Below are positions 1 to 64,000 of a stretch of DNA of 64,000 bases, piece after piece. This DNA comes from Alphaproteobacteria bacterium (GTDB lineage Bacteria > Pseudomonadota > Alphaproteobacteria > Micavibrionales > Micavibrionaceae). A program made the position numbers and the translations under genes. The number at the start of each line of letters is the position of its first letter. Positions within the stretch are counted from its first letter, which is position 1. The stretch is from positions 62,001 to 126,000 of the forward strand of contig JASMHE010000006.1 of NCBI GenBank assembly GCA_030750865.1, in the 5' to 3' direction. The notes under the pieces are model-generated. The model had not been told where the DNA came from and ran no database searches. It worked only from the letters and a program-made list of their open reading frames with translations.

Positions 1-863
1 TTCCACAAGACAGGCCATCCCGCAATTAACGGATGACGCCGCTGGAACGCGCTCACCTCAACCTCGACACCGCTATGACGTTTGACTTTCCAGAGCGCGT
101 AATCAACACCATTTTCAAATGTAACACTTGATTTCAGGATACGCAGCAACGCCACAAGCTTGCGCAAAGGGCGATGCGCACGCCGCCGCAATTTTCCTTC
201 GCCGCCGCGCATCTCTTTTTCGGCGCGCCACATATCAAACCGCAATGTCGCGGCCTGTTCATGCGCCGCAAAGATTTCAGCCGCCCGCCCTTCGGATTCG
301 CTGCGCATCTCATCAGCATAGGTTTGCTGCAACCCGTTAACCCAGAATGACCGCGCGCTTTCTTCGTCGCCGCTAAATGGTGCGGCCATTTTGAAGAAAC
401 GGTCAACGGCAGCCGTAATATTGCGTGCAATACGATCTGTCATCGCTTCGCTTTCGGCATAAACCAAACGGCAGGGCTGTGCAAAACGGGCCCAGACCTG
501 CGGCGTAAAACTTTTGCCACGGCAGGCTTTTTCGAATTGCGATACGCGCATCACATTATATTTACAGCGCAAGATACGTCCCTGATATTCAAATTCCGTA
601 TAAAAAACATTGGGAGGCAAAAAACTGCCCATCACAGACAGAAATAAACGCTTGCGAAACCCCTTATAACGATGCACCAGAACATGCACATCCCAGATAC
701 GGTCTTCGGCATCCCCTTGCCACAGACCGGAGCCATACAGCAAAATCGCCGCAACAGAATCGCGGTTATCCGCATTATACCGAATATGCTGCGCCAGTGC
801 GGTCACGGTCTGTGAAACCGGCACAGATAAATCATTCGCAATATGTGTTTCCAAATCAAGCAT
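1..863 (-). CDS. Tam41-like phosphatidate (or lipid-phosphate) cytidylyltransferase, 3' end cut by window edge
   Basis: The reading frame starts at an ATG (861-863) and stays open for 287 codons to the left edge, so the C-terminus is missing. Residues about 44-60 read LLYGSGLWQG followed by WDVHVLV. This matches the nucleotidyltransferase GSG...D-x-hydrophobic signature of Tam41, the mitochondrial CTP:phosphatidate cytidylyltransferase that makes CDP-diacylglycerol. Downstream, the GSFLPPNVFYTEF, GRILRCKYNVM and RIARNITAAVDRFF stretches align by eye with human TAMM41 segments. The gene begins 2 bp after the stop of the lipid kinase gene and is clearly in the same transcript. Inference: it activates the phosphorylated lipid made by that kinase with CTP, at the membrane face. 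The substrate (phosphatidate or ceramide-1-phosphate) is not decided by the sequence. Confidence 0.72.
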   Translation of the reverse strand, partial: MLDLETHIANDLSVPVSQTVTALAQHIRYNADNRDSVAAILLYGSGLWQGDAEDRIWDVHVLVHRYKGFRKRLFLSVMGSFLPPNVFYTEFEYQGRILRCKYNVMRVSQFEKACRGKSFTPQVWARFAQPCRLVYAESEAMTDRIARNITAAVDRFFKMAAPFSGDEESARSFWVNGLQQTYADEMRSESEGRAAEIFAAHEQAATLRFDMWRAEKEMRGGEGKLRRRAHRPLRKLVALLRILKSSVTFENGVDYALWKVKRHSGVEVEVSAFQRRHPLIAGWPVLW

Positions 864-865
864 CT

Positions 866-1849
866 TTATTCAAACTCATAAACCTGTAACGGGGTTCCCT
901 GTTCTATCTCAAGTTCGGTCTGTCCGTCAAAATCATATAATGCACCATCCAACGTCCAACTTGCGGAGAACTTTAGCGCGACTTTCTGGTCCGTTGCAAA
1001 ACTAAAAAAAGCAGACGACCCGTCTTGCGGTGTTTTCCCGCGCCAAAACGGTACAAGCGAGGATAATAAACGGTAATACGGCACGCCAAGCCCGCCAATA
1101 CAATATTGTTGTCTCGTCGCATGGGTTTTGATTCCAAGCAATAAACGCGGCAACGCCGTCACATAAAACAAAACGGCATCACTATCGCGCCATTTATAAT
1201 CTTCAAAACCATATTGCACTTCCACAGGATGCAAAACGGGGTCTTCGTAAATATGGCCGCGCAATAATTTTATAATCATCTTCCCGATTGTCAGGACATG
1301 CCCGATCGCGCCGCGCAGCCCTTTTTCATGATAGGTGCTGCGTGAATAGGAAATCGCTTTCGGGATACCGGCCGTTCCGAAAAAGAAACCGTAAATCGGT
1401 TTATCCGTGCCTTTGACCTGCACTTTCAAAACCGGGCGCGCCTTGCAATACGGCGCGAAATCAGACCATGACGATGCCTGCGATGCCCGCTTTAAAATCT
1501 GTTTCAAGCCGCGCAGCACAGACCGGCCGCTTCCGCGCATCATATGGGTCATGTTGGTTGTGCCGCCGGGTAAAAAAGCAAAGGACGGCTCCAGCCCCGC
1601 ATCAAACAAATCACCCCCGCGCAGCAATGTCAGACAATCATCAATCGTGCCGTCACCACCATTGATGACAATCATGTCCACCCGTTGTTCCCGGCATGCA
1701 GACAGCGCGTCATACAGCGCGTCGTGATCCGCCGTCACATAATGCGGCACATGCGGATAATCCTGCAAAACAGCGTCAAGCTTTTGCAAATGCGTTTTGT
1801 TCCATCCGCTATGCGGGTTCGAAATGACGGCAATGCGCGGCGCTGTCAT
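866..1849 (-). CDS. DAGK-family lipid kinase (diacylglycerol / ceramide / sphingoid kinase-like)
   Basis: The protein has 327 residues. The N-terminus AVISNPHSG is the usual start of the DAGK catalytic domain, NGGDGTIDDCL (about residues 64-74) is the GGDGT nucleotide loop, and LPGGTTNM follows in the position of the usual P-x-GTxN motif. The family phosphorylates diacylglycerol, sphingosine or ceramide at the membrane. The ATG at 1849 overlaps the upstream CDP-alcohol transferase stop by ATGA, which fixes the start; a longer reading to 2002 is only overlap. The Tam41-like gene follows after 2 bp. Inference: it makes the lipid phosphate that the Tam41-like enzyme then activates. Ceramide kinase CpgB of Caulobacter is also a DAGK-family protein, so ceramide is a real alternative substrate. 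Confidence 0.85.
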   Translation of the reverse strand: MTAPRIAVISNPHSGWNKTHLQKLDAVLQDYPHVPHYVTADHDALYDALSACREQRVDMIVINGGDGTIDDCLTLLRGGDLFDAGLEPSFAFLPGGTTNMTHMMRGSGRSVLRGLKQILKRASQASSWSDFAPYCKARPVLKVQVKGTDKPIYGFFFGTAGIPKAISYSRSTYHEKGLRGAIGHVLTIGKMIIKLLRGHIYEDPVLHPVEVQYGFEDYKWRDSDAVLFYVTALPRLLLGIKTHATRQQYCIGGLGVPYYRLLSSLVPFWRGKTPQDGSSAFFSFATDQKVALKFSASWTLDGALYDFDGQTELEIEQGTPLQVYEFE

Positions 1850-2958
1850 CCGTTTTTCTCCAGCATCCACGATGTAACGGGGCGTCCACGCACACGACAC
1901 CATTCCGCCTGTGCGATTTGTACCAGATGCATAACAAAGGTTGCGCCGCCCCATGCCGTAATAATCAACAAGCCGATATCCGGCACAGCCAGCACCCAAC
2001 AAAATGTTAGCACAATCATATTCGGATTCCGGCGCGAACTGATCAACCGGAACACCGAGTCAAAACGGCGCCAGACATGGAGATGACAGCCATAGCGCGC
2101 AATAAAATAGCCCTCGCACAACCGGCCCAGCACATAAAAGGCAAACATCGCCCATAAAACAGGCGCAAGCCAGCCATCCGGCAACGCATGTCCGGCAACG
2201 CCCAAACCAAAGCCCCATGCGATATACCAAAATGGCGGATGTACCAGATCAATACCATGATCGAAAATATTACCGAACGGCGATGATGTCAGGGTCACGC
2301 GTGCAAGCTTGCCATCCACCGTATCCAGAAATGTCATGATCCAGCCTGCCAGCAAACCCCAGCCAAAATGTCCCTGCCAAAACAGCCACAACGCGGCAAA
2401 CATCAGGATCGCGCCAACCGTTGTCACCATATTGGGCGACAAGCGCGCTGCCGCACAAAGCCGCGTGACATGAAACGCAGGCACAGGCCAGACATATTTT
2501 GTGACGATATCGGTCACCCCCTTGTAAGAGCCCTGATAAAGCCGCCACTCAACAGCGCGGATATTATCCGCCGTCACGATCAGCGCAAACGGGTCTTCTT
2601 TTTTACGGAGCTGATCACGGTACGCATCGCCGCATTCTTCGGGCCGCGCAAGCGGCACATTATGCGGCGCATCGCCCTGCCCCAACAGCCAGAACCGTGC
2701 CGCCTCGGCCATATCGGCCGGAACAGTTGCCGCAAGCGGCACGCCATGTGCATCGGCCAGCAAAATATCTTTTTGGCACAGATCACGCAAAACAGCTTCG
2801 TCATAGACCGCATCGCCGCGCAAAATAACGATATGCCCGTCACGCTGTTCATATTTTTGCAAAATTTTACGACTGCGCTGTGACGGCGACATGCCCCAAA
2901 TGCGCAAATCCGTATCATGATTGATAATATCAATGGTATCGTGTGTGTCGTGGCTCAC
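1846..2958 (-). CDS. CDP-alcohol phosphatidyltransferase with N-terminal nucleotidyltransferase-like extension
   Basis: With the GTG at 2958 the protein has 370 residues. The signature D-x2-DG-x2-AR-x8-G-x3-D-x3-D is complete: D212, D215, G216, A219, R220, G229, D233, D237. Hydrophobic segments around it fit a six-helix CDP-alcohol phosphotransferase. Residues about 1-140 are soluble and carry an LRGDAVYDEAVL stretch like the metal-binding region of sugar/inositol-phosphate nucleotidyltransferases. The layout recalls the fused CTP:inositol-phosphate cytidylyltransferase/DIPP synthases, but no Gly-rich NTP loop is visible, so the extension may be inactive. A GTG start with AAGGG about 10 bp upstream was preferred because the upstream ATG (3042) would overlap the divergent phosphoesterase start. 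It transfers a phospho-alcohol between CDP and a second alcohol; the substrates are unknown. Confidence 0.82.
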   Translation of the reverse strand: MSHDTHDTIDIINHDTDLRIWGMSPSQRSRKILQKYEQRDGHIVILRGDAVYDEAVLRDLCQKDILLADAHGVPLAATVPADMAEAARFWLLGQGDAPHNVPLARPEECGDAYRDQLRKKEDPFALIVTADNIRAVEWRLYQGSYKGVTDIVTKYVWPVPAFHVTRLCAAARLSPNMVTTVGAILMFAALWLFWQGHFGWGLLAGWIMTFLDTVDGKLARVTLTSSPFGNIFDHGIDLVHPPFWYIAWGFGLGVAGHALPDGWLAPVLWAMFAFYVLGRLCEGYFIARYGCHLHVWRRFDSVFRLISSRRNPNMIVLTFCWVLAVPDIGLLIITAWGGATFVMHLVQIAQAEWCRVRGRPVTSWMLEKNG

Positions 2959-3034
2959 TTTAAATTTCCCTTTTGCGCCGATTTCCTCTATATATTCCGC
3001 TAGGATAAACAACCAACCAGCCTGATGCGGAGAA

Positions 3035-3922
3035 ATGAGCAAAACACGGTTCGCACATATTTCGGATCTTCACATGGCACCGCTGCCCGCATTGCAGCTA
3101 ACCGAGTGGAATATTAAGCGCATTCTAGGCTATGTCTCATGGCATAGCAAACGGAAGACCATGCACTGTGCACATGTTTTAGACGCCTTGAAACATGATC
3201 TAAAACGGCAAGCCCCCGATCATATCTGCGTGACGGGCGACCTTGTCAATCTGGGACTGGAACAGGAATATAAAAACAGCGCCTTATTGCTGCGCAGCCT
3301 CGGTCCGGCCAAGAATATCAGCATCATCCCCGGTAATCACGAAGCGTATGGCCGTCATTATAACGATTATATCAAACGCTATTGGTCCTCGTGGTTAAAA
3401 GACGATATGAATATCGCGGCCGATACGTTTCCTTATGTCCATATACGCGGCGACCATGCCTTTATCGGCATTTCCAGCGCCATCCCGACATGGCCGTTCA
3501 TGGCAAACGGATATGTCAGCGAAGAACAGTGCAACGCACTGGGCGAAATACTGGTGGAACTGGAAGCGCAAAATAAAACCCGCGTGATCATGATCCATCA
3601 TCCGCCGATCAGCGGACTGATACAGCCGCGCAAATCCCTGTCAAAACCCTATGCCTTTTTGGATATGGTGCGGGAATTCGGCGCAGAGCTGATTTTGCAC
3701 GGCCACGCCCACAAAGACTTTGATTACACAATCGAGGGCATGGATAAACCGATCCGTGTTTTGGGGGTCGGCAGTGCGTCTTACGATAATGAAGACATGC
3801 AGAAAAAAGGCCATTACCACATGATTACACTTGATGGACACGGCACAAATGTGCAACTTTCCATAGAGCATCGCCATTACAACATCGCAAAAGATATGTT
3901 CGAAGAAGGGAAACAGGCGTGA
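3035..3922 (+). CDS. Calcineurin-like metallophosphoesterase
   Basis: The protein has 295 residues and all five class motifs: D11-x-H13, G68-D69, GNHE 100-103, H188-H189 and GHAH 223-226. No signal peptide or membrane segment is seen, so it is probably cytoplasmic. The family (CpdA, LpxH and related two-metal phosphodiesterases) cleaves phosphomonoesters, cyclic nucleotides or nucleotide-lipid pyrophosphates. It is divergent from the CDP-alcohol transferase and overlaps the next gene (GTGA), so it is translationally coupled to a cytidylyltransferase. Inference from context: it may dephosphorylate a lipid intermediate or recycle a CDP-type product. The substrate cannot be read from the motifs. 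Confidence 0.85.
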   Translation: MSKTRFAHISDLHMAPLPALQLTEWNIKRILGYVSWHSKRKTMHCAHVLDALKHDLKRQAPDHICVTGDLVNLGLEQEYKNSALLLRSLGPAKNISIIPGNHEAYGRHYNDYIKRYWSSWLKDDMNIAADTFPYVHIRGDHAFIGISSAIPTWPFMANGYVSEEQCNALGEILVELEAQNKTRVIMIHHPPISGLIQPRKSLSKPYAFLDMVREFGAELILHGHAHKDFDYTIEGMDKPIRVLGVGSASYDNEDMQKKGHYHMITLDGHGTNVQLSIEHRHYNIAKDMFEEGKQA

Positions 3923-4686
3923 AGACGATTATTCTCAGTGCCGGTCAGGGAAAAAGATTATCGCCGCTAACCGATAATCTGCCCAAATGCCTGCTGGAAG
4001 TGCAACCATCTGTAACAATTCTGGAATGGCAAATGATGCAGTTGGACGCCGCCGGCGTCAGCGAAATTGTTATCGTCACAGGGTTTGAAGCCCAGCGCGT
4101 CGAAGACGCCATCGCAAATTTCCGCAAGACATACGCGCCCAAATGCACAATCCGCACCCTGTATAATCCGTTTTACAAAGTGGCCGATAATATCGGTAGT
4201 GTCTGGCTGGCCAAAGAAGAAATGGATGGCCCGTTCATGATTTTGAACGGTGACACATTGTTGACGACACAAACAGTCACGCGCTTATTAAATCAGGGCG
4301 ATATGCCGATTACACTGACCATCGCACAAAAAGACCAGTATGATTCCGATGATATGAAGGTCAGTCTGGACGGCGCGCAATTACGCCGCGTCGGGAAAAC
4401 ACTGGCCGCTGATATCGTGCATGGCGAGTCGATCGGCTTTATGAAATTCAGCGGCAACGGATCGGCCCTGTTCCGCGAGACTGTTGAAAAAGCCCTGCAT
4501 TCACAAGAAAACCTCAAACGCTGGTATTTGTCGATTATCGACGACATCGCGCAAAGCGGCGATCATGTCGGCACCGTCATTGCACCGCAATCAGAATGGT
4601 GCGAGGTTGATTTCCCCGTTGATCATAAAAAGGCCTGCGAAAAAGTGCAGGAATGGACAGAGTCACCGGTTGAAGCGATAGTCTGA
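3919..4686 (+). CDS. LicC-like phospho-alcohol cytidylyltransferase (NTP_transferase family)
   Basis: The protein has 255 residues. Its start MKTIILSAGQGKRLSPLT carries the G-x-G-x-R-L NTP loop, followed by PKCLLEV with the catalytic Lys, and NGDTLL (about residues 113-118) with the metal-binding Asp. The stretch NPFYKVADNIGSVWLA is typical of phosphocholine cytidylyltransferase-like (LicC) members more than of sugar-nucleotide enzymes. The GTG start at 3919 overlaps the phosphoesterase stop. Inference: it activates a small phospho-alcohol with CTP for the CDP-alcohol phosphotransferase encoded next door. It ends tail-to-tail, overlapping the DUF2147 gene by 24 bp. Confidence 0.8.
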   Translation: MKTIILSAGQGKRLSPLTDNLPKCLLEVQPSVTILEWQMMQLDAAGVSEIVIVTGFEAQRVEDAIANFRKTYAPKCTIRTLYNPFYKVADNIGSVWLAKEEMDGPFMILNGDTLLTTQTVTRLLNQGDMPITLTIAQKDQYDSDDMKVSLDGAQLRRVGKTLAADIVHGESIGFMKFSGNGSALFRETVEKALHSQENLKRWYLSIIDDIAQSGDHVGTVIAPQSEWCEVDFPVDHKKACEKVQEWTESPVEAIV

Positions 4687-5310
4687 GTGCCGCGCACTTT
4701 CCGGTTTCTTCTGCACATGTTCTGTTTCTATCCGCGGCGGCGGAGATGGTTTGCTGTCATCCGCAGTTTTCAGGCCTTTCTCGAACGTACGTTCCAGCGC
4801 ACGCTGCGCAGCAATCACCCGTTCATCGCACCCCGTATAACCGTCTTTTGAAACACGGGTCAGATATGTTGTCTTGCCCAGTGCCGGAAATCCCAGATAA
4901 CCGCGCAGATCAATTCGCTCCGCATCGACCTTTTCCAGCTTGGCCCGAAAGACCTTGCCGTCATCTGCCTTATAAATAAGCCCGTCACGCCACACATTGT
5001 CTTGATCCGGTTTTAAATCATATAAAACGCGCACGCCGCATAATGGCTGCCCCCGCAACGCCGGATCGGGGTTTTTACTATCAATTTGTTCAACCTGCGG
5101 ATCAAGCCAATAAATCCAGCCACAGCGCTGTGTACGATCCCGTCCGCAAGCATCAATACGCACCACAACATCTTTTTTCTTTGTCAGCCAGTATCCGACA
5201 ATATCACTATCATCCGCACGGGCTGTCTTGGCAAACGCCGTGTTGCCTGCCGATACGGCCACCATCATCAGCATCAGCATCAGCACAAACAAATAAACAG
5301 AACGCATCAT
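4663..5310 (-). CDS. DUF2147 secreted protein
   Basis: The protein has 215 residues. An N-terminal signal peptide of Met/Leu/Val-rich residues ends near AFA-KT (about residue 28). The mature part begins DIVGYWLTKKKDVVVRI and carries GWIYWLDP and two Cys pairs (Cys54/Cys62 region and Cys93), as in DUF2147 proteins, which are small periplasmic proteins of unknown function with a lipocalin-like look. The C-terminal 45 residues are charged and Pro-rich and are probably disordered. It overlaps the upstream nucleotidyltransferase stop (ATGA), so it is cotranscribed with the lipid genes. No enzymatic role can be assigned. Confidence 0.75.
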   Translation of the reverse strand: MMRSVYLFVLMLMLMMVAVSAGNTAFAKTARADDSDIVGYWLTKKKDVVVRIDACGRDRTQRCGWIYWLDPQVEQIDSKNPDPALRGQPLCGVRVLYDLKPDQDNVWRDGLIYKADDGKVFRAKLEKVDAERIDLRGYLGFPALGKTTYLTRVSKDGYTGCDERVIAAQRALERTFEKGLKTADDSKPSPPPRIETEHVQKKPESARHSDYRFNR

Positions 5311-6131
5311 GACATGGCCTCTTGCAGTAAAATTGTTTTCACCAAATCATAATCCTCCTGTTTATCGACATCAATCGCGGCGCGCGGATTTGCAACGCGT
5401 ACAGCACCGACATTCACACCGGTCAGTGTTGCTATCTTGCGGCACAGCACATCCAGCGTCAGGCGCTTTGTCATATATTTTACAAGGATCACAGGCCCCA
5501 GCATTTTCGCCATGCGAAGCGGCGATTTCCGCATATGCTGAATCTCTTGCCAGAAAGCCGGTAACGATAACGCATTTTTCGTGCCGAAGAAGAACAGATT
5601 GCAACCGCTGATCATCCCGTCCTTGAACGCCAGCTTTGTGCGCATGGTTTTCGGATATGAACGCAGCACATCATGCAAAAACGTAAAACCGAACGTCGCC
5701 TCGGCCTGACTTTGTACGGATTGTGTATAAAAATCGGTCAGGATACTCGCATTAAGCAGCGGATGGTCCGCCGTTGTCACAAGCACGGGCTTGAAATCAT
5801 CCTTATAATGCTTGGCCAGAAATGCAAACGCCTTTTCCAGACTGTCAACAATCGTGTCTTCGGGTTCGACCAGATGGATATTTTCCCGTCCTTCCGTCAA
5901 CATGAAATCGATAAACAAATCTGTTTCACCGATAATCACAATGCTGCGGCATATATCGGCATTCTGTGCCGCATCCATGACATAGGATATTAACGGCTGG
6001 CCGTTCATCGGGATCAACCCTTTTGAATCAACATTATGCATATGCAAAAACGCATCACGCCGATCGCGGCGTCCGGCCAATATAATCAGGTCACTCTGCG
6101 GGTACTGTTGTGTATCGTCTTTTGTGTCCAT
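5307..6131 (-). CDS. MobA-like nucleotidyltransferase family protein
   Basis: With the ATG at 6131 the protein has 274 residues. The N-terminal LIILAGRRDRRDAFL is a variant NTP loop: the usual GGxGxR glycines are replaced by Arg/Asp. It is followed by KGLIPMNGQPLISYVM, the expected catalytic Lys and homing segment, and VTTADHPLL, a metal-binding TADxP motif. This variant loop occurs in a subgroup of MobA-like transferases, so activity is likely but the substrate is unknown. It starts 4 bp after the acyltransferase stop; an alternative ATG lies at 6161. Inference: it provides a second activated head group or sugar for the lipid made by this operon. Confidence 0.72.
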   Translation of the reverse strand: MDTKDDTQQYPQSDLIILAGRRDRRDAFLHMHNVDSKGLIPMNGQPLISYVMDAAQNADICRSIVIIGETDLFIDFMLTEGRENIHLVEPEDTIVDSLEKAFAFLAKHYKDDFKPVLVTTADHPLLNASILTDFYTQSVQSQAEATFGFTFLHDVLRSYPKTMRTKLAFKDGMISGCNLFFFGTKNALSLPAFWQEIQHMRKSPLRMAKMLGPVILVKYMTKRLTLDVLCRKIATLTGVNVGAVRVANPRAAIDVDKQEDYDLVKTILLQEAMS

Positions 6132-6135
6132 ATGG

Positions 6136-7269
6136 TTACTGTACACCGATCTGTTTTTCATACAAGCGGTAACGCCGTGATATCCGTCCGCCGAACATTT
6201 CAATCATACGGCACATGGCTGTATTGTCTTCCAGAATCCATGACATTTCCAATGTTGTATAGCCGCGCTTGATCACTTCGTCCTGCACACGCTGCACCAG
6301 ATACGCCGATAACGCGGCCGATAACGCCGTTCCCTTATATTTTTTGGCCGTCCCCATTAATAAAACACGGGCGGTGTTGATATGCCCGCCCTTCAGCCGC
6401 ATCAGTAACTTCAGAAATCCGAAAGGAAACAGCTTTCCGTCCAGACCGTGTAGCGCCTGATTCACATCCGGCAAGGCAACGATCATCGCCGCAGGTTCTC
6501 CGTCAACAAATGCAATACGGGCCATATCCGGCACAATAATGGGGCGGAGTGATGCCCCCATATGCCCGATTTCCTCATCATCCATCGGCACAAAACCCCA
6601 ATTGTCCGACCAGGCATCATTGAACAAGGTCATAATAATATCCAGATCATCACGGAAATGCGTCATACGGACCGGACGTTCGCTCAAGCCATCCATAGCG
6701 GCGGCCTGTTTAACCATATAAGATGCCGCACGCGGGAAATCACGGGTTGCATCCACATCATAGGCCAGCAAATCTTTAGCCTTTTCGAACCCGTCATCGA
6801 CCAGAACATCTTTGTAAAACGGCTTGGCATAGTTCATCATCAGGCGCGGGGGATGTTCAAACCCGTCAACCAACAAACCGGATTCATCGTTCGTGGAAAA
6901 ACTATACGGTCCGGCAATACGGCGCATGCCTTTTTCGGTCAAGTGCGTTTCCGCCCGTTTCATCAGTGCCTGTATTGTTTGTGAATCCTGACCTTCTAGA
7001 AAGCCAAAATGACCCGTTTTTGTTGCAATGGCCTGTTTATTATGATGATCAATATGCACAGCAATGCGCCCGGATGGCCGGTCATGGAAATCATACGCCA
7101 CAAACAAGCGCACATCGGCATGGTTGAAAAACGGATTTTTCGGCCCAAAATGCGCCTTCATTTCTATGTCCGGCCGGAACACATAATGATCAATATTGTC
7201 ATACAGCACATGCGGCACGCGCACAAAATCGGCCAGATCCTTTTTGGTTTCAACCGCCTTAATCCGCAT
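6136..7269 (-). CDS. GNAT-fold N-acyltransferase of the bacterial ceramide synthase (bCerS)/YghO-like family
   Basis: The protein has 377 residues. The N-terminal half contains FVRVPHVLY, NPFFNHADVRLFVAY and DESGLLVDGFEHPP; the C-terminal half has a GNAT-like end with LLMGTAKKYKGTALS and LEMSWILEDNTAM. This arrangement is what I recognise from the family that includes E. coli YghO and the Caulobacter ceramide synthase bCerS, which N-acylates a sphingoid base using acyl-CoA. The start ATG at 7269 has GGAAAA just upstream and overlaps the hydroxylase stop by 11 bp. The neighbours (lipid kinase, hydroxylase, LptFG) fit a lipid substrate. Uncertain: generic GNAT amine acetylation is still possible, and no serine palmitoyltransferase is in the window. 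Confidence 0.68.
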   Translation of the reverse strand: MRIKAVETKKDLADFVRVPHVLYDNIDHYVFRPDIEMKAHFGPKNPFFNHADVRLFVAYDFHDRPSGRIAVHIDHHNKQAIATKTGHFGFLEGQDSQTIQALMKRAETHLTEKGMRRIAGPYSFSTNDESGLLVDGFEHPPRLMMNYAKPFYKDVLVDDGFEKAKDLLAYDVDATRDFPRAASYMVKQAAAMDGLSERPVRMTHFRDDLDIIMTLFNDAWSDNWGFVPMDDEEIGHMGASLRPIIVPDMARIAFVDGEPAAMIVALPDVNQALHGLDGKLFPFGFLKLLMRLKGGHINTARVLLMGTAKKYKGTALSAALSAYLVQRVQDEVIKRGYTTLEMSWILEDNTAMCRMIEMFGGRISRRYRLYEKQIGVQ

Positions 7270-8050
7270 CTTTTTTCCAATATTGTCGTTGTCCGATGCC
7301 TTTTTCAATTGCGTCTTCTTCGGAAATATCTTTGGTATGCCGCGCCACCCACGGGAATAATTTTACAATCTTTCCGGTATAGCCCAGATTAAAAACAGTC
7401 GGGCTCTTTTTCACCGCGCGCGGATCGTGGTTAAATGTGCCCAATAATTTATCGGGCACAAAATTGGTAATACCGTAATTATGATTTTCATCATGAAAGT
7501 GATGTTGCAAGTGCAGCTTTTTCATCTTTTTCAGGAAGTTGCTTTTCGGTGTGTATTTCAAATGCTGGATACAATGACAAAATTCATAAAAACACGTCAC
7601 GAACAAACCTGTCGAAAGGGCCGCAAACGCGCACGGCAACCCGCCAATCAGATAGCCGATCGGCGAGATCAAAAACAAGATCGTCGGCAATGTTGTATAA
7701 AGCGCGCCAAACAGAACCTTCAAATCATGCGGATCGCGATGATGATCGAAATGAATGCGCTTCCATATTCTGGCCGTCAATGGTGATTTATACAAGTAAG
7801 ACCCATGCAGAACAAAACGGTGCAACAGATACCAGATCAGCGGGTAAAGCATAATCACCACCACCACAGACAAGGCCACCTGCCACCATGATGTTTCACC
7901 TTCATACACGGCCTTTCCGGCCAGAAACCCGAAACACAGCCCCAGCACGATATAAACCTGAATCGCAAGATACATGAAATAGGCGATCCATAATTCGCCC
8001 AGTGTCATTTTATCCAGCCGGTAATCTTTTTTCCAAAAATTCAGATCCAT
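7259..8050 (-). CDS. Membrane fatty-acid/sterol hydroxylase-type di-iron oxygenase
   Basis: The protein has 263 residues with four hydrophobic segments. It carries the histidine clusters of the fatty acid hydroxylase superfamily: HRFVLH, HFDHH, FCHCIQH and HLQHH followed by HDENHN. These ligate two irons on the cytoplasmic side and support hydroxylation or desaturation of an acyl chain or sphingoid base. The start (ATG 8050, with AAGGA 7 bp upstream) was chosen over a long overlap with lptG. It lies between lptG and the ceramide-synthase-like gene on one transcript. Inference: it hydroxylates the acyl or sphingoid chain of the lipid made here. Confidence 0.85.
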   Translation of the reverse strand: MDLNFWKKDYRLDKMTLGELWIAYFMYLAIQVYIVLGLCFGFLAGKAVYEGETSWWQVALSVVVVIMLYPLIWYLLHRFVLHGSYLYKSPLTARIWKRIHFDHHRDPHDLKVLFGALYTTLPTILFLISPIGYLIGGLPCAFAALSTGLFVTCFYEFCHCIQHLKYTPKSNFLKKMKKLHLQHHFHDENHNYGITNFVPDKLLGTFNHDPRAVKKSPTVFNLGYTGKIVKLFPWVARHTKDISEEDAIEKGIGQRQYWKKDAD

Positions 8051-8097
8051 CATTTTATCCTTCGGCAATGCGGCATCTTTACAACCCTTTGTCGTTT

Positions 8098-9240
8098 TTA
8101 TGACCGTTCCTGCATTAACGCAAGCCATGCCATGATAATCACGGCCGTAAGCGGCGCAGCGAAACTTGCGACAAAAACCGGAAGCTGCGCACTTTCCGCC
8201 AACGCGAATAAGATACGCTCTGCTATAAAATAGAAAAACCCGCATAACGTCAAAAGAAATCCGAATGACAATAGCGACCCGCGCCGTGATATGCGAAGTG
8301 CAATCGGCAGGGCAATCAACACCATAATCAGACAGGCCAGCGGCTGTGATATTTTTTGCAAGACCCATAACTTGTAAATATAGGCAGGCTTGCCCTGCGC
8401 GGCGATATAATCACGCTGCGATAACAGATCGAATATTCCGAATTCTTCGGCCTTATGCTTTTGCGTTTCGGCCCCGTAAGAAAACACAGATGGCTGCAAC
8501 GGCAACGGAATAGTCAGCTCTTCGCCGTCACCGATGTCAATCTCGGCGACCTGCGGAACATCTTCGTTATTGCTGATATGCGCCCGCCCGAAATCCGGCT
8601 CGCGCACTTGCGACAATTTCCAGTCATCCCCCATATAAAGCGCCTGTTCGGCCAGAATATAGCGCACCAACATGCCATTTTCATCGCGTTCCAGATATCG
8701 CAGACCTTCCAGATATTTGCCGTCCGCGCTTGCGCTTTCAACATAGAAAAGGTGATTGCCTTTTTTAAACCAGATCGCTTTCATCGGCGCAGCATTCTTG
8801 CCGATTTGCGGCGTGCCCTGATAATCCAACGATTTCCACTGGTTCAGTAAAACAGCGCTTTGCGGCGCAACCATATTGGCCAGCGAGAATTGCAAGACGG
8901 CAAACAGCCCGCCTGCAATCAACAAAAAGCCCGCAATACGGTACAGCGGAAACCCCGCTGCGCGCAGTGCAATAATTTCCTGTGTGTTGACACGTTTTGA
9001 CAACACCATCAGGCAAGACAGCAATACCGCAATCGGAATGGCCGTCACCGCGATCAACGGCAAACGCAGTCCGGCATAGATCAACAAGGCCGACAAGATA
9101 TGATCCTGAAACGCCAACACATCTTCGGCATTGGCCATCACATCAAATAACAAAAGCAGCATCGTCATGGCAAAGACGATGAACAGCCCGCGTGATAAAA
9201 CAGGCACAAAGAAATAACGCGCCATAATCTTATTCATCAT
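8098..9240 (-). CDS. lptG: LptG-type permease of the LptF/LptG (YjgQ) family
   Basis: The protein has 380 residues with three N-terminal and three C-terminal membrane helices around a periplasmic jelly-roll domain (about residues 125-280). The region after helix 2 reads LLSCLMVLSKRVNTQEIIALRAAG, the conserved coupling helix that contacts LptB. With LptF and the LptB ATPase it extracts LPS from the inner membrane into the Lpt bridge. Its ATG overlaps the lptF stop (ATGA). In most alphaproteobacteria lptG is followed by lptD-surA-pdxA; here a fatty-acid hydroxylase and a ceramide-synthase-like gene follow. It may therefore be a second, lipid-dedicated LptG, which is inference only. Confidence 0.88.
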   Translation of the reverse strand: MMNKIMARYFFVPVLSRGLFIVFAMTMLLLLFDVMANAEDVLAFQDHILSALLIYAGLRLPLIAVTAIPIAVLLSCLMVLSKRVNTQEIIALRAAGFPLYRIAGFLLIAGGLFAVLQFSLANMVAPQSAVLLNQWKSLDYQGTPQIGKNAAPMKAIWFKKGNHLFYVESASADGKYLEGLRYLERDENGMLVRYILAEQALYMGDDWKLSQVREPDFGRAHISNNEDVPQVAEIDIGDGEELTIPLPLQPSVFSYGAETQKHKAEEFGIFDLLSQRDYIAAQGKPAYIYKLWVLQKISQPLACLIMVLIALPIALRISRRGSLLSFGFLLTLCGFFYFIAERILFALAESAQLPVFVASFAAPLTAVIIMAWLALMQERS

Positions 9241-10460
9241 GGGGCACCTCTCACGGTGCGTGATATCAGATAAAGCGCATCAGACAGCGCTTCTTTCACC
9301 GTCACCCCCGCAAGTCGCAGGAACAAAATCACAGATACAGACGCAATAACGGTAAATGGAAACCATACGGCCAGCGCAGGTGAAACAACGTCATTGCGCA
9401 CCATCGTTTCGCCGATACCCAGAATTTTTTCATACAGAATTAAAATCAGAACACCCAGCACAATACCGGTCGCCTTGCCAGACCGCCCCGATCCGATCAA
9501 AGAAAGCGGCAAAGCCAGAAAAGCCAGCACAGGCAAAGATAACACACTGACAAGGCGGGCATGCAGTTCGGCCTGCATCTTACCGCGTTCAATATCGTGG
9601 TTTACATTATCCGGTCCGCCGGAAAACAGCTCCGGCAATGTCATTTCCCGTTCATCCTGCCCGCGCACACCATAGGGTTCATGCGGCGGCACAGGTAAAC
9701 GCCACGGATAGGCATTCACCGATAAAAGCGAGGGATCTTCACCGGGTTTTTCCTGAATAATCTGACCATCCTGTAACAAAATCGTCAGCCGCTTATCCGC
9801 GCCTTTGATGTCTTTCAACTCTTTGGGCGATACAACAATCGCCTGCGAGGCCAAAATGAACGTACGGCGTTTGCCATCTGCCGCATAATCACCGTCATTG
9901 AGCGTATTATCGTCCTTTTGCACATCAGCAAAAAAGCCGAACAAGACACTGCCATCGCGGCTGACACGATCGGCCCGCAAGGTAATATCATCGCCGATTT
10001 TCTGGAACACGCCCGGCTTGACGCGCAATGTCTGATAGCCCGCCGACACATTCTGTAATTCCGCTCTGTAGGAATAACGACCGATCGGTTGACCGAACGC
10101 CACAATTAAAAACATGACAATCATCATCACCAACGAAAATAAAAGCGCCGGACGAATAAGTAATCCATAAGGCATGCCCGCAGATTGCATCACAACCAGT
10201 TCGGATTGTTCGTGCATCTTACGAAAGGCAAGCATCACCGATAAAAACAAGGCCGCCGGAATTGCAAGCCCCAGATAATGCGGCTGTAAATATGCCAACA
10301 GCGATATGGCCGCGCCGAACGACGCGCCTTCACCGACAACGACATCAATAATGCGTAAAAACCGCTCCAGCGATAAAGCCAGCAGAATGACGATCACCGT
10401 CAGGGCAAAAGGCACCGTCAGGTTGCGCAACAAATATCGGGATAATGTATGCATCGCCAT
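9237..10460 (-). CDS. lptF: LptF-type permease of the LptF/LptG (YjgP) family
   Basis: The protein has 407 residues. The start HTLSRYLLRNLTVPF and the helix-loop SVMLAFRKMHEQSELVVMQSAGMP (coupling helix) are typical of LptF. A periplasmic beta-rich domain spans about residues 140-290, and three more helices follow. It partners with the LptG encoded next to it and with an LptB ATPase that is not in this window. The ATG at 10460 is followed by a second ATG two codons later; either could be used. It lies 15 bp downstream of the HIT gene on the same strand. Confidence 0.88.
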   Translation of the reverse strand: MAMHTLSRYLLRNLTVPFALTVIVILLALSLERFLRIIDVVVGEGASFGAAISLLAYLQPHYLGLAIPAALFLSVMLAFRKMHEQSELVVMQSAGMPYGLLIRPALLFSLVMMIVMFLIVAFGQPIGRYSYRAELQNVSAGYQTLRVKPGVFQKIGDDITLRADRVSRDGSVLFGFFADVQKDDNTLNDGDYAADGKRRTFILASQAIVVSPKELKDIKGADKRLTILLQDGQIIQEKPGEDPSLLSVNAYPWRLPVPPHEPYGVRGQDEREMTLPELFSGGPDNVNHDIERGKMQAELHARLVSVLSLPVLAFLALPLSLIGSGRSGKATGIVLGVLILILYEKILGIGETMVRNDVVSPALAVWFPFTVIASVSVILFLRLAGVTVKEALSDALYLISRTVRGAP

Positions 10461-10475
10461 ATCCTAAAAAAGGGT

Positions 10476-10916
10476 TCAATCACGGCCCACCGGCCACGCA
10501 TCCGAAATCGTTTTCAGCAAATCCGTCATCACAGCATCCGAAAAACCGATATCATCACCCAATTGCGGCAATGCAGGCCATCCGGCATCAACACTTTCGA
10601 TCCCGGCAAATTCTTTGGTCTGTTCGTAACGCGGGATCACATGATAATGGACATGCGGATCAACCATCATCAGCATCATGTAATTGATTTTGTTAAACGC
10701 AAAAAGATTGCCGAGCGTTTTTTCAATATGATCCGTTACAATTTTCAATTCAGCGAAGCTTTGTTCATCAATATCCGACAACGCCGTCGCACCGGACTTA
10801 TGAACAACAACCAGCGCCCCTAATGTCGGCTGTTTCGGGCGCAGCAAGACAACCCAGTTTCTGTATTCCCGTATCAAACTTGCCGGAAAGCCGAATGTTT
10901 TCATTGTCTGATTCAT
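10476..10916 (-). CDS. HIT-family nucleotide hydrolase/transferase
   Basis: The protein has 146 residues. The histidine triad DPHVHYHVIPR (H-x-H-x-H) lies at about residues 86-96, which defines the HIT fold that cleaves nucleoside phosphoramidates, dinucleotides or AMP/UMP conjugates through a covalent His. Asn at about 76 (FNKINYMM) lies where the usual Asn precedes the triad. The start ATG (10916) has AAGGA 6 bp upstream. It is the first gene of the minus-strand unit leading into lptF-lptG and is divergent from the flippase gene, with a 55 bp shared promoter space. The substrate is unknown. Confidence 0.9.
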   Translation of the reverse strand: MNQTMKTFGFPASLIREYRNWVVLLRPKQPTLGALVVVHKSGATALSDIDEQSFAELKIVTDHIEKTLGNLFAFNKINYMMLMMVDPHVHYHVIPRYEQTKEFAGIESVDAGWPALPQLGDDIGFSDAVMTDLLKTISDAWPVGRD

Positions 10917-10971
10917 ATAAATTCCTTTATTGTGAACATGTTATTTATATAGAAGGTTCAGTATAAAAGAA

Positions 10972-12282
10972 ATGGCGAAAGCGCAAAACACACAGTCCAA
11001 AATGTGGAAACGTCCGTTCAAAAATGCAGGTATCTTGCTGTTGGGGCGGGGAACGCAGGGGATATTGTCTCTGGTCTATCTGGCGCTTGCCGCGCGCACA
11101 CTCGGCGCAGCCGGTTTCGGGAACCTTGTTATCATTCACAGTCTGGTTCTGACCGCAGCGCAGCTCATCCGGTTCCAGACATGGCAAGCCGTGATGCGTT
11201 ATGGTGATGACGCACTCAAGCAAAACGACATCAAAACATTTCAGGACATCAACCTGTTCGCCGTCTTTCTGGATTTCATCAGTGCCGTGATTTGTGCAGG
11301 CGGCCTGATTTTATTTCTGAATTATTGTTACGGCATCACGGGCCTGCAAGCCGAAATCGAACCGCTGGCCAAACTGTATGCCCTCGGCAGTATCTTTGTC
11401 ATGCTCGGCTCTGCGCCACTTGGATATCTGCGTCTTGCCGACCGTCACGACCTTATCGCGATCCAGACAACCGTTGAGCCCGCCATCCGTTTTATCGGGG
11501 CGATCATTCTGTTCTTTATCAACGGCCCGCTGGAAGCATTTTTGATTTTATGGTTTGCCGCGATGACTGCAAGCCGTATCACATTAATGGTCATCGCCGT
11601 GCGGACGATGCGGAAAGAAAATCTCTGGTCCGACTTCACGGTGCGCCCTGCAAAAATTCTGCATCCTGTTTCCGGAATCTGGCGCTATGTCTGCGGCACG
11701 CAACTGACATCAACATTAAATATCACAAACGGTCCGATCGGCACGATTCTCGCCGGTGCGTTGCTGGGCGCACCCGCCGCCGGTATCTTCCGGGTGGCAC
11801 AGCAATTTGCCGATATTCTGATTAAACCCGTCAATAAATTACTTGTTCCCGCGATCTATACCGACATGACACAATCCGCAGGAAACAGAACAATTTTGAA
11901 AGATTTGTCTGTCAAAACAGCCTTATTTGCCGGCGCGCCGTCACTGGGTATCTTTATCATTCTGGTTGCCGCCGGCAAAGTCCTGATTACAGCCACGGTC
12001 GGCACGGAATATCTGGGCGCTTACACCCCGATGATTATTCTGGCACTGTCCGGCATTGCGATGGTGGCCACATTTCCGCTGGAACCATTATTAATCACCG
12101 CCGGAAAAGTCCGCGAAACGGCGCTAATCCGTTTTCTGACCGTACTGATTTATTTTCTCGGTTTCCTTGCACTCGCCCCGCTTTTCGGGATCACAGGCGC
12201 GGCGACGGCCACAGCCATTTCAACCGTCTGCACGGCACTGCTGTTCTGGCTGTCGGGTGCACTCTATCTGAAAGAAAAATAA
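10972..12282 (+). CDS. Wzx-type polysaccharide flippase (MOP superfamily)
   Basis: The protein has 436 residues with about 12 hydrophobic segments. The N-terminal pattern GILLLGRGTQGILSLVYLALAARTLG followed by AAGFGNLVI is the standard oligosaccharide-flippase (RfbX/Wzx) opening. Such proteins move lipid-linked oligosaccharides across the inner membrane. A CDP-glycerol-type transferase gene follows 6 bp later, so the two probably act on one surface polymer. It is divergent from the HIT-lptFG unit. Confidence 0.85.
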   Translation: MAKAQNTQSKMWKRPFKNAGILLLGRGTQGILSLVYLALAARTLGAAGFGNLVIIHSLVLTAAQLIRFQTWQAVMRYGDDALKQNDIKTFQDINLFAVFLDFISAVICAGGLILFLNYCYGITGLQAEIEPLAKLYALGSIFVMLGSAPLGYLRLADRHDLIAIQTTVEPAIRFIGAIILFFINGPLEAFLILWFAAMTASRITLMVIAVRTMRKENLWSDFTVRPAKILHPVSGIWRYVCGTQLTSTLNITNGPIGTILAGALLGAPAAGIFRVAQQFADILIKPVNKLLVPAIYTDMTQSAGNRTILKDLSVKTALFAGAPSLGIFIILVAAGKVLITATVGTEYLGAYTPMIILALSGIAMVATFPLEPLLITAGKVRETALIRFLTVLIYFLGFLALAPLFGITGAATATAISTVCTALLFWLSGALYLKEK

Positions 12283-12288
12283 TCCGTC

Positions 12289-13425
12289 ATGATGCATATC
12301 GGTTTTCTTCTCAACCATTATACAGGGCATCAGGCCTATCACGTCTTGCCGATTGCCTATGCCTTATCGGGCAACAAAGACGTCAAGGTCAGCATCATCG
12401 TGTCCAGCACTGCGCTGCATAAAATGGCACGTGACCTCGGCGATGTCTGGGGCGCGCATCGTTGCCACATTATCAAAGCCCGCGTACCGTTTTGGGTTGA
12501 TTTGATTGATCCGCTCACGCGGCAGTTTATCTTCCTGAAAAAGAAAGCGGTCCTTGACCACAATACGGCGCTTTTCAAAACGCTCGACGCACTTGTCGTA
12601 CCGGAGAAAACCTCACTATCCCTGAAGAAGAATAAAGCGCTAGCACATCTGAAAATGGTCCGCATTCGTCATGGCGCGGGTGATCGCACCACAGGATTGG
12701 ATGACAGCAACAAAGCGTTCGACCTTATTCTGACATCGGGACACAAAATGCAAGAACGCCTGATGAGCGATCAGAACATCGCCAAAGAAAAACTTCCAAT
12801 CATCGGTTATCCGAAATTTGATATGATTGATAAACTGCCGCCGCCGCGCCCTTTGTTCAATAATAACAAAAAAACCGTGCTGTATAATCCGCATTTCCGG
12901 CGCGATGAGTCATCCTGGGTCAAAATGGGCATGGATGTGCTGCACTTTTTCAAAGACAGTAATGATTACAATCTCATTTTCGCGCCGCATATCCTGCTAT
13001 ATCAACGGGCTCTGCGGCACGGGGCAAAAAACCTCCATGCCTTTAAGAATTGCCCGAACATCCATATTGACACCGGCAGCGATGCGTTGATCGACATGAC
13101 CTACACACGGCAAACCGACATCTATCTTGGCGATGTCAGCAGTCAAATTTACGAATTTCTACGCCAGCCCCGCCCCTGTCTGTTTTTAAACGCGCACCAC
13201 ATCCATGACTGGCAGAACAAACAGACATTCAAACATTGGCAGTGCGGTGATGTCTGCGAGTCGATAGACGATCTGGAACACGCACTGACACAGATAGACA
13301 CATGGAAAAATCGCTATTTACACACTCAAAAACAGCTGCTTGACGACACATTCAGCCAGAAAGGCACTGCAAGCCGTAACGCGGCGCGGGCAATCGTGAA
13401 TTATTTAGAAATCACACAAGGTTAG
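12289..13425 (+). CDS. CDP-glycerol glycerophosphotransferase-like (TagB/TagF family) protein
   Basis: The protein has 378 residues. The N-terminal half begins IGFLLNHYTGHQAYHVLPIAYAL, and the C-terminal half has a GT-B-like layout: VLYNPHFRRDESSW (in the place of the TagF YAPTWR segment), NLIFAPHI, and DIYLGDVSSQIYEFL (in the place of TDYSSV). The family transfers glycerol-phosphate from CDP-glycerol to an acceptor, although many Gram-negative members have unknown donors. No membrane segment is seen. It is coupled to the upstream flippase. Capsule or surface-glycan modification is likely; a link to the CTP-using lipid locus is possible but not shown. Confidence 0.65.
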   Translation: MMHIGFLLNHYTGHQAYHVLPIAYALSGNKDVKVSIIVSSTALHKMARDLGDVWGAHRCHIIKARVPFWVDLIDPLTRQFIFLKKKAVLDHNTALFKTLDALVVPEKTSLSLKKNKALAHLKMVRIRHGAGDRTTGLDDSNKAFDLILTSGHKMQERLMSDQNIAKEKLPIIGYPKFDMIDKLPPPRPLFNNNKKTVLYNPHFRRDESSWVKMGMDVLHFFKDSNDYNLIFAPHILLYQRALRHGAKNLHAFKNCPNIHIDTGSDALIDMTYTRQTDIYLGDVSSQIYEFLRQPRPCLFLNAHHIHDWQNKQTFKHWQCGDVCESIDDLEHALTQIDTWKNRYLHTQKQLLDDTFSQKGTASRNAARAIVNYLEITQG

Positions 13426-13500
13426 ACTGGACAGAAGGGCTTTTTTTGTGGATTATAACAGCTATGATTAATCTTTAATAAGCTCCATATAGGGTGTTTC

Positions 13501-14889
13501 ATGCGCAATCTTCTCAAGCCTTTTTTCTATGCCACAGTGGTTACGTTACTCTTTCTCGTTCCCTCCCTTGCGGCTGCAGCCGAACAAGGTAGCTTACATG
13601 CGGTTAAACACCCGTCTGCAATTTTCTGCCTGATTATCTTCATCATTTCTTATATTTTTGTTTTGTTTGAAGAGAAAATTCACCTCAGTAAATCAAAACC
13701 GGTCCTGCTCGGCGCCGGACTGATCTGGGTCATCATCGCAATGATTGCGCCGTCTTATGGCGTTGATCACCATGAACTGCGTTATGCTGTCTTTCATGGT
13801 TTGGAGGAATATGGCAGTTTAATGCTCTTCTTGCTCTCGGCCATGACCTATATTGCAACCTTGCAAAACCGGAATGTTTTCGCCGTGATGCGTGCAAAAC
13901 TGGTGAATGCCGGCCTGAACCTGAAACAGCTGTTCTGGGCGACCGGCATTCTCGCATTCTTCCTGTCTCCTATTGCAGATAACCTTACTACAGCATTGGT
14001 TCTGGGCGCTGTTGTCATGGCTGTCGGACGCGGGAATGCAAAATTCATTTCCATCAGCTGCGTGAATATCGTCAGCGCGGCAAATGCGGGCGGCGCGTTC
14101 AGCCCGTTTGGTGACATCACAACATTGATGGTCTGGCAAGCTGGAAAAGCTGACTTTTTCGAGTTCTTCGACCTGTTCCTGCCATCTCTGGTCTGTTTCC
14201 TGATCCCTGCGATCGTGATGACATTCTTCATTGATAATGATAAGCCGGAGCCGGTGAAAGAAGACATTCACATTCTGCGCGGCGGTAAACTCATTATCGG
14301 TCTTGGCATTCTAACCATTGCAATGGCTGTCAGCTTCGAACAGGTTCTCGGCTTGCCGCCATTTCTCGGCATGATGACAGGCCTGTCATTCCTGATGTTT
14401 GCCGCATACTGGATCGGCCATTTTGGCCCGCGTCCTGAGAAGGATTTCGACATTTTCAACAAAATTGCCGAAGCCGAGTGGGACACACTCCTGTTCTTCT
14501 TTGGCGTTATTTTCAGTGTCGGTGGTCTTGGTTATATCGGCTATCTCGAGATGGTATCAAACTACATGTATGACGGCTGGGGTCACAGCGCGACAAACAT
14601 CTTCCTCGGTTTTGCCTCTGCAATCATCGACAACATCCCTGTTATGTTTGCGGTACTGAGCATGAACCCAGAAATGGATCACTTCCAGTGGCTCTTGATT
14701 ACATTGACAGCCGGTGTCGGCGGCACGATGCTATCCATCGGGTCTGCCGCAGGTGTTGCCCTGATGGGAACGGCGAAAGGACATTACACATTCATGTCTC
14801 ACCTGAAATGGACACCTATTCTGTTCCTCGGATATGCCGCTGCCGTTGCCGTACACTTTTTAGTGAACTGGCACCATATGCATGGCTAA
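13501..14889 (+). CDS. nhaD: NhaD-type Na+/H+ antiporter
   Basis: The protein has 462 residues and 12-13 hydrophobic segments after a signal-like N-terminus (SLAAAAEQG). The diagnostic ion-transporter segments are FFLSPIADNLTTALVLG, SAANAGGAFSPFGDITTLMVW and, in the second half, ASAIIDNIPVMFAVLSM with GVGGTMLSIGSAAGVALMG. These inverted Asp-Asn-x-Thr and Asp-Asn-Ile-Pro repeats form the NhaD core. The start is ATG with AGGGTG upstream. It exchanges Na+ or Li+ for protons across the inner membrane. The codon pattern (more GTT/CTT) differs a little from its neighbours. Confidence 0.92.
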   Translation: MRNLLKPFFYATVVTLLFLVPSLAAAAEQGSLHAVKHPSAIFCLIIFIISYIFVLFEEKIHLSKSKPVLLGAGLIWVIIAMIAPSYGVDHHELRYAVFHGLEEYGSLMLFLLSAMTYIATLQNRNVFAVMRAKLVNAGLNLKQLFWATGILAFFLSPIADNLTTALVLGAVVMAVGRGNAKFISISCVNIVSAANAGGAFSPFGDITTLMVWQAGKADFFEFFDLFLPSLVCFLIPAIVMTFFIDNDKPEPVKEDIHILRGGKLIIGLGILTIAMAVSFEQVLGLPPFLGMMTGLSFLMFAAYWIGHFGPRPEKDFDIFNKIAEAEWDTLLFFFGVIFSVGGLGYIGYLEMVSNYMYDGWGHSATNIFLGFASAIIDNIPVMFAVLSMNPEMDHFQWLLITLTAGVGGTMLSIGSAAGVALMGTAKGHYTFMSHLKWTPILFLGYAAAVAVHFLVNWHHMHG

Positions 14890-15823
14890 AAAACGCCACA
14901 ACAGGACAGACGGCACAACAGAAGACACCAGAGACGACACCGAAAAACGCGCGATGATACAAGCCATCGTGATTGCGATCCTCGGGTGGACCGGCTTTTC
15001 TATTTCTGATACCAGCATCAAACTTCTCTCCGATGATTATGCGCTGTCATGGATATTAACCATTAATGGCGCGCTCGGTTTTCTGATCGCACTAATCTGG
15101 CTGCTTACCGTCTATGGCACACGCGGATTTCATTCAACAAAATGGAAATTGCATATCTTGCGCGGCATCATGGTGACAGGCGTTTCTTTTTTCGTTGTTC
15201 ACTCCGTCTCACGCTTACCGCTGGCCGATTTTTATTGCTTCATTTTCACAACACCGATTTTAACGGCTTTTTTCTCGATTATTTTTCTAAAAGAAGAACT
15301 CTATTTCCACCGCATCCTTGCCGTTCTCGCCGGCTTTGTCGGCGTCATTATTCTGGCCGGACCGCAAATGTCCACGTTCAATATCGGCGTCTTAGCCGCC
15401 GTTGCAGGCGCGATATGCTTGTCACTCAGCGCACTGGTCGCCCGTAAAATCGGACATCAGGACCCATTGCCGCTTTATACGCTGTTACCCTCTTTATTTA
15501 TATTCCTGTTCAATGCGCCGTCAGCCTTGGCAACAGGCATGCCCACACCGGACATGAACGCGCTTTTGTTCTTGCTGGCCGCGCCCATGATTCTACTGGG
15601 GCAAATCGCCTTCTGTCAGGCATTTGCCAGAGCGCCGCGCGCTTCTGTGCTTGCCCCATTCCACTACATACAGCTTATTTGGGGTATTCTTATCGGATAT
15701 TTCCTGTTCCACGAAGTTCCGACTGTCGCCACATGGACAGGTACGATCATCATCGTGACGGCCGGATTCTTCTTGCTCTACAAGGAAAGACGCACAGAAC
15801 GCCTGACGCGCACAGAGCGCTAA
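14882..15823 (+). CDS. DMT-superfamily (EamA) transporter
   Basis: The protein has 313 residues with ten hydrophobic helices in two EamA repeats. The first repeat includes FSISDTSIKLLSDD and the LYFHRILAVLAGFVGVIIL end; the second starts near AAVAGAICLSLSALVARKIG. Such proteins export small metabolites. The ATG at 14882 overlaps the nhaD end by 8 bp; an internal ATG at 14954 would remove a hydrophilic, Thr/Asp-rich leader of 24 residues and is an equally good start. The substrate is unknown. Its stop lies 4 bp from the end of the phage holin gene on the other strand, which marks the left border of the phage module. Confidence 0.85.
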   Translation: MAKKRHNRTDGTTEDTRDDTEKRAMIQAIVIAILGWTGFSISDTSIKLLSDDYALSWILTINGALGFLIALIWLLTVYGTRGFHSTKWKLHILRGIMVTGVSFFVVHSVSRLPLADFYCFIFTTPILTAFFSIIFLKEELYFHRILAVLAGFVGVIILAGPQMSTFNIGVLAAVAGAICLSLSALVARKIGHQDPLPLYTLLPSLFIFLFNAPSALATGMPTPDMNALLFLLAAPMILLGQIAFCQAFARAPRASVLAPFHYIQLIWGILIGYFLFHEVPTVATWTGTIIIVTAGFFLLYKERRTERLTRTER

Positions 15824-15827
15824 CCCG

Positions 15828-16439
15828 TTAATTATTAAACTGCGCCTGATCCGCCCGTTGCCTCCGTTTATCTTCCGGCACTTTTTCATGCGCATCGTTA
15901 CGATCATTCCGATCGAACGCCTCCCCCAGCAATGTTTTATAAAACGGCGCAGCCACTGACTTCTTTTCTTCGCTGCGTTTATAAACATAGATGCCCAGCA
16001 CTGACAGTCCCACGGTCCAAATCATGCTGAGCGATTCAACTGCCCGCAAAACCAAATGAGCCTCGGCCGTTCTAAAAATAATGACATAGGCCACCCCCAT
16101 CATTTGTGCCGCCCATGTTACGGCCATCAGATAGCCGAAAGTCGGCCGCATCCGCCGCACATATTTATCGTCTGATACAATTTCCGTTTGCAGTGTTTCG
16201 TGTATATTGCCGATATGTGCTGCATATTCCTGCGATTTGATGCGCGCCATTGTCTCTGTGTGGCGGTTTGCTTCTTCAATCTCTGCCGCAGATATCTGCC
16301 CTTGTGCCAGTACAGCATCCAGTTCCTGTAAAATATTTGCGGCGTTCTTCGCGGCAGGATGATTCAGTTTTCCTATCGCATCGGACAAGATTGACGCCAA
16401 CACAGGCACGCCGATTTTACTCAGTAATACAGGAAACAT
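15828..16439 (-). CDS. 3TM holin (gene-transfer-release type)
   Basis: The protein has 203 residues. A hydrophobic N-terminal segment (LLSKIGVPVLASILSDAI) is followed by a coiled-coil part, then two adjacent membrane helices (about residues 103-152) preceded by the DDKYVRRMRPTFGYLM motif of the 3TM holin family. The last 45 residues are charged. Such holins are found in prophages and alphaproteobacterial gene transfer agents and open the inner membrane for endolysin release. It follows the SleB-type endolysin by 21 bp, forming a lysis cassette. It is the last gene of the phage transcript and ends 4 bp from the DMT transporter stop. Confidence 0.75.
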   Translation of the reverse strand: MFPVLLSKIGVPVLASILSDAIGKLNHPAAKNAANILQELDAVLAQGQISAAEIEEANRHTETMARIKSQEYAAHIGNIHETLQTEIVSDDKYVRRMRPTFGYLMAVTWAAQMMGVAYVIIFRTAEAHLVLRAVESLSMIWTVGLSVLGIYVYKRSEEKKSVAAPFYKTLLGEAFDRNDRNDAHEKVPEDKRRQRADQAQFNN

Positions 16440-16460
16440 AACGGACTCCTTTTCTTTGTT

Positions 16461-16967
16461 TTAACCGACCGGAACAAGTGCATAAAAAATATGTCGTCCG
16501 ATCACCGCAACAGGACGTTCGCCTTGCGTCCAATAGGGATAGGTTCCCGCCGCATGATAATGCGTTGCCGATGCGGTGATATCAGGGATATCGGTATAAA
16601 TCGCGCGGCGCGCGATGCGCACGGCTGTTGCAAAATGAATATCTGCGTCATCGACCGTCTTCATCTTGTTGAAATTCGGATCGTCTGTATTCCACGCGCT
16701 GAACTGATAGGGTTTACGGCAAATGTCTTCAATCGTATTCCCCCACCAAAATCCGCCATCATGAGATTCGGATACCCGTAAACGATTCACGATAACATTG
16801 GCCACCGCCGTCATGCCTGCGCTGCCTTCACCACGGGCTTCGCCCCATATGGTGCGTGCCAACACATCAACCTCTTTTTCTTTTTGTGCAGCAATACGCT
16901 GCGCAAGGCGTTGCTCTGTTTCTGCTACATGCACCACATTCTCGTCATGCGGGATTAACTGTTTCAT
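16461..16967 (-). CDS. SleB/CwlJ-type cell wall hydrolase (phage endolysin)
   Basis: With the ATG at 16967 (GGGAG 9 bp upstream) the protein has 168 residues. The Hydrolase_2 core begins VLARTIWGEARGEG, where the catalytic Glu lies in GEARGE, followed by AVANVIVNRL, the QFSAWN motif and ATHYHAAGTYPYW near the end. This is the SleB family of lytic transglycosylase/amidase-like peptidoglycan hydrolases, often used as endolysin in alphaproteobacterial phages. There is no signal peptide, so it depends on the holin downstream. A second ATG at 16985 is possible but has a worse ribosome binding site. Confidence 0.85.
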   Translation of the reverse strand: MKQLIPHDENVVHVAETEQRLAQRIAAQKEKEVDVLARTIWGEARGEGSAGMTAVANVIVNRLRVSESHDGGFWWGNTIEDICRKPYQFSAWNTDDPNFNKMKTVDDADIHFATAVRIARRAIYTDIPDITASATHYHAAGTYPYWTQGERPVAVIGRHIFYALVPVG

Positions 16968-17017
16968 TTGTAATTCTCCCTTCATTGTCTGTTTCGATCA
17001 TTGTGTATTTCGCGTGA

Positions 17018-17344
17018 TTATTGCGTATTGTTCTTTGCCCGCAGGGCTTCTGTTTTCATTGCCGTTTTATCGAGCTTGCTTTCAATCCGCAGCAAATGGT
17101 TAATCAGCCGTATTTCAAGCTCTTTCATATCACTGATGGACGCATAGCTTTTGGCCGCTTCCAGTTTGAAAGAAAACTGCGCCTCCCGCATTTGTGTATT
17201 GCGCGTATCAAGCAATTCACGCAAGCGTGTCATCGCCGTTTCGTGATCACGGCGCGTACGCCATATCAGAAAAAACAAACTGCTCAGCGCCGGCAAATCG
17301 ACAATTGTGATCCACCAGATTAAATCTTCAGAAAATCCGAACAT
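17018..17344 (-). CDS. Small phage membrane protein with coiled coil (i-spanin-like?)
   Basis: The protein has 108 residues. One N-terminal membrane helix (about residues 8-27: LIWWITIVDLPALSSLFFLIW) is followed by a long amphipathic, charged coiled coil of heptads to the end. The ATG at 17344 has GAGAGAGG 5 bp upstream; it starts 11 bp after the terL stop. Size, topology and position between terL and the endolysin fit an inner-membrane spanin (T7 gene 18.5 sits next to 19), but no o-spanin reading was found embedded in it. The function is inferred from position only. Confidence 0.6.
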   Translation of the reverse strand: MFGFSEDLIWWITIVDLPALSSLFFLIWRTRRDHETAMTRLRELLDTRNTQMREAQFSFKLEAAKSYASISDMKELEIRLINHLLRIESKLDKTAMKTEALRAKNNTQ

Positions 17345-17355
17345 AAGAACCTCTC

Positions 17356-18849
17356 TCAAACATCAAAATCGCTATTGGCTTCGTGCATATCACGCCCCTT
17401 GCGCCAAACCTGTTGTCCTGTTGTGTAATAACGCTTTAAACGGATCGGTTCTGCCGCCAATGCGCCCGCAACCGCGTCCAGACCATCATCGTGACCGCCC
17501 TTTTGCCCCGGTGACCACTCCTGCATTTCTGTCAAAAACGGCGTTGATCGCACCTGCGCATTCACATGCAAAGCCCGCGCAGCCATCACCGCATCAAAGG
17601 CTTCCATAATGCGTAAATCTTTGGCTTGGGAGCTGACTTTCTCGACCACCGCACACGGTATATTTTGCTGCGCCATTTCCCGCCGCAAAATATTTGGCAA
17701 AAAACGACCGATCCCGTTAATTTCAATACAAACTGACGGCAAATAAAACCGCTTTGCCAGCGCCGCAACAATACGGCATTGCTGTGTTGCTTCATCATCG
17801 CTGTGGCATATGTCCGCCTCTTCTGTAATGCGGATATATTCCACATGCTGCAGCCAGTAATCTCCGTCTTCATCCGTATATAAAATGGCCAGCACGCTGG
17901 CATCTCCGTCACGTTTACCAAACGCAGGGTCCCACCACGCACTTGCAGACACCAGTCTTTTGTCCTCGATATATAACGCGCGCAAGGCATCATCTTTGAT
18001 GATGGGCGCATCATAAAAACGCAGATTTTCGGCATCCAGATAACCGTCTGCAATATTGACGGGCACCAGCATCATCTGGCTGGTAAACTTATTCGGCCCG
18101 CTCGTCCGGCGCATCATTGCAATATCGTCTTCGCTGAAGCGCTCCGGCCATGCGCTGTTGCCGTGCCGGTCCAAAATCGGCAACGTAAACCGTGAAAATC
18201 CGTCTAAAAACGGCGTTTCTTCACCAATTTCATGACGCGGCACATCAGCATACAGCGTAAACCAGCTATGGGGCGTGCCGACGTAAAGCTGCGTTCCACC
18301 AGGCACAAGCACATAGGCTGTTTCCCCCAAGCGATCCCGCAAGTCCTGACGCTTTTGCGCCGTATCGCATGTTTTCGGCACCTCGACATCATCACAAATG
18401 ATGATATCCGCGCGACTGCCGGTAATATTCGACGATATGCCCTTTGCCAACATGGACGGATCGCGCAATTCTTTATCGCGCTTGATGGTAAAACGGTCGG
18501 CACCCCACTGGTCTGCGCGTTCCGGCTTTAAATGCGCCGTGAAAGGATGACGTTCGATAATCCGCTTTACATTGCGCACCATTTTGCGGGCCAGCATCGC
18601 ATCAGCCGCAAGCACCAGAATACGGCACGCAGGGCGCTGATACAGAATCCACGCCGCATATAGCCCCACAATCGTCGATTTTCCGCAGGACCGGAATGCC
18701 TGTAACAACAGCCGCGTTTCTTCTTCCGCCCGCCATGCTTCTTCCAGCCAGTCCGCAATATCGAAATGCACATCAGGCGTTTTTTGTCGCTGCATTTGAT
18801 TCCACAATGAAATAAAAAGCTTCAGATCAATTTTATCCGTCATCATCAT
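17356..18849 (-). CDS. terL: Phage terminase large subunit (TerL)
   Basis: The protein has 497 residues. The N-terminal ATPase has an FRSCGKST Walker A (residues 52-59) and an ADIIICDD Walker B (Asp153/Asp154). The C-terminal RNase-H-like nuclease has WWDPAFG, EINGIGRFLPNIL and HDDGLDAVAGAL with its conserved acidic residues. This is the DNA-packaging motor and headful or site-specific nuclease of a T7/N4-type podovirus. Its start overlaps the end of the small gene upstream (putative TerS) by 17 bp; three ATGs in a row leave the exact start open. All catalytic motifs are intact, although no portal gene is present for it to dock on. Confidence 0.92.
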   Translation of the reverse strand: MMMTDKIDLKLFISLWNQMQRQKTPDVHFDIADWLEEAWRAEEETRLLLQAFRSCGKSTIVGLYAAWILYQRPACRILVLAADAMLARKMVRNVKRIIERHPFTAHLKPERADQWGADRFTIKRDKELRDPSMLAKGISSNITGSRADIIICDDVEVPKTCDTAQKRQDLRDRLGETAYVLVPGGTQLYVGTPHSWFTLYADVPRHEIGEETPFLDGFSRFTLPILDRHGNSAWPERFSEDDIAMMRRTSGPNKFTSQMMLVPVNIADGYLDAENLRFYDAPIIKDDALRALYIEDKRLVSASAWWDPAFGKRDGDASVLAILYTDEDGDYWLQHVEYIRITEEADICHSDDEATQQCRIVAALAKRFYLPSVCIEINGIGRFLPNILRREMAQQNIPCAVVEKVSSQAKDLRIMEAFDAVMAARALHVNAQVRSTPFLTEMQEWSPGQKGGHDDGLDAVAGALAAEPIRLKRYYTTGQQVWRKGRDMHEANSDFDV

Positions 18850-19204
18850 CTACTGTATTTGCGTTACCTCGGCCTGCCTGCTGTTTAGAATATTGATCGG
18901 ATTTGCTTCGGTATGTTTTCAATTCTTGCTGCGCTTCGCGCATCATCGCGGCCAAAACCACCTGATGATTGGCATCCCCTGATTCTGCATCCGGCAGCTC
19001 AGCCCAGCGGGCCAGTTTAATTAAAAGTTCGATATGGGCGATGGCCACTTTGCATGCACTGTGATGGGCTGAAAATTCTTTGGCTTCGGCGGGTGCATCC
19101 TGCCGCGAAAAACGGTAATAGGATGTCAAGGCACGCGAAATCGCATCCGGCAGGAAATCGGAAATTTGCTGCCGCGTTTGTTGTTCGATGTGTTTCTGGG
19201 ACAT
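18833..19204 (-). CDS. Putative terminase small subunit
   Basis: The protein has 123 residues and is mainly helical. The ATG at 19204 has AAGGA 6 bp upstream; longer readings only run into the tail-spike gene. It is placed directly before and overlapping terL, where small terminases lie in T7-like genomes (gene 18 before 19). The N-terminus QQTRQQISDFLPDAISRAL could form the helical DNA-recognition part, and the last 25 residues are polar (a run of Asp at the end). No signature motif identifies the family, so the call rests on size, composition and synteny. Confidence 0.6.
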   Translation of the reverse strand: MSQKHIEQQTRQQISDFLPDAISRALTSYYRFSRQDAPAEAKEFSAHHSACKVAIAHIELLIKLARWAELPDAESGDANHQVVLAAMMREAQQELKTYRSKSDQYSKQQAGRGNANTVDDDDG

Positions 19205-19277
19205 GGATATCCTTTTCAAAATAGATGTACGCGTAAACAAGAAAGAGGGATACACGACACGTACACCCCTCTTTTTT

Positions 19278-21311
19278 TTAATATTTGGATACGATGTACC
19301 ACTGCCCGCCGTCAGAGACGACGGTGATGGCATCATATTGTGATGATAGGGTCTGGTTCGATTGATCCGGGCCGTTTCCACCTTGTTCTGTCACGGTTAC
19401 CGCATTGGCTGACACGTCGGTTTTCTTTAAGGTCACAGTCCGGCCGACGGCCTCGTCCGCATCAGCCGGCGGTAGGCGCGCCGTCATCGCCCCATTGAAA
19501 CTTGATAATATATATGTATTGACTGACATATCTATATCTATTATTCCAGTTCCATCGATATATTTTGTATTCGACTTGATACGATTGGACGACGTCACAA
19601 ACCATGCCGCCCCATTGGACAGCATCGTCGCATAATCCCCTTCGCCGCCAAGCTGAAACGGCGCACCATCAGGGCCATCTCCGCCACCCGCTTCATCAAT
19701 GGTCACAAGATGATCGGTACTGTCTTTTCGTTTGACCAACATCTCGACACCGGCAGCCGCAGAAGCCAATGGCAATTCAATGGTAATTGAACCATTTGTC
19801 GCATCCACAATATGCACAGAATGCGATAAATCCAGGCTGGTTGTTCCGGCTGTGTCGATATATTCGGTGTCATAGCGATTCAGCGTTACTTTCAAATCTG
19901 TAATGGTCGTTTTCCGGAGCGTATTTTTATCAGGTGACCCCGCATTATAGGCATCATAATTCCCGCCGGATTGATCCAGAATGGCCGCGCCATCACTCAT
20001 GGAGGTCAGGTTAAAAATCGATGTCTCAACCGACCTGCTATCCAGCAACACATTCGGCACAAGGCTGCCTGCGGGGGCTTCGGTGTACAAATTCACCAGC
20101 AATGTCTTGTCACTATTACCGCCGATCCGGAAACAACTGTCTGCGGTCGCAGCAACATTCGCTTCACAATCCATAAAGCTGTTATTCAATTTGCCATCTT
20201 CGATATAAAAACCGCTTCCGCTTGTCGAGACACCTTTCGAGAAGACACGTACAGCATAAAAACGGTTGGCATTGGGTGTGTCGCCCGCACCGCTTTTCAA
20301 CATATGGACACCATGTTGTGATGGTCCTTCAATCAACACACGTACAATATTGTTCCAATAACATGGGTAGTCGGTATCATTATATCCATCCAGTACAATA
20401 CCGCTGACAGGGGTCACAATATGCAGATCGGATAACACATTCTGTACGCAGGCCGCATCACGGCCATAAAGTTTGACCGCAACATTGCCGCCCGTAATTT
20501 TAAAGCCGGAAAGACTTGCATACCCCGCAGGGACTTCAATGACATTAAAGCCATTCGACGATGCGGCAATAACGGCACTATGTCCGCATCCATACAAGGA
20601 TTGTGATGCACCGACCGTTAACGTCGATGTCACTTTGTACGTGCCTTCGGGTAAAAAGACATGCTGGCGTGCCGTCAACGCCTGCTGTATCGCAAGTGTA
20701 TCATCGGCAATGCCATCACCAACTGCACCAAAATCCTTGACCGACACAACATCCGACATTTTATCATTTGTTGTGCGGATTATTGCGCCCGTTCCCGTGG
20801 CGGTAAAATTCGGCTGGGCCATCGTTCCTTCGGTTGTAACCGCAATCGGGTCACCATTCCCGTCAAAACCGAGCACTTTGTTCGCGCGCAGCATTTTCGG
20901 CGGCAATGCAGCCGCGGCGGCCGCTTCATCTTCGGCATATTTCAAGGCCGATATTTGATCACGGTCAACTTGCTGAATGGCTGCAACCAGAAAATCCAGT
21001 TCATTATTCAGTGCCTGTGCCGAAAAATCGCCGCCTTCCAGAAAGTCCGTCAGACGCTCCAGCTTCATACGGCGCTCAAGCAAGATGACCGTTCCATCGA
21101 CCGGCGCATTTTCAAACGTGACCGTGCCACCACTTGTGTCACCGGCTCCGCTCACGGTAAAGCCTGAAAATTGCTGCGCGCCGTCAAAATAAACACACAA
21201 ATCTTCACTGGCGAAAACCGGAAACGGATAGGGAAAAACAGACGTCGTACCATCTGCGGAATATCGCACCATCGGTACAATATCGGGCACTTTGATATGC
21301 GCACTACTCAT
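19278..21311 (-). CDS. Phage tail spike/fibre with right-handed beta-helix (pectate-lyase-like)
   Basis: The protein has 677 residues. Residues 1-150 match the virion-attachment head of T7-type fibres (RYSADGTTSVFPYPFPVFASEDL, then VILLERRMKLERLTDF) and end in an Ala-rich helical linker. DFGAVGDGIADDTLAIQQAL (about residues 194-213) is the classic start of a pectin-lyase-like beta-helix, which runs to about residue 470. The end consists of two tandem copies of an about 95-residue beta domain (484-583 and 584-677), both starting YID and ending with a G-x-x-W segment. Such proteins bind and often cleave host surface polysaccharide. The start ATG (21311) has AAGGAG upstream. Confidence 0.88.
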   Translation of the reverse strand: MSSAHIKVPDIVPMVRYSADGTTSVFPYPFPVFASEDLCVYFDGAQQFSGFTVSGAGDTSGGTVTFENAPVDGTVILLERRMKLERLTDFLEGGDFSAQALNNELDFLVAAIQQVDRDQISALKYAEDEAAAAAALPPKMLRANKVLGFDGNGDPIAVTTEGTMAQPNFTATGTGAIIRTTNDKMSDVVSVKDFGAVGDGIADDTLAIQQALTARQHVFLPEGTYKVTSTLTVGASQSLYGCGHSAVIAASSNGFNVIEVPAGYASLSGFKITGGNVAVKLYGRDAACVQNVLSDLHIVTPVSGIVLDGYNDTDYPCYWNNIVRVLIEGPSQHGVHMLKSGAGDTPNANRFYAVRVFSKGVSTSGSGFYIEDGKLNNSFMDCEANVAATADSCFRIGGNSDKTLLVNLYTEAPAGSLVPNVLLDSRSVETSIFNLTSMSDGAAILDQSGGNYDAYNAGSPDKNTLRKTTITDLKVTLNRYDTEYIDTAGTTSLDLSHSVHIVDATNGSITIELPLASAAAGVEMLVKRKDSTDHLVTIDEAGGGDGPDGAPFQLGGEGDYATMLSNGAAWFVTSSNRIKSNTKYIDGTGIIDIDMSVNTYILSSFNGAMTARLPPADADEAVGRTVTLKKTDVSANAVTVTEQGGNGPDQSNQTLSSQYDAITVVSDGGQWYIVSKY

Positions 21312-21384
21312 GGATATCTCCTTTATAATAGAATGGGTTAGATTTTTATCTTGTGATCCGAACACGGTTTTTGGTAAAATTTCC

Positions 21385-21414
21385 CATAAATAAATACAGC
21401 ATAAATAAATACAG
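21385..21414. repeat. Tandem direct repeat, 2 x 15 bp
   Basis: Two perfect copies of CATAAATAAATACAG lie head to tail just 13-42 bp before the plus-strand gene that interrupts the phage module. The position suits an AT-rich promoter or operator of that gene, but no clear -10/-35 pair could be set with confidence. Confidence 0.85.
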
Positions 21415-21426
21415 GGAGTTAAATCT

Positions 21427-21888
21427 ATGGAAGGTCGCGCCGCACAAGACGCAAACCGTGCATTCAGTCATTTCAATATAGCGCCGAACACATGCGATCC
21501 ACACACGTGCGATCCGCATATGGCCTTTATTGCCGGCATCCGCTATGCCGCGCAGGAAGATCTTCCGGAACATGATCTCGTCAAAGCACTCAACAGTGCC
21601 GTCAATGACACAATCCATGTCTTTTACCAAGACCCATACAAACGCAGCATGCTCGACCATGCCCTGAAACATGATTTCGAGATTTTGGCCCTTCAGGTCG
21701 CACAACATATCGCAGACGATCCTTACGCCCGCGCCGTCGAAAAACAAAAACTGTTATCAAGCAGCTTGCAGCACACAAAGAATGATGATGTAAAACGCAG
21801 CATTCGTGCACTTGCGGATGCCGCCACAGACTTCGCTCCGGTCTCGACGCCTCTTGCAACCACAGCACCTGCGCCGCACCATCACTAA
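21427..21888 (+). CDS. Plus-strand protein inside the phage module (moron-like), unknown function
   Basis: The protein has 153 residues, has a GGGAG ribosome binding site 8 bp upstream, and is the only gene of the module on the plus strand. It has a CDPHTCDPH tandem tetra/pentapeptide near residue 23-31 and a largely helical middle (IRYAAQEDLPEHDLVKALNSAV, DFEILALQVAQHIADDPYARAVEKQK). The tail is Pro/Ala-rich and ends in three His. No signal peptide or membrane segment is present, and I do not recognise the family. It has its own upstream repeat and a terminator 57 bp downstream, so it is probably a separate transcription unit carried as a moron. Confidence 0.6.
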   Translation: MEGRAAQDANRAFSHFNIAPNTCDPHTCDPHMAFIAGIRYAAQEDLPEHDLVKALNSAVNDTIHVFYQDPYKRSMLDHALKHDFEILALQVAQHIADDPYARAVEKQKLLSSSLQHTKNDDVKRSIRALADAATDFAPVSTPLATTAPAPHHH

Positions 21889-21944
21889 GAACCTCTGCAC
21901 GCGCGCAACCTGCGACAGAACGTTCTCCCAACACCGTACAAAAG

Positions 21945-21970
21945 AAACCCGCCATGAAAGGCGGGTTTTA
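21945..21970 (+). terminator. Intrinsic terminator, possibly bidirectional
   Basis: A perfect 9 bp stem AAACCCGCC/GGCGGGTTT with a 6-nt loop is followed by TTTT on the plus strand. It ends the plus-strand moron gene. The minus strand also has CTTTT after the stem. Confidence 0.85.
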
Positions 21971-22336
21971 AGTTACGGCCAGCAAGAAAAAGCATTTTGC
22001 ACAAGGAGCGTGCGAGGTAAGAATTTCTGGTAGGTCTGCAAAGGCAGGAGCCGTTTTATATAATCTGTCTAATCTGTCTGTTTCGCTATCATCTGTTACA
22101 AGCGATAAACTCTCTTTCAATTCTGTTTTTATTCAACTTACGCCATTGCGTTAAATGGCATGATCTTGGCAAAAGCATTGATCTTCACGAGTATTTTCCC
22201 CGGATCGATTACCTGCGGTGCGATTGATGATTTCATCGAATATGTCGCCATCACTATATTAAAGATCCAAACCGTTATTTGCCGTCTTATCATGTTTCTC
22301 CATCTAATTAACGTTTAAAGCACATCTTATATGTGC

Positions 22337-22365
22337 AAAGTACACAATAAATAAATGGGTGTCAA
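22337..22365 (-). promoter_or_regulatory. Sigma70-like promoter, minus strand
   Basis: On the minus strand a perfect -35 TTGACA (22360-22365) is separated by 17 bp from TACTTT (22337-22342). The -10 is weak, but spacing and AT-rich surroundings are good. Two TGTACTTT boxes lie over the -10 and upstream of the -35, which suggests repressor control. It would drive the tail-spike to holin part of the module. Confidence 0.45.
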
Positions 22366-22366
22366 T

Positions 22367-22393
22367 AAAAAATGTATAGAAAGTACATTTTTT
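22367..22393. repeat. Perfect inverted repeat, 10 bp arms, AT-rich
   Basis: AAAAAATGTA and TACATTTTTT are separated by 7 nt. It lies 47 bp after the coiled-coil gene stop and directly upstream of the minus-strand -35 box. It could be a weak terminator, an operator, or both. Confidence 0.8.
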
Positions 22394-22439
22394 TAATGTT
22401 TTTTACACATATTAAAAAATACCATTAAAAATCAATGCG

Positions 22440-22970
22440 TTAATAATCAGACAAAGCACGCTGCAAACGCTGCCGCTCTTTCAACTGGCTTCTTTGCAGA
22501 ACATTCAAGCTTTTTTGCGCGGAAAATTCGTGATCCAGCGCACGATTACGAATCTCGTCAAGACGGGCACGTTCCTGCCGTTCATCTTCAGATTCTTCAA
22601 ACAAGCCCAATAAAACGGCCTCGCTTGAACCGCTCCCGCCGGATGATAATCCTTGCGAGGCAAATTGCGTTTTTTGTCTGGCCATCGCACGGCGTAATGC
22701 CGAAAGCCTTTGCTCTTCGGCGGCTTGACTATCCGCTTCCAGTTTCTGCCGATCCAGTCCGATCTGCGTTTCAAGGTTACTCAGCTGCGCGGCCTGATTT
22801 TGTTGCAACTGTGCCAGTGCCAGTTTTTGCTGTGCAATTTGTTCCTCGCGGCGACGCTTTGCATCACTTTGATCAAACGCACCGACAGCACTTGCAAGCT
22901 GCGTCACAGTTCCCAGCGCCGGTGATCCGATCGACGACACAACAGGTACAATTGAAGATAACGATCCCAT
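22440..22970 (-). CDS. Phage coiled-coil protein (internal virion protein-like)
   Basis: The protein has 176 residues. A hydrophobic, Ser/Gly/Val-rich N-terminus (residues 1-35, SIVPVVSSIGSPALGTVTQLASAVGAF) is followed by about 85 residues of Gln/Ala/Leu/Arg-rich coiled coil, a Gly/Ser linker (GLSSGGSGSSE) and another charged helix. The ATG at 22970 has AAGGA 9 bp upstream. It lies right after tail tube B, where T7 places its internal core/ejection proteins (genes 13-16), and has the helical, membrane-prone look of a small ejection protein. It is far shorter than the T7 set, so the role is inferred from position. Confidence 0.65.
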   Translation of the reverse strand: MGSLSSIVPVVSSIGSPALGTVTQLASAVGAFDQSDAKRRREEQIAQQKLALAQLQQNQAAQLSNLETQIGLDRQKLEADSQAAEEQRLSALRRAMARQKTQFASQGLSSGGSGSSEAVLLGLFEESEDERQERARLDEIRNRALDHEFSAQKSLNVLQRSQLKERQRLQRALSDY

Positions 22971-22995
22971 AAATTTTATCCTTTCCTTCTTATTA

Positions 22996-24891
22996 CTAGT
23001 CATTCACCTTAAGTTCTGTCGTCACAGACAGCAGTGTAAAAGGCAGCGGTACATTTTGTTCAATCCGCCAAAGCGGTTCTGTCCCGTCCGCCTGCCACCC
23101 AAGCGCCCGCACACGTACATCCTTACTAATCAAAGCCGGCGGTGCATCCAGCGCCAGTTCACCATCAAATGCCCGCAGTGAAATATCTTTCAGGCCACGC
23201 CCGACATCAAGACGCAGGGCGGCTGTATCTTCGATGCGAAATATTCCTTCGACAAGACGTACCGCCCGTCCGGCGCCACCGCCTTCAATCACACTCGGCG
23301 GTAATGGCTCGATAATATGCGTAAACGGTAACCCGACCTGAACCGCGTTTGCGGCTTCACTCAGGGTCACTGAACCGCTCTGCACCTGTTGGTCATCTAG
23401 CACAATGCCATCTGCGATGATGGATACCGTCTTTCCATCCAGATGCTCCAGCCCAGACCAAACGGTTGTGGCCGTTTCGGCTTCGCCATGTAATGCGGCA
23501 TCAAGCTGGAATGTTTTATCAAATTGCTCGATTGAATATGCCGATCCGCGCTTAACCAACAAATACACATCATCACCGACAACTGTGACAGATTCGAACA
23601 CGCCGTCGGTTTCCTGTAACGTCCACGCCGTCACCTGTTCGGCACGGTAACTTGTCAGCGTGGCCAGTTTTCCGTCATGACGCACCACAAACAGTAACCG
23701 TTCTTTTTGATCGTAATCCTGATCGACGGGTTCACTGACGATATGCCGCGACAATACAGACAATTCGCTTGCGCTATAAGCTTGCTCGAGATCGGTAAAG
23801 ATGAACTCCCGCAATTCACGCTTGTTGCGTGCCACAAATATTGTTGCACCATCAACATTCACGGGCGGGATATAGCGATCCACCACAGACCCGACACGTG
23901 TTTGGCGTTTAATCTGTACACTGGTCGGCGTCAACGGATCCCCCGTCAAAATCCATTCCGCACCTGATGTAAAAACCTGTAAATCCCGGCCAGAGAAAAT
24001 GCCGCGAATAGCATTCACCTGATCGGACAAAATTGCAAATTCAATGGCTTCGTCATCAAGCCCTTCGCCCAAATCAAAATTGAACAGATCACCCGATTTG
24101 GAAAACCACAGCCTGTTCGGCAAATCGCGACTGCCGCCAATCACCAACCTGTCCTGATGGAATGCCACAGAAACCGGATATCCACGCACCGCGCTAAAGG
24201 CCTGTTCCTGCCAATCAATGGTCGGGTCCGTGTCCGGCAAGTCATCAATAACATTCACCGTCACAACTGTGGCCGAATTAAAGTCGGTAATCTCGACTTC
24301 CTTGCCATTAATCCGCAAGCGTGTGCCTTCATGCTCTTCGGTAAAGACAGCTTCCGAACTGGTCAACGTCACCGTTCCCGTTGTGCCGTCCGGCGTAATC
24401 GTGGCTTCACTCGATGAAAATTTGTAATAAGGCTGATGCACAACATCTGCATCGGTAAAAAACGACCATTCCTGCAACGCCCAGACACCACCGGCCGACC
24501 GTGTCAATTTTTGCGGCGGATGATCGGGGTGCACCATCAATAATGTGTCTGCACTCTGCGTGGATGCGACATGCGGAATATCAGTTTCCATCCACGGCGA
24601 CGATAATGTTTCCACCTTGATACCATCGGCAAAAACATCAATCTGTTCGTCTGTTAAGGCCAGCAAAAATGTCTGTTCGGTATTAAACTCGAACGATAAT
24701 AAACGTCCCGTACTCGGCAAACTGTCAACATAGCGCAATCCCGCGCGGCGCGTTACACCGCCCGTAGGCTGTATAAATACATTACGCAAAGCAAGCGCGC
24801 CATTTTCATAGGCACGCAAATCACCGCGCCCCAATAAACGGCGCGATACCTCGCCTGAGGTAAATGTCGATTTAACCTGTCTTACTCTCAT
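22996..24891 (-). CDS. Podoviral tail nozzle / tail tubular protein B-like
   Basis: The protein has 631 residues. The start VRQVKSTFTSGEVSRRLLGRGDLRAYENGALALRNVF followed by PTGGVTRRAG is the well-conserved N-terminus of phage tail tube B/nozzle proteins (stabilisation proteins), and HQDRLVIGGSRDLPNRLWFSKSGDLFNF is their central motif. The rest is beta-rich, as expected of a propeller-like nozzle. It caps the tail channel below tube A and holds the spikes. It follows tail tube A by 39 bp and is of normal length. Confidence 0.88.
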   Translation of the reverse strand: MRVRQVKSTFTSGEVSRRLLGRGDLRAYENGALALRNVFIQPTGGVTRRAGLRYVDSLPSTGRLLSFEFNTEQTFLLALTDEQIDVFADGIKVETLSSPWMETDIPHVASTQSADTLLMVHPDHPPQKLTRSAGGVWALQEWSFFTDADVVHQPYYKFSSSEATITPDGTTGTVTLTSSEAVFTEEHEGTRLRINGKEVEITDFNSATVVTVNVIDDLPDTDPTIDWQEQAFSAVRGYPVSVAFHQDRLVIGGSRDLPNRLWFSKSGDLFNFDLGEGLDDEAIEFAILSDQVNAIRGIFSGRDLQVFTSGAEWILTGDPLTPTSVQIKRQTRVGSVVDRYIPPVNVDGATIFVARNKRELREFIFTDLEQAYSASELSVLSRHIVSEPVDQDYDQKERLLFVVRHDGKLATLTSYRAEQVTAWTLQETDGVFESVTVVGDDVYLLVKRGSAYSIEQFDKTFQLDAALHGEAETATTVWSGLEHLDGKTVSIIADGIVLDDQQVQSGSVTLSEAANAVQVGLPFTHIIEPLPPSVIEGGGAGRAVRLVEGIFRIEDTAALRLDVGRGLKDISLRAFDGELALDAPPALISKDVRVRALGWQADGTEPLWRIEQNVPLPFTLLSVTTELKVND

Positions 24892-24930
24892 ATTATCAGC
24901 TCCATATCCGCATCATTGCTGTGTTATTTT

Positions 24931-25503
24931 TTATTCTGTCCGCGCCTGTATTAATGAAAAATCATCAATGCGGTTCGGTGTATCTTGCTGCGCATCAATC
25001 TGCCGCGCCTGCTGGAATTCACGCTCTGCCATCTGGAACATCGCTTCAGCGCGTGATGTGTTTTCCGTGATCGGAATTGTAAATTCGGCCGCAAGGCGTG
25101 TGATCAGCGCCTGATCGAAATAAGGCGGGAACGTTTCTTCATCGGGACGATAGATATAAGTCAGCAGTACCGCTTGCGCATCTGTGTGTAAACAGTTCCC
25201 GGCAATGCGGAACCGTAACCCCCGTCCCTTGCCGGATGTACCGGCCGAGATGGCGCGAAGAAAATCAACCGGCAACTGAAATGCTTTACTAAAATCGGCA
25301 ACAGGCGTTGTTTCGAGCGCTGACAGCGCGACCTGCCCCGTTGCAAAACTCCAGCTATAGGAAGACAGCAACGCATCACGAATAGGCCCAAAAAGCGCCC
25401 CTGCAATTTCGGATTCGGCCGTACCGTCGCTAAAAGATGATATCGGCGCAGCGCCAATACGAATAAGCGCCCTGCTGGCCAGCGCAATATCTGATAAAGC
25501 CAT
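24931..25503 (-). CDS. Podoviral tail tubular protein A (adaptor)-like
   Basis: The protein has 190 residues. It is helix-rich with an ALASRALIRIGAAPISSFSD start, a YSWSFATGQ motif (about residues 49-57), and a conserved RLAAEFTIPITENTSRAEAMFQMAEREFQQAR C-terminal helix, all typical of T7 gp11-type tail tube A/adaptor proteins. These form the ring between portal and nozzle. It lies between the capsid-side terminator and the nozzle gene, the same order as T7 genes 10-11-12. A portal to bind to is not found nearby. Confidence 0.82.
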   Translation of the reverse strand: MALSDIALASRALIRIGAAPISSFSDGTAESEIAGALFGPIRDALLSSYSWSFATGQVALSALETTPVADFSKAFQLPVDFLRAISAGTSGKGRGLRFRIAGNCLHTDAQAVLLTYIYRPDEETFPPYFDQALITRLAAEFTIPITENTSRAEAMFQMAEREFQQARQIDAQQDTPNRIDDFSLIQARTE

Positions 25504-25561
25504 TTTTGTTACCTCTCACTCTCTCTGATGTCTTTGAAATGTGTCTTTGAAATGTGTTTTG

Positions 25562-25609
25562 AAAAAAGTAACGGCTTGCCGGGAACAAAGCTCTGTAACC
25601 GGCAAGCCG
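25562..25609 (-). terminator. Intrinsic terminator after the capsid genes
   Basis: Perfect 11 bp arms CGGCTTGCCGG/CCGGCAAGCCG with a 16-nt loop are followed on the minus strand by TTACTTTTTT. It lies between the capsid pair and tail tube A, the position of T7 terminator T-phi, and probably keeps capsid mRNA more abundant than tail mRNA. Confidence 0.85.
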
Positions 25610-25689
25610 CCTTTGATAGGACTTCCGCCACATGACAGCACCCTTAGGAAAGGTGATTTTGCGTCAACGTTGGGGAAGGAATGAAAACA

Positions 25690-25941
25690 TTACGCAGTTG
25701 TAAATGCGGTAATGCCGACGCTGCTGCCGTCATTCGAGGTCACAATATAAAAATTTGTGCCCGGCGTGCCGTCCGTATCAAAATTGGTAATAATCAGGTC
25801 ATTCACCCGCAGCATATCAACGGCATTGTTGAAATATCCCGCGCCTTCAATAACCGTATCCGTGTCGACAGATGTGTAATGCCACAATGTGAAGTTATTG
25901 GCATAGGCCAGTACACTGAGGTCCGATGATTTAAAAGTCAT
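25690..25941 (-). CDS. Small phage structural protein after capsid, unknown
   Basis: The protein has 83 residues. The start ATG (25941) has AAGGAG 7 bp upstream. It is beta-rich, with FTLWHYTSVDT, GAGYFNNAVDMLRVNDLIITN and an end NFYIVTSNDGSSVGITAFTTA. Proteins of this size with this look follow the major capsid gene in many podovirus-like prophages and may be head decoration or stabilising proteins, but no specific family is certain. It is cotranscribed with the capsid gene upstream of the terminator. Confidence 0.65.
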   Translation of the reverse strand: MTFKSSDLSVLAYANNFTLWHYTSVDTDTVIEGAGYFNNAVDMLRVNDLIITNFDTDGTPGTNFYIVTSNDGSSVGITAFTTA

Positions 25942-26046
25942 AATGGTCTCCTTAGAAAATAATAAAATCAAAAAGCATGCTTTGCTGCACCAGACAGCAA
26001 TGTCCGGTGCAACAAAAGCACAAAGTTAAAAGCATGAAACCGTGGA

Positions 26047-26883
26047 TTAGTCCGGTGTTTCGTCACACTTGATTTCGACGATGCCCGTCTGGTCAATCAA
26101 TGCTGACCCCTGACTCATCATGTTATTGACAAAGTGCGCCGCACGATCGCCATGCCATGAAATATCGGTCTGGACATCTGCACCGGATGCATGCCCGATG
26201 GCTGATTTGTGATACCAGAAGCATGAACGGATATCGCTGCCATTCACAGGCAGGCCGGAATGCGGAATCCACAATGTGCCAAGCCAGCGTTTGGCCTGGA
26301 ATGTTGCGTTGAACGGTAATTCATTCGCGCCGACAAAATCCGCGCTCGAGAATTCTTCAAGCTTCAGCAATTCCGTCCACTGTTTCCAGCCAACAATCGC
26401 ATAGCGTTCACCGTCATCCGGCACTTCAGCATCACCCAGTGTGGCAAGCGCATTCATCACCTTATCAAGGGTCATACCGACATTATCATCGGCAATTTCC
26501 TGTGCGGACGGCACACTTGCCAACTCAGAGATAATCAATTCGTCTGTCTTGCGGCCGAGGGCATACGCACCCGCATTCGCAATAACCTGACGTTCGTCGA
26601 TATTCACCTTCAATTCATCCAGCTTATCGACCCAGTCACCGGCATAATAATCCTGCAGCGTTGCTTCGACGGCGCTGTGGTCCAAATTCATGACCGGCAC
26701 GATCCCGTGCGTGGATTTTGTTGACGCCGTTCCTTTGCCAACCTTCTGGAAAACCGCACTGGACCCATTTACATCGTTCAGTGTTCTAACTGTGTTACGC
26801 AGTTTCGAACCCTGTCGCTGAAAAGCCTCATGCACCTCGCGTTCAAATTGTTTGATAAAAGCCTGATCTATAGTCGTGGCCAT
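26047..26883 (-). CDS. Phage major capsid protein (podoviral)
   Basis: The protein has 278 residues. With the ATG at 26883 (GTGAGG 6 bp upstream) it starts ATTIDQAFIKQFEREVHEAFQRQGSKLRNTVR, the N-arm seen in HK97-fold capsids of T7/N4-like podoviruses. LDHSAVEATLQDYYAGDWVDKLDELKVNIDERQVIANAGAYALGRK is the E-loop/spine-helix region, and YAIVGWKQWTELL and the C-terminal HFVNNMMSQGSALID fit the P and A domains. No protease or scaffold gene lies next to it. Nothing upstream up to 27301 encodes a portal. Confidence 0.85.
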   Translation of the reverse strand: MATTIDQAFIKQFEREVHEAFQRQGSKLRNTVRTLNDVNGSSAVFQKVGKGTASTKSTHGIVPVMNLDHSAVEATLQDYYAGDWVDKLDELKVNIDERQVIANAGAYALGRKTDELIISELASVPSAQEIADDNVGMTLDKVMNALATLGDAEVPDDGERYAIVGWKQWTELLKLEEFSSADFVGANELPFNATFQAKRWLGTLWIPHSGLPVNGSDIRSCFWYHKSAIGHASGADVQTDISWHGDRAAHFVNNMMSQGSALIDQTGIVEIKCDETPD

Positions 26884-27301
26884 AATATACCTCACTTAAA
26901 AATAAAATTTCAGGAAAGAAAAATACGTCGATGAAGGTTATCGGTATCGGCTTTTATTGACGCAAATATTGACGTAAGCGCGCAGCAAAAAAGCCGGACA
27001 ATGCGGCCATTCCAATCGAACAAATGTTATGAAGAAAAAAGAAGGGGCGGAATCGTTATCCCTTCGATCGCAACGCCTACCATCAAAATAACAGCCTTCC
27101 CGATGCAAAAATCGCAATGAAAGACGCAACTGTGGCGTTGATATGTCCTTTTTAGGCTTTTATTCCTATTCTGTCAAGGCTAAATTTGATTTTTCTTAAA
27201 AAAGATATAATATGACTTGTTGACAGGGACTCACCCTTCACCAACAAAAGTTCTATCAATAAACTTCTATAATAAAGAATAATTCGGGGAAGACTATAGA
27301 G
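26884..27301. other. Intergenic region, right border of the phage module
   Basis: The segment is AT-rich, above all at 27150-27300. It lies between the diverging capsid gene (minus) and the PilZ gene (plus) and should hold both promoters. A TATAAT box at 27268-27273 with 27 bp to the PilZ start is the best -10 candidate. A 63-codon minus frame at 26938-27129 lacks coding character. No portal, scaffold or att repeat could be recognised. Confidence 0.65.
27258..27272 (+). repeat. Promoter motif AATAAACTTCTATAA (copy 1)
   Basis: This 15-bp sequence occurs exactly again at 39808-39822, both times ahead of a plus-strand gene (PilZ protein here). TATAAT overlaps its end, so it probably contains the -10 and may be a regulator site. 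Confidence 0.45.
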
Positions 27302-27691
27302 ATGTTTGATAAAGTTTTCAAAAAACTGCATGCGGAAGCGAGCAATGATGTCGTCGAGAATCATCGCAAGCACCCGCGTCGCGAAAATGACCGCTGCGCA
27401 ATGCTGTTCGGCGATACGCTGATTCCTGTTCGTGACTGGAGCATGGGCGGCGCTTTACTTGATACGGATGAGCGTCTGTTCAGCGAAGGCCAGAACATGG
27501 ATTTTACGTTGAAGTTCCAGACAGGCAATGCCTTGCGTGATCTACATCATCAGGGACAAGTTGTTCGCCGCGCGAACGGCCGGATTGCGTTGCAATTCTC
27601 GCCGCTTTCGACGGACAAAGAACGCGAGTTCATGAATGTTATGGAACACTGCATTGCGGACGAATTCGCGCGCTCACAAGCAACAGCTTAA
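27302..27691 (+). CDS. PilZ-domain protein (c-di-GMP receptor-like)
   Basis: The protein has 129 residues. It contains the PilZ signatures HPRRENDR (RxxxR-type arginines at about residues 25-30) and RDWSMGGALL (the D/N-x-S-x-x-G loop at about 45-54), on a single beta-barrel with a C-terminal helix. Such stand-alone proteins bind c-di-GMP and alter motility, adhesion or polysaccharide export through protein contacts. It is monocistronic and next to an acyltransferase gene on the other strand. A promoter motif shared with the thioredoxin-like gene at 39895 precedes it. Confidence 0.85.
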   Translation: MFDKVFKKLHAEASNDVVENHRKHPRRENDRCAMLFGDTLIPVRDWSMGGALLDTDERLFSEGQNMDFTLKFQTGNALRDLHHQGQVVRRANGRIALQFSPLSTDKEREFMNVMEHCIADEFARSQATA

Positions 27692-27847
27692 AGCCAGGAA
27701 AATCCGCTTCAATAAAGTCAGCGCTTATACCGAGCGCCCTTTATTACCAATGCGCCGTCATTGACGCAATGGGATGGGACGCGATGGCCTGTGCCCTGCA
27801 TGCCTGATACCTGCATTTGACAATGCCTGCTTTTGCTGCGCGGTGAT

Positions 27848-28723
27848 TTACTCCTGATTTTGGGCAGCATGCACAAAAATCGCATCACGTGTTTGCTGTC
27901 CGAAAATCGTGTCCGACCAATTTTCCAGCGCAATTTCATTGGCAATGCTATGCAACCTACCGTGATCCGTCACGATTTCCCAACACGGCTTATTATCCTG
28001 CATCATATGGTCAAGCACCGTTTTGATGTTAAAGACAACGGCCTGCATGCCGGCATAATGTGACAGACGCGGGCCAAGTACTTTGTAAACAATACCCAAA
28101 TCACGCAATGTGTGAAAATCGCTCGGGTCCATTGCGACAACGCAATCCATACTTTTATTGGCCAACGCCGATTCAAACGCCGCATGTAACAAGCCGAGCG
28201 GCGCAAACGGAATACGCCGTCTGATATAAGACACGCCGACATCTTCATTGTGATAATGCTGCATGATATTCGTATAGGCCGGCAGCGCCCGTCCGTCACC
28301 TGGCCTTTGCCTAAAGGTCTTTGCCATGCACAGCCTTGATATCTCTGTGATTTTCTTCTCTGTATTCTGATCATGAATGAACGGATGATCACACACTTCC
28401 TGCAACGGGAACGAGAAAATATCGCTATCCATATCAGCGTGAATTGTGCGCACAACACCCGCAATATCACCGGTGTCATTGTGCCTTAACAAATAATGCG
28501 CGGCCCGATCATCATAGGCATCTTTTTCCAGATCATCGGCCATGCCACAATGCAGCCCCTGAAATTCATCGCTGCAAAATACTTCGTGCCGTAAACGGAA
28601 TGCTTGCTCGCGCAGTTCATCCGTGTCGGCTTTCACCAGTGAAAACGTCTTCCAATATGTGTGATAGAATGTCTTTTGCGAGATTGTTTCAAGACACGCA
28701 CCAAAAAGCGGCGGTACTCTCAT
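27848..28723 (-). CDS. PEP-CTERM/exosortase-associated acyltransferase (autoinducer-synthase-like GNAT)
   Basis: The protein has 291 residues. The start ATG has an excellent AGGAGG site. The segment REQAFRLRHEVFCSDEFQG is the N-terminal Arg/Val/Phe motif of LuxI-type and FeeM-type N-acyltransferases, and ITEISRLCMAKTFR followed by a GLLHAAFESALANKSMDCVVAM core fits the family found with exosortase/PEP-CTERM clusters. These use acyl-ACP or acyl-CoA to acylate an amino compound; the product is not known for this subgroup. No exosortase or PEP-CTERM protein is in the window, so it is an orphan here. Long-chain N-acyl amino acid synthesis is the nearest functional guess. Confidence 0.75.
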   Translation of the reverse strand: MRVPPLFGACLETISQKTFYHTYWKTFSLVKADTDELREQAFRLRHEVFCSDEFQGLHCGMADDLEKDAYDDRAAHYLLRHNDTGDIAGVVRTIHADMDSDIFSFPLQEVCDHPFIHDQNTEKKITEISRLCMAKTFRQRPGDGRALPAYTNIMQHYHNEDVGVSYIRRRIPFAPLGLLHAAFESALANKSMDCVVAMDPSDFHTLRDLGIVYKVLGPRLSHYAGMQAVVFNIKTVLDHMMQDNKPCWEIVTDHGRLHSIANEIALENWSDTIFGQQTRDAIFVHAAQNQE

Positions 28724-28813
28724 AACAGTCCTCCTTCCCCAAAACCAAAATATGCGAACCTATCTTAAGTATAGGAGGAAAGCCTTAATATCCCTTAAAA
28801 AATAGATGGTATT

Positions 28814-29455
28814 TTATTGAAAATTGAAGAACCATTTTAAAAGATACTGCTGTGATAACCTATGTGCCTGATTCACCATATATCGCTTTAAAGGAACTGT
28901 ATTATCAACCCCTCGATTTGCATGAGGAACAGGAGTATCAGGAATGTCACAGCCTAAGAAATGACATATTTTTTCAAAACCGTCTCCATTTTCCCAACAT
29001 ATTTCTAAGAAATCATTCTCGCGGCCCTTAAAATAATCCCGAACACTTTTGTTATGCTGTCTATAAAACTCAACATGTTGCCGTTCATATCCATGTGGAT
29101 AATCGAAACCATAAGCAAGCTTTCGACAATGATTGACCGGATGCGTTCTCATCGAATGTCTTTTAAGACTATCAAGCCACACATCCTCTGATTGACGTAC
29201 CGTCAAAATAAATTTGCTCTCAGGGAACAGATGATCAAGCTCTTTGTATACTAAAGGCCACGGCCAATCCTCGAACCAGCCAAACTGTCTCACTCTATCC
29301 TGCAATTGAACGAGATCACGATCCCGCACAACTTGCTTCAAAAGTTCTTTATCACATCCTAGACAGCGAAATCCTAAAATCCTTCCACATTGCCCCAGAG
29401 TTGTCGTTCCAGTCTTATTTAGACCGATTCCAAATACTTTTAATTCACTCGACAT
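28814..29455 (-). CDS. Sulfotransferase family protein
   Basis: The protein has 213 residues. The N-terminal VFGIGLNKTGTTTLGQC is the 5'-PSB loop that holds the PAPS phosphosulfate, and FPESKFILTVRQSEDVWLDSLKRH is the 3'-PB segment with Arg and Ser. A lone catalytic-base candidate lies at about residues 130-140. The gene is more AT-rich than its neighbours, as is the XRE gene beside it, pointing to acquisition. The ATG at 29455 has GGAAG 8 bp upstream; an ATG at 29470 also exists. It transfers sulfate to a sugar, lipid or small acceptor. The acceptor is unknown. Confidence 0.82.
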   Translation of the reverse strand: MSSELKVFGIGLNKTGTTTLGQCGRILGFRCLGCDKELLKQVVRDRDLVQLQDRVRQFGWFEDWPWPLVYKELDHLFPESKFILTVRQSEDVWLDSLKRHSMRTHPVNHCRKLAYGFDYPHGYERQHVEFYRQHNKSVRDYFKGRENDFLEICWENGDGFEKICHFLGCDIPDTPVPHANRGVDNTVPLKRYMVNQAHRLSQQYLLKWFFNFQ

Positions 29456-29589
29456 CTCATCACTTCCCATTTTTCAATAGCGATCATTCAATTTTCCGTA
29501 CTTATACAACTATTTTATGAGAAAAAACAATGTTTTTCCGTATTTTAAATTAGTGTTTATACCTGTAATTACGGGTCAATATGCGAATT

Positions 29590-29961
29590 ATGAAAGAAAA
29601 TGAGTTCAATAAACTTTTGGGACAGCGCATAAAAAAATTGAGAAAAGCCAAAGGCTTCTCTCAAGAATTACTCGCTGAAAAAATTGATAAAAGTGTTGAC
29701 GCTGTCTCTAATATAGAAAGAGGTATATTCGCACCACGTATTGATACCGCCTTAGATATCGCTCGGGCGCTAGACGTACAACTATTTGAACTATTCAAGA
29801 TAGAAGAGATCGCAACAGAAGACGCTCAGAAGACAGCTTTACTAGAGGAAATTGTCGATCTTCTTAAAGAACAGCCAAATGAAATTTTGCAATTCACACT
29901 GACTCAAACCAAAACGCTTACCTCACTGACAGAGAAGTTCATTGATAAGCTAAGAAAGTAA
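29590..29961 (+). CDS. XRE-family helix-turn-helix regulator
   Basis: With the ATG at 29590 the protein has 123 residues; an ATG at 29581 adds three. The HTH domain is at about residues 8-62: LGQRIKKLRKAKGFSQELLAEKIDKSVDAVSNIERG is a textbook Cro/CI-type helix-turn-helix. The C-terminus is a Leu-rich helix that may dimerise. The gene is AT-rich, like the sulfotransferase gene it diverges from, and may repress its own promoter and that gene across the 130 bp gap. It could also be a leftover phage or island repressor. It ends 14 bp from the guaA stop on the other strand. Confidence 0.85.
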   Translation: MKENEFNKLLGQRIKKLRKAKGFSQELLAEKIDKSVDAVSNIERGIFAPRIDTALDIARALDVQLFELFKIEEIATEDAQKTALLEEIVDLLKEQPNEILQFTLTQTKTLTSLTEKFIDKLRK

Positions 29962-29974
29962 AAAAGTAGCTTCC

Positions 29975-31567
29975 CTATTCCCACTCAATCGTACCGGGGG
30001 GTTTGGATGTGATGTCATAGACAACGCGGTTGATGCCGCGCACTTCGTTAATCATGCGCGTGGACACGCGGCCCAGAAATTCATGACTGAAGGGGTAATA
30101 ATCGGCTGTCATACCGTCGGTTGATGTCACCGCGCGGATGGCGCAGACATAATCATATGAGCGCGCATCGCCCATCACGCCAACTGTGCGGACAGGCAGC
30201 AACACGGCAAAAGCCTGCCAGATATCATCATACAGACCCGCTTTGCGGATTTCATCCAGATAGACAAGATCGGCTTTGCGCAGAATATCGAGTTTTTCTT
30301 TGGTAATTTCACCCGGCACGCGAATGGCCAGCCCCGGTCCGGGGAACGGGTGACGCTTGACGAAATCTTCGTGCATGCCAAGCTCTACGCCCAGCGCGCG
30401 CACTTCGTCCTTGAACAGTTCACGCAGCGGTTCGACCAGATCCATATTCATACGTTCAGGCAATCCGCCGACATTATGGTGACTTTTGATCGTCACGCTC
30501 GGCCCGCCTGTGAACGATACAGATTCGATCACATCCGGATATAATGTGCCTTGCGCCAGAAACTGCGCATTGCCGACTTCTTTTTCCGCGCACTCTTCGA
30601 ACACTTCGATAAAGGTGTTCCCGATAATCTTGCGTTTTTTCTCGGGGTCGGACACGCCCGCAAGCTTGCCGAGGAACAGATCAGACGCATCTTTGTGAAT
30701 CAGTGGAATGCTGTAATGATTACGGAACAGATCGACCACCTGATCGCTTTCACCGGCGCGCATCAGGCCCGTATCAACATAGATACATGTCAGTTGATCG
30801 CCGATTGCCTCATGCAACAGCACCGCCGTCACCGACGAATCAACACCGCCGGACAGACCGCAAATCACTTTTCCGTCACCGACCTGCGCACGGATTTTCG
30901 AAATGGCTTCTTCGCGGAAAGCCGCCATGCTCCAATCACCAGCACAACCACAAACGCCATGCGTAAAATTCTTCAGAAGCTGCCCGCCATGTGGCGTATG
31001 CACAACTTCGGGATGGAACTGCACAGCGTAAAAATGACGCGACTCGTCTGCAATAAACGCAAACGGCGCACCTTCGGATTTCCCGATAATCGTAAATCCA
31101 TCCGGCAAGCTGACAACACGGTCGCCGTGGCTCATCCAGACTTGTTCTTCCGCGCCTTTATCCCACAACCCTTCGGTAATTTCTGTTGATTCGACAACAT
31201 CAACCATCGCGCGGCCAAATTCACTATGGTGGCCGCTTTCGACCTTGCCGCCAAGCTGGGTGACCATTGTTTGCTGACCGTAACAAATACCGAACACAGG
31301 CACGCCCATTTCAAACACACTCTGCGGTGCGCGGGGGCTGTCTTCTTCCGTGACGCTGGCCGGACCGCCGGACAAGATAATGCCCTTTGGCGCGAAAGCG
31401 GCAATTTTGTCATCTGTGGCCTGATTAAACGGCCATATCTCGCAATAGACGCCATTTTCACGAACACGGCGCGCAATCAGCTGCGTCACCTGTGATCCGA
31501 AATCAAGAATGAGGATGCGTTCATGATGCTGAACAATTTTTTCGTGTAACTGTGCTTCTGTAACCAT
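29975..31567 (-). CDS. guaA: GMP synthase (glutamine-hydrolysing)
   Basis: The protein has 530 residues, the full family length. The class I amidotransferase domain (about 15-205) has the GICYGQQ nucleophile-Cys motif and FHPEVVHT with the catalytic His/Glu. The ATP pyrophosphatase domain has [10 protein letters not shown] (about residues 237-246), and the C-terminal dimerisation domain ends with the conserved PPGTIEWE. It converts XMP, ATP and glutamine to GMP in the cytoplasm. guaB, for the preceding step, lies on the same strand about 4 kb away. Nothing unusual is seen. Confidence 0.97.
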
Positions 31568-31648
31568 AGCACTTTTTTACGGTCTTCATGCGCAAAAGAC
31601 AAGCGATAAAGCACCTTCTTTACACGGAATTCTTTCCATGAAATGTGA

Positions 31649-33064
31649 TTAAATATGATATTCAGGCCCGTTCAATAAAACCGCGCGGGTAGATTTGAAA
31701 TCATCACCGTCTTCACCGCGCGGACACGCCGCATCGACTGATAACGGATGTTTCGGGCGTTTGGCAATATAATGCACATGCTTGCCGACCGTCCGCAGAC
31801 AGTTCGTAAAAATGTAATGCCCTTGCCCGTCGGCGGCTTTTTCATCAAACATCATATTCAAACGGGTGCGGTCATAAATCACGCTGTTGGCACCGTCATC
31901 GCTATGTGCGGCCAATGTTTGTGACAGCGTTTTACCGATTTCCTGTAACTCGGGATATGATTTTAAGACAATATCGAAAAATCCCGCATGCGAATGATCT
32001 TCCACATCGCGCGCCGGATCATGCCCGGCAATCAGGTTGGTAAAATTACGGGCAAGGAAGCTAAGATTGCCGTGAATCCCTTCGTTCAATTCATTTAACG
32101 GCTGATACCGCGCAATTTCGGTAATGTGTAACAATCCGTCTTCATCGTGATAATGATCATACACGGTCGGCAACCACGTATTTTCGTGATGATCCTGACA
32201 ATACGCGGCAAACACTTCGGATGCGACCGGATCGGATGACACACAAATCATGCGGTCATCATCATCGGGCTTTGTCAGATAATAAAACGCGGCATCTTCA
32301 CTGATATAACGGATTTTCGCCCCATCCGAGACCATTTTCTGCACCGTCAGATGCAAACGGATGTTGCTTTCATGCATATCAATGGCGTTATCTGCATCTG
32401 GTGCGGGCTGCGCGGAATGTTCAGCGTGTGACGGCGCGGCCGCGCTATCATTAAACAAACGGTGAATATATCCGTTATAAGCGACCGGCGACCGGAAACA
32501 ATTCATAAAAACAGCATCATAAGAGCCGTCCGCTCCTTTGCGGAACATCATGTTCTGGCGGCGGCGGTCATAGACAAGCGGTGCATCCGAATCAAGCCCG
32601 TCTTCCAGCACGGCGACCATCTGCTTGACCACATCCATCAAGTGCGGCGGCGGCGTATCCAGCAACGCCGAGGCATGCGCAAAGTCTTCTTCATCGCGGT
32701 TCGCATGCAAATGGGCCGCGATATTATTGGTGAAATTGCGGGCTTCGTGGCCGATCGCCCCGCCCGGTCCGTCCGGCACATCATTAATCTGGATCAGGCG
32801 CTCCATCCGCGCAACATAAAGACGACCATCTTCTTCAAGGTGGTCGTCATAAATACGCGGTAAAAAAGCGTTGTTTTGGTTTTCGGTGCAGATTTTTGCA
32901 TGTTGCTCGCAGGCCTTGACATCTTCTGACAAGGCCAACATATCGTCTGGTTCGTCCGGCTGCGCCCAATATTCGATAACGCCGTCTTCGCTGGCATATA
33001 TCTTTTCGTAGCCCTGTTCCTGCAGCGTGGCTGCTTTTTTGTTCAACAGATCGTTAAAGGCCAT
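31649..33064 (-). CDS. Unknown protein with two tandem repeats carrying kinase-like motifs
   Basis: The protein has 471 residues made of two homologous halves, about 6-205 and 236-435. Matching pairs are LPRIYDDHLEEDGRLYVARMERL (68-90) and LPTVYDHYHDEDGLLHITEIARY (298-320); ARNFTNNIAAH (108-118) and ARNFTNLIAGH (338-348); YDRRRQNMMF (165-174) and YDRTRLNMMF (397-406); FMNCFR and FTNCLR. The D-x4-N pattern (Asp166/Asn171, Asp398/Asn403) looks like a kinase catalytic loop, and the acidic-residue-then-ERL segment looks like a hinge. The later NC would then replace the DFG Asp. I know no characterised homologue. No signal peptide or membrane segment is present. It is possibly a double pseudokinase; this is inference. 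Confidence 0.7.
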   Translation of the reverse strand: MAFNDLLNKKAATLQEQGYEKIYASEDGVIEYWAQPDEPDDMLALSEDVKACEQHAKICTENQNNAFLPRIYDDHLEEDGRLYVARMERLIQINDVPDGPGGAIGHEARNFTNNIAAHLHANRDEEDFAHASALLDTPPPHLMDVVKQMVAVLEDGLDSDAPLVYDRRRQNMMFRKGADGSYDAVFMNCFRSPVAYNGYIHRLFNDSAAAPSHAEHSAQPAPDADNAIDMHESNIRLHLTVQKMVSDGAKIRYISEDAAFYYLTKPDDDDRMICVSSDPVASEVFAAYCQDHHENTWLPTVYDHYHDEDGLLHITEIARYQPLNELNEGIHGNLSFLARNFTNLIAGHDPARDVEDHSHAGFFDIVLKSYPELQEIGKTLSQTLAAHSDDGANSVIYDRTRLNMMFDEKAADGQGHYIFTNCLRTVGKHVHYIAKRPKHPLSVDAACPRGEDGDDFKSTRAVLLNGPEYHI

Positions 33065-33149
33065 TTCAAGCGATCCACTTCTTTTACGTTTATTGTAATT
33101 ATTGTTCGTTAATGTTTCTCATTCTGTAAAATAGTAACCTATCACCCTT

Positions 33150-34466
33150 TTATTTCTTTTGCAAAATTGCGGCAAAGAAACCGTCCGTTTTATGTTTATA
33201 AGGCGAAAGACGCATGTAAGGTTCGCCGTGATCCGGCACATCACCATAGGTCCACGCCGCAGAAAACGGCACCAGTTCAAATGAATCATGCCGTTCCAAA
33301 AACGCTTCGACCTGCGCTTCGTTTTCTTCGCGGAATAACGAACATGTCGCATAAATCAAACGCCCGCCGGGTTTTACCGTTTTGGCCACCTTGTCCAGAA
33401 TTTCGCCCTGCACCTGCACCAATGTGTCCAGTTCAGGACCAAAATTCATCCATTTTGTATCCGGATTCCGGCGCCATGTGCCCGACCCCGAACACGGCAC
33501 ATCCGTTAGAACGATATCAAACGTGCCTTTCTGACGGCGCAGCCATTTACGGTGGCGTTCTTCGCTCAGCGGTCTGACTTCGACAATATCCAGAATATGT
33601 GCCTTTTTGAAACGCGGCTTCGCGCGATCAAGACGGCGCTCATCAACATCCATTGCCACAAGACGACCTTTATTCTTCATACACGCCGCCAGCGCCAGTG
33701 TTTTACCGCCGCCGCCCGCGCAATAATCAAGCACCTGCATGCCCGGCTGCACGCCGCATGCTGCGGAAATCATCTGCGATCCTTCATCCTGAATCGCCAC
33801 ATGGCCTTTGTTAAATGCCTTTGTTTTGGACAGATATGCTTTGTCCAGCGCCCGCAATCCCCACGGCGAATACGGTGTCTGTTCAACCTGTACACCGTCT
33901 TTTTCAAGCGACGCGATGACCTGCGCTTTATCCGCACCATTCAGATTCACACGCATATCCAGCGTCGCTCCGTCGATCATAGCGCCAAGCTCATGTTCAA
34001 AATCATCGCCATACACCGCTTTCAGACGGTCTTCATATTCCGCAGGACACTCAACACGCGCGGCCAGCGGCATTTCGTCATGCATCAGCCCGTCTTTGGC
34101 TTCGGCCTGTAACTGTTCCAGCAGCTGCCCTTCATTGCCTGACAAGGCCGACGCGCCGTAACGGCTGTCATCAAATAATGATGAAATATACGGCAAATCA
34201 TGCCCGCGCCCCAAAAACAACCAGGTCAGCAAGCGATGTCTGTGATTATCCGGATCACCGAACGAAACACGTTGCAACCACCAGTCAAGACGCGCCTTTG
34301 CCCGCACAATCCCGTACACATGTTCAACAATAAAACGGCGGTCCTTTGATCCGATATAACGGCGGCCGCGCATATAATCGCCGATGGTCACATCCATCGG
34401 AACGGGGCTTTTTTCAAAGATCGCAAAAAGGTCTAGAATAGCTTTGATACGCGCGGAAGGGGTCAT
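33150..34466 (-). CDS. rsmB: RsmB/NOP2-type rRNA (cytosine-C5)-methyltransferase
   Basis: The protein has 438 residues. An N-terminal NusB-like helical part is followed by the SAM-binding core with DYCAGGGGKTLALA (motif I, about 245-258), VAMDVDERRL, and DVPCSGSGTWRRNPD with the conserved Cys of motif IV. ATCSLFREENEAQ carries the catalytic Cys of motif VI. The family makes m5C in 16S rRNA (RsmB: C967) or another rRNA. The alphaproteobacterial members lack a full NusB domain, so the exact target base is not certain. It stands alone upstream of the duplicated unknown protein. Confidence 0.85.
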   Translation of the reverse strand: MTPSARIKAILDLFAIFEKSPVPMDVTIGDYMRGRRYIGSKDRRFIVEHVYGIVRAKARLDWWLQRVSFGDPDNHRHRLLTWLFLGRGHDLPYISSLFDDSRYGASALSGNEGQLLEQLQAEAKDGLMHDEMPLAARVECPAEYEDRLKAVYGDDFEHELGAMIDGATLDMRVNLNGADKAQVIASLEKDGVQVEQTPYSPWGLRALDKAYLSKTKAFNKGHVAIQDEGSQMISAACGVQPGMQVLDYCAGGGGKTLALAACMKNKGRLVAMDVDERRLDRAKPRFKKAHILDIVEVRPLSEERHRKWLRRQKGTFDIVLTDVPCSGSGTWRRNPDTKWMNFGPELDTLVQVQGEILDKVAKTVKPGGRLIYATCSLFREENEAQVEAFLERHDSFELVPFSAAWTYGDVPDHGEPYMRLSPYKHKTDGFFAAILQKK

Positions 34467-34585
34467 GATGATATGCTTCTTTCATTGATGTTTGCGCGAC
34501 ATTATAGATATTGCCCTGCTTTGTCAGCATAAAAACAACATATCAGGACACGGCACAAAAACAGATATGCTGGAACTGGGATTTT

Positions 34586-34840
34586 TTAAAGCTGCAGCTT
34601 TTTCAGCCAGCCCCAGCCATATTGCACAAGACAGACGCCCACATCACGCTGCGTTTCAATATCTTCCATTTCCTGCGCATAGGGTGATTTTTCAGACAGC
34701 GGCACTCTTTCCTCTTCGGGAATACGCCAATCTCTGGATGTGCCTTCATCAGGATGCGTGCTGACCATCACGGCGACTTTCCTGAAATCCGCCGCTAAAA
34801 TATGACCACAGCCACGAAGAATTTTACCGATATTGCTCAT
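34586..34840 (-). CDS. Small unknown protein
   Basis: The protein has 84 residues. The ATG at 34840 has GGGAGAGAAAGC directly upstream, a good ribosome binding site; the longer frame to 34894 is unlikely. The sequence has a KILRGCGHILAADFRKVAVMVSTHPDEG segment, then acidic/Pro-rich residues, and ends with VQYGWGWLKKLQL. The family is not recognised. It lies alone between rsmB and the GNAT gene. Confidence 0.5.
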   Translation of the reverse strand: MSNIGKILRGCGHILAADFRKVAVMVSTHPDEGTSRDWRIPEEERVPLSEKSPYAQEMEDIETQRDVGVCLVQYGWGWLKKLQL

Positions 34841-34988
34841 GCTTTCTCTCCCTGTCCTACGTTCCTGTGTCCTGCGTTCTCTTGTCTTGCGCACCTACCC
34901 GCGCGAAACTCATCGCGGACCCCATGACGTATGATGATGCGCAATACTCTAACCGATTTGACCGGATTGTTCCAATTTTCCTGAAAAA

Positions 34989-35528
34989 TCATTCAAAAAC
35001 AGAGATATCACGCCAACCGTAACACACATCTTTGACTTTCGACGGGCCGATTTCGACAAATTGCTTGCCGCACCGCTCACCGCCCAGTGCCTTGTAAAAA
35101 CGGTTTGCCCGTTCATTTTTATCCATCACCCACAGACAGGTCGATTTTTGTTTCATATCACGAATGCGCGCCGCCGCCTGCGCAAACAAACCGCGCCCAA
35201 TGCCCCGCCGGTAATAATCGGACAAGATATAAACGGCGTAAATTTCTGTGGCATATAACGGACGAATGGGCGACATACCGGGTGGCGGCGTCCGCAACGG
35301 CCCGACACTGATAAAACCGATAATGCGTCCGTCTTCTTCGGCAACAATATGATGGGTATTCTCGCTGTCGATCCATGCCGCCCAGCTTTTTTCTTTTTCC
35401 GCAACGGACAAAGCGGCCAGATAATCGGCATCGACCATACCGCGATAGGCTTCTTGCCAGCCCTCGACATGTACCGCAGCGACCTGCGGCACATCATCTT
35501 TGTTCATATCACGGTATAAAATCGCCAT
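34989..35528 (-). CDS. GNAT-family N-acetyltransferase
   Basis: With the ATG at 35528 the protein has 179 residues; a GTG at 35543 is possible. The acetyl-CoA-binding signature YRRGIGRGLFAQA (Q/R-x-x-G-x-G/A) lies at about residues 106-118, after the beta-4 strand ATEIYAVYILSDY. The substrate is a free or protein-bound amine but cannot be read from the sequence. It starts 18 bp after the guaB stop, so it may be co-transcribed with guaB. Confidence 0.85.
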   Translation of the reverse strand: MAILYRDMNKDDVPQVAAVHVEGWQEAYRGMVDADYLAALSVAEKEKSWAAWIDSENTHHIVAEEDGRIIGFISVGPLRTPPPGMSPIRPLYATEIYAVYILSDYYRRGIGRGLFAQAAARIRDMKQKSTCLWVMDKNERANRFYKALGGERCGKQFVEIGPSKVKDVCYGWRDISVFE

Positions 35529-35546
35529 ATCGGAAATGTGCACGAC

Positions 35547-37052
<1,506 letters not shown>

Positions 37053-37167
37053 TCAAACTCCTTATCTAAGGCCTTATTCGTTTGACGCTTACTGATACAT
37101 GAATTCAAATCATAAATCCAGTAGATAATCATCTATTCCGGTGATAATTCCAGTCACAAAAACAGAT

Positions 37168-37842
37168 TTAGTCCTGATGACCGCGAAATCCCATCGCCAG
37201 AATATATTCTTCGGCTGATTCTTTGCGGCTTGCTTTGGGTTTCACAGGTTTGACTTTCGCAAAGTCACGCTTGATCATACTCATCAAATCACTGCTTGTA
37301 CCGCCCTGAAAGACTTTGGCGATAAACACGCCGTCTTTTGCCAGCACATCCGTCGCAAAATCATAGGCCATTTCCACCAGCGCCATAATGCGTAAATGGT
37401 CTGTTTTCTTGTGCCCGATCGTGTTTGGCGCAATATCCGACATAACCAGATCGACTTTACCGCCCGCCGCTTCCATCAGCACACGCGGCGCGTCATTATC
37501 GGAAAAATCCATCTGGATGCATTCCACATCTTCGAGTTGGTCCATTTCCAGCAAATCCATCGCGATGACTTTGCGTGCGCCTTCCTGCACAGCGACCTGC
37601 GACCAGCCACCCGGCGCAGCCCCCAGATCAATCACAGACATGCCTTTGCGCAGAAAGTCATGCTTTTCATTCATTTCAATCAACTTGAACGCCGCCCGTG
37701 ACCGATAACCAAGACGTTCTGCTTCCGAAACATAAGGATCATTTAATTGCCGCTGCAGCCAGCGCGTGGACGAATTTTTACGACCGCGTGCCGTTTTTAC
37801 ACGCACCGTGCCTTCTCGTCTGGTTGGCTTCCGTCTGGACAT
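37168..37842 (-). CDS. rlmE: 23S rRNA 2'-O-methyltransferase RlmE (FtsJ/RrmJ)
   Basis: The protein has 224 residues. The start ATG at 37842 has AAGGG about 11 bp upstream. After a basic N-terminus comes the RlmE signature: SRAAFKLIEM, SVIDLGAAPGGWSQV (SAM motif I), VIAMDLLEM, VMSDIAPNTIGHKKTDHLRI with the catalytic K-D-K-E set, and VFIAKVFQGG. It methylates U2552 in the 23S A-loop in the cytoplasm. It lies upstream of guaB on the same strand with a 118 bp gap. Confidence 0.95.
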   Translation of the reverse strand: MSRRKPTRREGTVRVKTARGRKNSSTRWLQRQLNDPYVSEAERLGYRSRAAFKLIEMNEKHDFLRKGMSVIDLGAAPGGWSQVAVQEGARKVIAMDLLEMDQLEDVECIQMDFSDNDAPRVLMEAAGGKVDLVMSDIAPNTIGHKKTDHLRIMALVEMAYDFATDVLAKDGVFIAKVFQGGTSSDLMSMIKRDFAKVKPVKPKASRKESAEEYILAMGFRGHQD

Positions 37843-37995
37843 TTTCAAATTCCCTTTTTCAATCGTTTTCGATCACAATCATAAAACTGCGTGTTTTATA
37901 AAGGAAAAGCGGCGAAAATAAAAGAAATAATAGCATTTCCGGCGTTCTGCCGCCCATCGGACGACTATGTTCGCGGCATTATCGTGAAACAATCA

Positions 37996-38343
37996 TCAAA
38001 GCGCCATCAGCAATGAACTGATACAAAACGCCATAATCAGCAAACTGATCGACGCGGCAAAGAACACAACCTTACGGGTTTTGGGCGAGAAATAGGCCAT
38101 AATCAGGAAGAGCGCAATAAATATACTATAGACAATCAAGCCCCGATTATAAATGTCGGACTGCATCAGATTAATCAGCCCCGTATCCGATCCGATCATT
38201 TCCATCAATTCAATCTGTGTGCGCATTGTCAGCGCACAGGCAAGAATAAGCACCACGGAAATAAGACGTTGCCCCTTATGCGTCGCAATCAAGGCAATCG
38301 GTATCCAGAACAAATCAATCCATTGATAAATCAAATCAGACAT
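37996..38343 (-). CDS. Small integral membrane protein, unknown
   Basis: The protein has 115 residues with four hydrophobic helices (about 9-20, 26-41, 67-85, 92-113) and few charged residues. I do not recognise a family. It is divergent from the M48 protease gene, with a 37 bp gap that must hold both start regions. The reading frame has normal codon use for this genome. Confidence 0.6.
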   Translation of the reverse strand: MSDLIYQWIDLFWIPIALIATHKGQRLISVVLILACALTMRTQIELMEMIGSDTGLINLMQSDIYNRGLIVYSIFIALFLIMAYFSPKTRKVVFFAASISLLIMAFCISSLLMAL

Positions 38344-38380
38344 ATCATATTAATAGCACATAAAAAGGAAATCGCATCAC

Positions 38381-39769
38381 GTGAAACATTTTATCCTGCA
38401 CATATTTCTGGGGCTTTGTCTGCTCACCCTCCTGATTGCGCCACTGACAGCCCATGCCGGACCGACCGTCATTCGGGATGTTGAAATCGAGAATTACATC
38501 GAAAAATGGACACATGACGTTGTGGAAGCCGCCGGCCTTCAAACGGAACAGATCAATTTCGTCCTGATACAAGACCCGCACATTAATGCCTTTGTCGCGG
38601 GCGGCCCGAATATTTTCATTTATACAGGCTTGCTGGAAAAATCCGACAATCCCGATGAAATTATCGGCGTTGTGGCACACGAACTTGGCCATATTCGCGG
38701 CGGCCATCTGGTCCGCCTGCGTGACAGCATCGAAAATGCCGCCTATCAAAGTCTGTTCGGTACATTACTGGGCGCGGGCGCGGCTATCCTGACAGGTGAA
38801 GGGCAATTAGGCACAGCCATCGCGCTCGGCTCACAAGCCACCGCGCAAAACAATTTTTTATCGTTCAGCCGCACACAGGAAGCCAGCGCCGATCAAGCCG
38901 CGCTGAGCTATCTGCAAGGCGCAGAGATCAACCCGCACGGTCTTGTGACCTTTATGGAGAAACTCGAAGATCAGGAATTACTGCCCGCCTCCCAGCAAAG
39001 CGAATATATCCGCACCCACCCATTAACGCGTGATAGGATCTCCGCACTGGAACAGGGCTATAAACAATCGGCATACAAGCAAAATGCCCTGCCTGCGCAA
39101 TGGAACGAAGACCATCGCCGCATGATTGCAAAAATACGCGGCTTCATTACGCCCGAACAAGTGTCCTGGCAATATCCCGACAAGACCGCCGATATTGCAT
39201 CGCTGTACGCGCATGCCATTGCCGCATACCGCCTGAACAACGTACCGCAGGCCATCAAAGATATCGATGTACTGATCGGCAAAGAACCGGACAATCCCTA
39301 TTTCCATGAACTCAAAGGACAAGTCGAATTCGAGTCCGGTGATATTGACGCCTCCGTATCCAGCTATGAAAAAGCCGTGACTTTATTGCCATCCGCGTCC
39401 ATGTTCCGCGTGGCCTATGCGCATGCCTTGATTGAATCCGCCCGTAACGACCAGACAGACATGCTGGAAAAAGCATTGGTGGAATTAAAACGGGCCGAAA
39501 CAGACACCAAAAACAAATCAACCAGATTGCATCGCCTGTTCGCCACGGCCTATGGTCGTCTTGGTGACACGGCACGGGCTTCATTGCATCTGGCCGAAGA
39601 ATCCATGCTGAAAGGTAATCATGACCTCGCCAGAAAAAATGCGCAGCGCGCACTGGAAGAATTCCCGTCCGGCTCTGCCGAACATTTACGGGCGGCCGAT
39701 CTGATTGCCTATATCGATTACAAACAGGCGCGGGCAAAAGAAAGAGAACAAAATCGTAAAAGGCCGTGA
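38381..39769 (+). CDS. Periplasmic M48 metalloprotease with TPR repeats (BepA-like)
   Basis: The protein has 462 residues starting at GTG (AAGGAAA upstream). A signal peptide covers residues 1-26 (LTAHA-GP). The zinc site HELGH is at residues 100-104, with the third ligand Glu in the following helix (SRTQEASADQAAL). The C-terminal 200 residues form TPR-type helical pairs. BepA/YfgC-type proteins degrade or assist the assembly of LptD and other outer-membrane proteins. The next two genes encode thiol-disulfide proteins, which fits an outer-membrane quality-control set. Length and architecture are normal. Confidence 0.9.
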   Translation: MKHFILHIFLGLCLLTLLIAPLTAHAGPTVIRDVEIENYIEKWTHDVVEAAGLQTEQINFVLIQDPHINAFVAGGPNIFIYTGLLEKSDNPDEIIGVVAHELGHIRGGHLVRLRDSIENAAYQSLFGTLLGAGAAILTGEGQLGTAIALGSQATAQNNFLSFSRTQEASADQAALSYLQGAEINPHGLVTFMEKLEDQELLPASQQSEYIRTHPLTRDRISALEQGYKQSAYKQNALPAQWNEDHRRMIAKIRGFITPEQVSWQYPDKTADIASLYAHAIAAYRLNNVPQAIKDIDVLIGKEPDNPYFHELKGQVEFESGDIDASVSSYEKAVTLLPSASMFRVAYAHALIESARNDQTDMLEKALVELKRAETDTKNKSTRLHRLFATAYGRLGDTARASLHLAEESMLKGNHDLARKNAQRALEEFPSGSAEHLRAADLIAYIDYKQARAKEREQNRKRP

Positions 39770-39807
39770 AAAACATCACAAATGTAACGAAAATTAAACC
39801 AATCACG

Positions 39808-39822
39808 AATAAACTTCTATAA
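39808..39822 (+). repeat. Promoter motif AATAAACTTCTATAA (copy 2)
   Basis: This is an exact copy of the motif at 27258-27272. It lies 72 bp before the start of the first DsbA-like gene in the 125-bp gap after the M48 protease gene, with TATAAA at its end, so the thiol genes may have their own promoter. Confidence 0.45.
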
Positions 39823-39894
39823 ATGATCTTCACGTCACTGCTTTAACATGGCATAACAGGATGATCTATTTGTAAAAATCAAGGGGACAAGATA

Positions 39895-40668
39895 GTGAAA
39901 AATACAGTAAAAACATTCTTTTCAGCATGCGCGATGTCAGCCATGCTTATGTCAGGTGCCGCACTGATCGCACCACAGACGGCACAGGCCGAAGACGTGA
40001 CCATTACCATGTCCGAAGACGCACTTGGTGATTTTATCCAGTCTTACCTTTTCGAAAATCCAGAGGCCGTCGTCAAAGCTTTGCAAGAATATGACCGCCA
40101 GCAAAAAGAACAAGAGCAAGAAGCCTTTCAGGATAAGCTGAGCGATTATAAAGACGATCTCACAAATTCGGATTTCCCGACCGTTGCAGGCAACGCGAAC
40201 GGCGATGTCACCGTGATTGAATTTTTTGATTATAACTGCGGCTACTGTAAGCGCGGTTACAATGAATTACAGACCCTTCTTGATCAGGACAAAAATGTCC
40301 GCGTCATCTTGCAGGAATATCCGATCCTGAGCGAAAGTTCCGTATTGGCATCTAAATATGCATTGGCGGCGTCAAAACAGGATAAATATTTCGAGTTTCA
40401 CGTTGCTCTGATGGAATATAGCGGCGCAAAAACCGAAGAAATCCTGATTGAAAAAGCAAAAGATATCGGTCTGGATATCGACCAACTGAAAAAAGATGCG
40501 CACAGCGAAGCCGTGAAAGCGGAAATCAACCGCGTATCATCTATCGCACGTGATCTTGGCATCCGCGGCACACCAGCCTTTATCATCGGTGACTATATGG
40601 CGCCGGGTTACATGACCGTCGATCAAATGAAACAAGTCATTGCCGATCATCGTGAAAACCAAGACTAA
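39895..40668 (+). CDS. Periplasmic DsbA/Com1-like thiol-disulfide protein
   Basis: The protein has 257 residues starting at GTG, with AAGGGG upstream. The signal peptide ends at AQA-ED (about residue 32). A helical N-domain (40-95) precedes a thioredoxin fold with the redox pair CGYC (Cys115, Cys118) and the cis-Pro loop RGTPAF (about 225-230). Homologues such as Com1 or the ScsC/BdbD type make or shuffle disulfide bonds in secreted proteins. A second, membrane-anchored DsbA-like gene overlaps or abuts its end, forming a two-gene unit downstream of the M48 protease. Confidence 0.9.
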   Translation: MKNTVKTFFSACAMSAMLMSGAALIAPQTAQAEDVTITMSEDALGDFIQSYLFENPEAVVKALQEYDRQQKEQEQEAFQDKLSDYKDDLTNSDFPTVAGNANGDVTVIEFFDYNCGYCKRGYNELQTLLDQDKNVRVILQEYPILSESSVLASKYALAASKQDKYFEFHVALMEYSGAKTEEILIEKAKDIGLDIDQLKKDAHSEAVKAEINRVSSIARDLGIRGTPAFIIGDYMAPGYMTVDQMKQVIADHRENQD

Positions 40669-41329
40669 AAAATTCAGGTTTTATCACCTCTTCTATATTC
40701 TTCTTGTGATCGGCATCTTATATGCCGGTCATAAGTTATGGGTACAGCACCGCCTGATCAGCACCATCGAAACACCTGAATTCGGACAATATCTGGGCAA
40801 TCCCGATGGCGAAAAAGTGATCGTCGAGTTCGTTGATTACCGGTGCAGCTATTGCCGCCAGCTTCACGGCTCGCTCACAACCCTGCTGGAACAACGGGAT
40901 GACGTGAAGATTGTCGTACGGCACTATCCTATTTTTGGCCTAAAATCCGTGACAGAAGCAAAATTCGCACTGGCCGCCAGCATACAAGGCCATTTCGAAC
41001 CTGTTCACACCGCATTGATGAGCCGCAATACCCCGATTACACTGCCTGAAATCGAAAGGATGGCTCTCAATATGGGGCTTGACGTCGATCAACTGAAAAA
41101 CGACATGGTCAGCAAAACCACCACCGATGTCATCCTGAAAAATTTTGATACGTGGAAAATATTAGGGCTGGAAGCAACGCCAAGCCTTTATATTAACGGC
41201 ACCGTTTATGCCGGCACACCCGATATCAATAAACTGAACGAACTGCTCGCCCGCGCCTATGGCGAAGACGAGCCGGACGATACGAATACGGATACGGACA
41301 CACAAGCACAACCAGACATAGCCGACTAA
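40652..41329 (+). CDS. Membrane-anchored DsbA-like thiol-disulfide protein
   Basis: With the GTG at 40652 the protein has 225 residues, overlapping the previous gene by 17 bp; a TTG at 40640 is less likely. One N-terminal helix (about residues 11-30) anchors it in the inner membrane, with the rest in the periplasm. The thioredoxin fold has CSYC (Cys65, Cys68) and a cis-Pro loop ATPSLYING. The last 20 residues are Asp/Thr-rich. It is a paralogue of the protein upstream; one may act as reductant or donor for the other, which is inferred only from the pairing. Confidence 0.85.
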   Translation: MKTKTKKFRFYHLFYILLVIGILYAGHKLWVQHRLISTIETPEFGQYLGNPDGEKVIVEFVDYRCSYCRQLHGSLTTLLEQRDDVKIVVRHYPIFGLKSVTEAKFALAASIQGHFEPVHTALMSRNTPITLPEIERMALNMGLDVDQLKNDMVSKTTTDVILKNFDTWKILGLEATPSLYINGTVYAGTPDINKLNELLARAYGEDEPDDTNTDTDTQAQPDIAD

Positions 41330-41349
41330 CCGGCGAAGAGAGCAACGCC

Positions 41350-41787
41350 ATGCACAACAGAATTCTGATCCTGAACGGTCCTAACCTGAACATGCTCGGC
41401 AAGCGCGAGCCGGAAATTTATGGCGATCAAACGCTGGATGATATCCGTCACGCTTGCGGCGTCGCCGCCGACACGCACGGCTTTATGCTTGATTTCAAAC
41501 AATCCAATTATGAAGGCGAGCTTGTCACCTGGATACAGGAAGCCCTCGGGCAGGTGCGCGCCATCATCATCAATGCCGCCGCTTATACTCATACATCGGT
41601 GGCCATCCACGACGCGCTGAAACTTCACAGCGTTCCGATTATCGAAGTTCATCTTTCAAATCCACAGGATAGAGAAGATTTTCGTCATTTTTCCTACATA
41701 GAGCCAATCGCTGAAAAAGCCTTTGTAGGACAGGGTTTGCAGGGTTATGTCAGCGCCATTGATTACTTGTCCACAGTCCTTCAATAA
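41350..41787 (+). CDS. aroQ: Type II 3-dehydroquinate dehydratase
   Basis: The protein has 145 residues. All family motifs are present: ILNGPNLNMLGKREPEIYG with the active-site Arg and Tyr, QSNYEGELV, INAAAYTHTSVAIHDAL and VEVHLSN-type EVHLSNPQDREDFRH. It dehydrates 3-dehydroquinate in the shikimate pathway, in the cytoplasm, as a dodecamer. It lies 83 bp before accB in a common alphaproteobacterial order (aroQ-accB-accC). Confidence 0.96.
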   Translation: MHNRILILNGPNLNMLGKREPEIYGDQTLDDIRHACGVAADTHGFMLDFKQSNYEGELVTWIQEALGQVRAIIINAAAYTHTSVAIHDALKLHSVPIIEVHLSNPQDREDFRHFSYIEPIAEKAFVGQGLQGYVSAIDYLSTVLQ

Positions 41788-41870
41788 GACAAAATGACAG
41801 TTCACTTTGACTTTTGAGAAAACTTTCTTTATCAAGAGAGCTTCGCATTAATTTAAAAGAGTATAGTCTG

Positions 41871-42341
41871 ATGAAAATAGATGAAAAAGCTATTCGTAAG
41901 CTCGCAGAATTGCTGGACGAAACAGAGTTAACAGAAATTGAAGTGGCTGAAGGTGAACAGTCCATCCGCGTCAGCCGCGGATCGGCCACCGTTCTTGGCG
42001 CAGGCGTTGCACCGTCTTCTGTCGCAGCACCGCAAAGTGTTGATTCAGACCCGACCGTGCCGCACCCTGCTAATCTGGACGCACCATCTGCCGTGACACA
42101 AGATCACCCCGGTGCTGTTACATCACCAATGGTCGGCACAGCCTATATGCAGCCTGAACCAGACGCACCATCCTTTATCCGCAAAGGTGACAGCGTTTCC
42201 GAAGGTGATACGCTTGTGATCATCGAAGCCATGAAGGTGATGAACCCAATCAAAGCACACCGTTCCGGCACTGTGACACAAATTCTCGTCGAGAATGCAC
42301 AGCCAGTGGAATTCGGTGATGTCCTGATGGTGATCGAGTAA
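41871..42341 (+). CDS. accB: Biotin carboxyl carrier protein of acetyl-CoA carboxylase
   Basis: The protein has 156 residues. An N-terminal helical segment and a Pro/Ala/Ser-rich linker (about 40-80) lead to the biotinyl domain with EAMKVMN; Lys122 is biotinylated. The start ATG at 41871 begins [15 protein letters not shown], as in other AccB; the frame extension to 41814 lacks coding character. It carries CO2 from AccC to the carboxyltransferase for fatty acid synthesis. accC follows after 52 bp. Confidence 0.96.
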
Positions 42342-42393
42342 TATCGGCTCTGCATCATCTTTCTAAATAACGATTTTGTGATCGGATTGAATC

Positions 42394-43752
42394 ATGTTCA
42401 AAAAAGTTCTTATTGCCAATCGCGGTGAAATTGCCCTTCGCATCATTCGCGCCTGTCGTGAAATGGGGATCGAATCGGTCGCTGTCCATTCAACGGCAGA
42501 TGCCAGCTCTATGGCTGTGCGCCTTGCTGATGAAAGTGTCTGTATCGGCCCGGCCTCTTCAAAAGACAGCTATTTGAACATTCACTCTATTCTCAGCGCA
42601 GCGACCCTGACAGGGGCTGATGCCATCCACCCCGGTTACGGATTCTTGTCGGAAAATGCCCAGTTCGCCACAATGGTCGAAGAACACGGCTTTACGTTTA
42701 TCGGGCCAAAGCCTGAGCACATCACAACAATGGGCGACAAAGTGACGGCCAAGAAAACCGTCAAAGAACTCGGCCTGCCGGTTGTTCCCGGCTCAGACGG
42801 CGCGATTGAATCCGTCGAAGAAGGTCAAAAATTTGCTGATGAAGTCGGATATCCCGTCCTGATCAAAGCCGCATCAGGCGGCGGCGGTAAGGGCATGAAA
42901 GTCGTGCACAAAGCCGAAGAATTCTCCGAAGCGTTTTCGACCGCCCGCAGCGAAGCCAAAGCGAACTTCGGTGATGATACGGTTTATATGGAAAAATTCC
43001 TGTTAAAACCGCGCCACATAGAAATCCAGATCTTCGGTGACGAACACGGAAACGCTATCCATCTGGGTGAACGGGACTGCTCGATCCAGCGCCGCCACCA
43101 GAAACTTGTCGAAGAAGCGCCATCTCCGGTGCTGACCGAAAAAGAACGGGATCAAATCGGTACACTGGCCGCTGATGTTGTCAAGAAAATGGGCTATCGC
43201 GGTGCCGGTACAATCGAATTCCTGTACGAAGACGGCAATTTCTATTTCATGGAAATGAACACACGGATTCAGGTTGAACACCCTGTGACAGAAATGATCA
43301 CAGGCATCGACCTGATCGCGGAACAAATCCGCGTGGCTTCCGGTGAACCATTGACCGTCAATAAAGACAAAATCCGTCTGCGCGGCCATGCAATTGAAGT
43401 GCGCATCAATGCCGAAGATCCGGATACATTCATGCCATCCCCCGGTAAGATCACACAATTCCATACACCGGGCGGTCTTGGCGTTCGCTTTGACAGTGCG
43501 GTTTACGGTGGTTACACCATTCCGCCATATTACGATTCCATGATCGGCAAGCTGATCGTACACGGCCGCAACCGCGAAGAAGCGATTCGCCGCCTGCGCC
43601 GCGCCATTACAGAAACCGTGATTGAGGGCATCAAAACAACATTGCCGCTTCATTACTGGATTCTGGAACAAGACGACTTCCTGACAGGGAATTACAATAT
43701 TCACTGGATGGAACGTAAGCTTGAAGAACGTAACAAAGAAAATAACGCTTAA
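42394..43752 (+). CDS. accC: Biotin carboxylase of acetyl-CoA carboxylase
   Basis: The protein has 452 residues. It begins with the [17 protein letters not shown] biotin-carboxylase N-domain, has the ATP-grasp Gly-rich loop [12 protein letters not shown] (about 159-170), [18 protein letters not shown] with the catalytic Glu/Asn, and the [15 protein letters not shown]-domain segment. It carboxylates biotin on AccB using ATP and bicarbonate. Standard length. aat follows 31 bp later. Confidence 0.97.
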
Positions 43753-43783
43753 CCTTCGGCTGCGAAACACATAAGCTTTGCGT

Positions 43784-44464
43784 ATGATGGATAATGACGC
43801 ACAGCCCCTGCAACTCATTGATATTATGAACGCCTATGCGATGGGATGCTTTCCTATGGCACAGAGCGCCGATGATGATGCATTTCACTGGTATCAACCA
43901 CATATGCGCGGCCAGCTTTCAATAGGCGCCCTTCATATTCCCAAACGGCTCATCAGCACCGTAAAGCAATTTCCGTTTGACGTGCGCGTCAATACAGACT
44001 TTGCCGCCGTCATTGATAAATGTGCCGCACCGGCGCCGGGTCGCACGGAAACATGGATTAACACCCCCATCAAAGACATGTTTATTGCCCTGCATCACGC
44101 AGGCCATGCCCATAGTGTTGAATGTTATGATCACGACAATCAACTGGTCGGTGGCGTGTACGGATTGGCGCTCGGCGGCGCATTCTGTGCCGAAAGCAAA
44201 TTTTCACGCGCGACAAACGCCAGTAAAATTGCGCTGATCCATCTGTGCGCCCGCCTGTTTCACACAGGATTTACCATTCTGGATACCCAATTCACCAACC
44301 CTCATCTGGAACAATTCGGCATCTATGAAATTCCACATGACACCTACATCGCGCATTTACATGCTGTTTTGCATGAAAAATGCAATTTCACACCCCCGCA
44401 TTATGATGAAAAAGAAGGGGTTACAGCCTATCTCAATCACTTAAAAACGCAAAAGAACCAATAA
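43784..44464 (+). CDS. aat: Leucyl/phenylalanyl-tRNA--protein transferase
   Basis: The protein has 226 residues. The family core is clear: AYAMGCFPMAQ, FHWYQPHMRGQL, ETWINTPIKDMFIALHHAGHAHSVE, LVGGVYGLALGGAFCAESKFS, and LDTQFTNPHLEQFG. The usual G-E-S-M-F-S motif reads C-A-E-S-K-F-S, a small change. It adds Leu or Phe to proteins with N-terminal Lys/Arg, creating N-degrons for ClpS-ClpAP; clpS and two clpA-type genes are in the same window. The start is one of two ATGs (43784 or 43787); no strong ribosome binding site was found. Confidence 0.95.
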   Translation: MMDNDAQPLQLIDIMNAYAMGCFPMAQSADDDAFHWYQPHMRGQLSIGALHIPKRLISTVKQFPFDVRVNTDFAAVIDKCAAPAPGRTETWINTPIKDMFIALHHAGHAHSVECYDHDNQLVGGVYGLALGGAFCAESKFSRATNASKIALIHLCARLFHTGFTILDTQFTNPHLEQFGIYEIPHDTYIAHLHAVLHEKCNFTPPHYDEKEGVTAYLNHLKTQKNQ

Positions 44465-44531
44465 TTTTGCTGTTTTAGGTAAAAAACATACAAAAACAGT
44501 ATTTTTTACTTGATCTTAAGAAATGACTTTG

Positions 44532-44546
44532 TTAATATAAAATTAA
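44532..44546. promoter_or_regulatory. CtrA-type box (TTAA-N7-TTAA)
   Basis: TTAATATAAAATTAA matches the CtrA full-site spacing of two TTAA halves separated by 7 bp. It lies about 48 bp before the small 61-codon gene at 44594. CtrA is the alphaproteobacterial cell-cycle/motility regulator. Only the core halves match, and the surrounding region is AT-rich, so chance is a real possibility. Confidence 0.4.
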
Positions 44547-44593
44547 TCCCGAATAGCCAGCAAGCAACAAAGAGAAAAAAGGGGTAGGTAGAT

Positions 44594-44779
44594 ATGATTT
44601 TAGGACGCAACCATTTAGATGATTTCTTGAACGCACCCGCCGTTGGCGAGGGCCAGACATCGGCACTTGCATTTACAAACGCAGCGGAAGGCACAAGTCG
44701 AGATACAGCAAGTGCACAGCACGCCGCAACGCACCAGACAGAAGCGACAGTGCAATATACTGGCGGTATGCAAATCTAA
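44594..44779 (+). CDS. Small unknown protein (61 aa)
   Basis: The frame starts at ATG with GGTAG about 6 bp upstream. The protein is polar, rich in Ala/Thr/Gln/His after an N-terminal MILGRNHLDDFLNAP, and ends YTGGMQI. It has no membrane segment or Cys. An AT-rich promoter region with a possible CtrA site precedes it, and a rho-independent terminator lies 50 bp downstream, so it looks like an independent small transcription unit. I do not recognise it. Confidence 0.55.
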   Translation: MILGRNHLDDFLNAPAVGEGQTSALAFTNAAEGTSRDTASAQHAATHQTEATVQYTGGMQI

Positions 44780-44828
44780 GCCTACGCAATTTAAGAAAAG
44801 CGCACAAATCATGTGCGATGTATGAAAT

Positions 44829-44853
44829 GCCTCGGATCAGTCCGGGGCTTTTT
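44829..44853 (+). terminator. Intrinsic terminator of the small gene
   Basis: GCCTCGGA and TCCGGGGC form an 8 bp stem with one G-T pair and a TCAG loop, followed by TTTTT. It overlaps the last codons of the DUF2155 gene on the other strand. Confidence 0.75.
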
Positions 44854-45418
44854 CGTTTTCAGCAGATGGTATCTCCGGTTTTTCGGCCGGCACAACATCG
44901 CCGCCTGCTGCGGCCGCATCATCCGCAGAATCTCCGGTTTTATCAGCATCATGCGTGCGCACACCGTCAGGGTCCGCCGCATCATCATCCGCAATACCGT
45001 CATCTTTTTCCGTGTCTTCCAGACAATCCAGCACCCAGACATCATAAATCGGGTGATCCATTGACGATACAGCAGGTGAAGAAGCAAACATCCAGCCACT
45101 AAAAACCCATTTGGCTTTATCTTTCGGCGTAACTTCCCAGATTTGCAGAAAAGCGGCCGATTCGGGCTGCTCGATTGGCGGTGCCTTGCGGCAGGCCTGC
45201 GTACGGATGTAAAGCGGCCCGTATTTGATGGTCGTACCGACACGGGCTTCGAATGTTTGTGTGTTGGCGGTTGCTTTATCCAGTGACTGCAATTTCACGA
45301 CAGGATAATCAATCATTTCCCGCGCATGCAGTGTGCCGCCCATTGCCACACACAGTGTCAACAGGACAACCAGACCCAAAAGCGTTTTTATTTTTTGATT
45401 ATTCTGCACTGCTTTCAT
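44837..45418 (-). CDS. DUF2155 secreted protein
   Basis: With the ATG at 45418 the protein has 193 residues and a signal peptide ending near LHA-RE. The conserved DUF2155 core is present: ARVGTTIKYGPLYIRTQACRKAPPIEQPESAAFLQIWE, then KWVFSGWMFASSPAVSSMDHPIYDVWVLDC with two Cys that may pair. The last 55 residues are Asp/Ala-rich and disordered. The family is restricted to alphaproteobacteria and of unknown function, normally next to mlaD/NDUFA12 as here. It overlaps the mlaD-like gene by 20 bp. Confidence 0.88.
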   Translation of the reverse strand: MKAVQNNQKIKTLLGLVVLLTLCVAMGGTLHAREMIDYPVVKLQSLDKATANTQTFEARVGTTIKYGPLYIRTQACRKAPPIEQPESAAFLQIWEVTPKDKAKWVFSGWMFASSPAVSSMDHPIYDVWVLDCLEDTEKDDGIADDDAADPDGVRTHDADKTGDSADDAAAAGGDVVPAEKPEIPSAENEKAPD

Positions 45419-45860
45419 CTTTTTGCATGCTGAAGATAAATTTACCCAGAAGCTGTTCCAGATTCTGCGGCGCCTGCGTATATTGAATGACACCACCCTC
45501 CGGCAAGTAATCTTCGTCCGCGCCCGGCTCCAAAGACATATAACGTCCGCCCAGTAGGCTTGTGCTGCTAATCACAGCGGCTGTGTCTTTCGGCAGTTTT
45601 ACATCCGGATCAATGCTCATCTTCACAACGGCAAGATATGTCTGCTGATCCAGCGTAACGCCCGTAACCGTGCCGACCTTCACACCGCTTAACTGCACTT
45701 CGTCGCCGACAGACAATCCGCCGATACCCGGAAAGTTGGCAGAGATATGATAGCCGTCAACCGTTCTGACATTCGCGGTGTTATAGCTGAACACCAGAAA
45801 AAATCCTGCAATAAATAAAACGATCGCCCCTAATACAGTTTCAATTACGCTTCTATTCAT
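45399..45860 (-). CDS. mlaD: MlaD-family outer-membrane lipid asymmetry protein
   Basis: The protein has 153 residues. One N-terminal membrane helix is followed by the MCE/MlaD domain: GYHISANFPGIGGLSVGDEVQLSGVKVGTVTGVTL, LPKDTAAVISSTSLLGGRYMSLEPG. MlaD forms a hexameric ring that passes phospholipids between outer and inner membrane with the MlaEF transporter; mlaE/mlaF are not in this window. The last residues (KDESSAE) are charged. The neighbours (DUF2155, NDUFA12) match the conserved alphaproteobacterial order. Confidence 0.92.
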   Translation of the reverse strand: MNRSVIETVLGAIVLFIAGFFLVFSYNTANVRTVDGYHISANFPGIGGLSVGDEVQLSGVKVGTVTGVTLDQQTYLAVVKMSIDPDVKLPKDTAAVISSTSLLGGRYMSLEPGADEDYLPEGGVIQYTQAPQNLEQLLGKFIFSMQKDESSAE

Positions 45861-45943
45861 GTGATCCTTACCCGTTTTGATTCCTTTTCGTCATAACATT
45901 TTTTACGGCGCACCGCTTTCGATGCCGTTACACGCACGCACCA

Positions 45944-46339
45944 TTATTCCGGTGTCCATGCCTCATAATCTCCGGTTGCTTTATCGCGCTTGCCACCGGA
46001 CAAAACATGCCCCGGCGGTTTATAGGCCGCATCCGATCCGGTCGGATTGGGGTGGTGCGGTTTTTGCCACGGCTTACGAAAGGCTGTCGCCTCGTCCGTA
46101 TTCGGAACAACATCTGTTTGATGATGCAGCCAGCCATGCCATTCCGGCGGCACTTTGGACGCATCCGGCGTGCCTTTATAAATCACCCAGCGGCGTGTGT
46201 GTTTATATTCTTTGCGCTTCTTTGCTTCGAAATATTTATTACCAGACTGATCCACACCAATCTTCTTCGCACCGGTCAACACCGTGACCAGAGAAATGTG
46301 AATCGGTGAAATAACACCTAAAATGCTGAAAAAAGACAT
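45944..46339 (-). CDS. NADH:ubiquinone oxidoreductase accessory subunit (NDUFA12/B17.2-like)
   Basis: The protein has 131 residues. The family core GVDQSGNKYFEAK, RRWVIYKG, DASKVPPEWHGWLHHQTDVVP and KPHHPNPTGSDAAYKPPGH is complete. It is the alphaproteobacterial counterpart of the mitochondrial complex I subunit NDUFA12, on the matrix/cytoplasmic side, and marks the alphaproteobacterial origin of the window. The ATG at 46339 has GGAG 7 bp upstream. Confidence 0.95.
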   Translation of the reverse strand: MSFFSILGVISPIHISLVTVLTGAKKIGVDQSGNKYFEAKKRKEYKHTRRWVIYKGTPDASKVPPEWHGWLHHQTDVVPNTDEATAFRKPWQKPHHPNPTGSDAAYKPPGHVLSGGKRDKATGDYEAWTPE

Positions 46340-46448
46340 GTTTCTACTCCGTTACATAGAAACACCATCATAAACGATTTGAACCTATCGTCTATCAAAA
46401 ATTTCAGGAAATACGGCTTATCCGCTTCGCACGGAAAGACGCGCCTTT

Positions 46449-48998
46449 TTACGGCGCTTCCGGTCCTTCCAGCAGGTACACAGGCTCTTGCGCCCGCGCC
46501 TTTTCTGCCTTTGGCTTCTCGGCACTGACCGCGACATCCAGCTTACCTGCCTCTTCGTTAAATGTGACAGAGACGAAGCCGCCGGTTGTAATTCCACGAT
46601 CCAGCACCTCGTACGCAATCTCGGAGGCAATTTCGTCATTCACCAGACGTTTCAACGGACGCGCGCCCATTTCCGGATCGTACGCCGCATCAGCCAGATA
46701 GCCTTTGGCCGCCGCGTCAAATTCAACGCTCAGGCCTTTTTTCTCGCTCAGACGGTCCTGCAGATTGCCCAATACTTTATCGACAATCTTCGGCATCGTG
46801 TCTTTTTGAATACGATTGAACGGAATAATCGCGCCAATACGGTTCAGAACTTCCGGCAAGAAGTGCTTTTTCACCTCGTTCATATCAACCGTTTTCTCTT
46901 CGGCCGCGTTGTCCTCTTCATGCGCCATAAAACCGATAGACCGTTTGCGTTCAAGCGGCACTGTTCCCAGATTGCCTGTCAGAACGATGGTCGCGTTCCG
47001 CATATCATGCGTCCGGCCCTTTGCATCGGTAAATTCGCCATATTCCAGCACCTGAAGCAAAATATTCATCACATCCGGATGGGCTTTTTCCACCTCATCA
47101 AAGATGAACAATCCGTTCGGTGCTGTCCGTAAATCTTCGGCCAGCTTCGCCCCTTCATCAAAGCCCGTATATCCGGGCGGGGCACCGATCAAGCGTGAGA
47201 TCGCATGTTTTTCCATGTAATCGGCCATATCATAACGCACAGCATCCACGCCCAGAATCTTGGCTGTCTGCACGGCCATATCGGTCTTCCCTGATCCTGT
47301 CGGACCGAGGAACAGGAAACTGCCTGCGACTTTATTATCTTCGTTCAAACCGGCCTGTGAAATCAGCAACGCCTTTTTCATCGCATGAATGGCATCATCC
47401 TGATCAAAAAACTGGCTTTTCATTTTTGACTCATAGCCGCGTAAATGATCGCTCATGCCGCCGGCAACAAACTCCAGCGGGAATCCCTTGCGGTTGGCCA
47501 CAATCGTTTGTACGTCCTTCACCGTCACACGCTTGCGCCCTTCGGATGCGACTTCAACACCGGCATCATCAAGCAAATCAAAACATGTGTCCGGCATTTT
47601 CTTATCCGTGATAAAACGCTGACACAAATCAGGAATCGCGCGAATTGCGTCTTCCTCGTAATAAACATCATGATGCGCTTCGTAAGATTGTTTCTTGCCA
47701 AGCAGAATATCCTGCGCTTGTTCAATGGTGGGTTCCTTAACAACAACCGCCTGAAAACGACGGTCCAGCGCCGCATCTGTTTCGATATATTTTTTATATT
47801 CATCGATTGTGGTCGCACCGATGACACTAATGCCGCTTGCGGCCAGTTCGGGCTTCAGAATATTGGACGCATCCATTGCGCCGCCCGCCTTGCCTGCGCC
47901 GACAATATTGTGCAATTCGTCAATGAACAAAGTCACATCAACGCCTTTGGCCTTCAAGGCCTTCACATCATCAATCACACCTTTCAGGCGTTTTTCAAAA
48001 TCACCGCGATATTTTGTGCCGGCAACCATTGCACCAACATCCAGTTCAACAATATGGCGATACCGCATCGATTTCGGCACACCACCGTCAACAATACGCT
48101 GTGCGATGCCTTGCACAACCGCCGTTTTCCCGACACCGGCTTCACCGATCAAAACAGGATTGGCTTTATTCTTGCGGGAAACAACCTTGATGGAACGATC
48201 TACCTCGCTATCACGGCCTGTAATTGGGTCCAGCTTGCCCGAAAACGCAAGCTCGGTCAGGTCTGTTCCGTATTTACTGAGCGTTTCGGCCTTTGTCGTG
48301 CCGGCCAGACGGAACGGATATGCATTGCCCGACCGCACAAGTTCACGGCTTTCTGAAATTGTATTTTCATCGTCAGTATCCTGATCCGTATCCAAATCCT
48401 CATCAGGCGTTTCATGTTTCTCGCCTGCCTGCGCCCGCATTTCATTGTGGAAATCGACGGCATGCTTGACCCGGATAACATCCTGCAAATGCAGCAAATT
48501 AATCTGTGCCTCGTCCATAAACCGCATCGGCGTTGTTTGTCTTTCCATGCCATAGAAGGCCAATAAGACATCAACAGGCTCTACATATGGCGCGACACCG
48601 TGATCGGCATTGAAATGATTCTTTTCAAGCGTTTCCATCAATTCAATCACATCACGTCCATAGGACATTTCATCAAAGTGCAGATGCGCATAATCCTGCG
48701 ACGCGCCCTCATAAGTCCGCGCCGTTCTGCGGAATTGTTCATCATAAGATTTGATGGCCAATTCAAGCGAAAAAGAATCACGGTCAACGCCGGTATCGGC
48801 AATCAGCTCTGTCAGGATGGAATTCACATCAGGCTCGGTCAAAAGGAACATAAAGAGATGATCGACACTTAACGACTCATGACCATATTGCTCCTGCGCC
48901 GCTTCAAAGGCACAGCGAAATACATCTTTAAGGTCTTCAGAAAAATTTTCTTCTGCGAATGCAATGACGCGTTCTAAGCGATCGTCTCTTTTCTCCAT
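46449..48998 (-). CDS. Divergent ClpA-type double-AAA+ unfoldase (paralogue of clpA)
   Basis: The protein has 849 residues. It has a Clp-N repeat domain (about 1-180), an Asp/Glu-rich linker (195-215), NBD1 with GEAGVGKT (285-292) and Walker B D360-E361, no long middle domain, and NBD2 with GPTGSGKT (565-572), D634-E635 and a GARPLKR sensor-2. An IGF tripeptide (688-690) sits where ClpA carries its ClpP-docking loop. It is therefore ClpA-like rather than ClpB-like and predicted to dock ClpP. It differs strongly from the neighbouring ClpA in the N domain and NBD2 edges, suggesting a different adaptor or substrate. It is 136 bp downstream of clpA and may share its transcript. Confidence 0.88.
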   Translation of the reverse strand: MEKRDDRLERVIAFAEENFSEDLKDVFRCAFEAAQEQYGHESLSVDHLFMFLLTEPDVNSILTELIADTGVDRDSFSLELAIKSYDEQFRRTARTYEGASQDYAHLHFDEMSYGRDVIELMETLEKNHFNADHGVAPYVEPVDVLLAFYGMERQTTPMRFMDEAQINLLHLQDVIRVKHAVDFHNEMRAQAGEKHETPDEDLDTDQDTDDENTISESRELVRSGNAYPFRLAGTTKAETLSKYGTDLTELAFSGKLDPITGRDSEVDRSIKVVSRKNKANPVLIGEAGVGKTAVVQGIAQRIVDGGVPKSMRYRHIVELDVGAMVAGTKYRGDFEKRLKGVIDDVKALKAKGVDVTLFIDELHNIVGAGKAGGAMDASNILKPELAASGISVIGATTIDEYKKYIETDAALDRRFQAVVVKEPTIEQAQDILLGKKQSYEAHHDVYYEEDAIRAIPDLCQRFITDKKMPDTCFDLLDDAGVEVASEGRKRVTVKDVQTIVANRKGFPLEFVAGGMSDHLRGYESKMKSQFFDQDDAIHAMKKALLISQAGLNEDNKVAGSFLFLGPTGSGKTDMAVQTAKILGVDAVRYDMADYMEKHAISRLIGAPPGYTGFDEGAKLAEDLRTAPNGLFIFDEVEKAHPDVMNILLQVLEYGEFTDAKGRTHDMRNATIVLTGNLGTVPLERKRSIGFMAHEEDNAAEEKTVDMNEVKKHFLPEVLNRIGAIIPFNRIQKDTMPKIVDKVLGNLQDRLSEKKGLSVEFDAAAKGYLADAAYDPEMGARPLKRLVNDEIASEIAYEVLDRGITTGGFVSVTFNEEAGKLDVAVSAEKPKAEKARAQEPVYLLEGPEAP

Positions 48999-49134
48999 GA
49001 TATGCCCACCTGTTCTTAACTCTTTATTTATATATAGGAGTTATAGGAAAGCAAATTTTGACGATTTTTGCAATTTATTTTTTTCGTAAAATAAATTTAT
49101 TCATCATTTTCAGAACGTTATCAAAAAATAGGCT

Positions 49135-51435
49135 TTATTGGTCTATTTTCTCATCTTCTGCCGCAGACGTTCTTGGCGGGTCTGTTCGCTCTTCAAAATC
49201 AAACACCAGTTCATCATCGATATAACCGATATGAACCGTTCCGCCATCGACGAGTTTGCCGAACAACAATTCCTGCGCCAGCTCTTTTTTGATCTTGTTC
49301 TGGATAATACGGCCCAGCGGACGCGCACCCATCGCAGGATCATACCCTTCTTTGGCCAGATAAGCGCGGGCCTCGTCAGACAAAATAATCGTGACATGTT
49401 TTTCCGCAAGCTGGGCTTCAAGCTGGATAATGAATTTTTCGACAACGCGTTCGATTGTTTCGGTACTCAGCGCCGCAAACGGGATAATCGCATCCAGACG
49501 GTTACGGAATTCCGGCGTGAACACACGCTTGATTTCTTCCTGATCGTCTTCCATGCGCATCTCGCGGCCAAAGCCCATCGGCGCCTTTGAAAGCTGCGCT
49601 GCGCCCGCATTGGTCGTCATGATCAAAATTACATTGCGGAAATCAACCACCTTGCCGTTATTATCGGTCAGCTTGCCGTAATCCATGACCTGTAGCAACA
49701 GATTGAAAATATCGGGATGCGCTTTTTCAATTTCATCAAGCAGCAACACACAGTGCGGATGCTGGTCCACAGCGTCGGTCAAAAGACCGCCCTGTTCGAA
49801 CCCGACATAGCCGGGCGGCGTGCCGATCAAGCGTGATACGGCGTGGCGTTCCATATATTCGGACATATCAAACCGCTTCAAATCGATACCCAGCGTTTTT
49901 GATAATTGTTTTGCGACCTCGGTTTTACCGACACCGGTCGGCCCGCTGAACAAATAGCAGCCAATCGGCTTTTCAGGATCGCGCAGTCCCGCGCGCGATA
50001 ATTTGATCGCATCGGACAGGGTTTCAATTGCCTCATCCTGATCAAACACCATTGTTTTCAGATCACGTTCCAGATTCTGTAATGTTTCCTTGTCATCTTG
50101 GCTCACCGTCTTGGCGGGGATGCGCGCAATGGCAGAAATGACGGATTCGATATCGGCCACGTCAATCACCTTTTTGCGCTTATCTTCCGGCACAAGCATC
50201 TGGGCCGCGCCAACCTCATCAACAATATCAATCGCCTTATCCGGCAATTTGCGGTCACCGATATAACGGTCCGACAGCTCGACAGCGGCGCGTAACGCAT
50301 CAATCGTATATTCGACTTTATGATGCTCTTCATAATATGGCTTCAAGCCGACCAAAATCTTATGGGCATCATCCACACTTGGTTCAGGCACATCAATTTT
50401 CTGAAAACGCCGCACAAGCGCACGGTCTTTTTCGAAATGATTGCGGTACTCTTTATATGTTGTGGACCCGATACACCGGATCGTGCCGCGCGACAAAGCC
50501 GGCTTCAACAGGTTTGATGCGTCCATTGCCCCGCCCGAGGTCGCCCCCGCACCGATAATGGTATGGATCTCGTCAATAAATAAAACAGCATGATCCGTTT
50601 TCTCGATTTCCTTGATCACGGCCTTCATGCGCTCTTCAAAATCACCGCGATAACGTGTTCCCGCCAATAAAGCGCCCATATCAAGCGAATAGATCACCGC
50701 ATCATGCAAGATATCCGGCACATCCTTTTCGACGATCCGCTTGGCCAGCCCTTCGGCAATGGCTGTCTTCCCGACACCCGGATCACCCACATACAGCGGA
50801 TTATTCTTGGAGCGGCGGCATAAAATTTGAATCGTGCGCTCGACCTCGTGGTCCCGCCCGATCAACGGATCGATACTCCCCTTTGTCGCTTTCTGGTTCA
50901 GATTAATACAATATGTATCCAGCGCTTCTTTGCCGGATTTACTGCCACCATCGTCTTCCTCGTCAATGCCGGGGGCGGCAACTTTTCCATCACCCTGACC
51001 GGCCACTTTCGCAATGCCGTGAGAGATATAATTCACCGCATCAAACCGCGTCATTTCCTGTTCCTGCAAGAAGAACACAGCATGACTTTCCCGTTCGGAA
51101 AACAGCGCGACCAGCACATTTGCACCGGTCACTTCTTCGCGTCCGGCTGATTGCACGTGAATGGCCGCCCGCTGTAAAACACGCTGAAAAGCGGTCGTCG
51201 GCTTGGCTTCTTCGATATTTTTATCAATCAGATAGGCCAGTTCATTATCCAGATATTCCCCCAGCTGTTCACGCAAGTCCGGCAAAGATACACCACAAGA
51301 CCGCAACACGGCCATTGCGTCCTGATCTTCGGTCAAGGACAACAATAAATGTTCCAGCGTTGCATATTCATGATGCCGTTCACTGGCAACCATCAAAGCG
51401 CGGTGTAAAGTCTGTTCCAAATTACGTGATAGCAT
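49135..51435 (-). CDS. clpA: ATP-dependent Clp protease ATP-binding subunit ClpA
   Basis: The protein has 766 residues. The N-domain (1-145) is followed by NBD1 with GDPGVGKT (217-224) and D288-E289, a short linker, and NBD2 with GPTGVGKT (498-505), D567-E568 and GARPLGR sensor-2. The ClpP-loop tripeptide reads MGF (620-622) in place of the usual IGF/IGL. ClpA unfolds N-degron and ssrA-tagged proteins for ClpP; clpS lies 62 bp upstream in the same orientation. The start ATG has AAAAGG 7 bp upstream. It is of standard length for alphaproteobacteria. Confidence 0.96.
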
Positions 51436-51497
51436 GCGTAAATCCTTTTCATATATGGTCTGCCTGCCAGCGTCGAAAACCGTTCAAACAGAGAGAA

Positions 51498-51887
51498 TTA
51501 CTCTTTTTCCATCGTGCACTGAAGCGGCTGTTCATTCGCCCGCGCGAAATCCATAACCTGTTGCACTTTACTTTCGGCGATTTCATAGGTGAAAACGCCA
51601 CACAAACCGACACCGCGACGATGCACATGCATCATGATATCTGTCGCCTCTTGTTTATTCTTGTTGAAAAATTTCTCCAGAATATGAACAACAAACTCCA
51701 TCGGCGTATAATCATCGTTCAACAAAAGGACCTTATACATTGACGGTTTTTTCGTCTTCGGGCGTGGCTTCAACAATACGCCTGTCTGCGCATCATGGTC
51801 TTCACTGCCCTGATGCCCCTTATCCGGATGGTCATCATCACTCATCAGAATAATACGTTCGGGTATCTCAAATGCGTTTTTTGTCAT
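51498..51887 (-). CDS. clpS: ATP-dependent Clp protease adaptor ClpS
   Basis: The protein has 129 residues. A disordered N-terminal tail (about 1-48) precedes the ClpS fold: [24 protein letters not shown] (N-degron pocket Asn/Asp-Asp and Met), [23 protein letters not shown] (the V-H-R-x-G segment that contacts ClpA). It delivers substrates with N-terminal Leu, Phe, Trp or Tyr to ClpAP. An internal ATG at 51845 would give a shorter tail. Its presence with aat and clpA completes the N-end rule pathway. Confidence 0.95.
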
Positions 51888-52040
51888 GCGTCTTCTAAAG
51901 GTTTCGGCGTTTGCATTTTATCTCAAGATTTCTATTGATATAGGTCTGCATCATCAGAACAACAATCCATACCTTCTATAATTTTTACATTGAAATCCTT
52001 AAAAACCAAAGAATATTCTCATTTTTTTATGTATTTCCAA

Positions 52041-52078
52041 AAGAAAAACCCCGATTCCACTGCACTGGAATCGGGGTT
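52041..52078 (-). terminator. Intrinsic terminator of the phasin gene
   Basis: A perfect 13 bp stem AACCCCGATTCCA/TGGAATCGGGGTT with a 6-nt loop is followed on the minus strand by TTTCTTTT. It lies 52 bp beyond the phasin stop and before clpS, insulating the two. Confidence 0.92.
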
Positions 52079-52129
52079 CGGTTGTCATGTTGGAATAATC
52101 CAACAAACTTATTATGTCTTAATGATGTC

Positions 52130-52684
52130 TTAGGCTGCGATCGTCTCAGTCACTTTTTTGATCGATTTTGACACCTGATCATTGATTGGCTCGAACGCAT
52201 CCGTTGCAACTTTCACAGAAAGTTCAGACAGTTTTGTCGCACTTGAAACAAACTCGTCAAAGCTGGTCTGCGCAAGTTTCTGCTGTGTTTCTGTGAATTC
52301 GTTCAATGATTTGCATCCCAGAAGAGTCTTCAGCGCTTCTGAATTCTTTTCAGCGGATTCTTGTGCGATCGAAACATATGTCTTCACGAAATCTTCGCAT
52401 CCTTTTGCAAAAATCGTGCTTGATTTCACCAGAACGTCAACTTGCTCCTGGCCTGCAGACGCTGCTTCTTTTGCGATTTTATCAAACTGAACCTTATTTT
52501 GTGCTTGTGTCATTTTCTTTTCCACCTTTCTGGCTGTTGTCGGTTTCTTTGCTGTGGTATTGGTACGCTTTGCTTTTGAAACATTCGCCTTTGCTGTCGC
52601 TTTTCTTGCTTTCGACTGCCCCGTCTTTTTCGCCGGAGTGGCCTTCGCTGTCTGCTTGCGCTTTGCGTTTGTTTCCTTACTCAT
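52130..52684 (-). CDS. Phasin-family protein with Lys/Ala-rich histone-H1-like N-terminus
   Basis: The protein has 184 residues. Residues 1-60 are almost only Lys, Ala, Thr and Arg with Lys-Ala-Thr/Ala-Lys-Lys type repeats, like histone H1 tails and the C-tail of PhaF. Residues 65-184 form the phasin helical domain (VQFDKIAKEAASAGQEQVDVLVKSSTIFAKGCEDF, then AEKNSEALKTLLGCKSLNEF). Phasins coat polyhydroxyalkanoate granules; the basic tail could bind DNA and help granule segregation. No phaC synthase is in the window. The start at 52684 has GAGGG 9 bp upstream; an ATG at 52690 is nearer the site. Confidence 0.85.
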   Translation of the reverse strand: MSKETNAKRKQTAKATPAKKTGQSKARKATAKANVSKAKRTNTTAKKPTTARKVEKKMTQAQNKVQFDKIAKEAASAGQEQVDVLVKSSTIFAKGCEDFVKTYVSIAQESAEKNSEALKTLLGCKSLNEFTETQQKLAQTSFDEFVSSATKLSELSVKVATDAFEPINDQVSKSIKKVTETIAA

Positions 52685-52912
52685 AATCATTCACCCTCTA
52701 TTACTGCACTGCAATATATTCTTATTTTCTCATGGCAGAACACGGATTGCAAGTATTTTTTTTGCATCGCACAAAAAGCTTTTTTATTTTTTCAAGTGAT
52801 TTTTGATAAAATAAATACGCAATATTGGACATTTTGGCTAATCGCACCTAAAATAACTCCAGTTATTGTCACTTCTATAATATTGCACACAAGGCACAGA
52901 GATACGTTGGAT

Positions 52913-54316
52913 ATGGGGATCCGCTACAAACAACACATCACACAGCTTTTCTTTATCGTCACCCTTGTGTGTGCAACGGTGGTAATGACCGCAACACAGG
53001 CGCAGGCTAGACCAAACCCGAAATATGCAGCCCTTGTGATGGATGCGGATACAGGTCTTATTCTGTACTCACGCTACGCTGATAAAAAACTGCACCCGGC
53101 GTCTTTGGCCAAGATGATGACCCTTCTTTTAACATTTGATGCATTGGACAACGGCACACTGCGGCGCCGCGACCGCGTTTTTATGTCCCGCAACGCCGCC
53201 AGCGCTGTGCCAAGCAAGCTCGATTTACCGCCTGGATCAAGCATTCAGGTTGAAGAAGCGATTTATGCCCTTGTGACAAAATCAGCCAATGATGTTGCCA
53301 TCGCCCTTGCAGAACGTATCGGCGGCACGGAAGAGAATTTTGCGCGCATGATGACACGCCGCGCCCAGGAACTTGGCATGTCCCGTACACGCTTTAAAAA
53401 CGCATCAGGCCTGCATCATCCACATCAGGTCACCACAGCGCGCGATATTGCCAAGCTGGCGCAATATCTCATTCATGACAAAAGCAAGTATTACCACTAC
53501 TTTTCGACAAAATCTTTCAGCTTCCGCGGCCACAATTACCACAACCATAACAGACTCATGAGCTATTATGACGGCATGGACGGCCTGAAAACCGGCTATA
53601 TCCGTGCATCAGGGTTTAATCTGGTCGCCTCGGCCAAGCGCGGGAATCGCCGCCTGATCGGTGTTGTTTTTGGCGGACGCTCTTCCAAAACGCGCAACAG
53701 CCATATGCAGCTCATCCTAAATCGCGGCTTCCAGAAAATTGACCGCATCATGATCGCCCAAGCGAAAACGCCGCCAATGCCCGCGCAAAAGCCACAGGTA
53801 CAAACGGCCCGCGCCGGTATCAAACTGGCCTCGATTGCCCCGGCAAGCGGCGTCATGACAAAACCTGTCCTGACCGCACCACCTGCACAAAACACATTCA
53901 AGAATGCGGGTATCGCACCACATCACAGTACGCAATTTGAAAAAGAGATCGGCGAAGGTGATTTCGACTCAGAAGAAATTGACCGCTTCCGCACGGGCTT
54001 ACTGGCCATTTCTGCAATGAAATCACTCAAAGACATGTCTTTTGATGAACATAGCGCTTACGCAGACAACAAAATTTTTGGTCGGGATTGGTCTATTCAA
54101 ATCGGAGCATTCCGCAATAAAAACAAAATTGAACAAATCACAGACGATGTCATCAACAAACTGCCTTACCTGTTGTCACAAAGCACGCCACATGTTGCCC
54201 CGCTCCGCACAGCGCACGGCACAATCTATCGCGGCCGCATTACAGGGCTCAGCAAAGATGAAGCCAGCACAGCCTGCAAAGCCCTGAAAGAGTGCATCAT
54301 GATCGCCCCGCGTTAA
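52913..54316 (+). CDS. D-alanyl-D-alanine carboxypeptidase (DacA/PBP5-type) with SPOR domain
   Basis: The protein has 467 residues. A signal peptide covers 1-32 (AQA-RP). The penicillin-binding motifs are SLAK (Ser64/Lys67), SAN (124-126) and KTG (226-228). A Pro/Ala linker (about 290-380) leads to a C-terminal SPOR domain beginning WSIQIGAFRNKNKIEQ, which binds denuded septal peptidoglycan. The enzyme trims pentapeptide stems in the periplasm and is targeted to the division site. There is no C-terminal membrane anchor. The start ATG at 52913 precedes the signal peptide; upstream codons in frame do not look coding. Confidence 0.92.
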   Translation: MGIRYKQHITQLFFIVTLVCATVVMTATQAQARPNPKYAALVMDADTGLILYSRYADKKLHPASLAKMMTLLLTFDALDNGTLRRRDRVFMSRNAASAVPSKLDLPPGSSIQVEEAIYALVTKSANDVAIALAERIGGTEENFARMMTRRAQELGMSRTRFKNASGLHHPHQVTTARDIAKLAQYLIHDKSKYYHYFSTKSFSFRGHNYHNHNRLMSYYDGMDGLKTGYIRASGFNLVASAKRGNRRLIGVVFGGRSSKTRNSHMQLILNRGFQKIDRIMIAQAKTPPMPAQKPQVQTARAGIKLASIAPASGVMTKPVLTAPPAQNTFKNAGIAPHHSTQFEKEIGEGDFDSEEIDRFRTGLLAISAMKSLKDMSFDEHSAYADNKIFGRDWSIQIGAFRNKNKIEQITDDVINKLPYLLSQSTPHVAPLRTAHGTIYRGRITGLSKDEASTACKALKECIMIAPR

Positions 54317-54687
54317 TGCCTCCGATCACACTCCGCACAGCCCTGCGACCATACGCTCGCCCTCTAGAAATTGATACCCCCTTCATGTCAGACACATCGC
54401 CGCACGTAGAGATGCTGTAAAGCTGTGATGGACGCCCGCATTTGAAACAATGCCACCCCGACGATACTGCTGACGATACTTCCTGACATTGCCCTTTCAA
54501 GAACAAGCCAGCGCCCCGCATTCATTATCAAAGCACATCTCAAGGAGTGAGGAGCAAAAGCCGCCAAGCCAAGCGGCGCACCCAAAGCCCTGAACCACGC
54601 CGCGAAAACCTCAACGACACGCACAAAAAGTCGCACCCGCTCATCACAGGCAACAAGCGACGTCAAATTGTTTTCAATATTATGATT
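54317..54687. other. Intergenic region, no gene recognised
   Basis: This GC-balanced spacer lies between the stops of the convergent carboxypeptidase and lipoprotein genes. A minus-strand frame of 92 codons (54388-54666) has an amino-acid pattern (Arg/Leu/Ala/Val, four Met, no ribosome binding site) unlike a real protein. GCCGC/GCGGC arms around 54560-54577 can form a small hairpin. No terminator with a T tract was found, and no known RNA was recognised. Confidence 0.5.
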
Positions 54688-55530
54688 TTATCTCAGCAGA
54701 CTGATCGGCTCGGCACTTGCAGACGCAGGGGCTCTTTGCTCACGGATCGCACCATCATCACCATCATGAATCTGGTACACGCCATTATATTCCAGCTTCG
54801 GCGTTGCTTCCGGTACTTCCAGTGTAATAATACTCTGGCGGTCTTTGCCGATCATCATCGCATCATATTTGAAGACAATCGGATTATCGGACATATCGGA
54901 TGTCACAACCCAGCGGTTACGCATCATCGCCGCAGCCAGCGCCTGATCGACACCCGGATAACGGACCAATACATCACCGACAGGTTTGATGTAAACCGGT
55001 CTGGACGGATAGCCATATTCATTGGTGAAACGGGCAACAATATCATCCAGCGACGCTTTCAGGCGTTGCTGGTCAACAAGTCTATGCTCTGTTTCGATTT
55101 CCTTCAGAACCGAAGTATCACGCTTCTGACGCGATTTATTTGCGGCATAGGCCGCGTTCATTTCCGCATCATCAGGCACGGCAAATTCCTCAGGCATATC
55201 ATCATACGAAGACGCGCCATCATAGCCGCGCCCATCATGTGATGCACCGGCAGATCGTGCGGCAAGCTCATCAAAGGTCGGTTGATTGCTGTACCAAACA
55301 CTTTCCGTTCCCGGCGTTCTGTAATCCGCGCGGCCGATATTTTCATATCCGAACAAATAGCCACCGATAATTTCCGGTCCGGTCTGGGAACGCAATGAAT
55401 GAATATCAGCTTTCCCCTTATGATATTTGTACCCTGTCGGCGCTGATCCTGTGCAGGCACCCAGTAAAAAAGGCGCTGTCATCATCGCGAAAGTAAACAA
55501 TTGAACTGGTTTCATTTTGGCACATTTCAT
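54688..55530 (-). CDS. Lipoprotein, unknown function
   Basis: With the ATG at 55530 the protein has 280 residues. A signal peptide ends in the lipobox LLGAC (Cys about residue 26), so the mature protein should be lipid-anchored. Following regions are Gly/Tyr-rich (GYKYHKGKADIHSLRS, GGYLFGYENIGRADY), then an acidic linker (110-125), a helical part (130-165) and a beta-rich end. No known family was recognised. It lies between convergent genes on the minus strand and appears monocistronic. A GGGGC element precedes the start. Confidence 0.65.
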   Translation of the reverse strand: MKCAKMKPVQLFTFAMMTAPFLLGACTGSAPTGYKYHKGKADIHSLRSQTGPEIIGGYLFGYENIGRADYRTPGTESVWYSNQPTFDELAARSAGASHDGRGYDGASSYDDMPEEFAVPDDAEMNAAYAANKSRQKRDTSVLKEIETEHRLVDQQRLKASLDDIVARFTNEYGYPSRPVYIKPVGDVLVRYPGVDQALAAAMMRNRWVVTSDMSDNPIVFKYDAMMIGKDRQSIITLEVPEATPKLEYNGVYQIHDGDDGAIREQRAPASASAEPISLLR

Positions 55531-55692
55531 AGTCGGCAAGCCCCGCGCTTATTGTCTGATGATATTGCAACGGCGTAACCGTTACAGATTCGTTTTGCAG
55601 AACATGCTATCAAGTCTTTTACGCAAGGTACAGTCCGAAATGCCTGTAACCACAACTTAGCCAGAGATGTTTATGCAAACAGTCCTGATTTA

Positions 55693-55932
55693 TCAGTGAA
55701 ATGTTGTCTGCGCCGAACCATGCGCGGCAATTCTCTGCAACGCCTGATCGGACAACCAGCAAACACAGCGATTTTTATTGCGCTTACACGGCAAACGGCG
55801 ATGCTCTAGATCGCCGCGCGCAATGGCTTCGTCCACGCAGGCATCCCCATATTGTGCGCGCAAATCATCTTCATACACCGCCGAAGACGATTCCTCGTAA
55901 TAAGATCGTAAAATATAAAGCTCTTGTAGCAT
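55693..55932 (-). CDS. Small Cys-containing protein (79 aa), possibly Fur-controlled
   Basis: The protein has 79 residues. It starts MLQELYILRSYYEESSSAVYEDDLRAQYGDACVDEAIARGDLEHRRLPC and ends with a Cys-containing segment CVCWLSDQALQRIAAHG, a shape like a small winged-helix or an MTA-type adaptor. GAGGGG lies 13 bp before the ATG. A good Fur-box match (56010-56028) lies about 78 bp upstream on the same side, so iron control is plausible. I do not recognise a family, and the four Cys (31, 50, 56, 58) do not form a standard Fe-S motif. Confidence 0.6.
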   Translation of the reverse strand: MLQELYILRSYYEESSSAVYEDDLRAQYGDACVDEAIARGDLEHRRLPCKRNKNRCVCWLSDQALQRIAAHGSAQTTFH

Positions 55933-56305
55933 GATGATGCAATCCCCTCATTTGCGTCTTGTCACATTATCAATGCCGAACAACCGACTACACTACAACT
56001 GACCGCACTGATAATGAAAATCATTCTCAACTAGAATGCAAAAAAAAGCAATCCCCCGGCGGAAAATTAATCACAGTCCAGACAATGCTACTCAGATCAC
56101 AGGTAGGGAACATAGGTAACTGCACGCAATGTACAAAGGCAACACACAGCCCAACAGAAGCCACGTGCGACATCAGCAGATCATGTGTCATGCGCGGGCG
56201 CAGACCATCGCCCGTCTTGCGTACAGCAAGAACAGGACACGGCAAAGACAGAACATTGGCATCGCGCGGGCATAAACCACCCCGATCAACCGTCCTATGC
56301 GTGCC
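55933..56305. other. Intergenic region with Fur-box match, no gene recognised
   Basis: The segment separates hldE and the small gene, both on the minus strand. It holds a Fur-box-like sequence (56010-56028) and a hairpin with 6 bp arms CGGGCG/CGCCCG (56195-56214, loop 8). A plus-strand frame (55959-56324) runs through it but has poor amino-acid content (Cys/Thr/Arg-rich) and overlaps the hldE end. Confidence 0.55.
56010..56028. promoter_or_regulatory. Fur-box-like site
   Basis: GATAATGAAAATCATTCTC matches the 19-bp Fur consensus GATAATGATAATCATTATC at 17 positions. It is about 78 bp upstream of the 79-aa gene on the minus strand. Alphaproteobacteria may use Irr/Mur/RirA in place of Fur for iron, so the actual regulator is uncertain. 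Confidence 0.55.
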
Positions 56306-57808
56306 TTACGCTTTCATTTTTTGAATGATATTTGTCGTGCTGCGCCCTTCGACCAGCGACATGATAACCACATCACCGCCATAGGCTCTTGCAATCTTGG
56401 CTTCGGGCAACTGGTCTTCCGTATAATCGCCCCCCTTGAAAATTACATCGGGGCGCAATGTATCGATAATCTGACACGGCATATCATTATCGCCATCATC
56501 ATCACCAAACAACACAACCAGATCAACCGACCGCAAGGCGGCCAAGACAGCGGCGCGGTCCCCTTCACTGTTAACCGGACGCGTTTCCCCCTTCAGGCGC
56601 TTTACGCTTTTATCTGTGTTCAGCGCCAATATTAAACGGTCACAATGGGTCTTTGTTTCATCAATATATGTTGTATGCCCCTGATGAATGATATCAAAAC
56701 AGCCATTGGTAAATCCGACACGCAAACCGTCTCTTTGCCAGCCCGCGACAATATCTTTGGCCGCGGCACGAGATACCACGCGCTCTGCCTGTTCGGCCGT
56801 ATCCACATTTTCACTGCTCTGTCTGCCTTCCAGAAAACGCGGCAGTAATTCCGATGCCAGAATCGGCGCTGTGCCAATTTTCGCAACAACGACCGCGCCG
56901 GCTTCATTGGCCAATGTCGCGGCATCATCCAAAGACGCGCCTGTCGCCAGCGCCGCGCCAATGGTCGCAATAACCGTATCACCGGCACCGGACACATCAA
57001 ACACCTCACGCGCTGTTGTTCCCAAATGTGTCGCTTTGTCGGCCTTCTTCTGGATGACACTCATACCGGCTTCGGATCGTGTTGCCACAACGGCCGAAAT
57101 ACCGGCCTTTTTCATCAAGGTGCGCGCGGCCTCTTCAACCGCGGCATCATCTTGTGGCACAGTATAACCGACAGCCTCGCCCAATTCTTTTCTGTTTGGC
57201 GTCACCAAAAACGCGCCTTTATATATTTTGTAATCATTGCCTTTCGGATCGACCAGAACAGGCACGCCCGCCTTTTTCGCAAGCTTCATAAGGTCATTTA
57301 ACAATTTCAGTCCCAGCACGCCTTTGCCGTAATCGGATACGATCACAACATCATGATCTTCCACACGGGATTTCAGCGCCGCCCAAATCTGTTTTTCCGC
57401 ATCATCCGTCAAGGCCGCCGGATTTTCATGATCGACACGCAATAATTGCTGGTTTGACGCCAAATAACGCGTTTTCAGCGTTGTCGGCTTATCCTTCAAG
57501 GCGACCAATCCGTCAACACCGACGCCTTTGGCGCGCAGGATTTCACGCAGTTGATCACCGATATCATCCTGACCGATTGCAGACACCAACGAAACCTGTA
57601 CCTCCAAACCGCATAAATTCGATACAACGTTCCCCGCACCGCCAAGCATGTATGATTCGTTTTTCTGAAATAAAACCGGAACCGGTCCCTCAGGAGAAAT
57701 TCTTTGCACTTCACCATAAACAAAACGGTCTAACATAATGTCCCCGACCACCAGAATCTTGGCATTTTTCATGCGCTTTATGATATCTATCGCATTGTTT
57801 TTCTTCAT
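56306..57808 (-). CDS. hldE: Bifunctional heptose 7-phosphate kinase / heptose 1-phosphate adenylyltransferase
   Basis: The protein has 500 residues. The N-terminal ribokinase-type domain (about 1-325) includes VVGDIMLDRFVYGEV, the AGNVVSNLCGLE segment and DVSGAGDTVIATIG with the catalytic Asp. The C-terminal nucleotidyltransferase (about 350-500) has FTNGCFDIIHQGHTTYI, the HxGH motif. It turns D-glycero-D-manno-heptose 7-phosphate into the bisphosphate and ADP-activates the 1-phosphate for LPS core synthesis. Length and motifs are normal. The start ATG is followed by KKNNAIDIIKRM. Confidence 0.97.
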   Translation of the reverse strand: MKKNNAIDIIKRMKNAKILVVGDIMLDRFVYGEVQRISPEGPVPVLFQKNESYMLGGAGNVVSNLCGLEVQVSLVSAIGQDDIGDQLREILRAKGVGVDGLVALKDKPTTLKTRYLASNQQLLRVDHENPAALTDDAEKQIWAALKSRVEDHDVVIVSDYGKGVLGLKLLNDLMKLAKKAGVPVLVDPKGNDYKIYKGAFLVTPNRKELGEAVGYTVPQDDAAVEEAARTLMKKAGISAVVATRSEAGMSVIQKKADKATHLGTTAREVFDVSGAGDTVIATIGAALATGASLDDAATLANEAGAVVVAKIGTAPILASELLPRFLEGRQSSENVDTAEQAERVVSRAAAKDIVAGWQRDGLRVGFTNGCFDIIHQGHTTYIDETKTHCDRLILALNTDKSVKRLKGETRPVNSEGDRAAVLAALRSVDLVVLFGDDDGDNDMPCQIIDTLRPDVIFKGGDYTEDQLPEAKIARAYGGDVVIMSLVEGRSTTNIIQKMKA

Positions 57809-57863
57809 ATTTCAGTCCATTTTCTGAGAAAAGTTAATCTATTACTTCAATTTTGATCTTTTG

Positions 57864-57877
57864 TTAGGAATTCCTAA
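57864..57877. repeat. 14-bp perfect palindrome between divergent hldE and protease genes
   Basis: TTAGGAATTCCTAA is a perfect palindrome in the AT-rich gap between the two divergent genes, 56 bp before hldE's start. This is a typical location for an operator; the binding protein is unknown. Confidence 0.6.
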
Positions 57878-58043
57878 ATCTTTATACGGTTTAATAGAGA
57901 TATCACGGAAGAACGTGTGTAAACAGTAAATTCATTGGGGGATTATATTTTCGGGATCAAATATTGCAAGTCACGTCTTTAGGGGAAACTGGACAGAATT
58001 GCAATTTCATCCGATATCGGGAATGGGATCTAATAAAGAGAAC

Positions 58044-58970
58044 ATGGGTGTATTGACAACGCTGAAAAAATTACAGGAACGCAACCGCCTCGGCGAATTG
58101 ATGGTTATAAAAGGTGCCCTCAGCACGAAAGACCTGAAAAAAGCGCTCCGCTTACAAAAATCAGATAACAAAAATCTGGGCCGCATTCTGGTGGACCACG
58201 ATTTTGTAACAAAACGTACATTATATAGTGTGCTGTGGCAGCAATGGAGCTTCCGCGCCTTAACGGCAGCCGTCACGTTGCTTTTATCGCTTTCACTACT
58301 CGGAACAAAAACAGCACGCGCCGGAAGCATCAAGGATGTTTCAGCCAAGCTGAGCCTGACATCTGCTGCGAATAACGCTTTTGGTGATTTAAACGCCTAT
58401 CCGGCCCTTTACGGTATGGATGAAAAGAAATCGGGTGACATCTCGCCATTCACAAAATGGAGCAGCATGTTCGAACGGTTCGAGAACGACATTGAAAAGC
58501 GTGGCAACCGCAGCGTTATCCGTGGCTGGCAGGCATCACTGAAGTCTTATCAAGGCCTGCCGATGACCGATATGATTGATCAGGTCAACCGCTTTGTAAA
58601 TGCACAGCCTTACATCACAGATGAAGAAAAATGGGGCAAAAGCGATTACTGGGCAACACCTGTCGAATTTTTCAATAATGGCGGCGACTGCGAAGATTAT
58701 GCCATTGCGAAATACGCATCCCTGCGCGCCCTCGGTGTACCGGAAAACCGGATGAGAGTGGCCATTGTACAGGATTTGAAAAAGAATATTCCGCACGCCC
58801 TGTTGATCGTTTATACGAATAACGGACCGGTTGCACTCGACAACCAAAGCCAGAAAGTCCTTCAGATCGGCAATATCATAAACCGCTATAAACCGATCTT
58901 TTCGATCAACCGGACAGCATGGTGGTTGCACGTCGAATCCAGCAACACAGTGGTTGCATCGGCAAACTAA
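58044..58970 (+). CDS. MshEN-like domain - TM - bacterial transglutaminase-like cysteine protease (LapG/BTLCP-type) fusion
   Basis: With the ATG at 58044 the protein has 308 residues. Residues 15-38 and 44-67 are two 24-residue units separated by exactly 5 residues, with the MshEN pattern R/N-L-G, two hydrophobics, G/D and a final L-x3-L-x2-Q. MshEN domains bind c-di-GMP. A membrane helix (about 72-88) follows. The C-terminal half is the BTLCP domain with catalytic Cys216 (GGDCEDYA), His251 and Asp266, like LapG, which cleaves surface adhesins. The start could also be upstream at 57999. A direct c-di-GMP input to the protease is inference. An intrinsic terminator follows. Confidence 0.8.
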   Translation: MGVLTTLKKLQERNRLGELMVIKGALSTKDLKKALRLQKSDNKNLGRILVDHDFVTKRTLYSVLWQQWSFRALTAAVTLLLSLSLLGTKTARAGSIKDVSAKLSLTSAANNAFGDLNAYPALYGMDEKKSGDISPFTKWSSMFERFENDIEKRGNRSVIRGWQASLKSYQGLPMTDMIDQVNRFVNAQPYITDEEKWGKSDYWATPVEFFNNGGDCEDYAIAKYASLRALGVPENRMRVAIVQDLKKNIPHALLIVYTNNGPVALDNQSQKVLQIGNIINRYKPIFSINRTAWWLHVESSNTVVASAN

Positions 58971-58999
58971 GTTTCAGTCTTCATTTTCGTTGAACAATT

Positions 59000-59034
59000 C
59001 AAACCCTCTGTTGCAGCAGAGGGTTTGGGGTTTT
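59000..59034 (+). terminator. Intrinsic terminator of the protease gene
   Basis: A perfect 11 bp stem CAAACCCTCTG/CAGAGGGTTTG with a 6-nt loop is followed by GGGTTTT. It separates the convergent protease and pyk genes. Confidence 0.9.
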
Positions 59035-59063
59035 GATCGCCTTGATAGATCAGGCCGCTTTCG

Positions 59064-60503
59064 TTAATTCACCCACGCCACGCGCAACAGGTTCGTAGAG
59101 CCCGGTGTACCGAACGGCACGCCGGCCGTTAACACAAGGCGCTGCCCTTTTTCCGCAATACCGTGCTGCAAGACGATTTCTTTCGCGCGCTCCAGCGCAC
59201 CATCTGTGTTATGCACATCTTCGACCAACAGAGAGTACACACCATATGACAATGACATGCGGCGCGCCGTCGCCAGATTATGCGACAAACTCAGGATCGG
59301 TACAGATGGCCGCAAACGTGCCGACCGCAATGTGGTCGAACCGGATGATGTGTAGTTGATAATACAGGCCGCCCCGATATTTTTGGCCACCTCATGCGCC
59401 GCAGCGGAAATCGCATCCGATGCATCTTCTTTAATGCGCAATTCTTCGGCTTCCATTTTTTCAAGATAATGGTCATCTGCTTCCGTGCGATGACAAATCC
59501 GGTCCATAATCGCAACAGCTTCCAGCGGATACGCCCCCGCCGCCGTTTCTGCAGACAACATCACAGAATCTGTGCCGTCATACACAGCTGTCGCAACGTC
59601 GGATGCCTCGGCCCGTGTCGGTGCAGGGCTTTCAATCATGGATTCCAGCATCTGCGTGGCGATGATAATCGGCTTACCGGCCTGACGCACACGCCGGACA
59701 ATTTGTTTTTGCACCGCAGGCACATCTTCGGGCGGAATTTCAACACCCAAATCACCACGTGCCAGCATGATCGCATCCACGTGATCCAGAATTTCGTCAA
59801 ATGTTTCCAGCGCCGCAGGTTTTTCAATCTTGGCAATCAAACCGGCACGGCCAGCAATCAATTTCCGCGCTTCGGCCACATCTTCAGGCCGCTGTACAAA
59901 GCTTTGCGCAATCCAGTCCACACCCATATCAAGCGCGGCGCTCAGATCCTTGCGGTCTTTGTCCGTCAACGCGGCAATCGGCAAGATCACACCGGGCACA
60001 TTCACGCCCTTATTGTTCGATAATTTCTGCCCCGCAACGACCTTTACATCCAGATAATCCGTACCTTTTTCGATGATTTCAACGCGGACCTTCCCATCAT
60101 CAATCAACAGCATATCGCCAACATTCACAGCACCGATAATTTCAGGGTGCGGCAAATTCACACGGGTTTCGTCACCCGGCGTTTCATCCAGATCAAAACG
60201 GATAACCATCCCTTCTTTCAGCGCAATCTTGCCGTCTTTGAAACGGCCGACACGCAACTTCGGTCCCTGCATGTCGGCGACAACACCGATAGAGGCGGAA
60301 AACTCTTTTTCAACCGCTCTGATCATCTCAAGCCGTTTGCGGTGATCGTCATGTGCCCCGTGGCTGAAATTCAAACGGAAATTATCAACACCGGCGACAA
60401 ACAGATCGCGGATCATATCCTTTGTGTCCGACGCAGGACCAAGCGTTGCCAGAATCTTTGTCTGACGCCCGCGTGTAATTGTTTTTGCCTTATCGATAAC
60501 CAT
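59064..60503 (-). CDS. pyk: Pyruvate kinase
   Basis: The protein has 479 residues. It contains ATLGPASDTKDMIRDLF, the NFSHG substrate segment, and the active-site region KIEKPAALETFDEILDHVDAIMLARGDLGVEIP with catalytic Lys and the Mg ligands, plus ATQMLESM and PTRAEASDVA. The C-terminal allosteric domain runs from about residue 350. It converts phosphoenolpyruvate and ADP to pyruvate and ATP. Standard length and organisation. It is divergent from nrdA with a long intergenic region. Confidence 0.97.
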   Translation of the reverse strand: MVIDKAKTITRGRQTKILATLGPASDTKDMIRDLFVAGVDNFRLNFSHGAHDDHRKRLEMIRAVEKEFSASIGVVADMQGPKLRVGRFKDGKIALKEGMVIRFDLDETPGDETRVNLPHPEIIGAVNVGDMLLIDDGKVRVEIIEKGTDYLDVKVVAGQKLSNNKGVNVPGVILPIAALTDKDRKDLSAALDMGVDWIAQSFVQRPEDVAEARKLIAGRAGLIAKIEKPAALETFDEILDHVDAIMLARGDLGVEIPPEDVPAVQKQIVRRVRQAGKPIIIATQMLESMIESPAPTRAEASDVATAVYDGTDSVMLSAETAAGAYPLEAVAIMDRICHRTEADDHYLEKMEAEELRIKEDASDAISAAAHEVAKNIGAACIINYTSSGSTTLRSARLRPSVPILSLSHNLATARRMSLSYGVYSLLVEDVHNTDGALERAKEIVLQHGIAEKGQRLVLTAGVPFGTPGSTNLLRVAWVN

Positions 60504-61052
60504 AACGAAGTTTCCCCTTATTACCGTTTTCTATTATGTCTTTTATTTTATCATCTTACCGTATCATTGATACAGCGCATATTGCACTGCATAAAAATAA
60601 TATGTGCTTATTTATTCAGCATCCGGCGTTTAAAATCAAGCGCCGACAACAGAATTCACGCGATTAATCGATGTTTTTCCATCATCCGCGCCCCCACACC
60701 GTATCCAATCCCCGTCCATTGCACGGAACAAAATCACAGGACACGATGAAAAAGCGTGTCCGTGACGGACTGCCTGCCACCATACCGTCTTCAGATAACG
60801 ACTTTTTCACACGTGGATAAATTTTTTAAAAGTTTGCATCAACGCGCCGTTGTTCAGTACCTTTAACATGTTTCCGTGATGACATTGTGGCGCGCAAGAT
60901 AACAGCCTGACCGATAACAGCCGCCACAGAAAAAGTGACCGTAAAATCACTGCGGGTTGTGTGTGTACACCCTTTCCACGGCCAACAATAACCAAATATC
61001 GTACGTCATATGCGGCGCCTTTTGCTCGCCTGACATTTGAAGGAGTTCGGAC
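60504..61052. other. Intergenic region between divergent pyk and nrdA
   Basis: About 550 bp without a convincing gene. Notable elements are a 7-bp inverted repeat GGACACG/CGTGTCC (60739-60761, loop 9) and AGTGA/TCACT arms at 60934-60951. The nrdA ribosome binding site AAGGAG lies 8 bp before its ATG. No match to a NrdR box (paired ACACWATATNTNGT sites) was found by eye, and no riboswitch or small RNA was recognised. Both promoters must be here. Confidence 0.55.
60739..60761. repeat. Inverted repeat, 7-bp arms
   Basis: GGACACG and CGTGTCC flank a 9-nt loop. No T tract follows, so it is not a terminator; it may be a protein-binding site or 5' leader hairpin. Confidence 0.5.
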
Positions 61053-62888
61053 ATGTTTGATATCGCACAAATGGAACAGGGGAACCGCGTACAGATTGAC
61101 AGATCACAAGACGCCAACCTGACGGAATTCGGCAAGGCGACATTAACAGACCGATATTTACTGCCGGATGAAGATTTTCAGGACTTGTTCGCCCGTGTTG
61201 CGATGTATTACGGCGATGACAGCGGCCATGCCCAGCGCATGTATGACTATATCTCTAAACTCTGGGTAATGCCGTCAACACCCATCCTGTCAAATGGCGG
61301 CACAAACCGCGGTCTGCCGATTTCATGTTTCCTGAACGAAACAAATGACTCGCTCGACGACATCGTCAGTCTTTGGAACGAAAATGTCTGGCTTGCGTCA
61401 CAGGGCGGCGGCATCGGGTCCTATTGGGGCAATGTCCGCTCGATCGGCGAACATGTCGGTCAAAACGGCAAAACATCGGGTGTTATACCGTTTATCCGCG
61501 TGATGGACTCACTGACACTGGCCATTTCACAAGGTTCTCTGCGACGCGGTTCCGCGGCAATTTATCTGCCGATCTGGCATCCAGAAATCGAAGAATTCAT
61601 CGAAATCCGCCGCCCGACAGGCGGTGATCCGAACCGCAAAGCGCTGAACCTGCATCACGGTGTTCTCGTCACCAACCGCTTTATGGAAGCCGTCGAGCAT
61701 GACGAAGAGTGGGCGCTCCGCTCACCGAAAGACAACCAGATCATTGACCGTGTCAGCGCCCGCGACCTCTGGATTCGCCTGTTAACGGCACGCATCGAAC
61801 AAGGCGAGCCGTACATCATCAATATCGACCATGTAAATGATGCCATTCCCGATCATCACAGAATGGCCGGCCTGAACGTGAAAATGTCAAACCTGTGTTC
61901 CGAAATTACATTGCCGACAGGCCGCGATCATCTGGGCAATGACCGCACAGCGGTCTGCTGTCTTGCCTCTTTGAATCTGGAAAAATTCGAACAGTGGCAA
62001 AACCACCCGACCTTTATCGAAGATGTCATGCGCTTTCTGGATAATGTTCTGACGGATTTCATCGAAAAAGCCCCCGATTCAATGGCCCGCGCGAAATATT
62101 CCGCCATGCGCGAACGGTCCGTTGGTCTGGGTGTAATGGGCTTCCACAGCTTCCTGCAATCAAAAATGATCCCGCTGGAAGGCGTCATGGCCAAAGTCTG
62201 GAACCGCCGCATGTTCGAACATATTAAACGCGGCGCTGATGATGCCTCAATCACACTGGCCGCAGAACGTGGCGCATGTCCTGATGCGGCCGATTACGGC
62301 ATCAACGAACGTTTTTCAAACAAAATGGCCATCGCACCGACCGCCTCTATCTCGATCATCTGTGGCGGCGCAAGTCCGGGGATCGAACCGATTGCGGCCA
62401 ATGCCTATACCCATAAAACATTGTCCGGATCATTCCCCGTCAAGAACCGTTATCTGGCCGCCTTGCTGGAAGATAAAGGGCAGAATACCGAAGATGTCTG
62501 GAGTTCGATTTTCACAAATGAAGGCTCCGTCCAGCATCTTGATTTCCTGAACGACGAAGAAAAAGACGTCTTCAAGACCGCGTTCGAAATTGATCAACGC
62601 TGGCTGGTCGAACATGCCGCCGACCGGACACCTTTTGTCTGTCAGGCGCAATCCTTAAACCTTTTCCTGCCTGCCAATATTCACAAGCGTGATCTGCACC
62701 GCATTCACTGGGAAGCATGGGAAAAAGGCGTGAAATCACTCTATTACTGCCGTTCGAAATCCATTCAACGGGCCGAAAGTGATGCAAGCTGGAAACGCAC
62801 CGACATGTCCGCGCCACAACAAGAACAACAGGCAGAAGATGGCACGTCAGGAGATAATAATTACGAAGAATGTCTGGCGTGTCAGTAA
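61053..62888 (+). CDS. nrdA: Class I ribonucleoside-diphosphate reductase alpha subunit (no ATP cone)
   Basis: The protein has 611 residues. It contains PSTPILSNGGTNRGLPISCFLNE with one redox Cys, SQGGGIGSYWGN, SNLCSEITLP with the thiyl-radical Cys, APTASISIICGG, and SLYYCRSKS with the stacked radical-transfer tyrosines. It ends ECLACQ, the C-terminal CxxC that is re-reduced by thioredoxin. The N-terminus starts almost directly with the catalytic domain, so the ATP-cone allosteric domain is missing. It reduces NDPs to dNDPs with a beta subunit (NrdB), which is not encoded next to it. A good AAGGAG site precedes the ATG. Confidence 0.93.
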   Translation: MFDIAQMEQGNRVQIDRSQDANLTEFGKATLTDRYLLPDEDFQDLFARVAMYYGDDSGHAQRMYDYISKLWVMPSTPILSNGGTNRGLPISCFLNETNDSLDDIVSLWNENVWLASQGGGIGSYWGNVRSIGEHVGQNGKTSGVIPFIRVMDSLTLAISQGSLRRGSAAIYLPIWHPEIEEFIEIRRPTGGDPNRKALNLHHGVLVTNRFMEAVEHDEEWALRSPKDNQIIDRVSARDLWIRLLTARIEQGEPYIINIDHVNDAIPDHHRMAGLNVKMSNLCSEITLPTGRDHLGNDRTAVCCLASLNLEKFEQWQNHPTFIEDVMRFLDNVLTDFIEKAPDSMARAKYSAMRERSVGLGVMGFHSFLQSKMIPLEGVMAKVWNRRMFEHIKRGADDASITLAAERGACPDAADYGINERFSNKMAIAPTASISIICGGASPGIEPIAANAYTHKTLSGSFPVKNRYLAALLEDKGQNTEDVWSSIFTNEGSVQHLDFLNDEEKDVFKTAFEIDQRWLVEHAADRTPFVCQAQSLNLFLPANIHKRDLHRIHWEAWEKGVKSLYYCRSKSIQRAESDASWKRTDMSAPQQEQQAEDGTSGDNNYEECLACQ

Positions 62889-62930
62889 AACAGCCCTTAT
62901 CATTCTTTCAACACAACCGGTATCACAATC

Positions 62931-63713
62931 ATGTCTGCATTCCTTTCTATCATCACCGTCACCCGCAACAACAAACAGGGTTTGGCCGAAACCGCAGAAT
63001 CAATCGCGGTGCAAGACAACCAAAGCTATGAATGGATCATTGTTGACGGCAACAGCACCGACGGCAGTATCGCTTATATACAGGATATTCGCGGACAATA
63101 TCCGCGTGTCCATATCATCAGCGAAGACGATAAAGGCATCTATGATGCAATGAACAAAGGCCTGAACAAAGCCAGCGGCGAATATGTGATTTTCATGAAT
63201 GCCGGTGACCAATTCGCATCACATGATGTTATTGCACGCATGGCCGATTGCACCAAAACGCTCGACGGTGTACCCGATCTGATTTACGGCGACTCGCTCG
63301 AACAAATATCACAGGCAAACCGCCGCTGTTTTTATAAAAAAGCCCGCCACCACCGTACCATTCCCTTTGGCATGTTCACCCATCATCAAGCGATGGCCTA
63401 TAAACGTATTTTATGTTCGTCCATGCGGTACGATCAAAATTATGCCATTGCGGCCGATTATAAATTCACACTCTTATTTTGTGAAAATGTCCGCAATATT
63501 CAATATCTCAAACACCCGATTTGTATTTTCGAAGCGGGCGGCATATCACAGCGCCGCACAAAACAGGGCCGCCGCGAACAATTTCTGATTCGCAAAGAAA
63601 CGCAGCGTGTTAATCCGGTGACAAATCTGTTCATTTACACAGGCCAAAGCATCATGATGTTTTTCCGCAAAACAATGCCGTGGCTTTACCATTTGCTGAA
63701 AAAGCGCCGCTAA
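62931..63713 (+). CDS. Family 2 glycosyltransferase
   Basis: The protein has 260 residues. The GT-A fold begins LSIITVTRNNKQGLAETAESI, WIIVDGNSTDGS, ISEDDKGIYDAMNKGLNKASGEYVIFMNAGDQF with the DxD-like acidic pair (GDQ here), and a C-terminal part with two short hydrophobic patches. It is of the WcaA/glycosyltransferase-2 kind that adds a sugar to an LPS or surface glycan on the cytoplasmic side. It starts 42 bp after nrdA. Donor and acceptor are unknown. Confidence 0.88.
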   Translation: MSAFLSIITVTRNNKQGLAETAESIAVQDNQSYEWIIVDGNSTDGSIAYIQDIRGQYPRVHIISEDDKGIYDAMNKGLNKASGEYVIFMNAGDQFASHDVIARMADCTKTLDGVPDLIYGDSLEQISQANRRCFYKKARHHRTIPFGMFTHHQAMAYKRILCSSMRYDQNYAIAADYKFTLLFCENVRNIQYLKHPICIFEAGGISQRRTKQGRREQFLIRKETQRVNPVTNLFIYTGQSIMMFFRKTMPWLYHLLKKRR

Positions 63714-63727
63714 AATCACTGTCGAAA

Positions 63728-64000
63728 TCAATAATGCGCGTAATAATCAAACCGTGATTTCGCCAGCCTGTATCCATCTTTCCCATCCAGAAAGCCACCT
63801 TTCACGATGAAGCTGTGCGCAAACATCACGACACCACGGTAAAATGGCGGCAAGCTACGAAAAACCTCTTTGGCGATTTGCCGTGATGATACCAGATCAC
63901 GCGGCCATGCCTTTTTACGGTCCATACAGCGTTCCCACGCGGCATAGCGCCTGTGCCGCCGTTCCCAGCGTTGCGGATCGGCAAAGGCATGATGATCTAT
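63728..64000 (-). CDS. C-terminal part of a WaaE/KdtX-type family 2 glycosyltransferase (cut by right edge)
   Basis: An open frame enters from the right edge and ends at a TAA at 63728-63730; only the last 90 codons are visible. The visible part reads DHHAFADPQRW, ERRHRRYAAWE, then IVKGGFLDGKDGYRLAKSRFDYYAHY. This HH-F-x-D and GFLDG..G pattern is the C-terminus of LPS-core glucosyltransferases of the WaaE/KdtX kind. The protein start lies outside the window. It is convergent with the glycosyltransferase at 62931. Confidence 0.78.
   Translation of the reverse strand: MDHHAFADPQRWERRHRRYAAWERCMDRKKAWPRDLVSSRQIAKEVFRSLPPFYRGVVMFAHSFIVKGGFLDGKDGYRLAKSRFDYYAHY

Follow-up and report, generated by a model that had tools for sequence, protein, structure and literature searches.

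Here we describe a locus that, with a probability of about 0.78, directs both the synthesis and the export of a phosphosphingolipid of the Caulobacter CPG/CPG2 type. The locus comprises positions 1-13425 of the window, by which we mean the whole stretch of 64,000 nucleotides analyzed, together with 4.4 kb to its left. It spans approximately 57.5-75.4 kb of contig C6, from the serine palmitoyltransferase (SPT) side to a PF04464 gene, and runs beyond both ends of the region 1-10460 given in a preliminary description. Clusters of this kind are already known. For the Caulobacter crescentus CC_1168-CC_1152 phosphosphingolipid cluster, LptC2/F2/G2 were proposed as the exporter in 2024 on the grounds of gene position and mutant cofitness (PMC11324152), while the sphingolipid route to the outer membrane in bacteria was called unknown in the same year (PMC11324152, PMC11087976). 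What is new here is that the LptF and LptG of such clusters form separate clades, and that genomes lacking LpxC and LpxK keep only this sphingolipid-type LptFG with LptD. This pattern offers independent support for the export proposal, the residues separating the two exporter types can now be named, and natural LPS-free organisms make the question of export by LptFG2 directly testable.

The locus consists of the following genes, with the supporting matches in brackets:

C6:57571-61965, left of the window: SPT, ACP, CerR-like (ceramide-reductase-like) and fatty acyl-AMP ligase (FAAL) genes
1-863, minus strand: CpgC (CC_1161)-like, Tam41-related nucleotidyltransferase; the last codons and stop codon lie left of the window edge
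866-1849, minus strand: DAGK-family lipid kinase, ceramide kinase CpgB (CC_1160)-like (PF00781, E 1.6e-13; synteny)
1846-3042, minus strand: CDP-alcohol phosphotransferase, CpgA (CC_1159)-like (PF01066, E 6.7e-10; synteny)
3035-3922, plus strand: metallophosphoesterase, CC_1158-like (PF00149, E 1e-17; synteny)
3919-4686, plus strand: LicC/CpgD (CC_1152)-like cytidylyltransferase (PF00483; PDB LicC 1jyk, E 2.9e-11)
4663-5310, minus strand: secreted DUF2147 protein, a rare companion (PF09917, E 4.4e-27)
5307-6131, minus strand: second nucleotidyltransferase, CC_1153-like (PF12804, E 1.1e-9; adjoins bCerS in most loci)
6136-7269, minus strand: bCerS/CC_1154-like tandem GNAT protein (20-member alignment; AlphaFold pLDDT 88; PDB 7q3a)
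7259-8053, minus strand: Scs7/FA2H-type fatty-acid hydroxylase, immediately upstream of bCerS (PF04116, E 7.4e-18)
8098-9240, minus strand: LptG2 (CC_1155-like), sphingolipid-type LptG (PF03739; clade support 100)
9237-10460, minus strand: LptF2 (CC_1156-like), sphingolipid-type LptF (PF03739; clade support 100)
10476-10916, minus strand: HIT-domain protein (PF01230; directly upstream of lptF2 in 9 related loci)
10972-12282, plus strand: MOP/Wzx-type flippase, candidate CC_1166 counterpart (PF01943, E 6.2e-14; homologues in other clusters)
12289-13425, plus strand: CDP-glycerol:glycerophosphotransferase (TagB/TagF)-like protein (PF04464, E 7.7e-10; homologues in clusters L073, L146 and L172)

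All the lipid genes that the preliminary description had listed as contiguous with LptG/LptF and joined by ATGA overlaps are present in 1-10460; ATGA or GTGA overlaps occur at 1846/1849, 3919/3922, 5307/5310 and 9237/9240, and the start of the DAGK-family kinase was set at MTAPRIAV. Its suggestion that an SPT might lie beyond the left edge proved correct: the SPT gene is found 36 bases left of position 1, adjoined by the acyl carrier, CerR-like and FAAL genes. At 50-51 % GC, against 49 % for the rest, the cluster carries no compositional sign of being a recent foreign island. Its distribution is patchy, just 3 of 99 genomes of the family yielding an SPT hit better than E 1e-100. The same set of genes, in varying order, is present in dozens of loci, in taxa ranging from Alphaproteobacteria to Nitrospirota, Thermodesulfobacteriota and Nitrosomonas.

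As in the Caulobacter CC_1168-CC_1152 cluster (PMC11324152; CpgD, PMC12275187), a single region holds FAAL, CerR-like, ACP, SPT, CpgC-, CpgB-, CpgA-, CC_1158-, CC_1153-, bCerS-, LptG2-, LptF2- and CpgD-like genes and a flippase. Orthology to the Caulobacter genes was assigned from published gene order and domain content, and no named Caulobacter species is among the 80 loci kept by our homologue scan. Unlike the Caulobacter cluster, this locus has a PF04464 transferase, a DUF2147 gene and an Scs7-like hydroxylase upstream of bCerS, whereas Caulobacter uses the distant DesA-family CC_0202. It also differs in LptC: no second copy scores over the cut-off in this genome (one PF06835 match). The second LptC (CC_1168) is a Caulobacter feature that is also absent in published relatives such as Nitrosomonas eutropha; a genome of the same genus as ours, G300, has two LptC.

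The SPT scores 604 bits with the curated SPT model NF047599 (cut-off 500), higher than with the KBL/AONS/ALAS models (bioF, 330 bits, cut-off 426), and matches Sphingomonas-type SPT structures (2x8u, E 2e-139). The 6136-7269 product, previously described as a bCerS-like GNAT protein, is predicted to adopt a tandem GNAT fold whose best PDB match, 7q3a, aligns with a Z of 24.7 over 305 residues. No Pfam or NCBIfam model matches this protein above cut-off, and the bCerS profile finds no significant match among PDB sequences. In most homologous loci the gene stands beside SPT/CerR/ACP/FAAL or kinase/CpgC genes, and homologues have SPT or head-group neighbors in, among others, Sphingomonas, Nitrosomonas and Kordiimonas. 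The earlier reading is supported, and the protein is probably a bacterial ceramide synthase-like enzyme with putative activity in the N-acylation of 3-ketosphinganine. The preliminary description had also allowed for an unusual glycerophospholipid in place of a phosphorylated sphingolipid. The kinase, the CDP-alcohol phosphotransferase and the Tam41-like enzyme could indeed take diacylglycerol, but the adjoining SPT, dedicated ACP, FAAL, CerR-like and bCerS-like genes, conserved with them as a unit, favor the sphingolipid and leave the glycerophospholipid highly improbable.

The 7259-8053 hydroxylase belongs to the Scs7/FA2H type by both fold and histidine motifs. Its histidine clusters are invariant across 20 sequences, it matches Scs7 at E 4.5e-16, and its fold aligns with Scs7 at Z 15.2, while the next unrelated chain reaches Z 2.7. 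This likeness to the yeast Scs7p ceramide very-long-chain fatty acid hydroxylase (PDB 4zr0/4zr1) is confined to the hydroxylase domain, at 23 % identity. In 26 of 40 related loci such a hydroxylase-like gene immediately precedes that of the ceramide synthase. We infer that the enzyme hydroxylates the acyl chain or the base, 2-hydroxylation of the N-acyl chain and SUR2-type C4 hydroxylation being among the options, and this neighborhood may explain hydroxylated sphingolipids, which have been linked in Caulobacter to polymyxin sensitivity.

The ceramide head group is probably a CTP-activated phosphoglycerate. Counterparts of CpgA, CpgB, CpgC, CpgD, CC_1153 and CC_1158 stand next to the ceramide genes, the arrangement that defines a CPG/CPG2 cluster and is found in the CPG2 maker Caulobacter, whose CpgD uses phosphoglycerate (PMC12275187). 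In the family alignment of the CpgC-like protein, Tam41_Mmp37 is matched in 3 of 19 members (best E 3.1e-6). The 3919-4686 cytidylyltransferase contains the GxGKR, LPK and NGD motifs, which do not reveal its substrate, and among solved structures its closest match is LicC, a phosphocholine cytidylyltransferase. The enzyme might therefore activate phosphocholine, phosphoethanolamine or another phospho-alcohol for transfer onto ceramide by the CDP-alcohol phosphotransferase, a possibility that deserves to be kept in mind but that the co-occurrence of the six Caulobacter counterparts makes the less probable choice. More doubtful is a teichoic-acid-like surface polymer, carried to the surface by LptFG2, for which the PF04464 protein and the flippase would lengthen the head group on ceramide into a short chain of poly(phosphoglycerate). 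CpgD would supply CDP-glycerate for such a chain, two genomes of the source genus have a TagB/F-like gene after the flippase, and homologues are part of sphingolipid clusters in a Thermodesulfobacteriaceae genome and in one of Stagnimonas. However, few clusters have a PF04464 gene, and the enzyme could instead serve a capsule or another glycan.

From the gene content we propose the following pathway for a phosphosphingolipid, probably ceramide (di)phosphoglycerate. FAAL would load a fatty acid onto the dedicated ACP for condensation with serine by SPT, after which bCerS, acting in the cytoplasm, would attach a second acyl chain to give a product that the CerR-like protein would reduce. Following hydroxylation of the acyl chain or base by the Scs7-like enzyme, the DAGK-family kinase would yield ceramide-1-phosphate, to which CpgC, the CDP-alcohol phosphotransferase, CpgD and the CC_1153-like enzyme would add at least one CTP-activated head group. 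LptF2/LptG2 would then extract the finished lipid from the inner membrane, presumably together with a shared LptB ATPase, and the Lpt bridge, likewise shared, would take it on to the single LptD. The source organism also has lipid A genes, and its canonical LptFG would serve LPS while LptFG2 would serve the sphingolipid.

LptF2/LptG2 share the Pfam family and the gene order lptF-lptG with the canonical LPS exporter LptB2FG but differ from it in sequence type. Against the LPS-exporter equivalogs (NCBIfam TIGR04407/TIGR04408), LptF2 scores 212 bits (cut-off 230) and LptG2 202 bits (cut-off 240), both below, whereas a second pair in the same genome passes with 231 and 252 bits. This canonical pair is located on contig C7 beside pepA/mlaA/mlaC. 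The possibility of a second lptF-lptG next to lptD had been raised; the pair exists, but the single-copy lptD is on contig C8. Missing lptD, surA and pdxA neighbors, earlier taken as the mark of an orphan pair, are for the same reason not diagnostic. In both trees the cluster proteins form their own clade, with all canonical sequences on one side of a branch of support 100. In canonical LptG, the positions aligned to K40/K41 of E. coli, residues in contact with the LPS 4'-phosphate and inner core, hold a dibasic pair (15 RR, 2 QR, 1 RK; n=18). The equivalent site of cluster LptG is mostly acidic or neutral, the basic pair being replaced in LptG2, and cluster LptF has [ED][RK] in 40 of 40 sequences where canonical LptF has mostly TQ. 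The LptG signature is suggestive rather than decisive because K40E/K41E leaves E. coli growth unaffected. LptG K34 was dropped as a discriminator because it aligns with Asp in the canonical LptG of this genome.

The distribution of these genes among 40 bCerS-positive alphaproteobacterial genomes points to their cargo. LpxC is absent in 22 of them and LpxK in the identical 22, therefore no LPS is expected there. Twenty of these LPS-less genomes, from eleven families, retain 2-3 LptFG genes and LptD; for the 19 that were entered in the trees, LptFG is without exception of the cluster type, and none of the 20 shows a canonical pair. The other two (G066 and G280) have ceramide genes and lack LptFG, LptD and LptC. 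At least four LptFG genes are present in 16 of the 18 LPS-positive genomes (Fisher p = 2.4e-9), and the 4-5 phylogenetically independent contrasts all agree, a number on which a sign test cannot reach 0.05. The persistence of sphingolipid-type LptFG and LptD in genomes without LPS or a canonical pair argues that LptFG2 exports the sphingolipid, not LPS, to the outer membrane via the shared Lpt machine. As an association, which is distinct from function, this lends strong comparative support to the earlier proposal of export by the locus's own LptFG pair, and the clades add to it. LptF2/LptG2 could instead export LPS, as a backup or under particular conditions, and be located in a sphingolipid cluster by chance, as their kinship with canonical LptF/LptG and the one LptD common to both pairs would allow; the twenty genomes without LpxC and LpxK that keep solely the cluster type, and the separate clades with different diagnostic residues, make this unlikely. 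We consider it likely that LptF2/LptG2 are a branch of the Lpt machine dedicated to sphingolipid and feeding the same LptD as LPS, and that LPS synthesis and canonical LptFG were lost in eleven or more alphaproteobacterial families, leaving an Lpt machine that exports sphingolipid only. If true, LPS export is not inherent to the Lpt machine.

LptFG2 tends to accompany the phosphate head-group genes without strictly tracking them: both are present in 24 loci, neither in 9, and 7 are discordant, in part because contigs end early and because four loci carry LptFG2 with no head-group genes within range. A Thermodesulfobacteriaceae cluster also holds LptB (349 bits, cut-off 240) and an MsbA-like exporter.

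The sphingolipid locus in the window is of a known kind, since the Caulobacter cluster has already been described with a second LptC/F/G and a flippase, put forward there as a proposal only for the outer-membrane delivery of phosphosphingolipid (Olea-Ozuna et al. 2024; PMC11324152). A JBC 2024 localization paper reports that no flippase or transporter has yet been identified (PMC11087976). The present analysis adds the pattern of LPS loss, the residues characteristic of each exporter type and a clustered hydroxylase. All genes named in the preliminary description were found in the window, with start codons revised since, and its main missing piece, serine palmitoyltransferase (SPT), lies just beyond the left edge of the window (C6:62001-126000) in this 2.19 Mb, 99.75% complete genome.

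Left of the window: fatty acyl-AMP ligase (NF006624, 759 against a cut-off of 600)
Left of the window: CerR-like SDR protein
Left of the window: acyl carrier protein (ACP)
Left of the window, ending 36 bases before position 1: SPT (NF047599, 604 against a cut-off of 500)
6136-7269, minus strand: tandem GNAT protein resembling bacterial ceramide synthase (bCerS)
7259-8053, minus strand: hydroxylase
8098-10460, minus strand: LptF2/LptG2 (LptFG2)

The SPT matches a solved bacterial SPT at E 2e-139, with KBL, AONS and ALAS far lower. To the right, the cluster extends through a HIT protein, a MOP flippase and a CDP-glycerol-glycerophosphotransferase-like protein, in identical order in the sister genome G300. 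The HIT-domain gene (10476-10916) is directly upstream of lptF2 in the window and nine related loci. A DUF2147 secreted protein (4663-5310) overlaps the cluster and is present too in L072, in the G300 locus and near the Euryhalocaulis cluster. An NhaD/CitMHS-type transporter (13501-14889) follows the cluster in both the window and G300 (68% identity), so this linkage may be old.

A class-wide search found relatives of the GNAT protein in 40 of 289 genomes, and around them, in stretches of up to 20 kb, the gene set recurs in shuffled order. In a scan of named genomes, the set turned up in Alphaproteobacteria, Nitrospirota, Thermodesulfobacteriota, Nitrosomonas and Gammaproteobacteria. Of 99 genomes in the family to which the window belongs, just 3 gave an SPT match better than E 1e-100.

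The analysis directly establishes which genes are present, that their neighborhoods are conserved, how the proteins group in trees, which genomes have or lack each gene, and the folds that are predicted; enzyme activities, and the lipid structure that they would yield, are predictions. The GNAT protein is modeled well as a tandem GNAT (pLDDT 88) with a top structural match of Z 24.7 and N-myristoyltransferases among the matches listed. The CpgC-like protein had been guessed to be Tam41-like, which is borne out by Tam41 matches in 3 of 19 family members (best E 3.1e-6). The 3919-4686 product matches LicC and carries GxGKR, LPK and NGD motifs; its Caulobacter counterpart, CpgD, makes CDP-glycerate (PMC12275187). 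The histidine clusters of the hydroxylase are all kept across 20 sequences, and yeast Scs7p is its sole clear structural match (Z 15.2, next unrelated chain 2.7; sequence E 4.5e-16). Scs7p is a ceramide very-long-chain fatty acid hydroxylase. All 26 loci that have the hydroxylase place its gene immediately before bCerS, in the upstream position and with the same orientation, an adjacency for which we found no earlier description in the literature searched. The 17 genes named for the Caulobacter cluster include no hydroxylase of this type, and hydroxylation there is assigned to a distant DesA-family gene (PMC11324152).

The genome has exactly two LptFG pairs, one in the cluster and one on contig C7; of the two, only the C7 pair scores above the equivalog cut-offs for LPS exporters. 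In both trees (one each for LptF and LptG, about 60 sequences per tree), a branch with support 100 sets the canonical proteins apart from those of the cluster type. In the LptF tree the named Sphingomonas, Dongia, Kordiimonas and Niveispirillum interleave with the window's class-mates, so that the class is very probably Alphaproteobacteria. A dibasic pair (15 RR, 2 QR, 1 RK; n=18) marks the periplasmic end of TM1 in canonical alphaproteobacterial LptG. It lines up with E. coli K40/K41, residues that bind LPS at its 4'-phosphate and inner core (PMC6744409). Most cluster-type LptG are acidic or neutral at these positions (ED in the window), a signature to be read with the caveat that E. coli LptG tolerates K40E/K41E (PMC5548808). 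Cluster LptF has [ED][RK] in 40/40, against TQ in 17/20 canonical sequences. Adjoining the canonical lptFG, mlaA and mlaC on C7 are three tandem large membrane proteins (L007:12270-19975; 903, 926 and 703 aa), with no Pfam match and, by eye, akin to DotA/TraY-type proteins.

Across the 40 bCerS-bearing genomes, LpxC and LpxK are missing from one identical set of 22. Twenty of these, from eleven families (f13, f29, f38, f40, f59, f67, f77, f81, f94, f132, f147), retain LptD and two to three LptFG genes; in the 19 genomes placed in trees, these LptFG genes are all of the cluster type. G066 and G280 (family f67), which complete the set of 22, have SPT, bCerS and CerR genes and lack LptFG, LptD and LptC, apparently an outer membrane with no Lpt system at all. 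Lipid A genes are present in the remaining 18 genomes, and 16 of these have at least four LptFG genes; G035 and G079, which fall short of four, have ceramide genes and no head-group genes or LptFG2 within the stretch examined. The association (Fisher p = 2.4e-9) amounts to 4-5 independent contrasts once relatedness is counted, all in the expected direction. No prior report of this pattern was found in the literature searched, which left out subscription journals and most preprints.

The simplest reading of these sequence patterns is that the sphingolipid would be the cargo of LptFG2. LptD is present in one copy per genome, with few exceptions, so LPS and sphingolipid would both use it; we infer sharing of LptB and LptA as well, and the direction of transport. 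Independent support for LptFG2 as a sphingolipid carrier comes from a Thermodesulfobacteriaceae sphingolipid cluster (L146:1363-13621) that holds LptB itself and an MsbA-like exporter; LptF/G and a PF04464 transferase lie in it too.

Follow-up and report, generated by a model that had tools for sequence, protein, structure and literature searches.

CpgC is a Tam41-type nucleotidyltransferase coupled to a lipid kinase, and probably makes CDP-ceramide

Ceramide phosphoglycerate synthesis and the Tam41 family

The ceramide phosphoglycerate (CPG) pathway has been described for alpha-, beta- and gamma-proteobacteria, and the closest described counterpart of the gene analysed here is CC_1161 (CCNA_01219) of Caulobacter crescentus, encoding CpgC. 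Published work has shown that its neighbour CC_1160 (CpgB), a lipid kinase, acts on ceramide (PMC12275187, PMC11324152). CC_1161 is needed in Caulobacter for conversion of ceramide-1-phosphate to CPG; its mutant lacks both CPG and CPG2 and shows a moderate accumulation of ceramide, and both lipids return on complementation. Apart from the ceramide genes, no gene of the Caulobacter cluster other than CC_1160 and CC_1161 is known to be required for CPG. The CDP-alcohol transferase CC_1159 is dispensable for the first headgroup but required for the second, its proposed substrate there being CDP-glycerate supplied by CpgD. The latter is a CTP:phosphoglycerate cytidylyltransferase, and CPG forms without it.

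Papers of 2025-2026 describe CpgC as acting by an unidentified mechanism. A paper of 2024 pointed to a CDP-DAG-synthase InterPro domain in CC_1161, and suggested that the protein makes a nucleotide-activated ceramide to which a further enzyme attaches glycerate; its authors also kept open direct attachment of glycerate by CC_1161. Thus CDP-ceramide is already a published proposal for CC_1161, and the same idea in the original prediction for the present gene is not new. In the literature that we searched, CDP-ceramide is absent, and we found no assay of any CpgC member. The results below bear on how bacteria attach headgroups to ceramide, and they open the chemistry of CpgC to a direct test.

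Three groups of enzyme provide the frame for comparison. Tam41/Mmp37 (PF09139; crystal structures 6ig2, 6ig4 and 7ecd) shares with CpgC a nucleotidyltransferase domain and a second domain, together with the YGS motif, an aspartate, a lysine and an R-x-x-x-P motif. However, the sequences are only 12-15% identical, the C-terminus of CpgC does not align, and the context is sphingolipid rather than cardiolipin synthesis. Both mitochondrial and Firmicutes Tam41 are CDP-DAG synthases. CdsA (PF01148) carries out the chemistry expected of CpgC, converting CTP and a lipid phosphate to a CDP-lipid, but has an unrelated fold. CpgD is a cytidylyltransferase of the same lipid pathway, yet it is of the sugar-phosphate nucleotidyltransferase type and serves the second headgroup.

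The cpgC gene and its cluster

We analysed a window of 64,000 nucleotides, corresponding to positions 62001-126000 of contig 6 in a genome of 2.19 Mb; coordinates below refer to the window unless stated otherwise. A gene for a CpgC-type, Tam41-like nucleotidyltransferase occupies positions 1-863 on the minus strand (open reading frame 3-863), truncated by the edge of the window. The missing 3′ end was recovered from the contig, where the final nine codons and the stop lie just past the edge; the full-length gene (L001:11973-12863, minus strand) encodes 296 amino acids. Among 385 genomes of the Alphaproteobacteria, approximately 42 contain a relative that is 30-41% identical over its full length, and a relative is encoded in 575 of 594 candidate stretches of GTDB contigs, so this is not a chance open reading frame. 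Two further matches (G113 and G141) are marginal, with E values of about 1e-3 and an internal stop, and were excluded from the co-occurrence count given below.

The prediction placed the start of cpgC 2 bp beyond a DAGK-family kinase, and the gene itself downstream of a CDP-alcohol transferase; both the parts and their coordinates were confirmed. The kinase is of the CpgB type (866-1849, minus strand, 327 amino acids, ATG at 1849; PF00781, E = 1.6e-13). Its stop codon at 866-868 is separated by 2 bp from the cpgC ATG at 861-863, while its own ATG at 1847-1849 overlaps the stop codon (1846-1848) of the CDP-alcohol phosphatidyltransferase. The last is of the CpgA (CC_1159) type (1846-2892, minus strand; PF01066, E = 6.7e-10), with weak similarity to the DIPP synthase model NF041135. 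The likely start is the ATG at 2892, giving 348 amino acids, a choice based in part on homologue coverage.

The other side of cpgC is occupied by a serine palmitoyltransferase gene (spt), convergent with it and only a few bases away, whose product scores 604 bits against an equivalog cut-off of 500. Ahead of spt are genes for an acyl carrier protein (AcpR), a CerR-like dehydrogenase and an AMP-binding acyl ligase. On the kinase side, two genes on the plus strand encode a calcineurin-like metallophosphoesterase resembling CC_1158 (3035-3922; PF00149, E = 1e-17), with relatives in 43 of 80 CpgC loci, and the counterpart of CpgD (3919-4686; PF00483, E = 1.6e-11), whose best solved relative is the CTP:phosphocholine cytidylyltransferase 1jyk (E = 2.9e-11). 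These are followed on the minus strand by a MobA/CofC-like nucleotidyltransferase resembling CC_1153 (5307-6203; PF12804, E = 1.1e-9, with a weak CofC match; 44 of 80 loci), and by a GNAT-related candidate for the bacterial ceramide synthase CerS (6136-7308; weak PF00583; 49 of 80 loci) in the position of CC_1154. Next is a membrane protein of the fatty acid hydroxylase family (7259-8053, minus strand, start estimated; PF04116, E = 7.4e-18; 32 of 80 loci), possibly hydroxylating ceramide. A second LptF/LptG permease pair (8098-10460, comprising 8098-9240 and 9237-10460, minus strand; PF03739) probably serves sphingolipid export; the other pair of the genome is on contig 7. Between the CpgD-like and CofC-like genes there is also a DUF2147 protein (4663-5310, minus strand, E = 4.4e-27).

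Thus cpgC is translationally coupled to the lipid kinase within a complete cluster for ceramide synthesis and export. In Caulobacter the order Spt, CpgC, kinase, CDP-alcohol transferase is the same, and the interval CC_1152-CC_1165 likewise contains CpgD-, CofC-, phosphoesterase-, CerS- and LptF2/G2-type genes; the present cluster differs in its extra fatty acid hydroxylase and in other details of arrangement. Lying adjacent to both spt and the kinase, the gene is the counterpart of CC_1161, and on gene content and order an apparent orthologue of it. The cluster also bears upon the kinase, for which ceramide had been raised as a conditional substrate. Given the serine palmitoyltransferase and the AcpR, CerR and CerS candidates, together with the match to the Caulobacter kinase, ceramide is indeed its likely substrate.

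CpgC is a Tam41-type nucleotidyltransferase

The relationship to Tam41 is not apparent from the protein alone. PF09139 finds no match to CpgC up to an E value of 10, nor to any other protein of its genome, and searches of Pfam, NCBIfam and PDB sequences with the single protein gave nothing useful. Had the analysis ended there, the prediction would have failed by its own standard, which named lack of a significant Tam41 profile score as grounds for refutation. We therefore turned to searches at the level of the family, collecting homologues from the 385 genomes of the class and from GTDB contigs and aligning 67 of them. PF09139 is matched by 19 of these 67, which are 29-41% identical to the target, with a best E value of 2.6e-9; one of them (L024, 30% identical to the target) scores 28.8 bits and so passes the curated cut-off of 24. 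In the other direction, a hidden Markov model of the 67 sequences reaches the crystallised Firmicutes Tam41 (7ecd) with E = 0.0021, and the alignment pairs the YGS motif, D58, K101 in its KY strand, and R126 and P130 of the R-x-x-x-P motif. A smaller profile, built from 31 sequences, had found no Tam41 among PDB entries. Across the 385 genomes PF09139 gives one weak match only, in a genome with a CpgC homologue at the same place, and it is consequently a poor tool for the CpgC branch. Direct scoring having given no hit, it was the homologues and the fold that established the relationship.

The fold is clear. The AlphaFold2 model of CpgC has a mean pLDDT of 92.7, and its best Foldseek matches in the PDB are Tam41 proteins, with E values from 9.5e-8 (7ecd) to 1.9e-6. 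When the model was overlaid on Tam41 structures, VIA gave Z values of 17.9 (219 residues, 3.0 Å) and, against SpTam41, 15.3. The next fold is that of the aminoglycoside nucleotidyltransferases, with Z = 7.8 at most. The alignment extends to residue 249, past the nucleotidyltransferase domain, as expected for the Tam41 fold with its additional winged helix domain.

The key residues follow the same pattern. D58, K101, R126 and P130 are invariant in all 67 homologues. D58 aligns with the Tam41 aspartate and is the single conserved aspartate of catalytic type after the GS motif. Of the three acidic residues that belong to the fold, Tam41 is reported to retain only one, so a single aspartate is the expected pattern and not a loss; loss of the catalytic aspartates had been named as the observation that would count against a Tam41 assignment. 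The prediction had also recognised the protein by a GSG motif. CpgC does contain YGSG, but across the family the third position (G46) is mostly cysteine.

CpgC is therefore a Tam41-type nucleotidyltransferase, with the invariant aspartate of the family and the second Tam41 domain. The homology originally proposed is borne out by the fold, by the family profile and by the PF09139 matches of the homologues. We regard Tam41 membership and the ceramide phosphoglycerate setting, taken jointly, as very likely.

Beyond residue 249 there is a strongly conserved C-terminal region that lies outside the Tam41 alignment. The last 73 residues carry a net charge of +14 and include several that are invariant in the 67-sequence alignment. 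Tam41 binds membranes through a basic amphipathic C-terminal helix, and by analogy the C-terminus of CpgC may act in the same manner.

Distribution of cpgC and the proposed reaction

How closely is cpgC tied to sphingolipid synthesis? Serine palmitoyltransferase is present in 41 of the 42 genomes that carry cpgC, compared with 8 of the 343 others (Fisher P = 6e-46, a nominal value because the sampled genomes are related). This co-occurrence speaks for a substrate derived from ceramide. In a set of 80 CpgC loci that did not contain the Caulobacter one, the kinase is found in 73, and in 70 it lies directly upstream on the same strand. Where full flanks are available (42 loci), the kinase is present in 40, CpgA in 25 and CpgD in 18, and 17 have neither CpgA nor CpgD. 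Thus the kinase-CpgC pair forms a stable core, whereas the presence of CpgA and CpgD varies between loci.

Comparing this genome (G000) with others sampled from its own family, the Micavibrionaceae (G001-G036), we find the gene in the one other member of its genus, and it is absent from the remaining 35. The cluster is thus sporadic in the family, reflecting transfer or repeated loss.

CpgC and most of the cluster are also present in many bins of Nitrospirota and in some labelled Deltaproteobacteria/Desulfobulbaceae, where contamination of the bins is possible. These bins, which fall outside the alpha-, beta- and gamma-proteobacteria, are L053, L057, L058, L062, L064, L065, L083, L084, L088, L085 and L098.

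The best explanation of these observations is that CpgC is a CTP:ceramide-1-phosphate cytidylyltransferase making CDP-ceramide, a reading that we consider probable. AasR, AcpR, Spt, CerS and CerR would make dihydroceramide, which CpgB would phosphorylate to ceramide-1-phosphate. At the membrane CpgC would then bind CTP-Mg and ceramide-1-phosphate and transfer CMP, generating CDP-ceramide and pyrophosphate. A separate phosphotransferase would exchange CMP for glycerate or phosphoglycerate to give ceramide phosphoglycerate, CpgD and CpgA would attach a further phosphoglycerate, and export of the lipid to the outer membrane would be aided by the second LptF/LptG pair.

Which enzyme might use the product of CpgC? 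The original prediction combined the kinase, CpgC and the adjoining CDP-alcohol transferase into one full pathway. The coupling of cpgC to the kinase is supported, but the inclusion of the third member is not, with CC_1159 being dispensable for the first headgroup and a clear CpgA-type protein missing from 18 of the 42 carrier genomes of the class. As CpgA is so often missing beside CpgC, the adjoining transferase is unlikely to be the enzyme that generally takes over what CpgC makes. This agrees with Caulobacter genetics, where the CDP-alcohol transferase serves the second headgroup. We sought an additional conserved transferase by clustering the unassigned open reading frames of the CpgC loci, and this returned only AcpR and unrelated or shadow frames. 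In several carriers that lack CpgA, the PF01066 proteins number just two and, judged by their length and score, are probably PgsA and PssA. The genome of the window has only two as well, CpgA and another that is probably PgsA, so no PssA of this family is evident.

A rival scheme dispenses with a separate transferase: CpgC would carry out the attachment of glycerate or phosphoglycerate to ceramide-1-phosphate on its own, via a bound CDP-ceramide or a phosphoryl intermediate. Kinase and CpgC occur without a clear CpgA in those 18 genomes, and without either CpgA or CpgD in 17 of the 42 full loci; only CC_1160 and CC_1161 are known to be needed for CPG beyond the ceramide genes; and CpgC has its conserved C-terminus past residue 249. 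Direct attachment was, moreover, one of the proposals made for CC_1161 in 2024. Yet PgsA or PssA, which are ordinary phospholipid transferases, could supply the second step. We know of no enzyme of the nucleotidyltransferase fold that catalyses both steps, which counts further against the scheme, and we consider it unlikely.

The precedent of the characterised Tam41 proteins, including that of Firmicutes, would make CpgC an ordinary CDP-DAG synthase acting on phosphatidate and supplying phospholipids. However, the genome carries its own CdsA, so the supply of CDP-DAG is already covered, and this argues against a housekeeping role of that kind. Serine palmitoyltransferase accompanies the gene in 41 of 42 carriers, the gene sits in a sphingolipid cluster, and it is phosphosphingolipids that are lost in the Caulobacter CC_1161 mutant. 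The CDP-DAG role is thus very doubtful. It is just as improbable that CpgC acts on some other acceptor, such as glycerate or another lipid phosphate, or that its nucleotide is not CTP, given that CTP and a lipid phosphate are the substrates of the closest family to have been characterised, and that CpgD already makes CDP-glycerate and is dispensable for CPG.

We therefore return to CDP-ceramide, to which both the placement in Tam41 and the kinase-CpgC core point, and which can be tested with one assay. In its wider form, the reading is that a widespread bacterial branch of Tam41 makes CDP-ceramide as the committed intermediate of phosphosphingolipid synthesis, handed to PgsA, PssA or another enzyme where CpgA is lacking; to this we lean only slightly. 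If it is true, the Tam41 family would have a second class of lipid substrate, and this would help to explain how some Gram-negative bacteria produce anionic sphingolipids able to stand in for LPS.

Near the cluster there is a gene for a TagF/TarF-like glycerophosphotransferase (12289-13425, plus strand; PF04464, E = 7.7e-10), adjoining one for a Wzx/MATE-like flippase (10972-12282, plus strand). Relatives of the glycerophosphotransferase occur at CpgC loci in three species of Acetobacter and in one bin each of Opitutaceae and Nevskia (E = 1e-62 to 1e-76), and on that account the protein may add or extend a CDP-activated headgroup. Further along, there is perhaps a prophage region at 16461-21365 on the minus strand, where open reading frames look, on inspection by eye, like genes for the large subunit of a phage terminase, for a cell-wall hydrolase and for a tail protein resembling pectate lyase.
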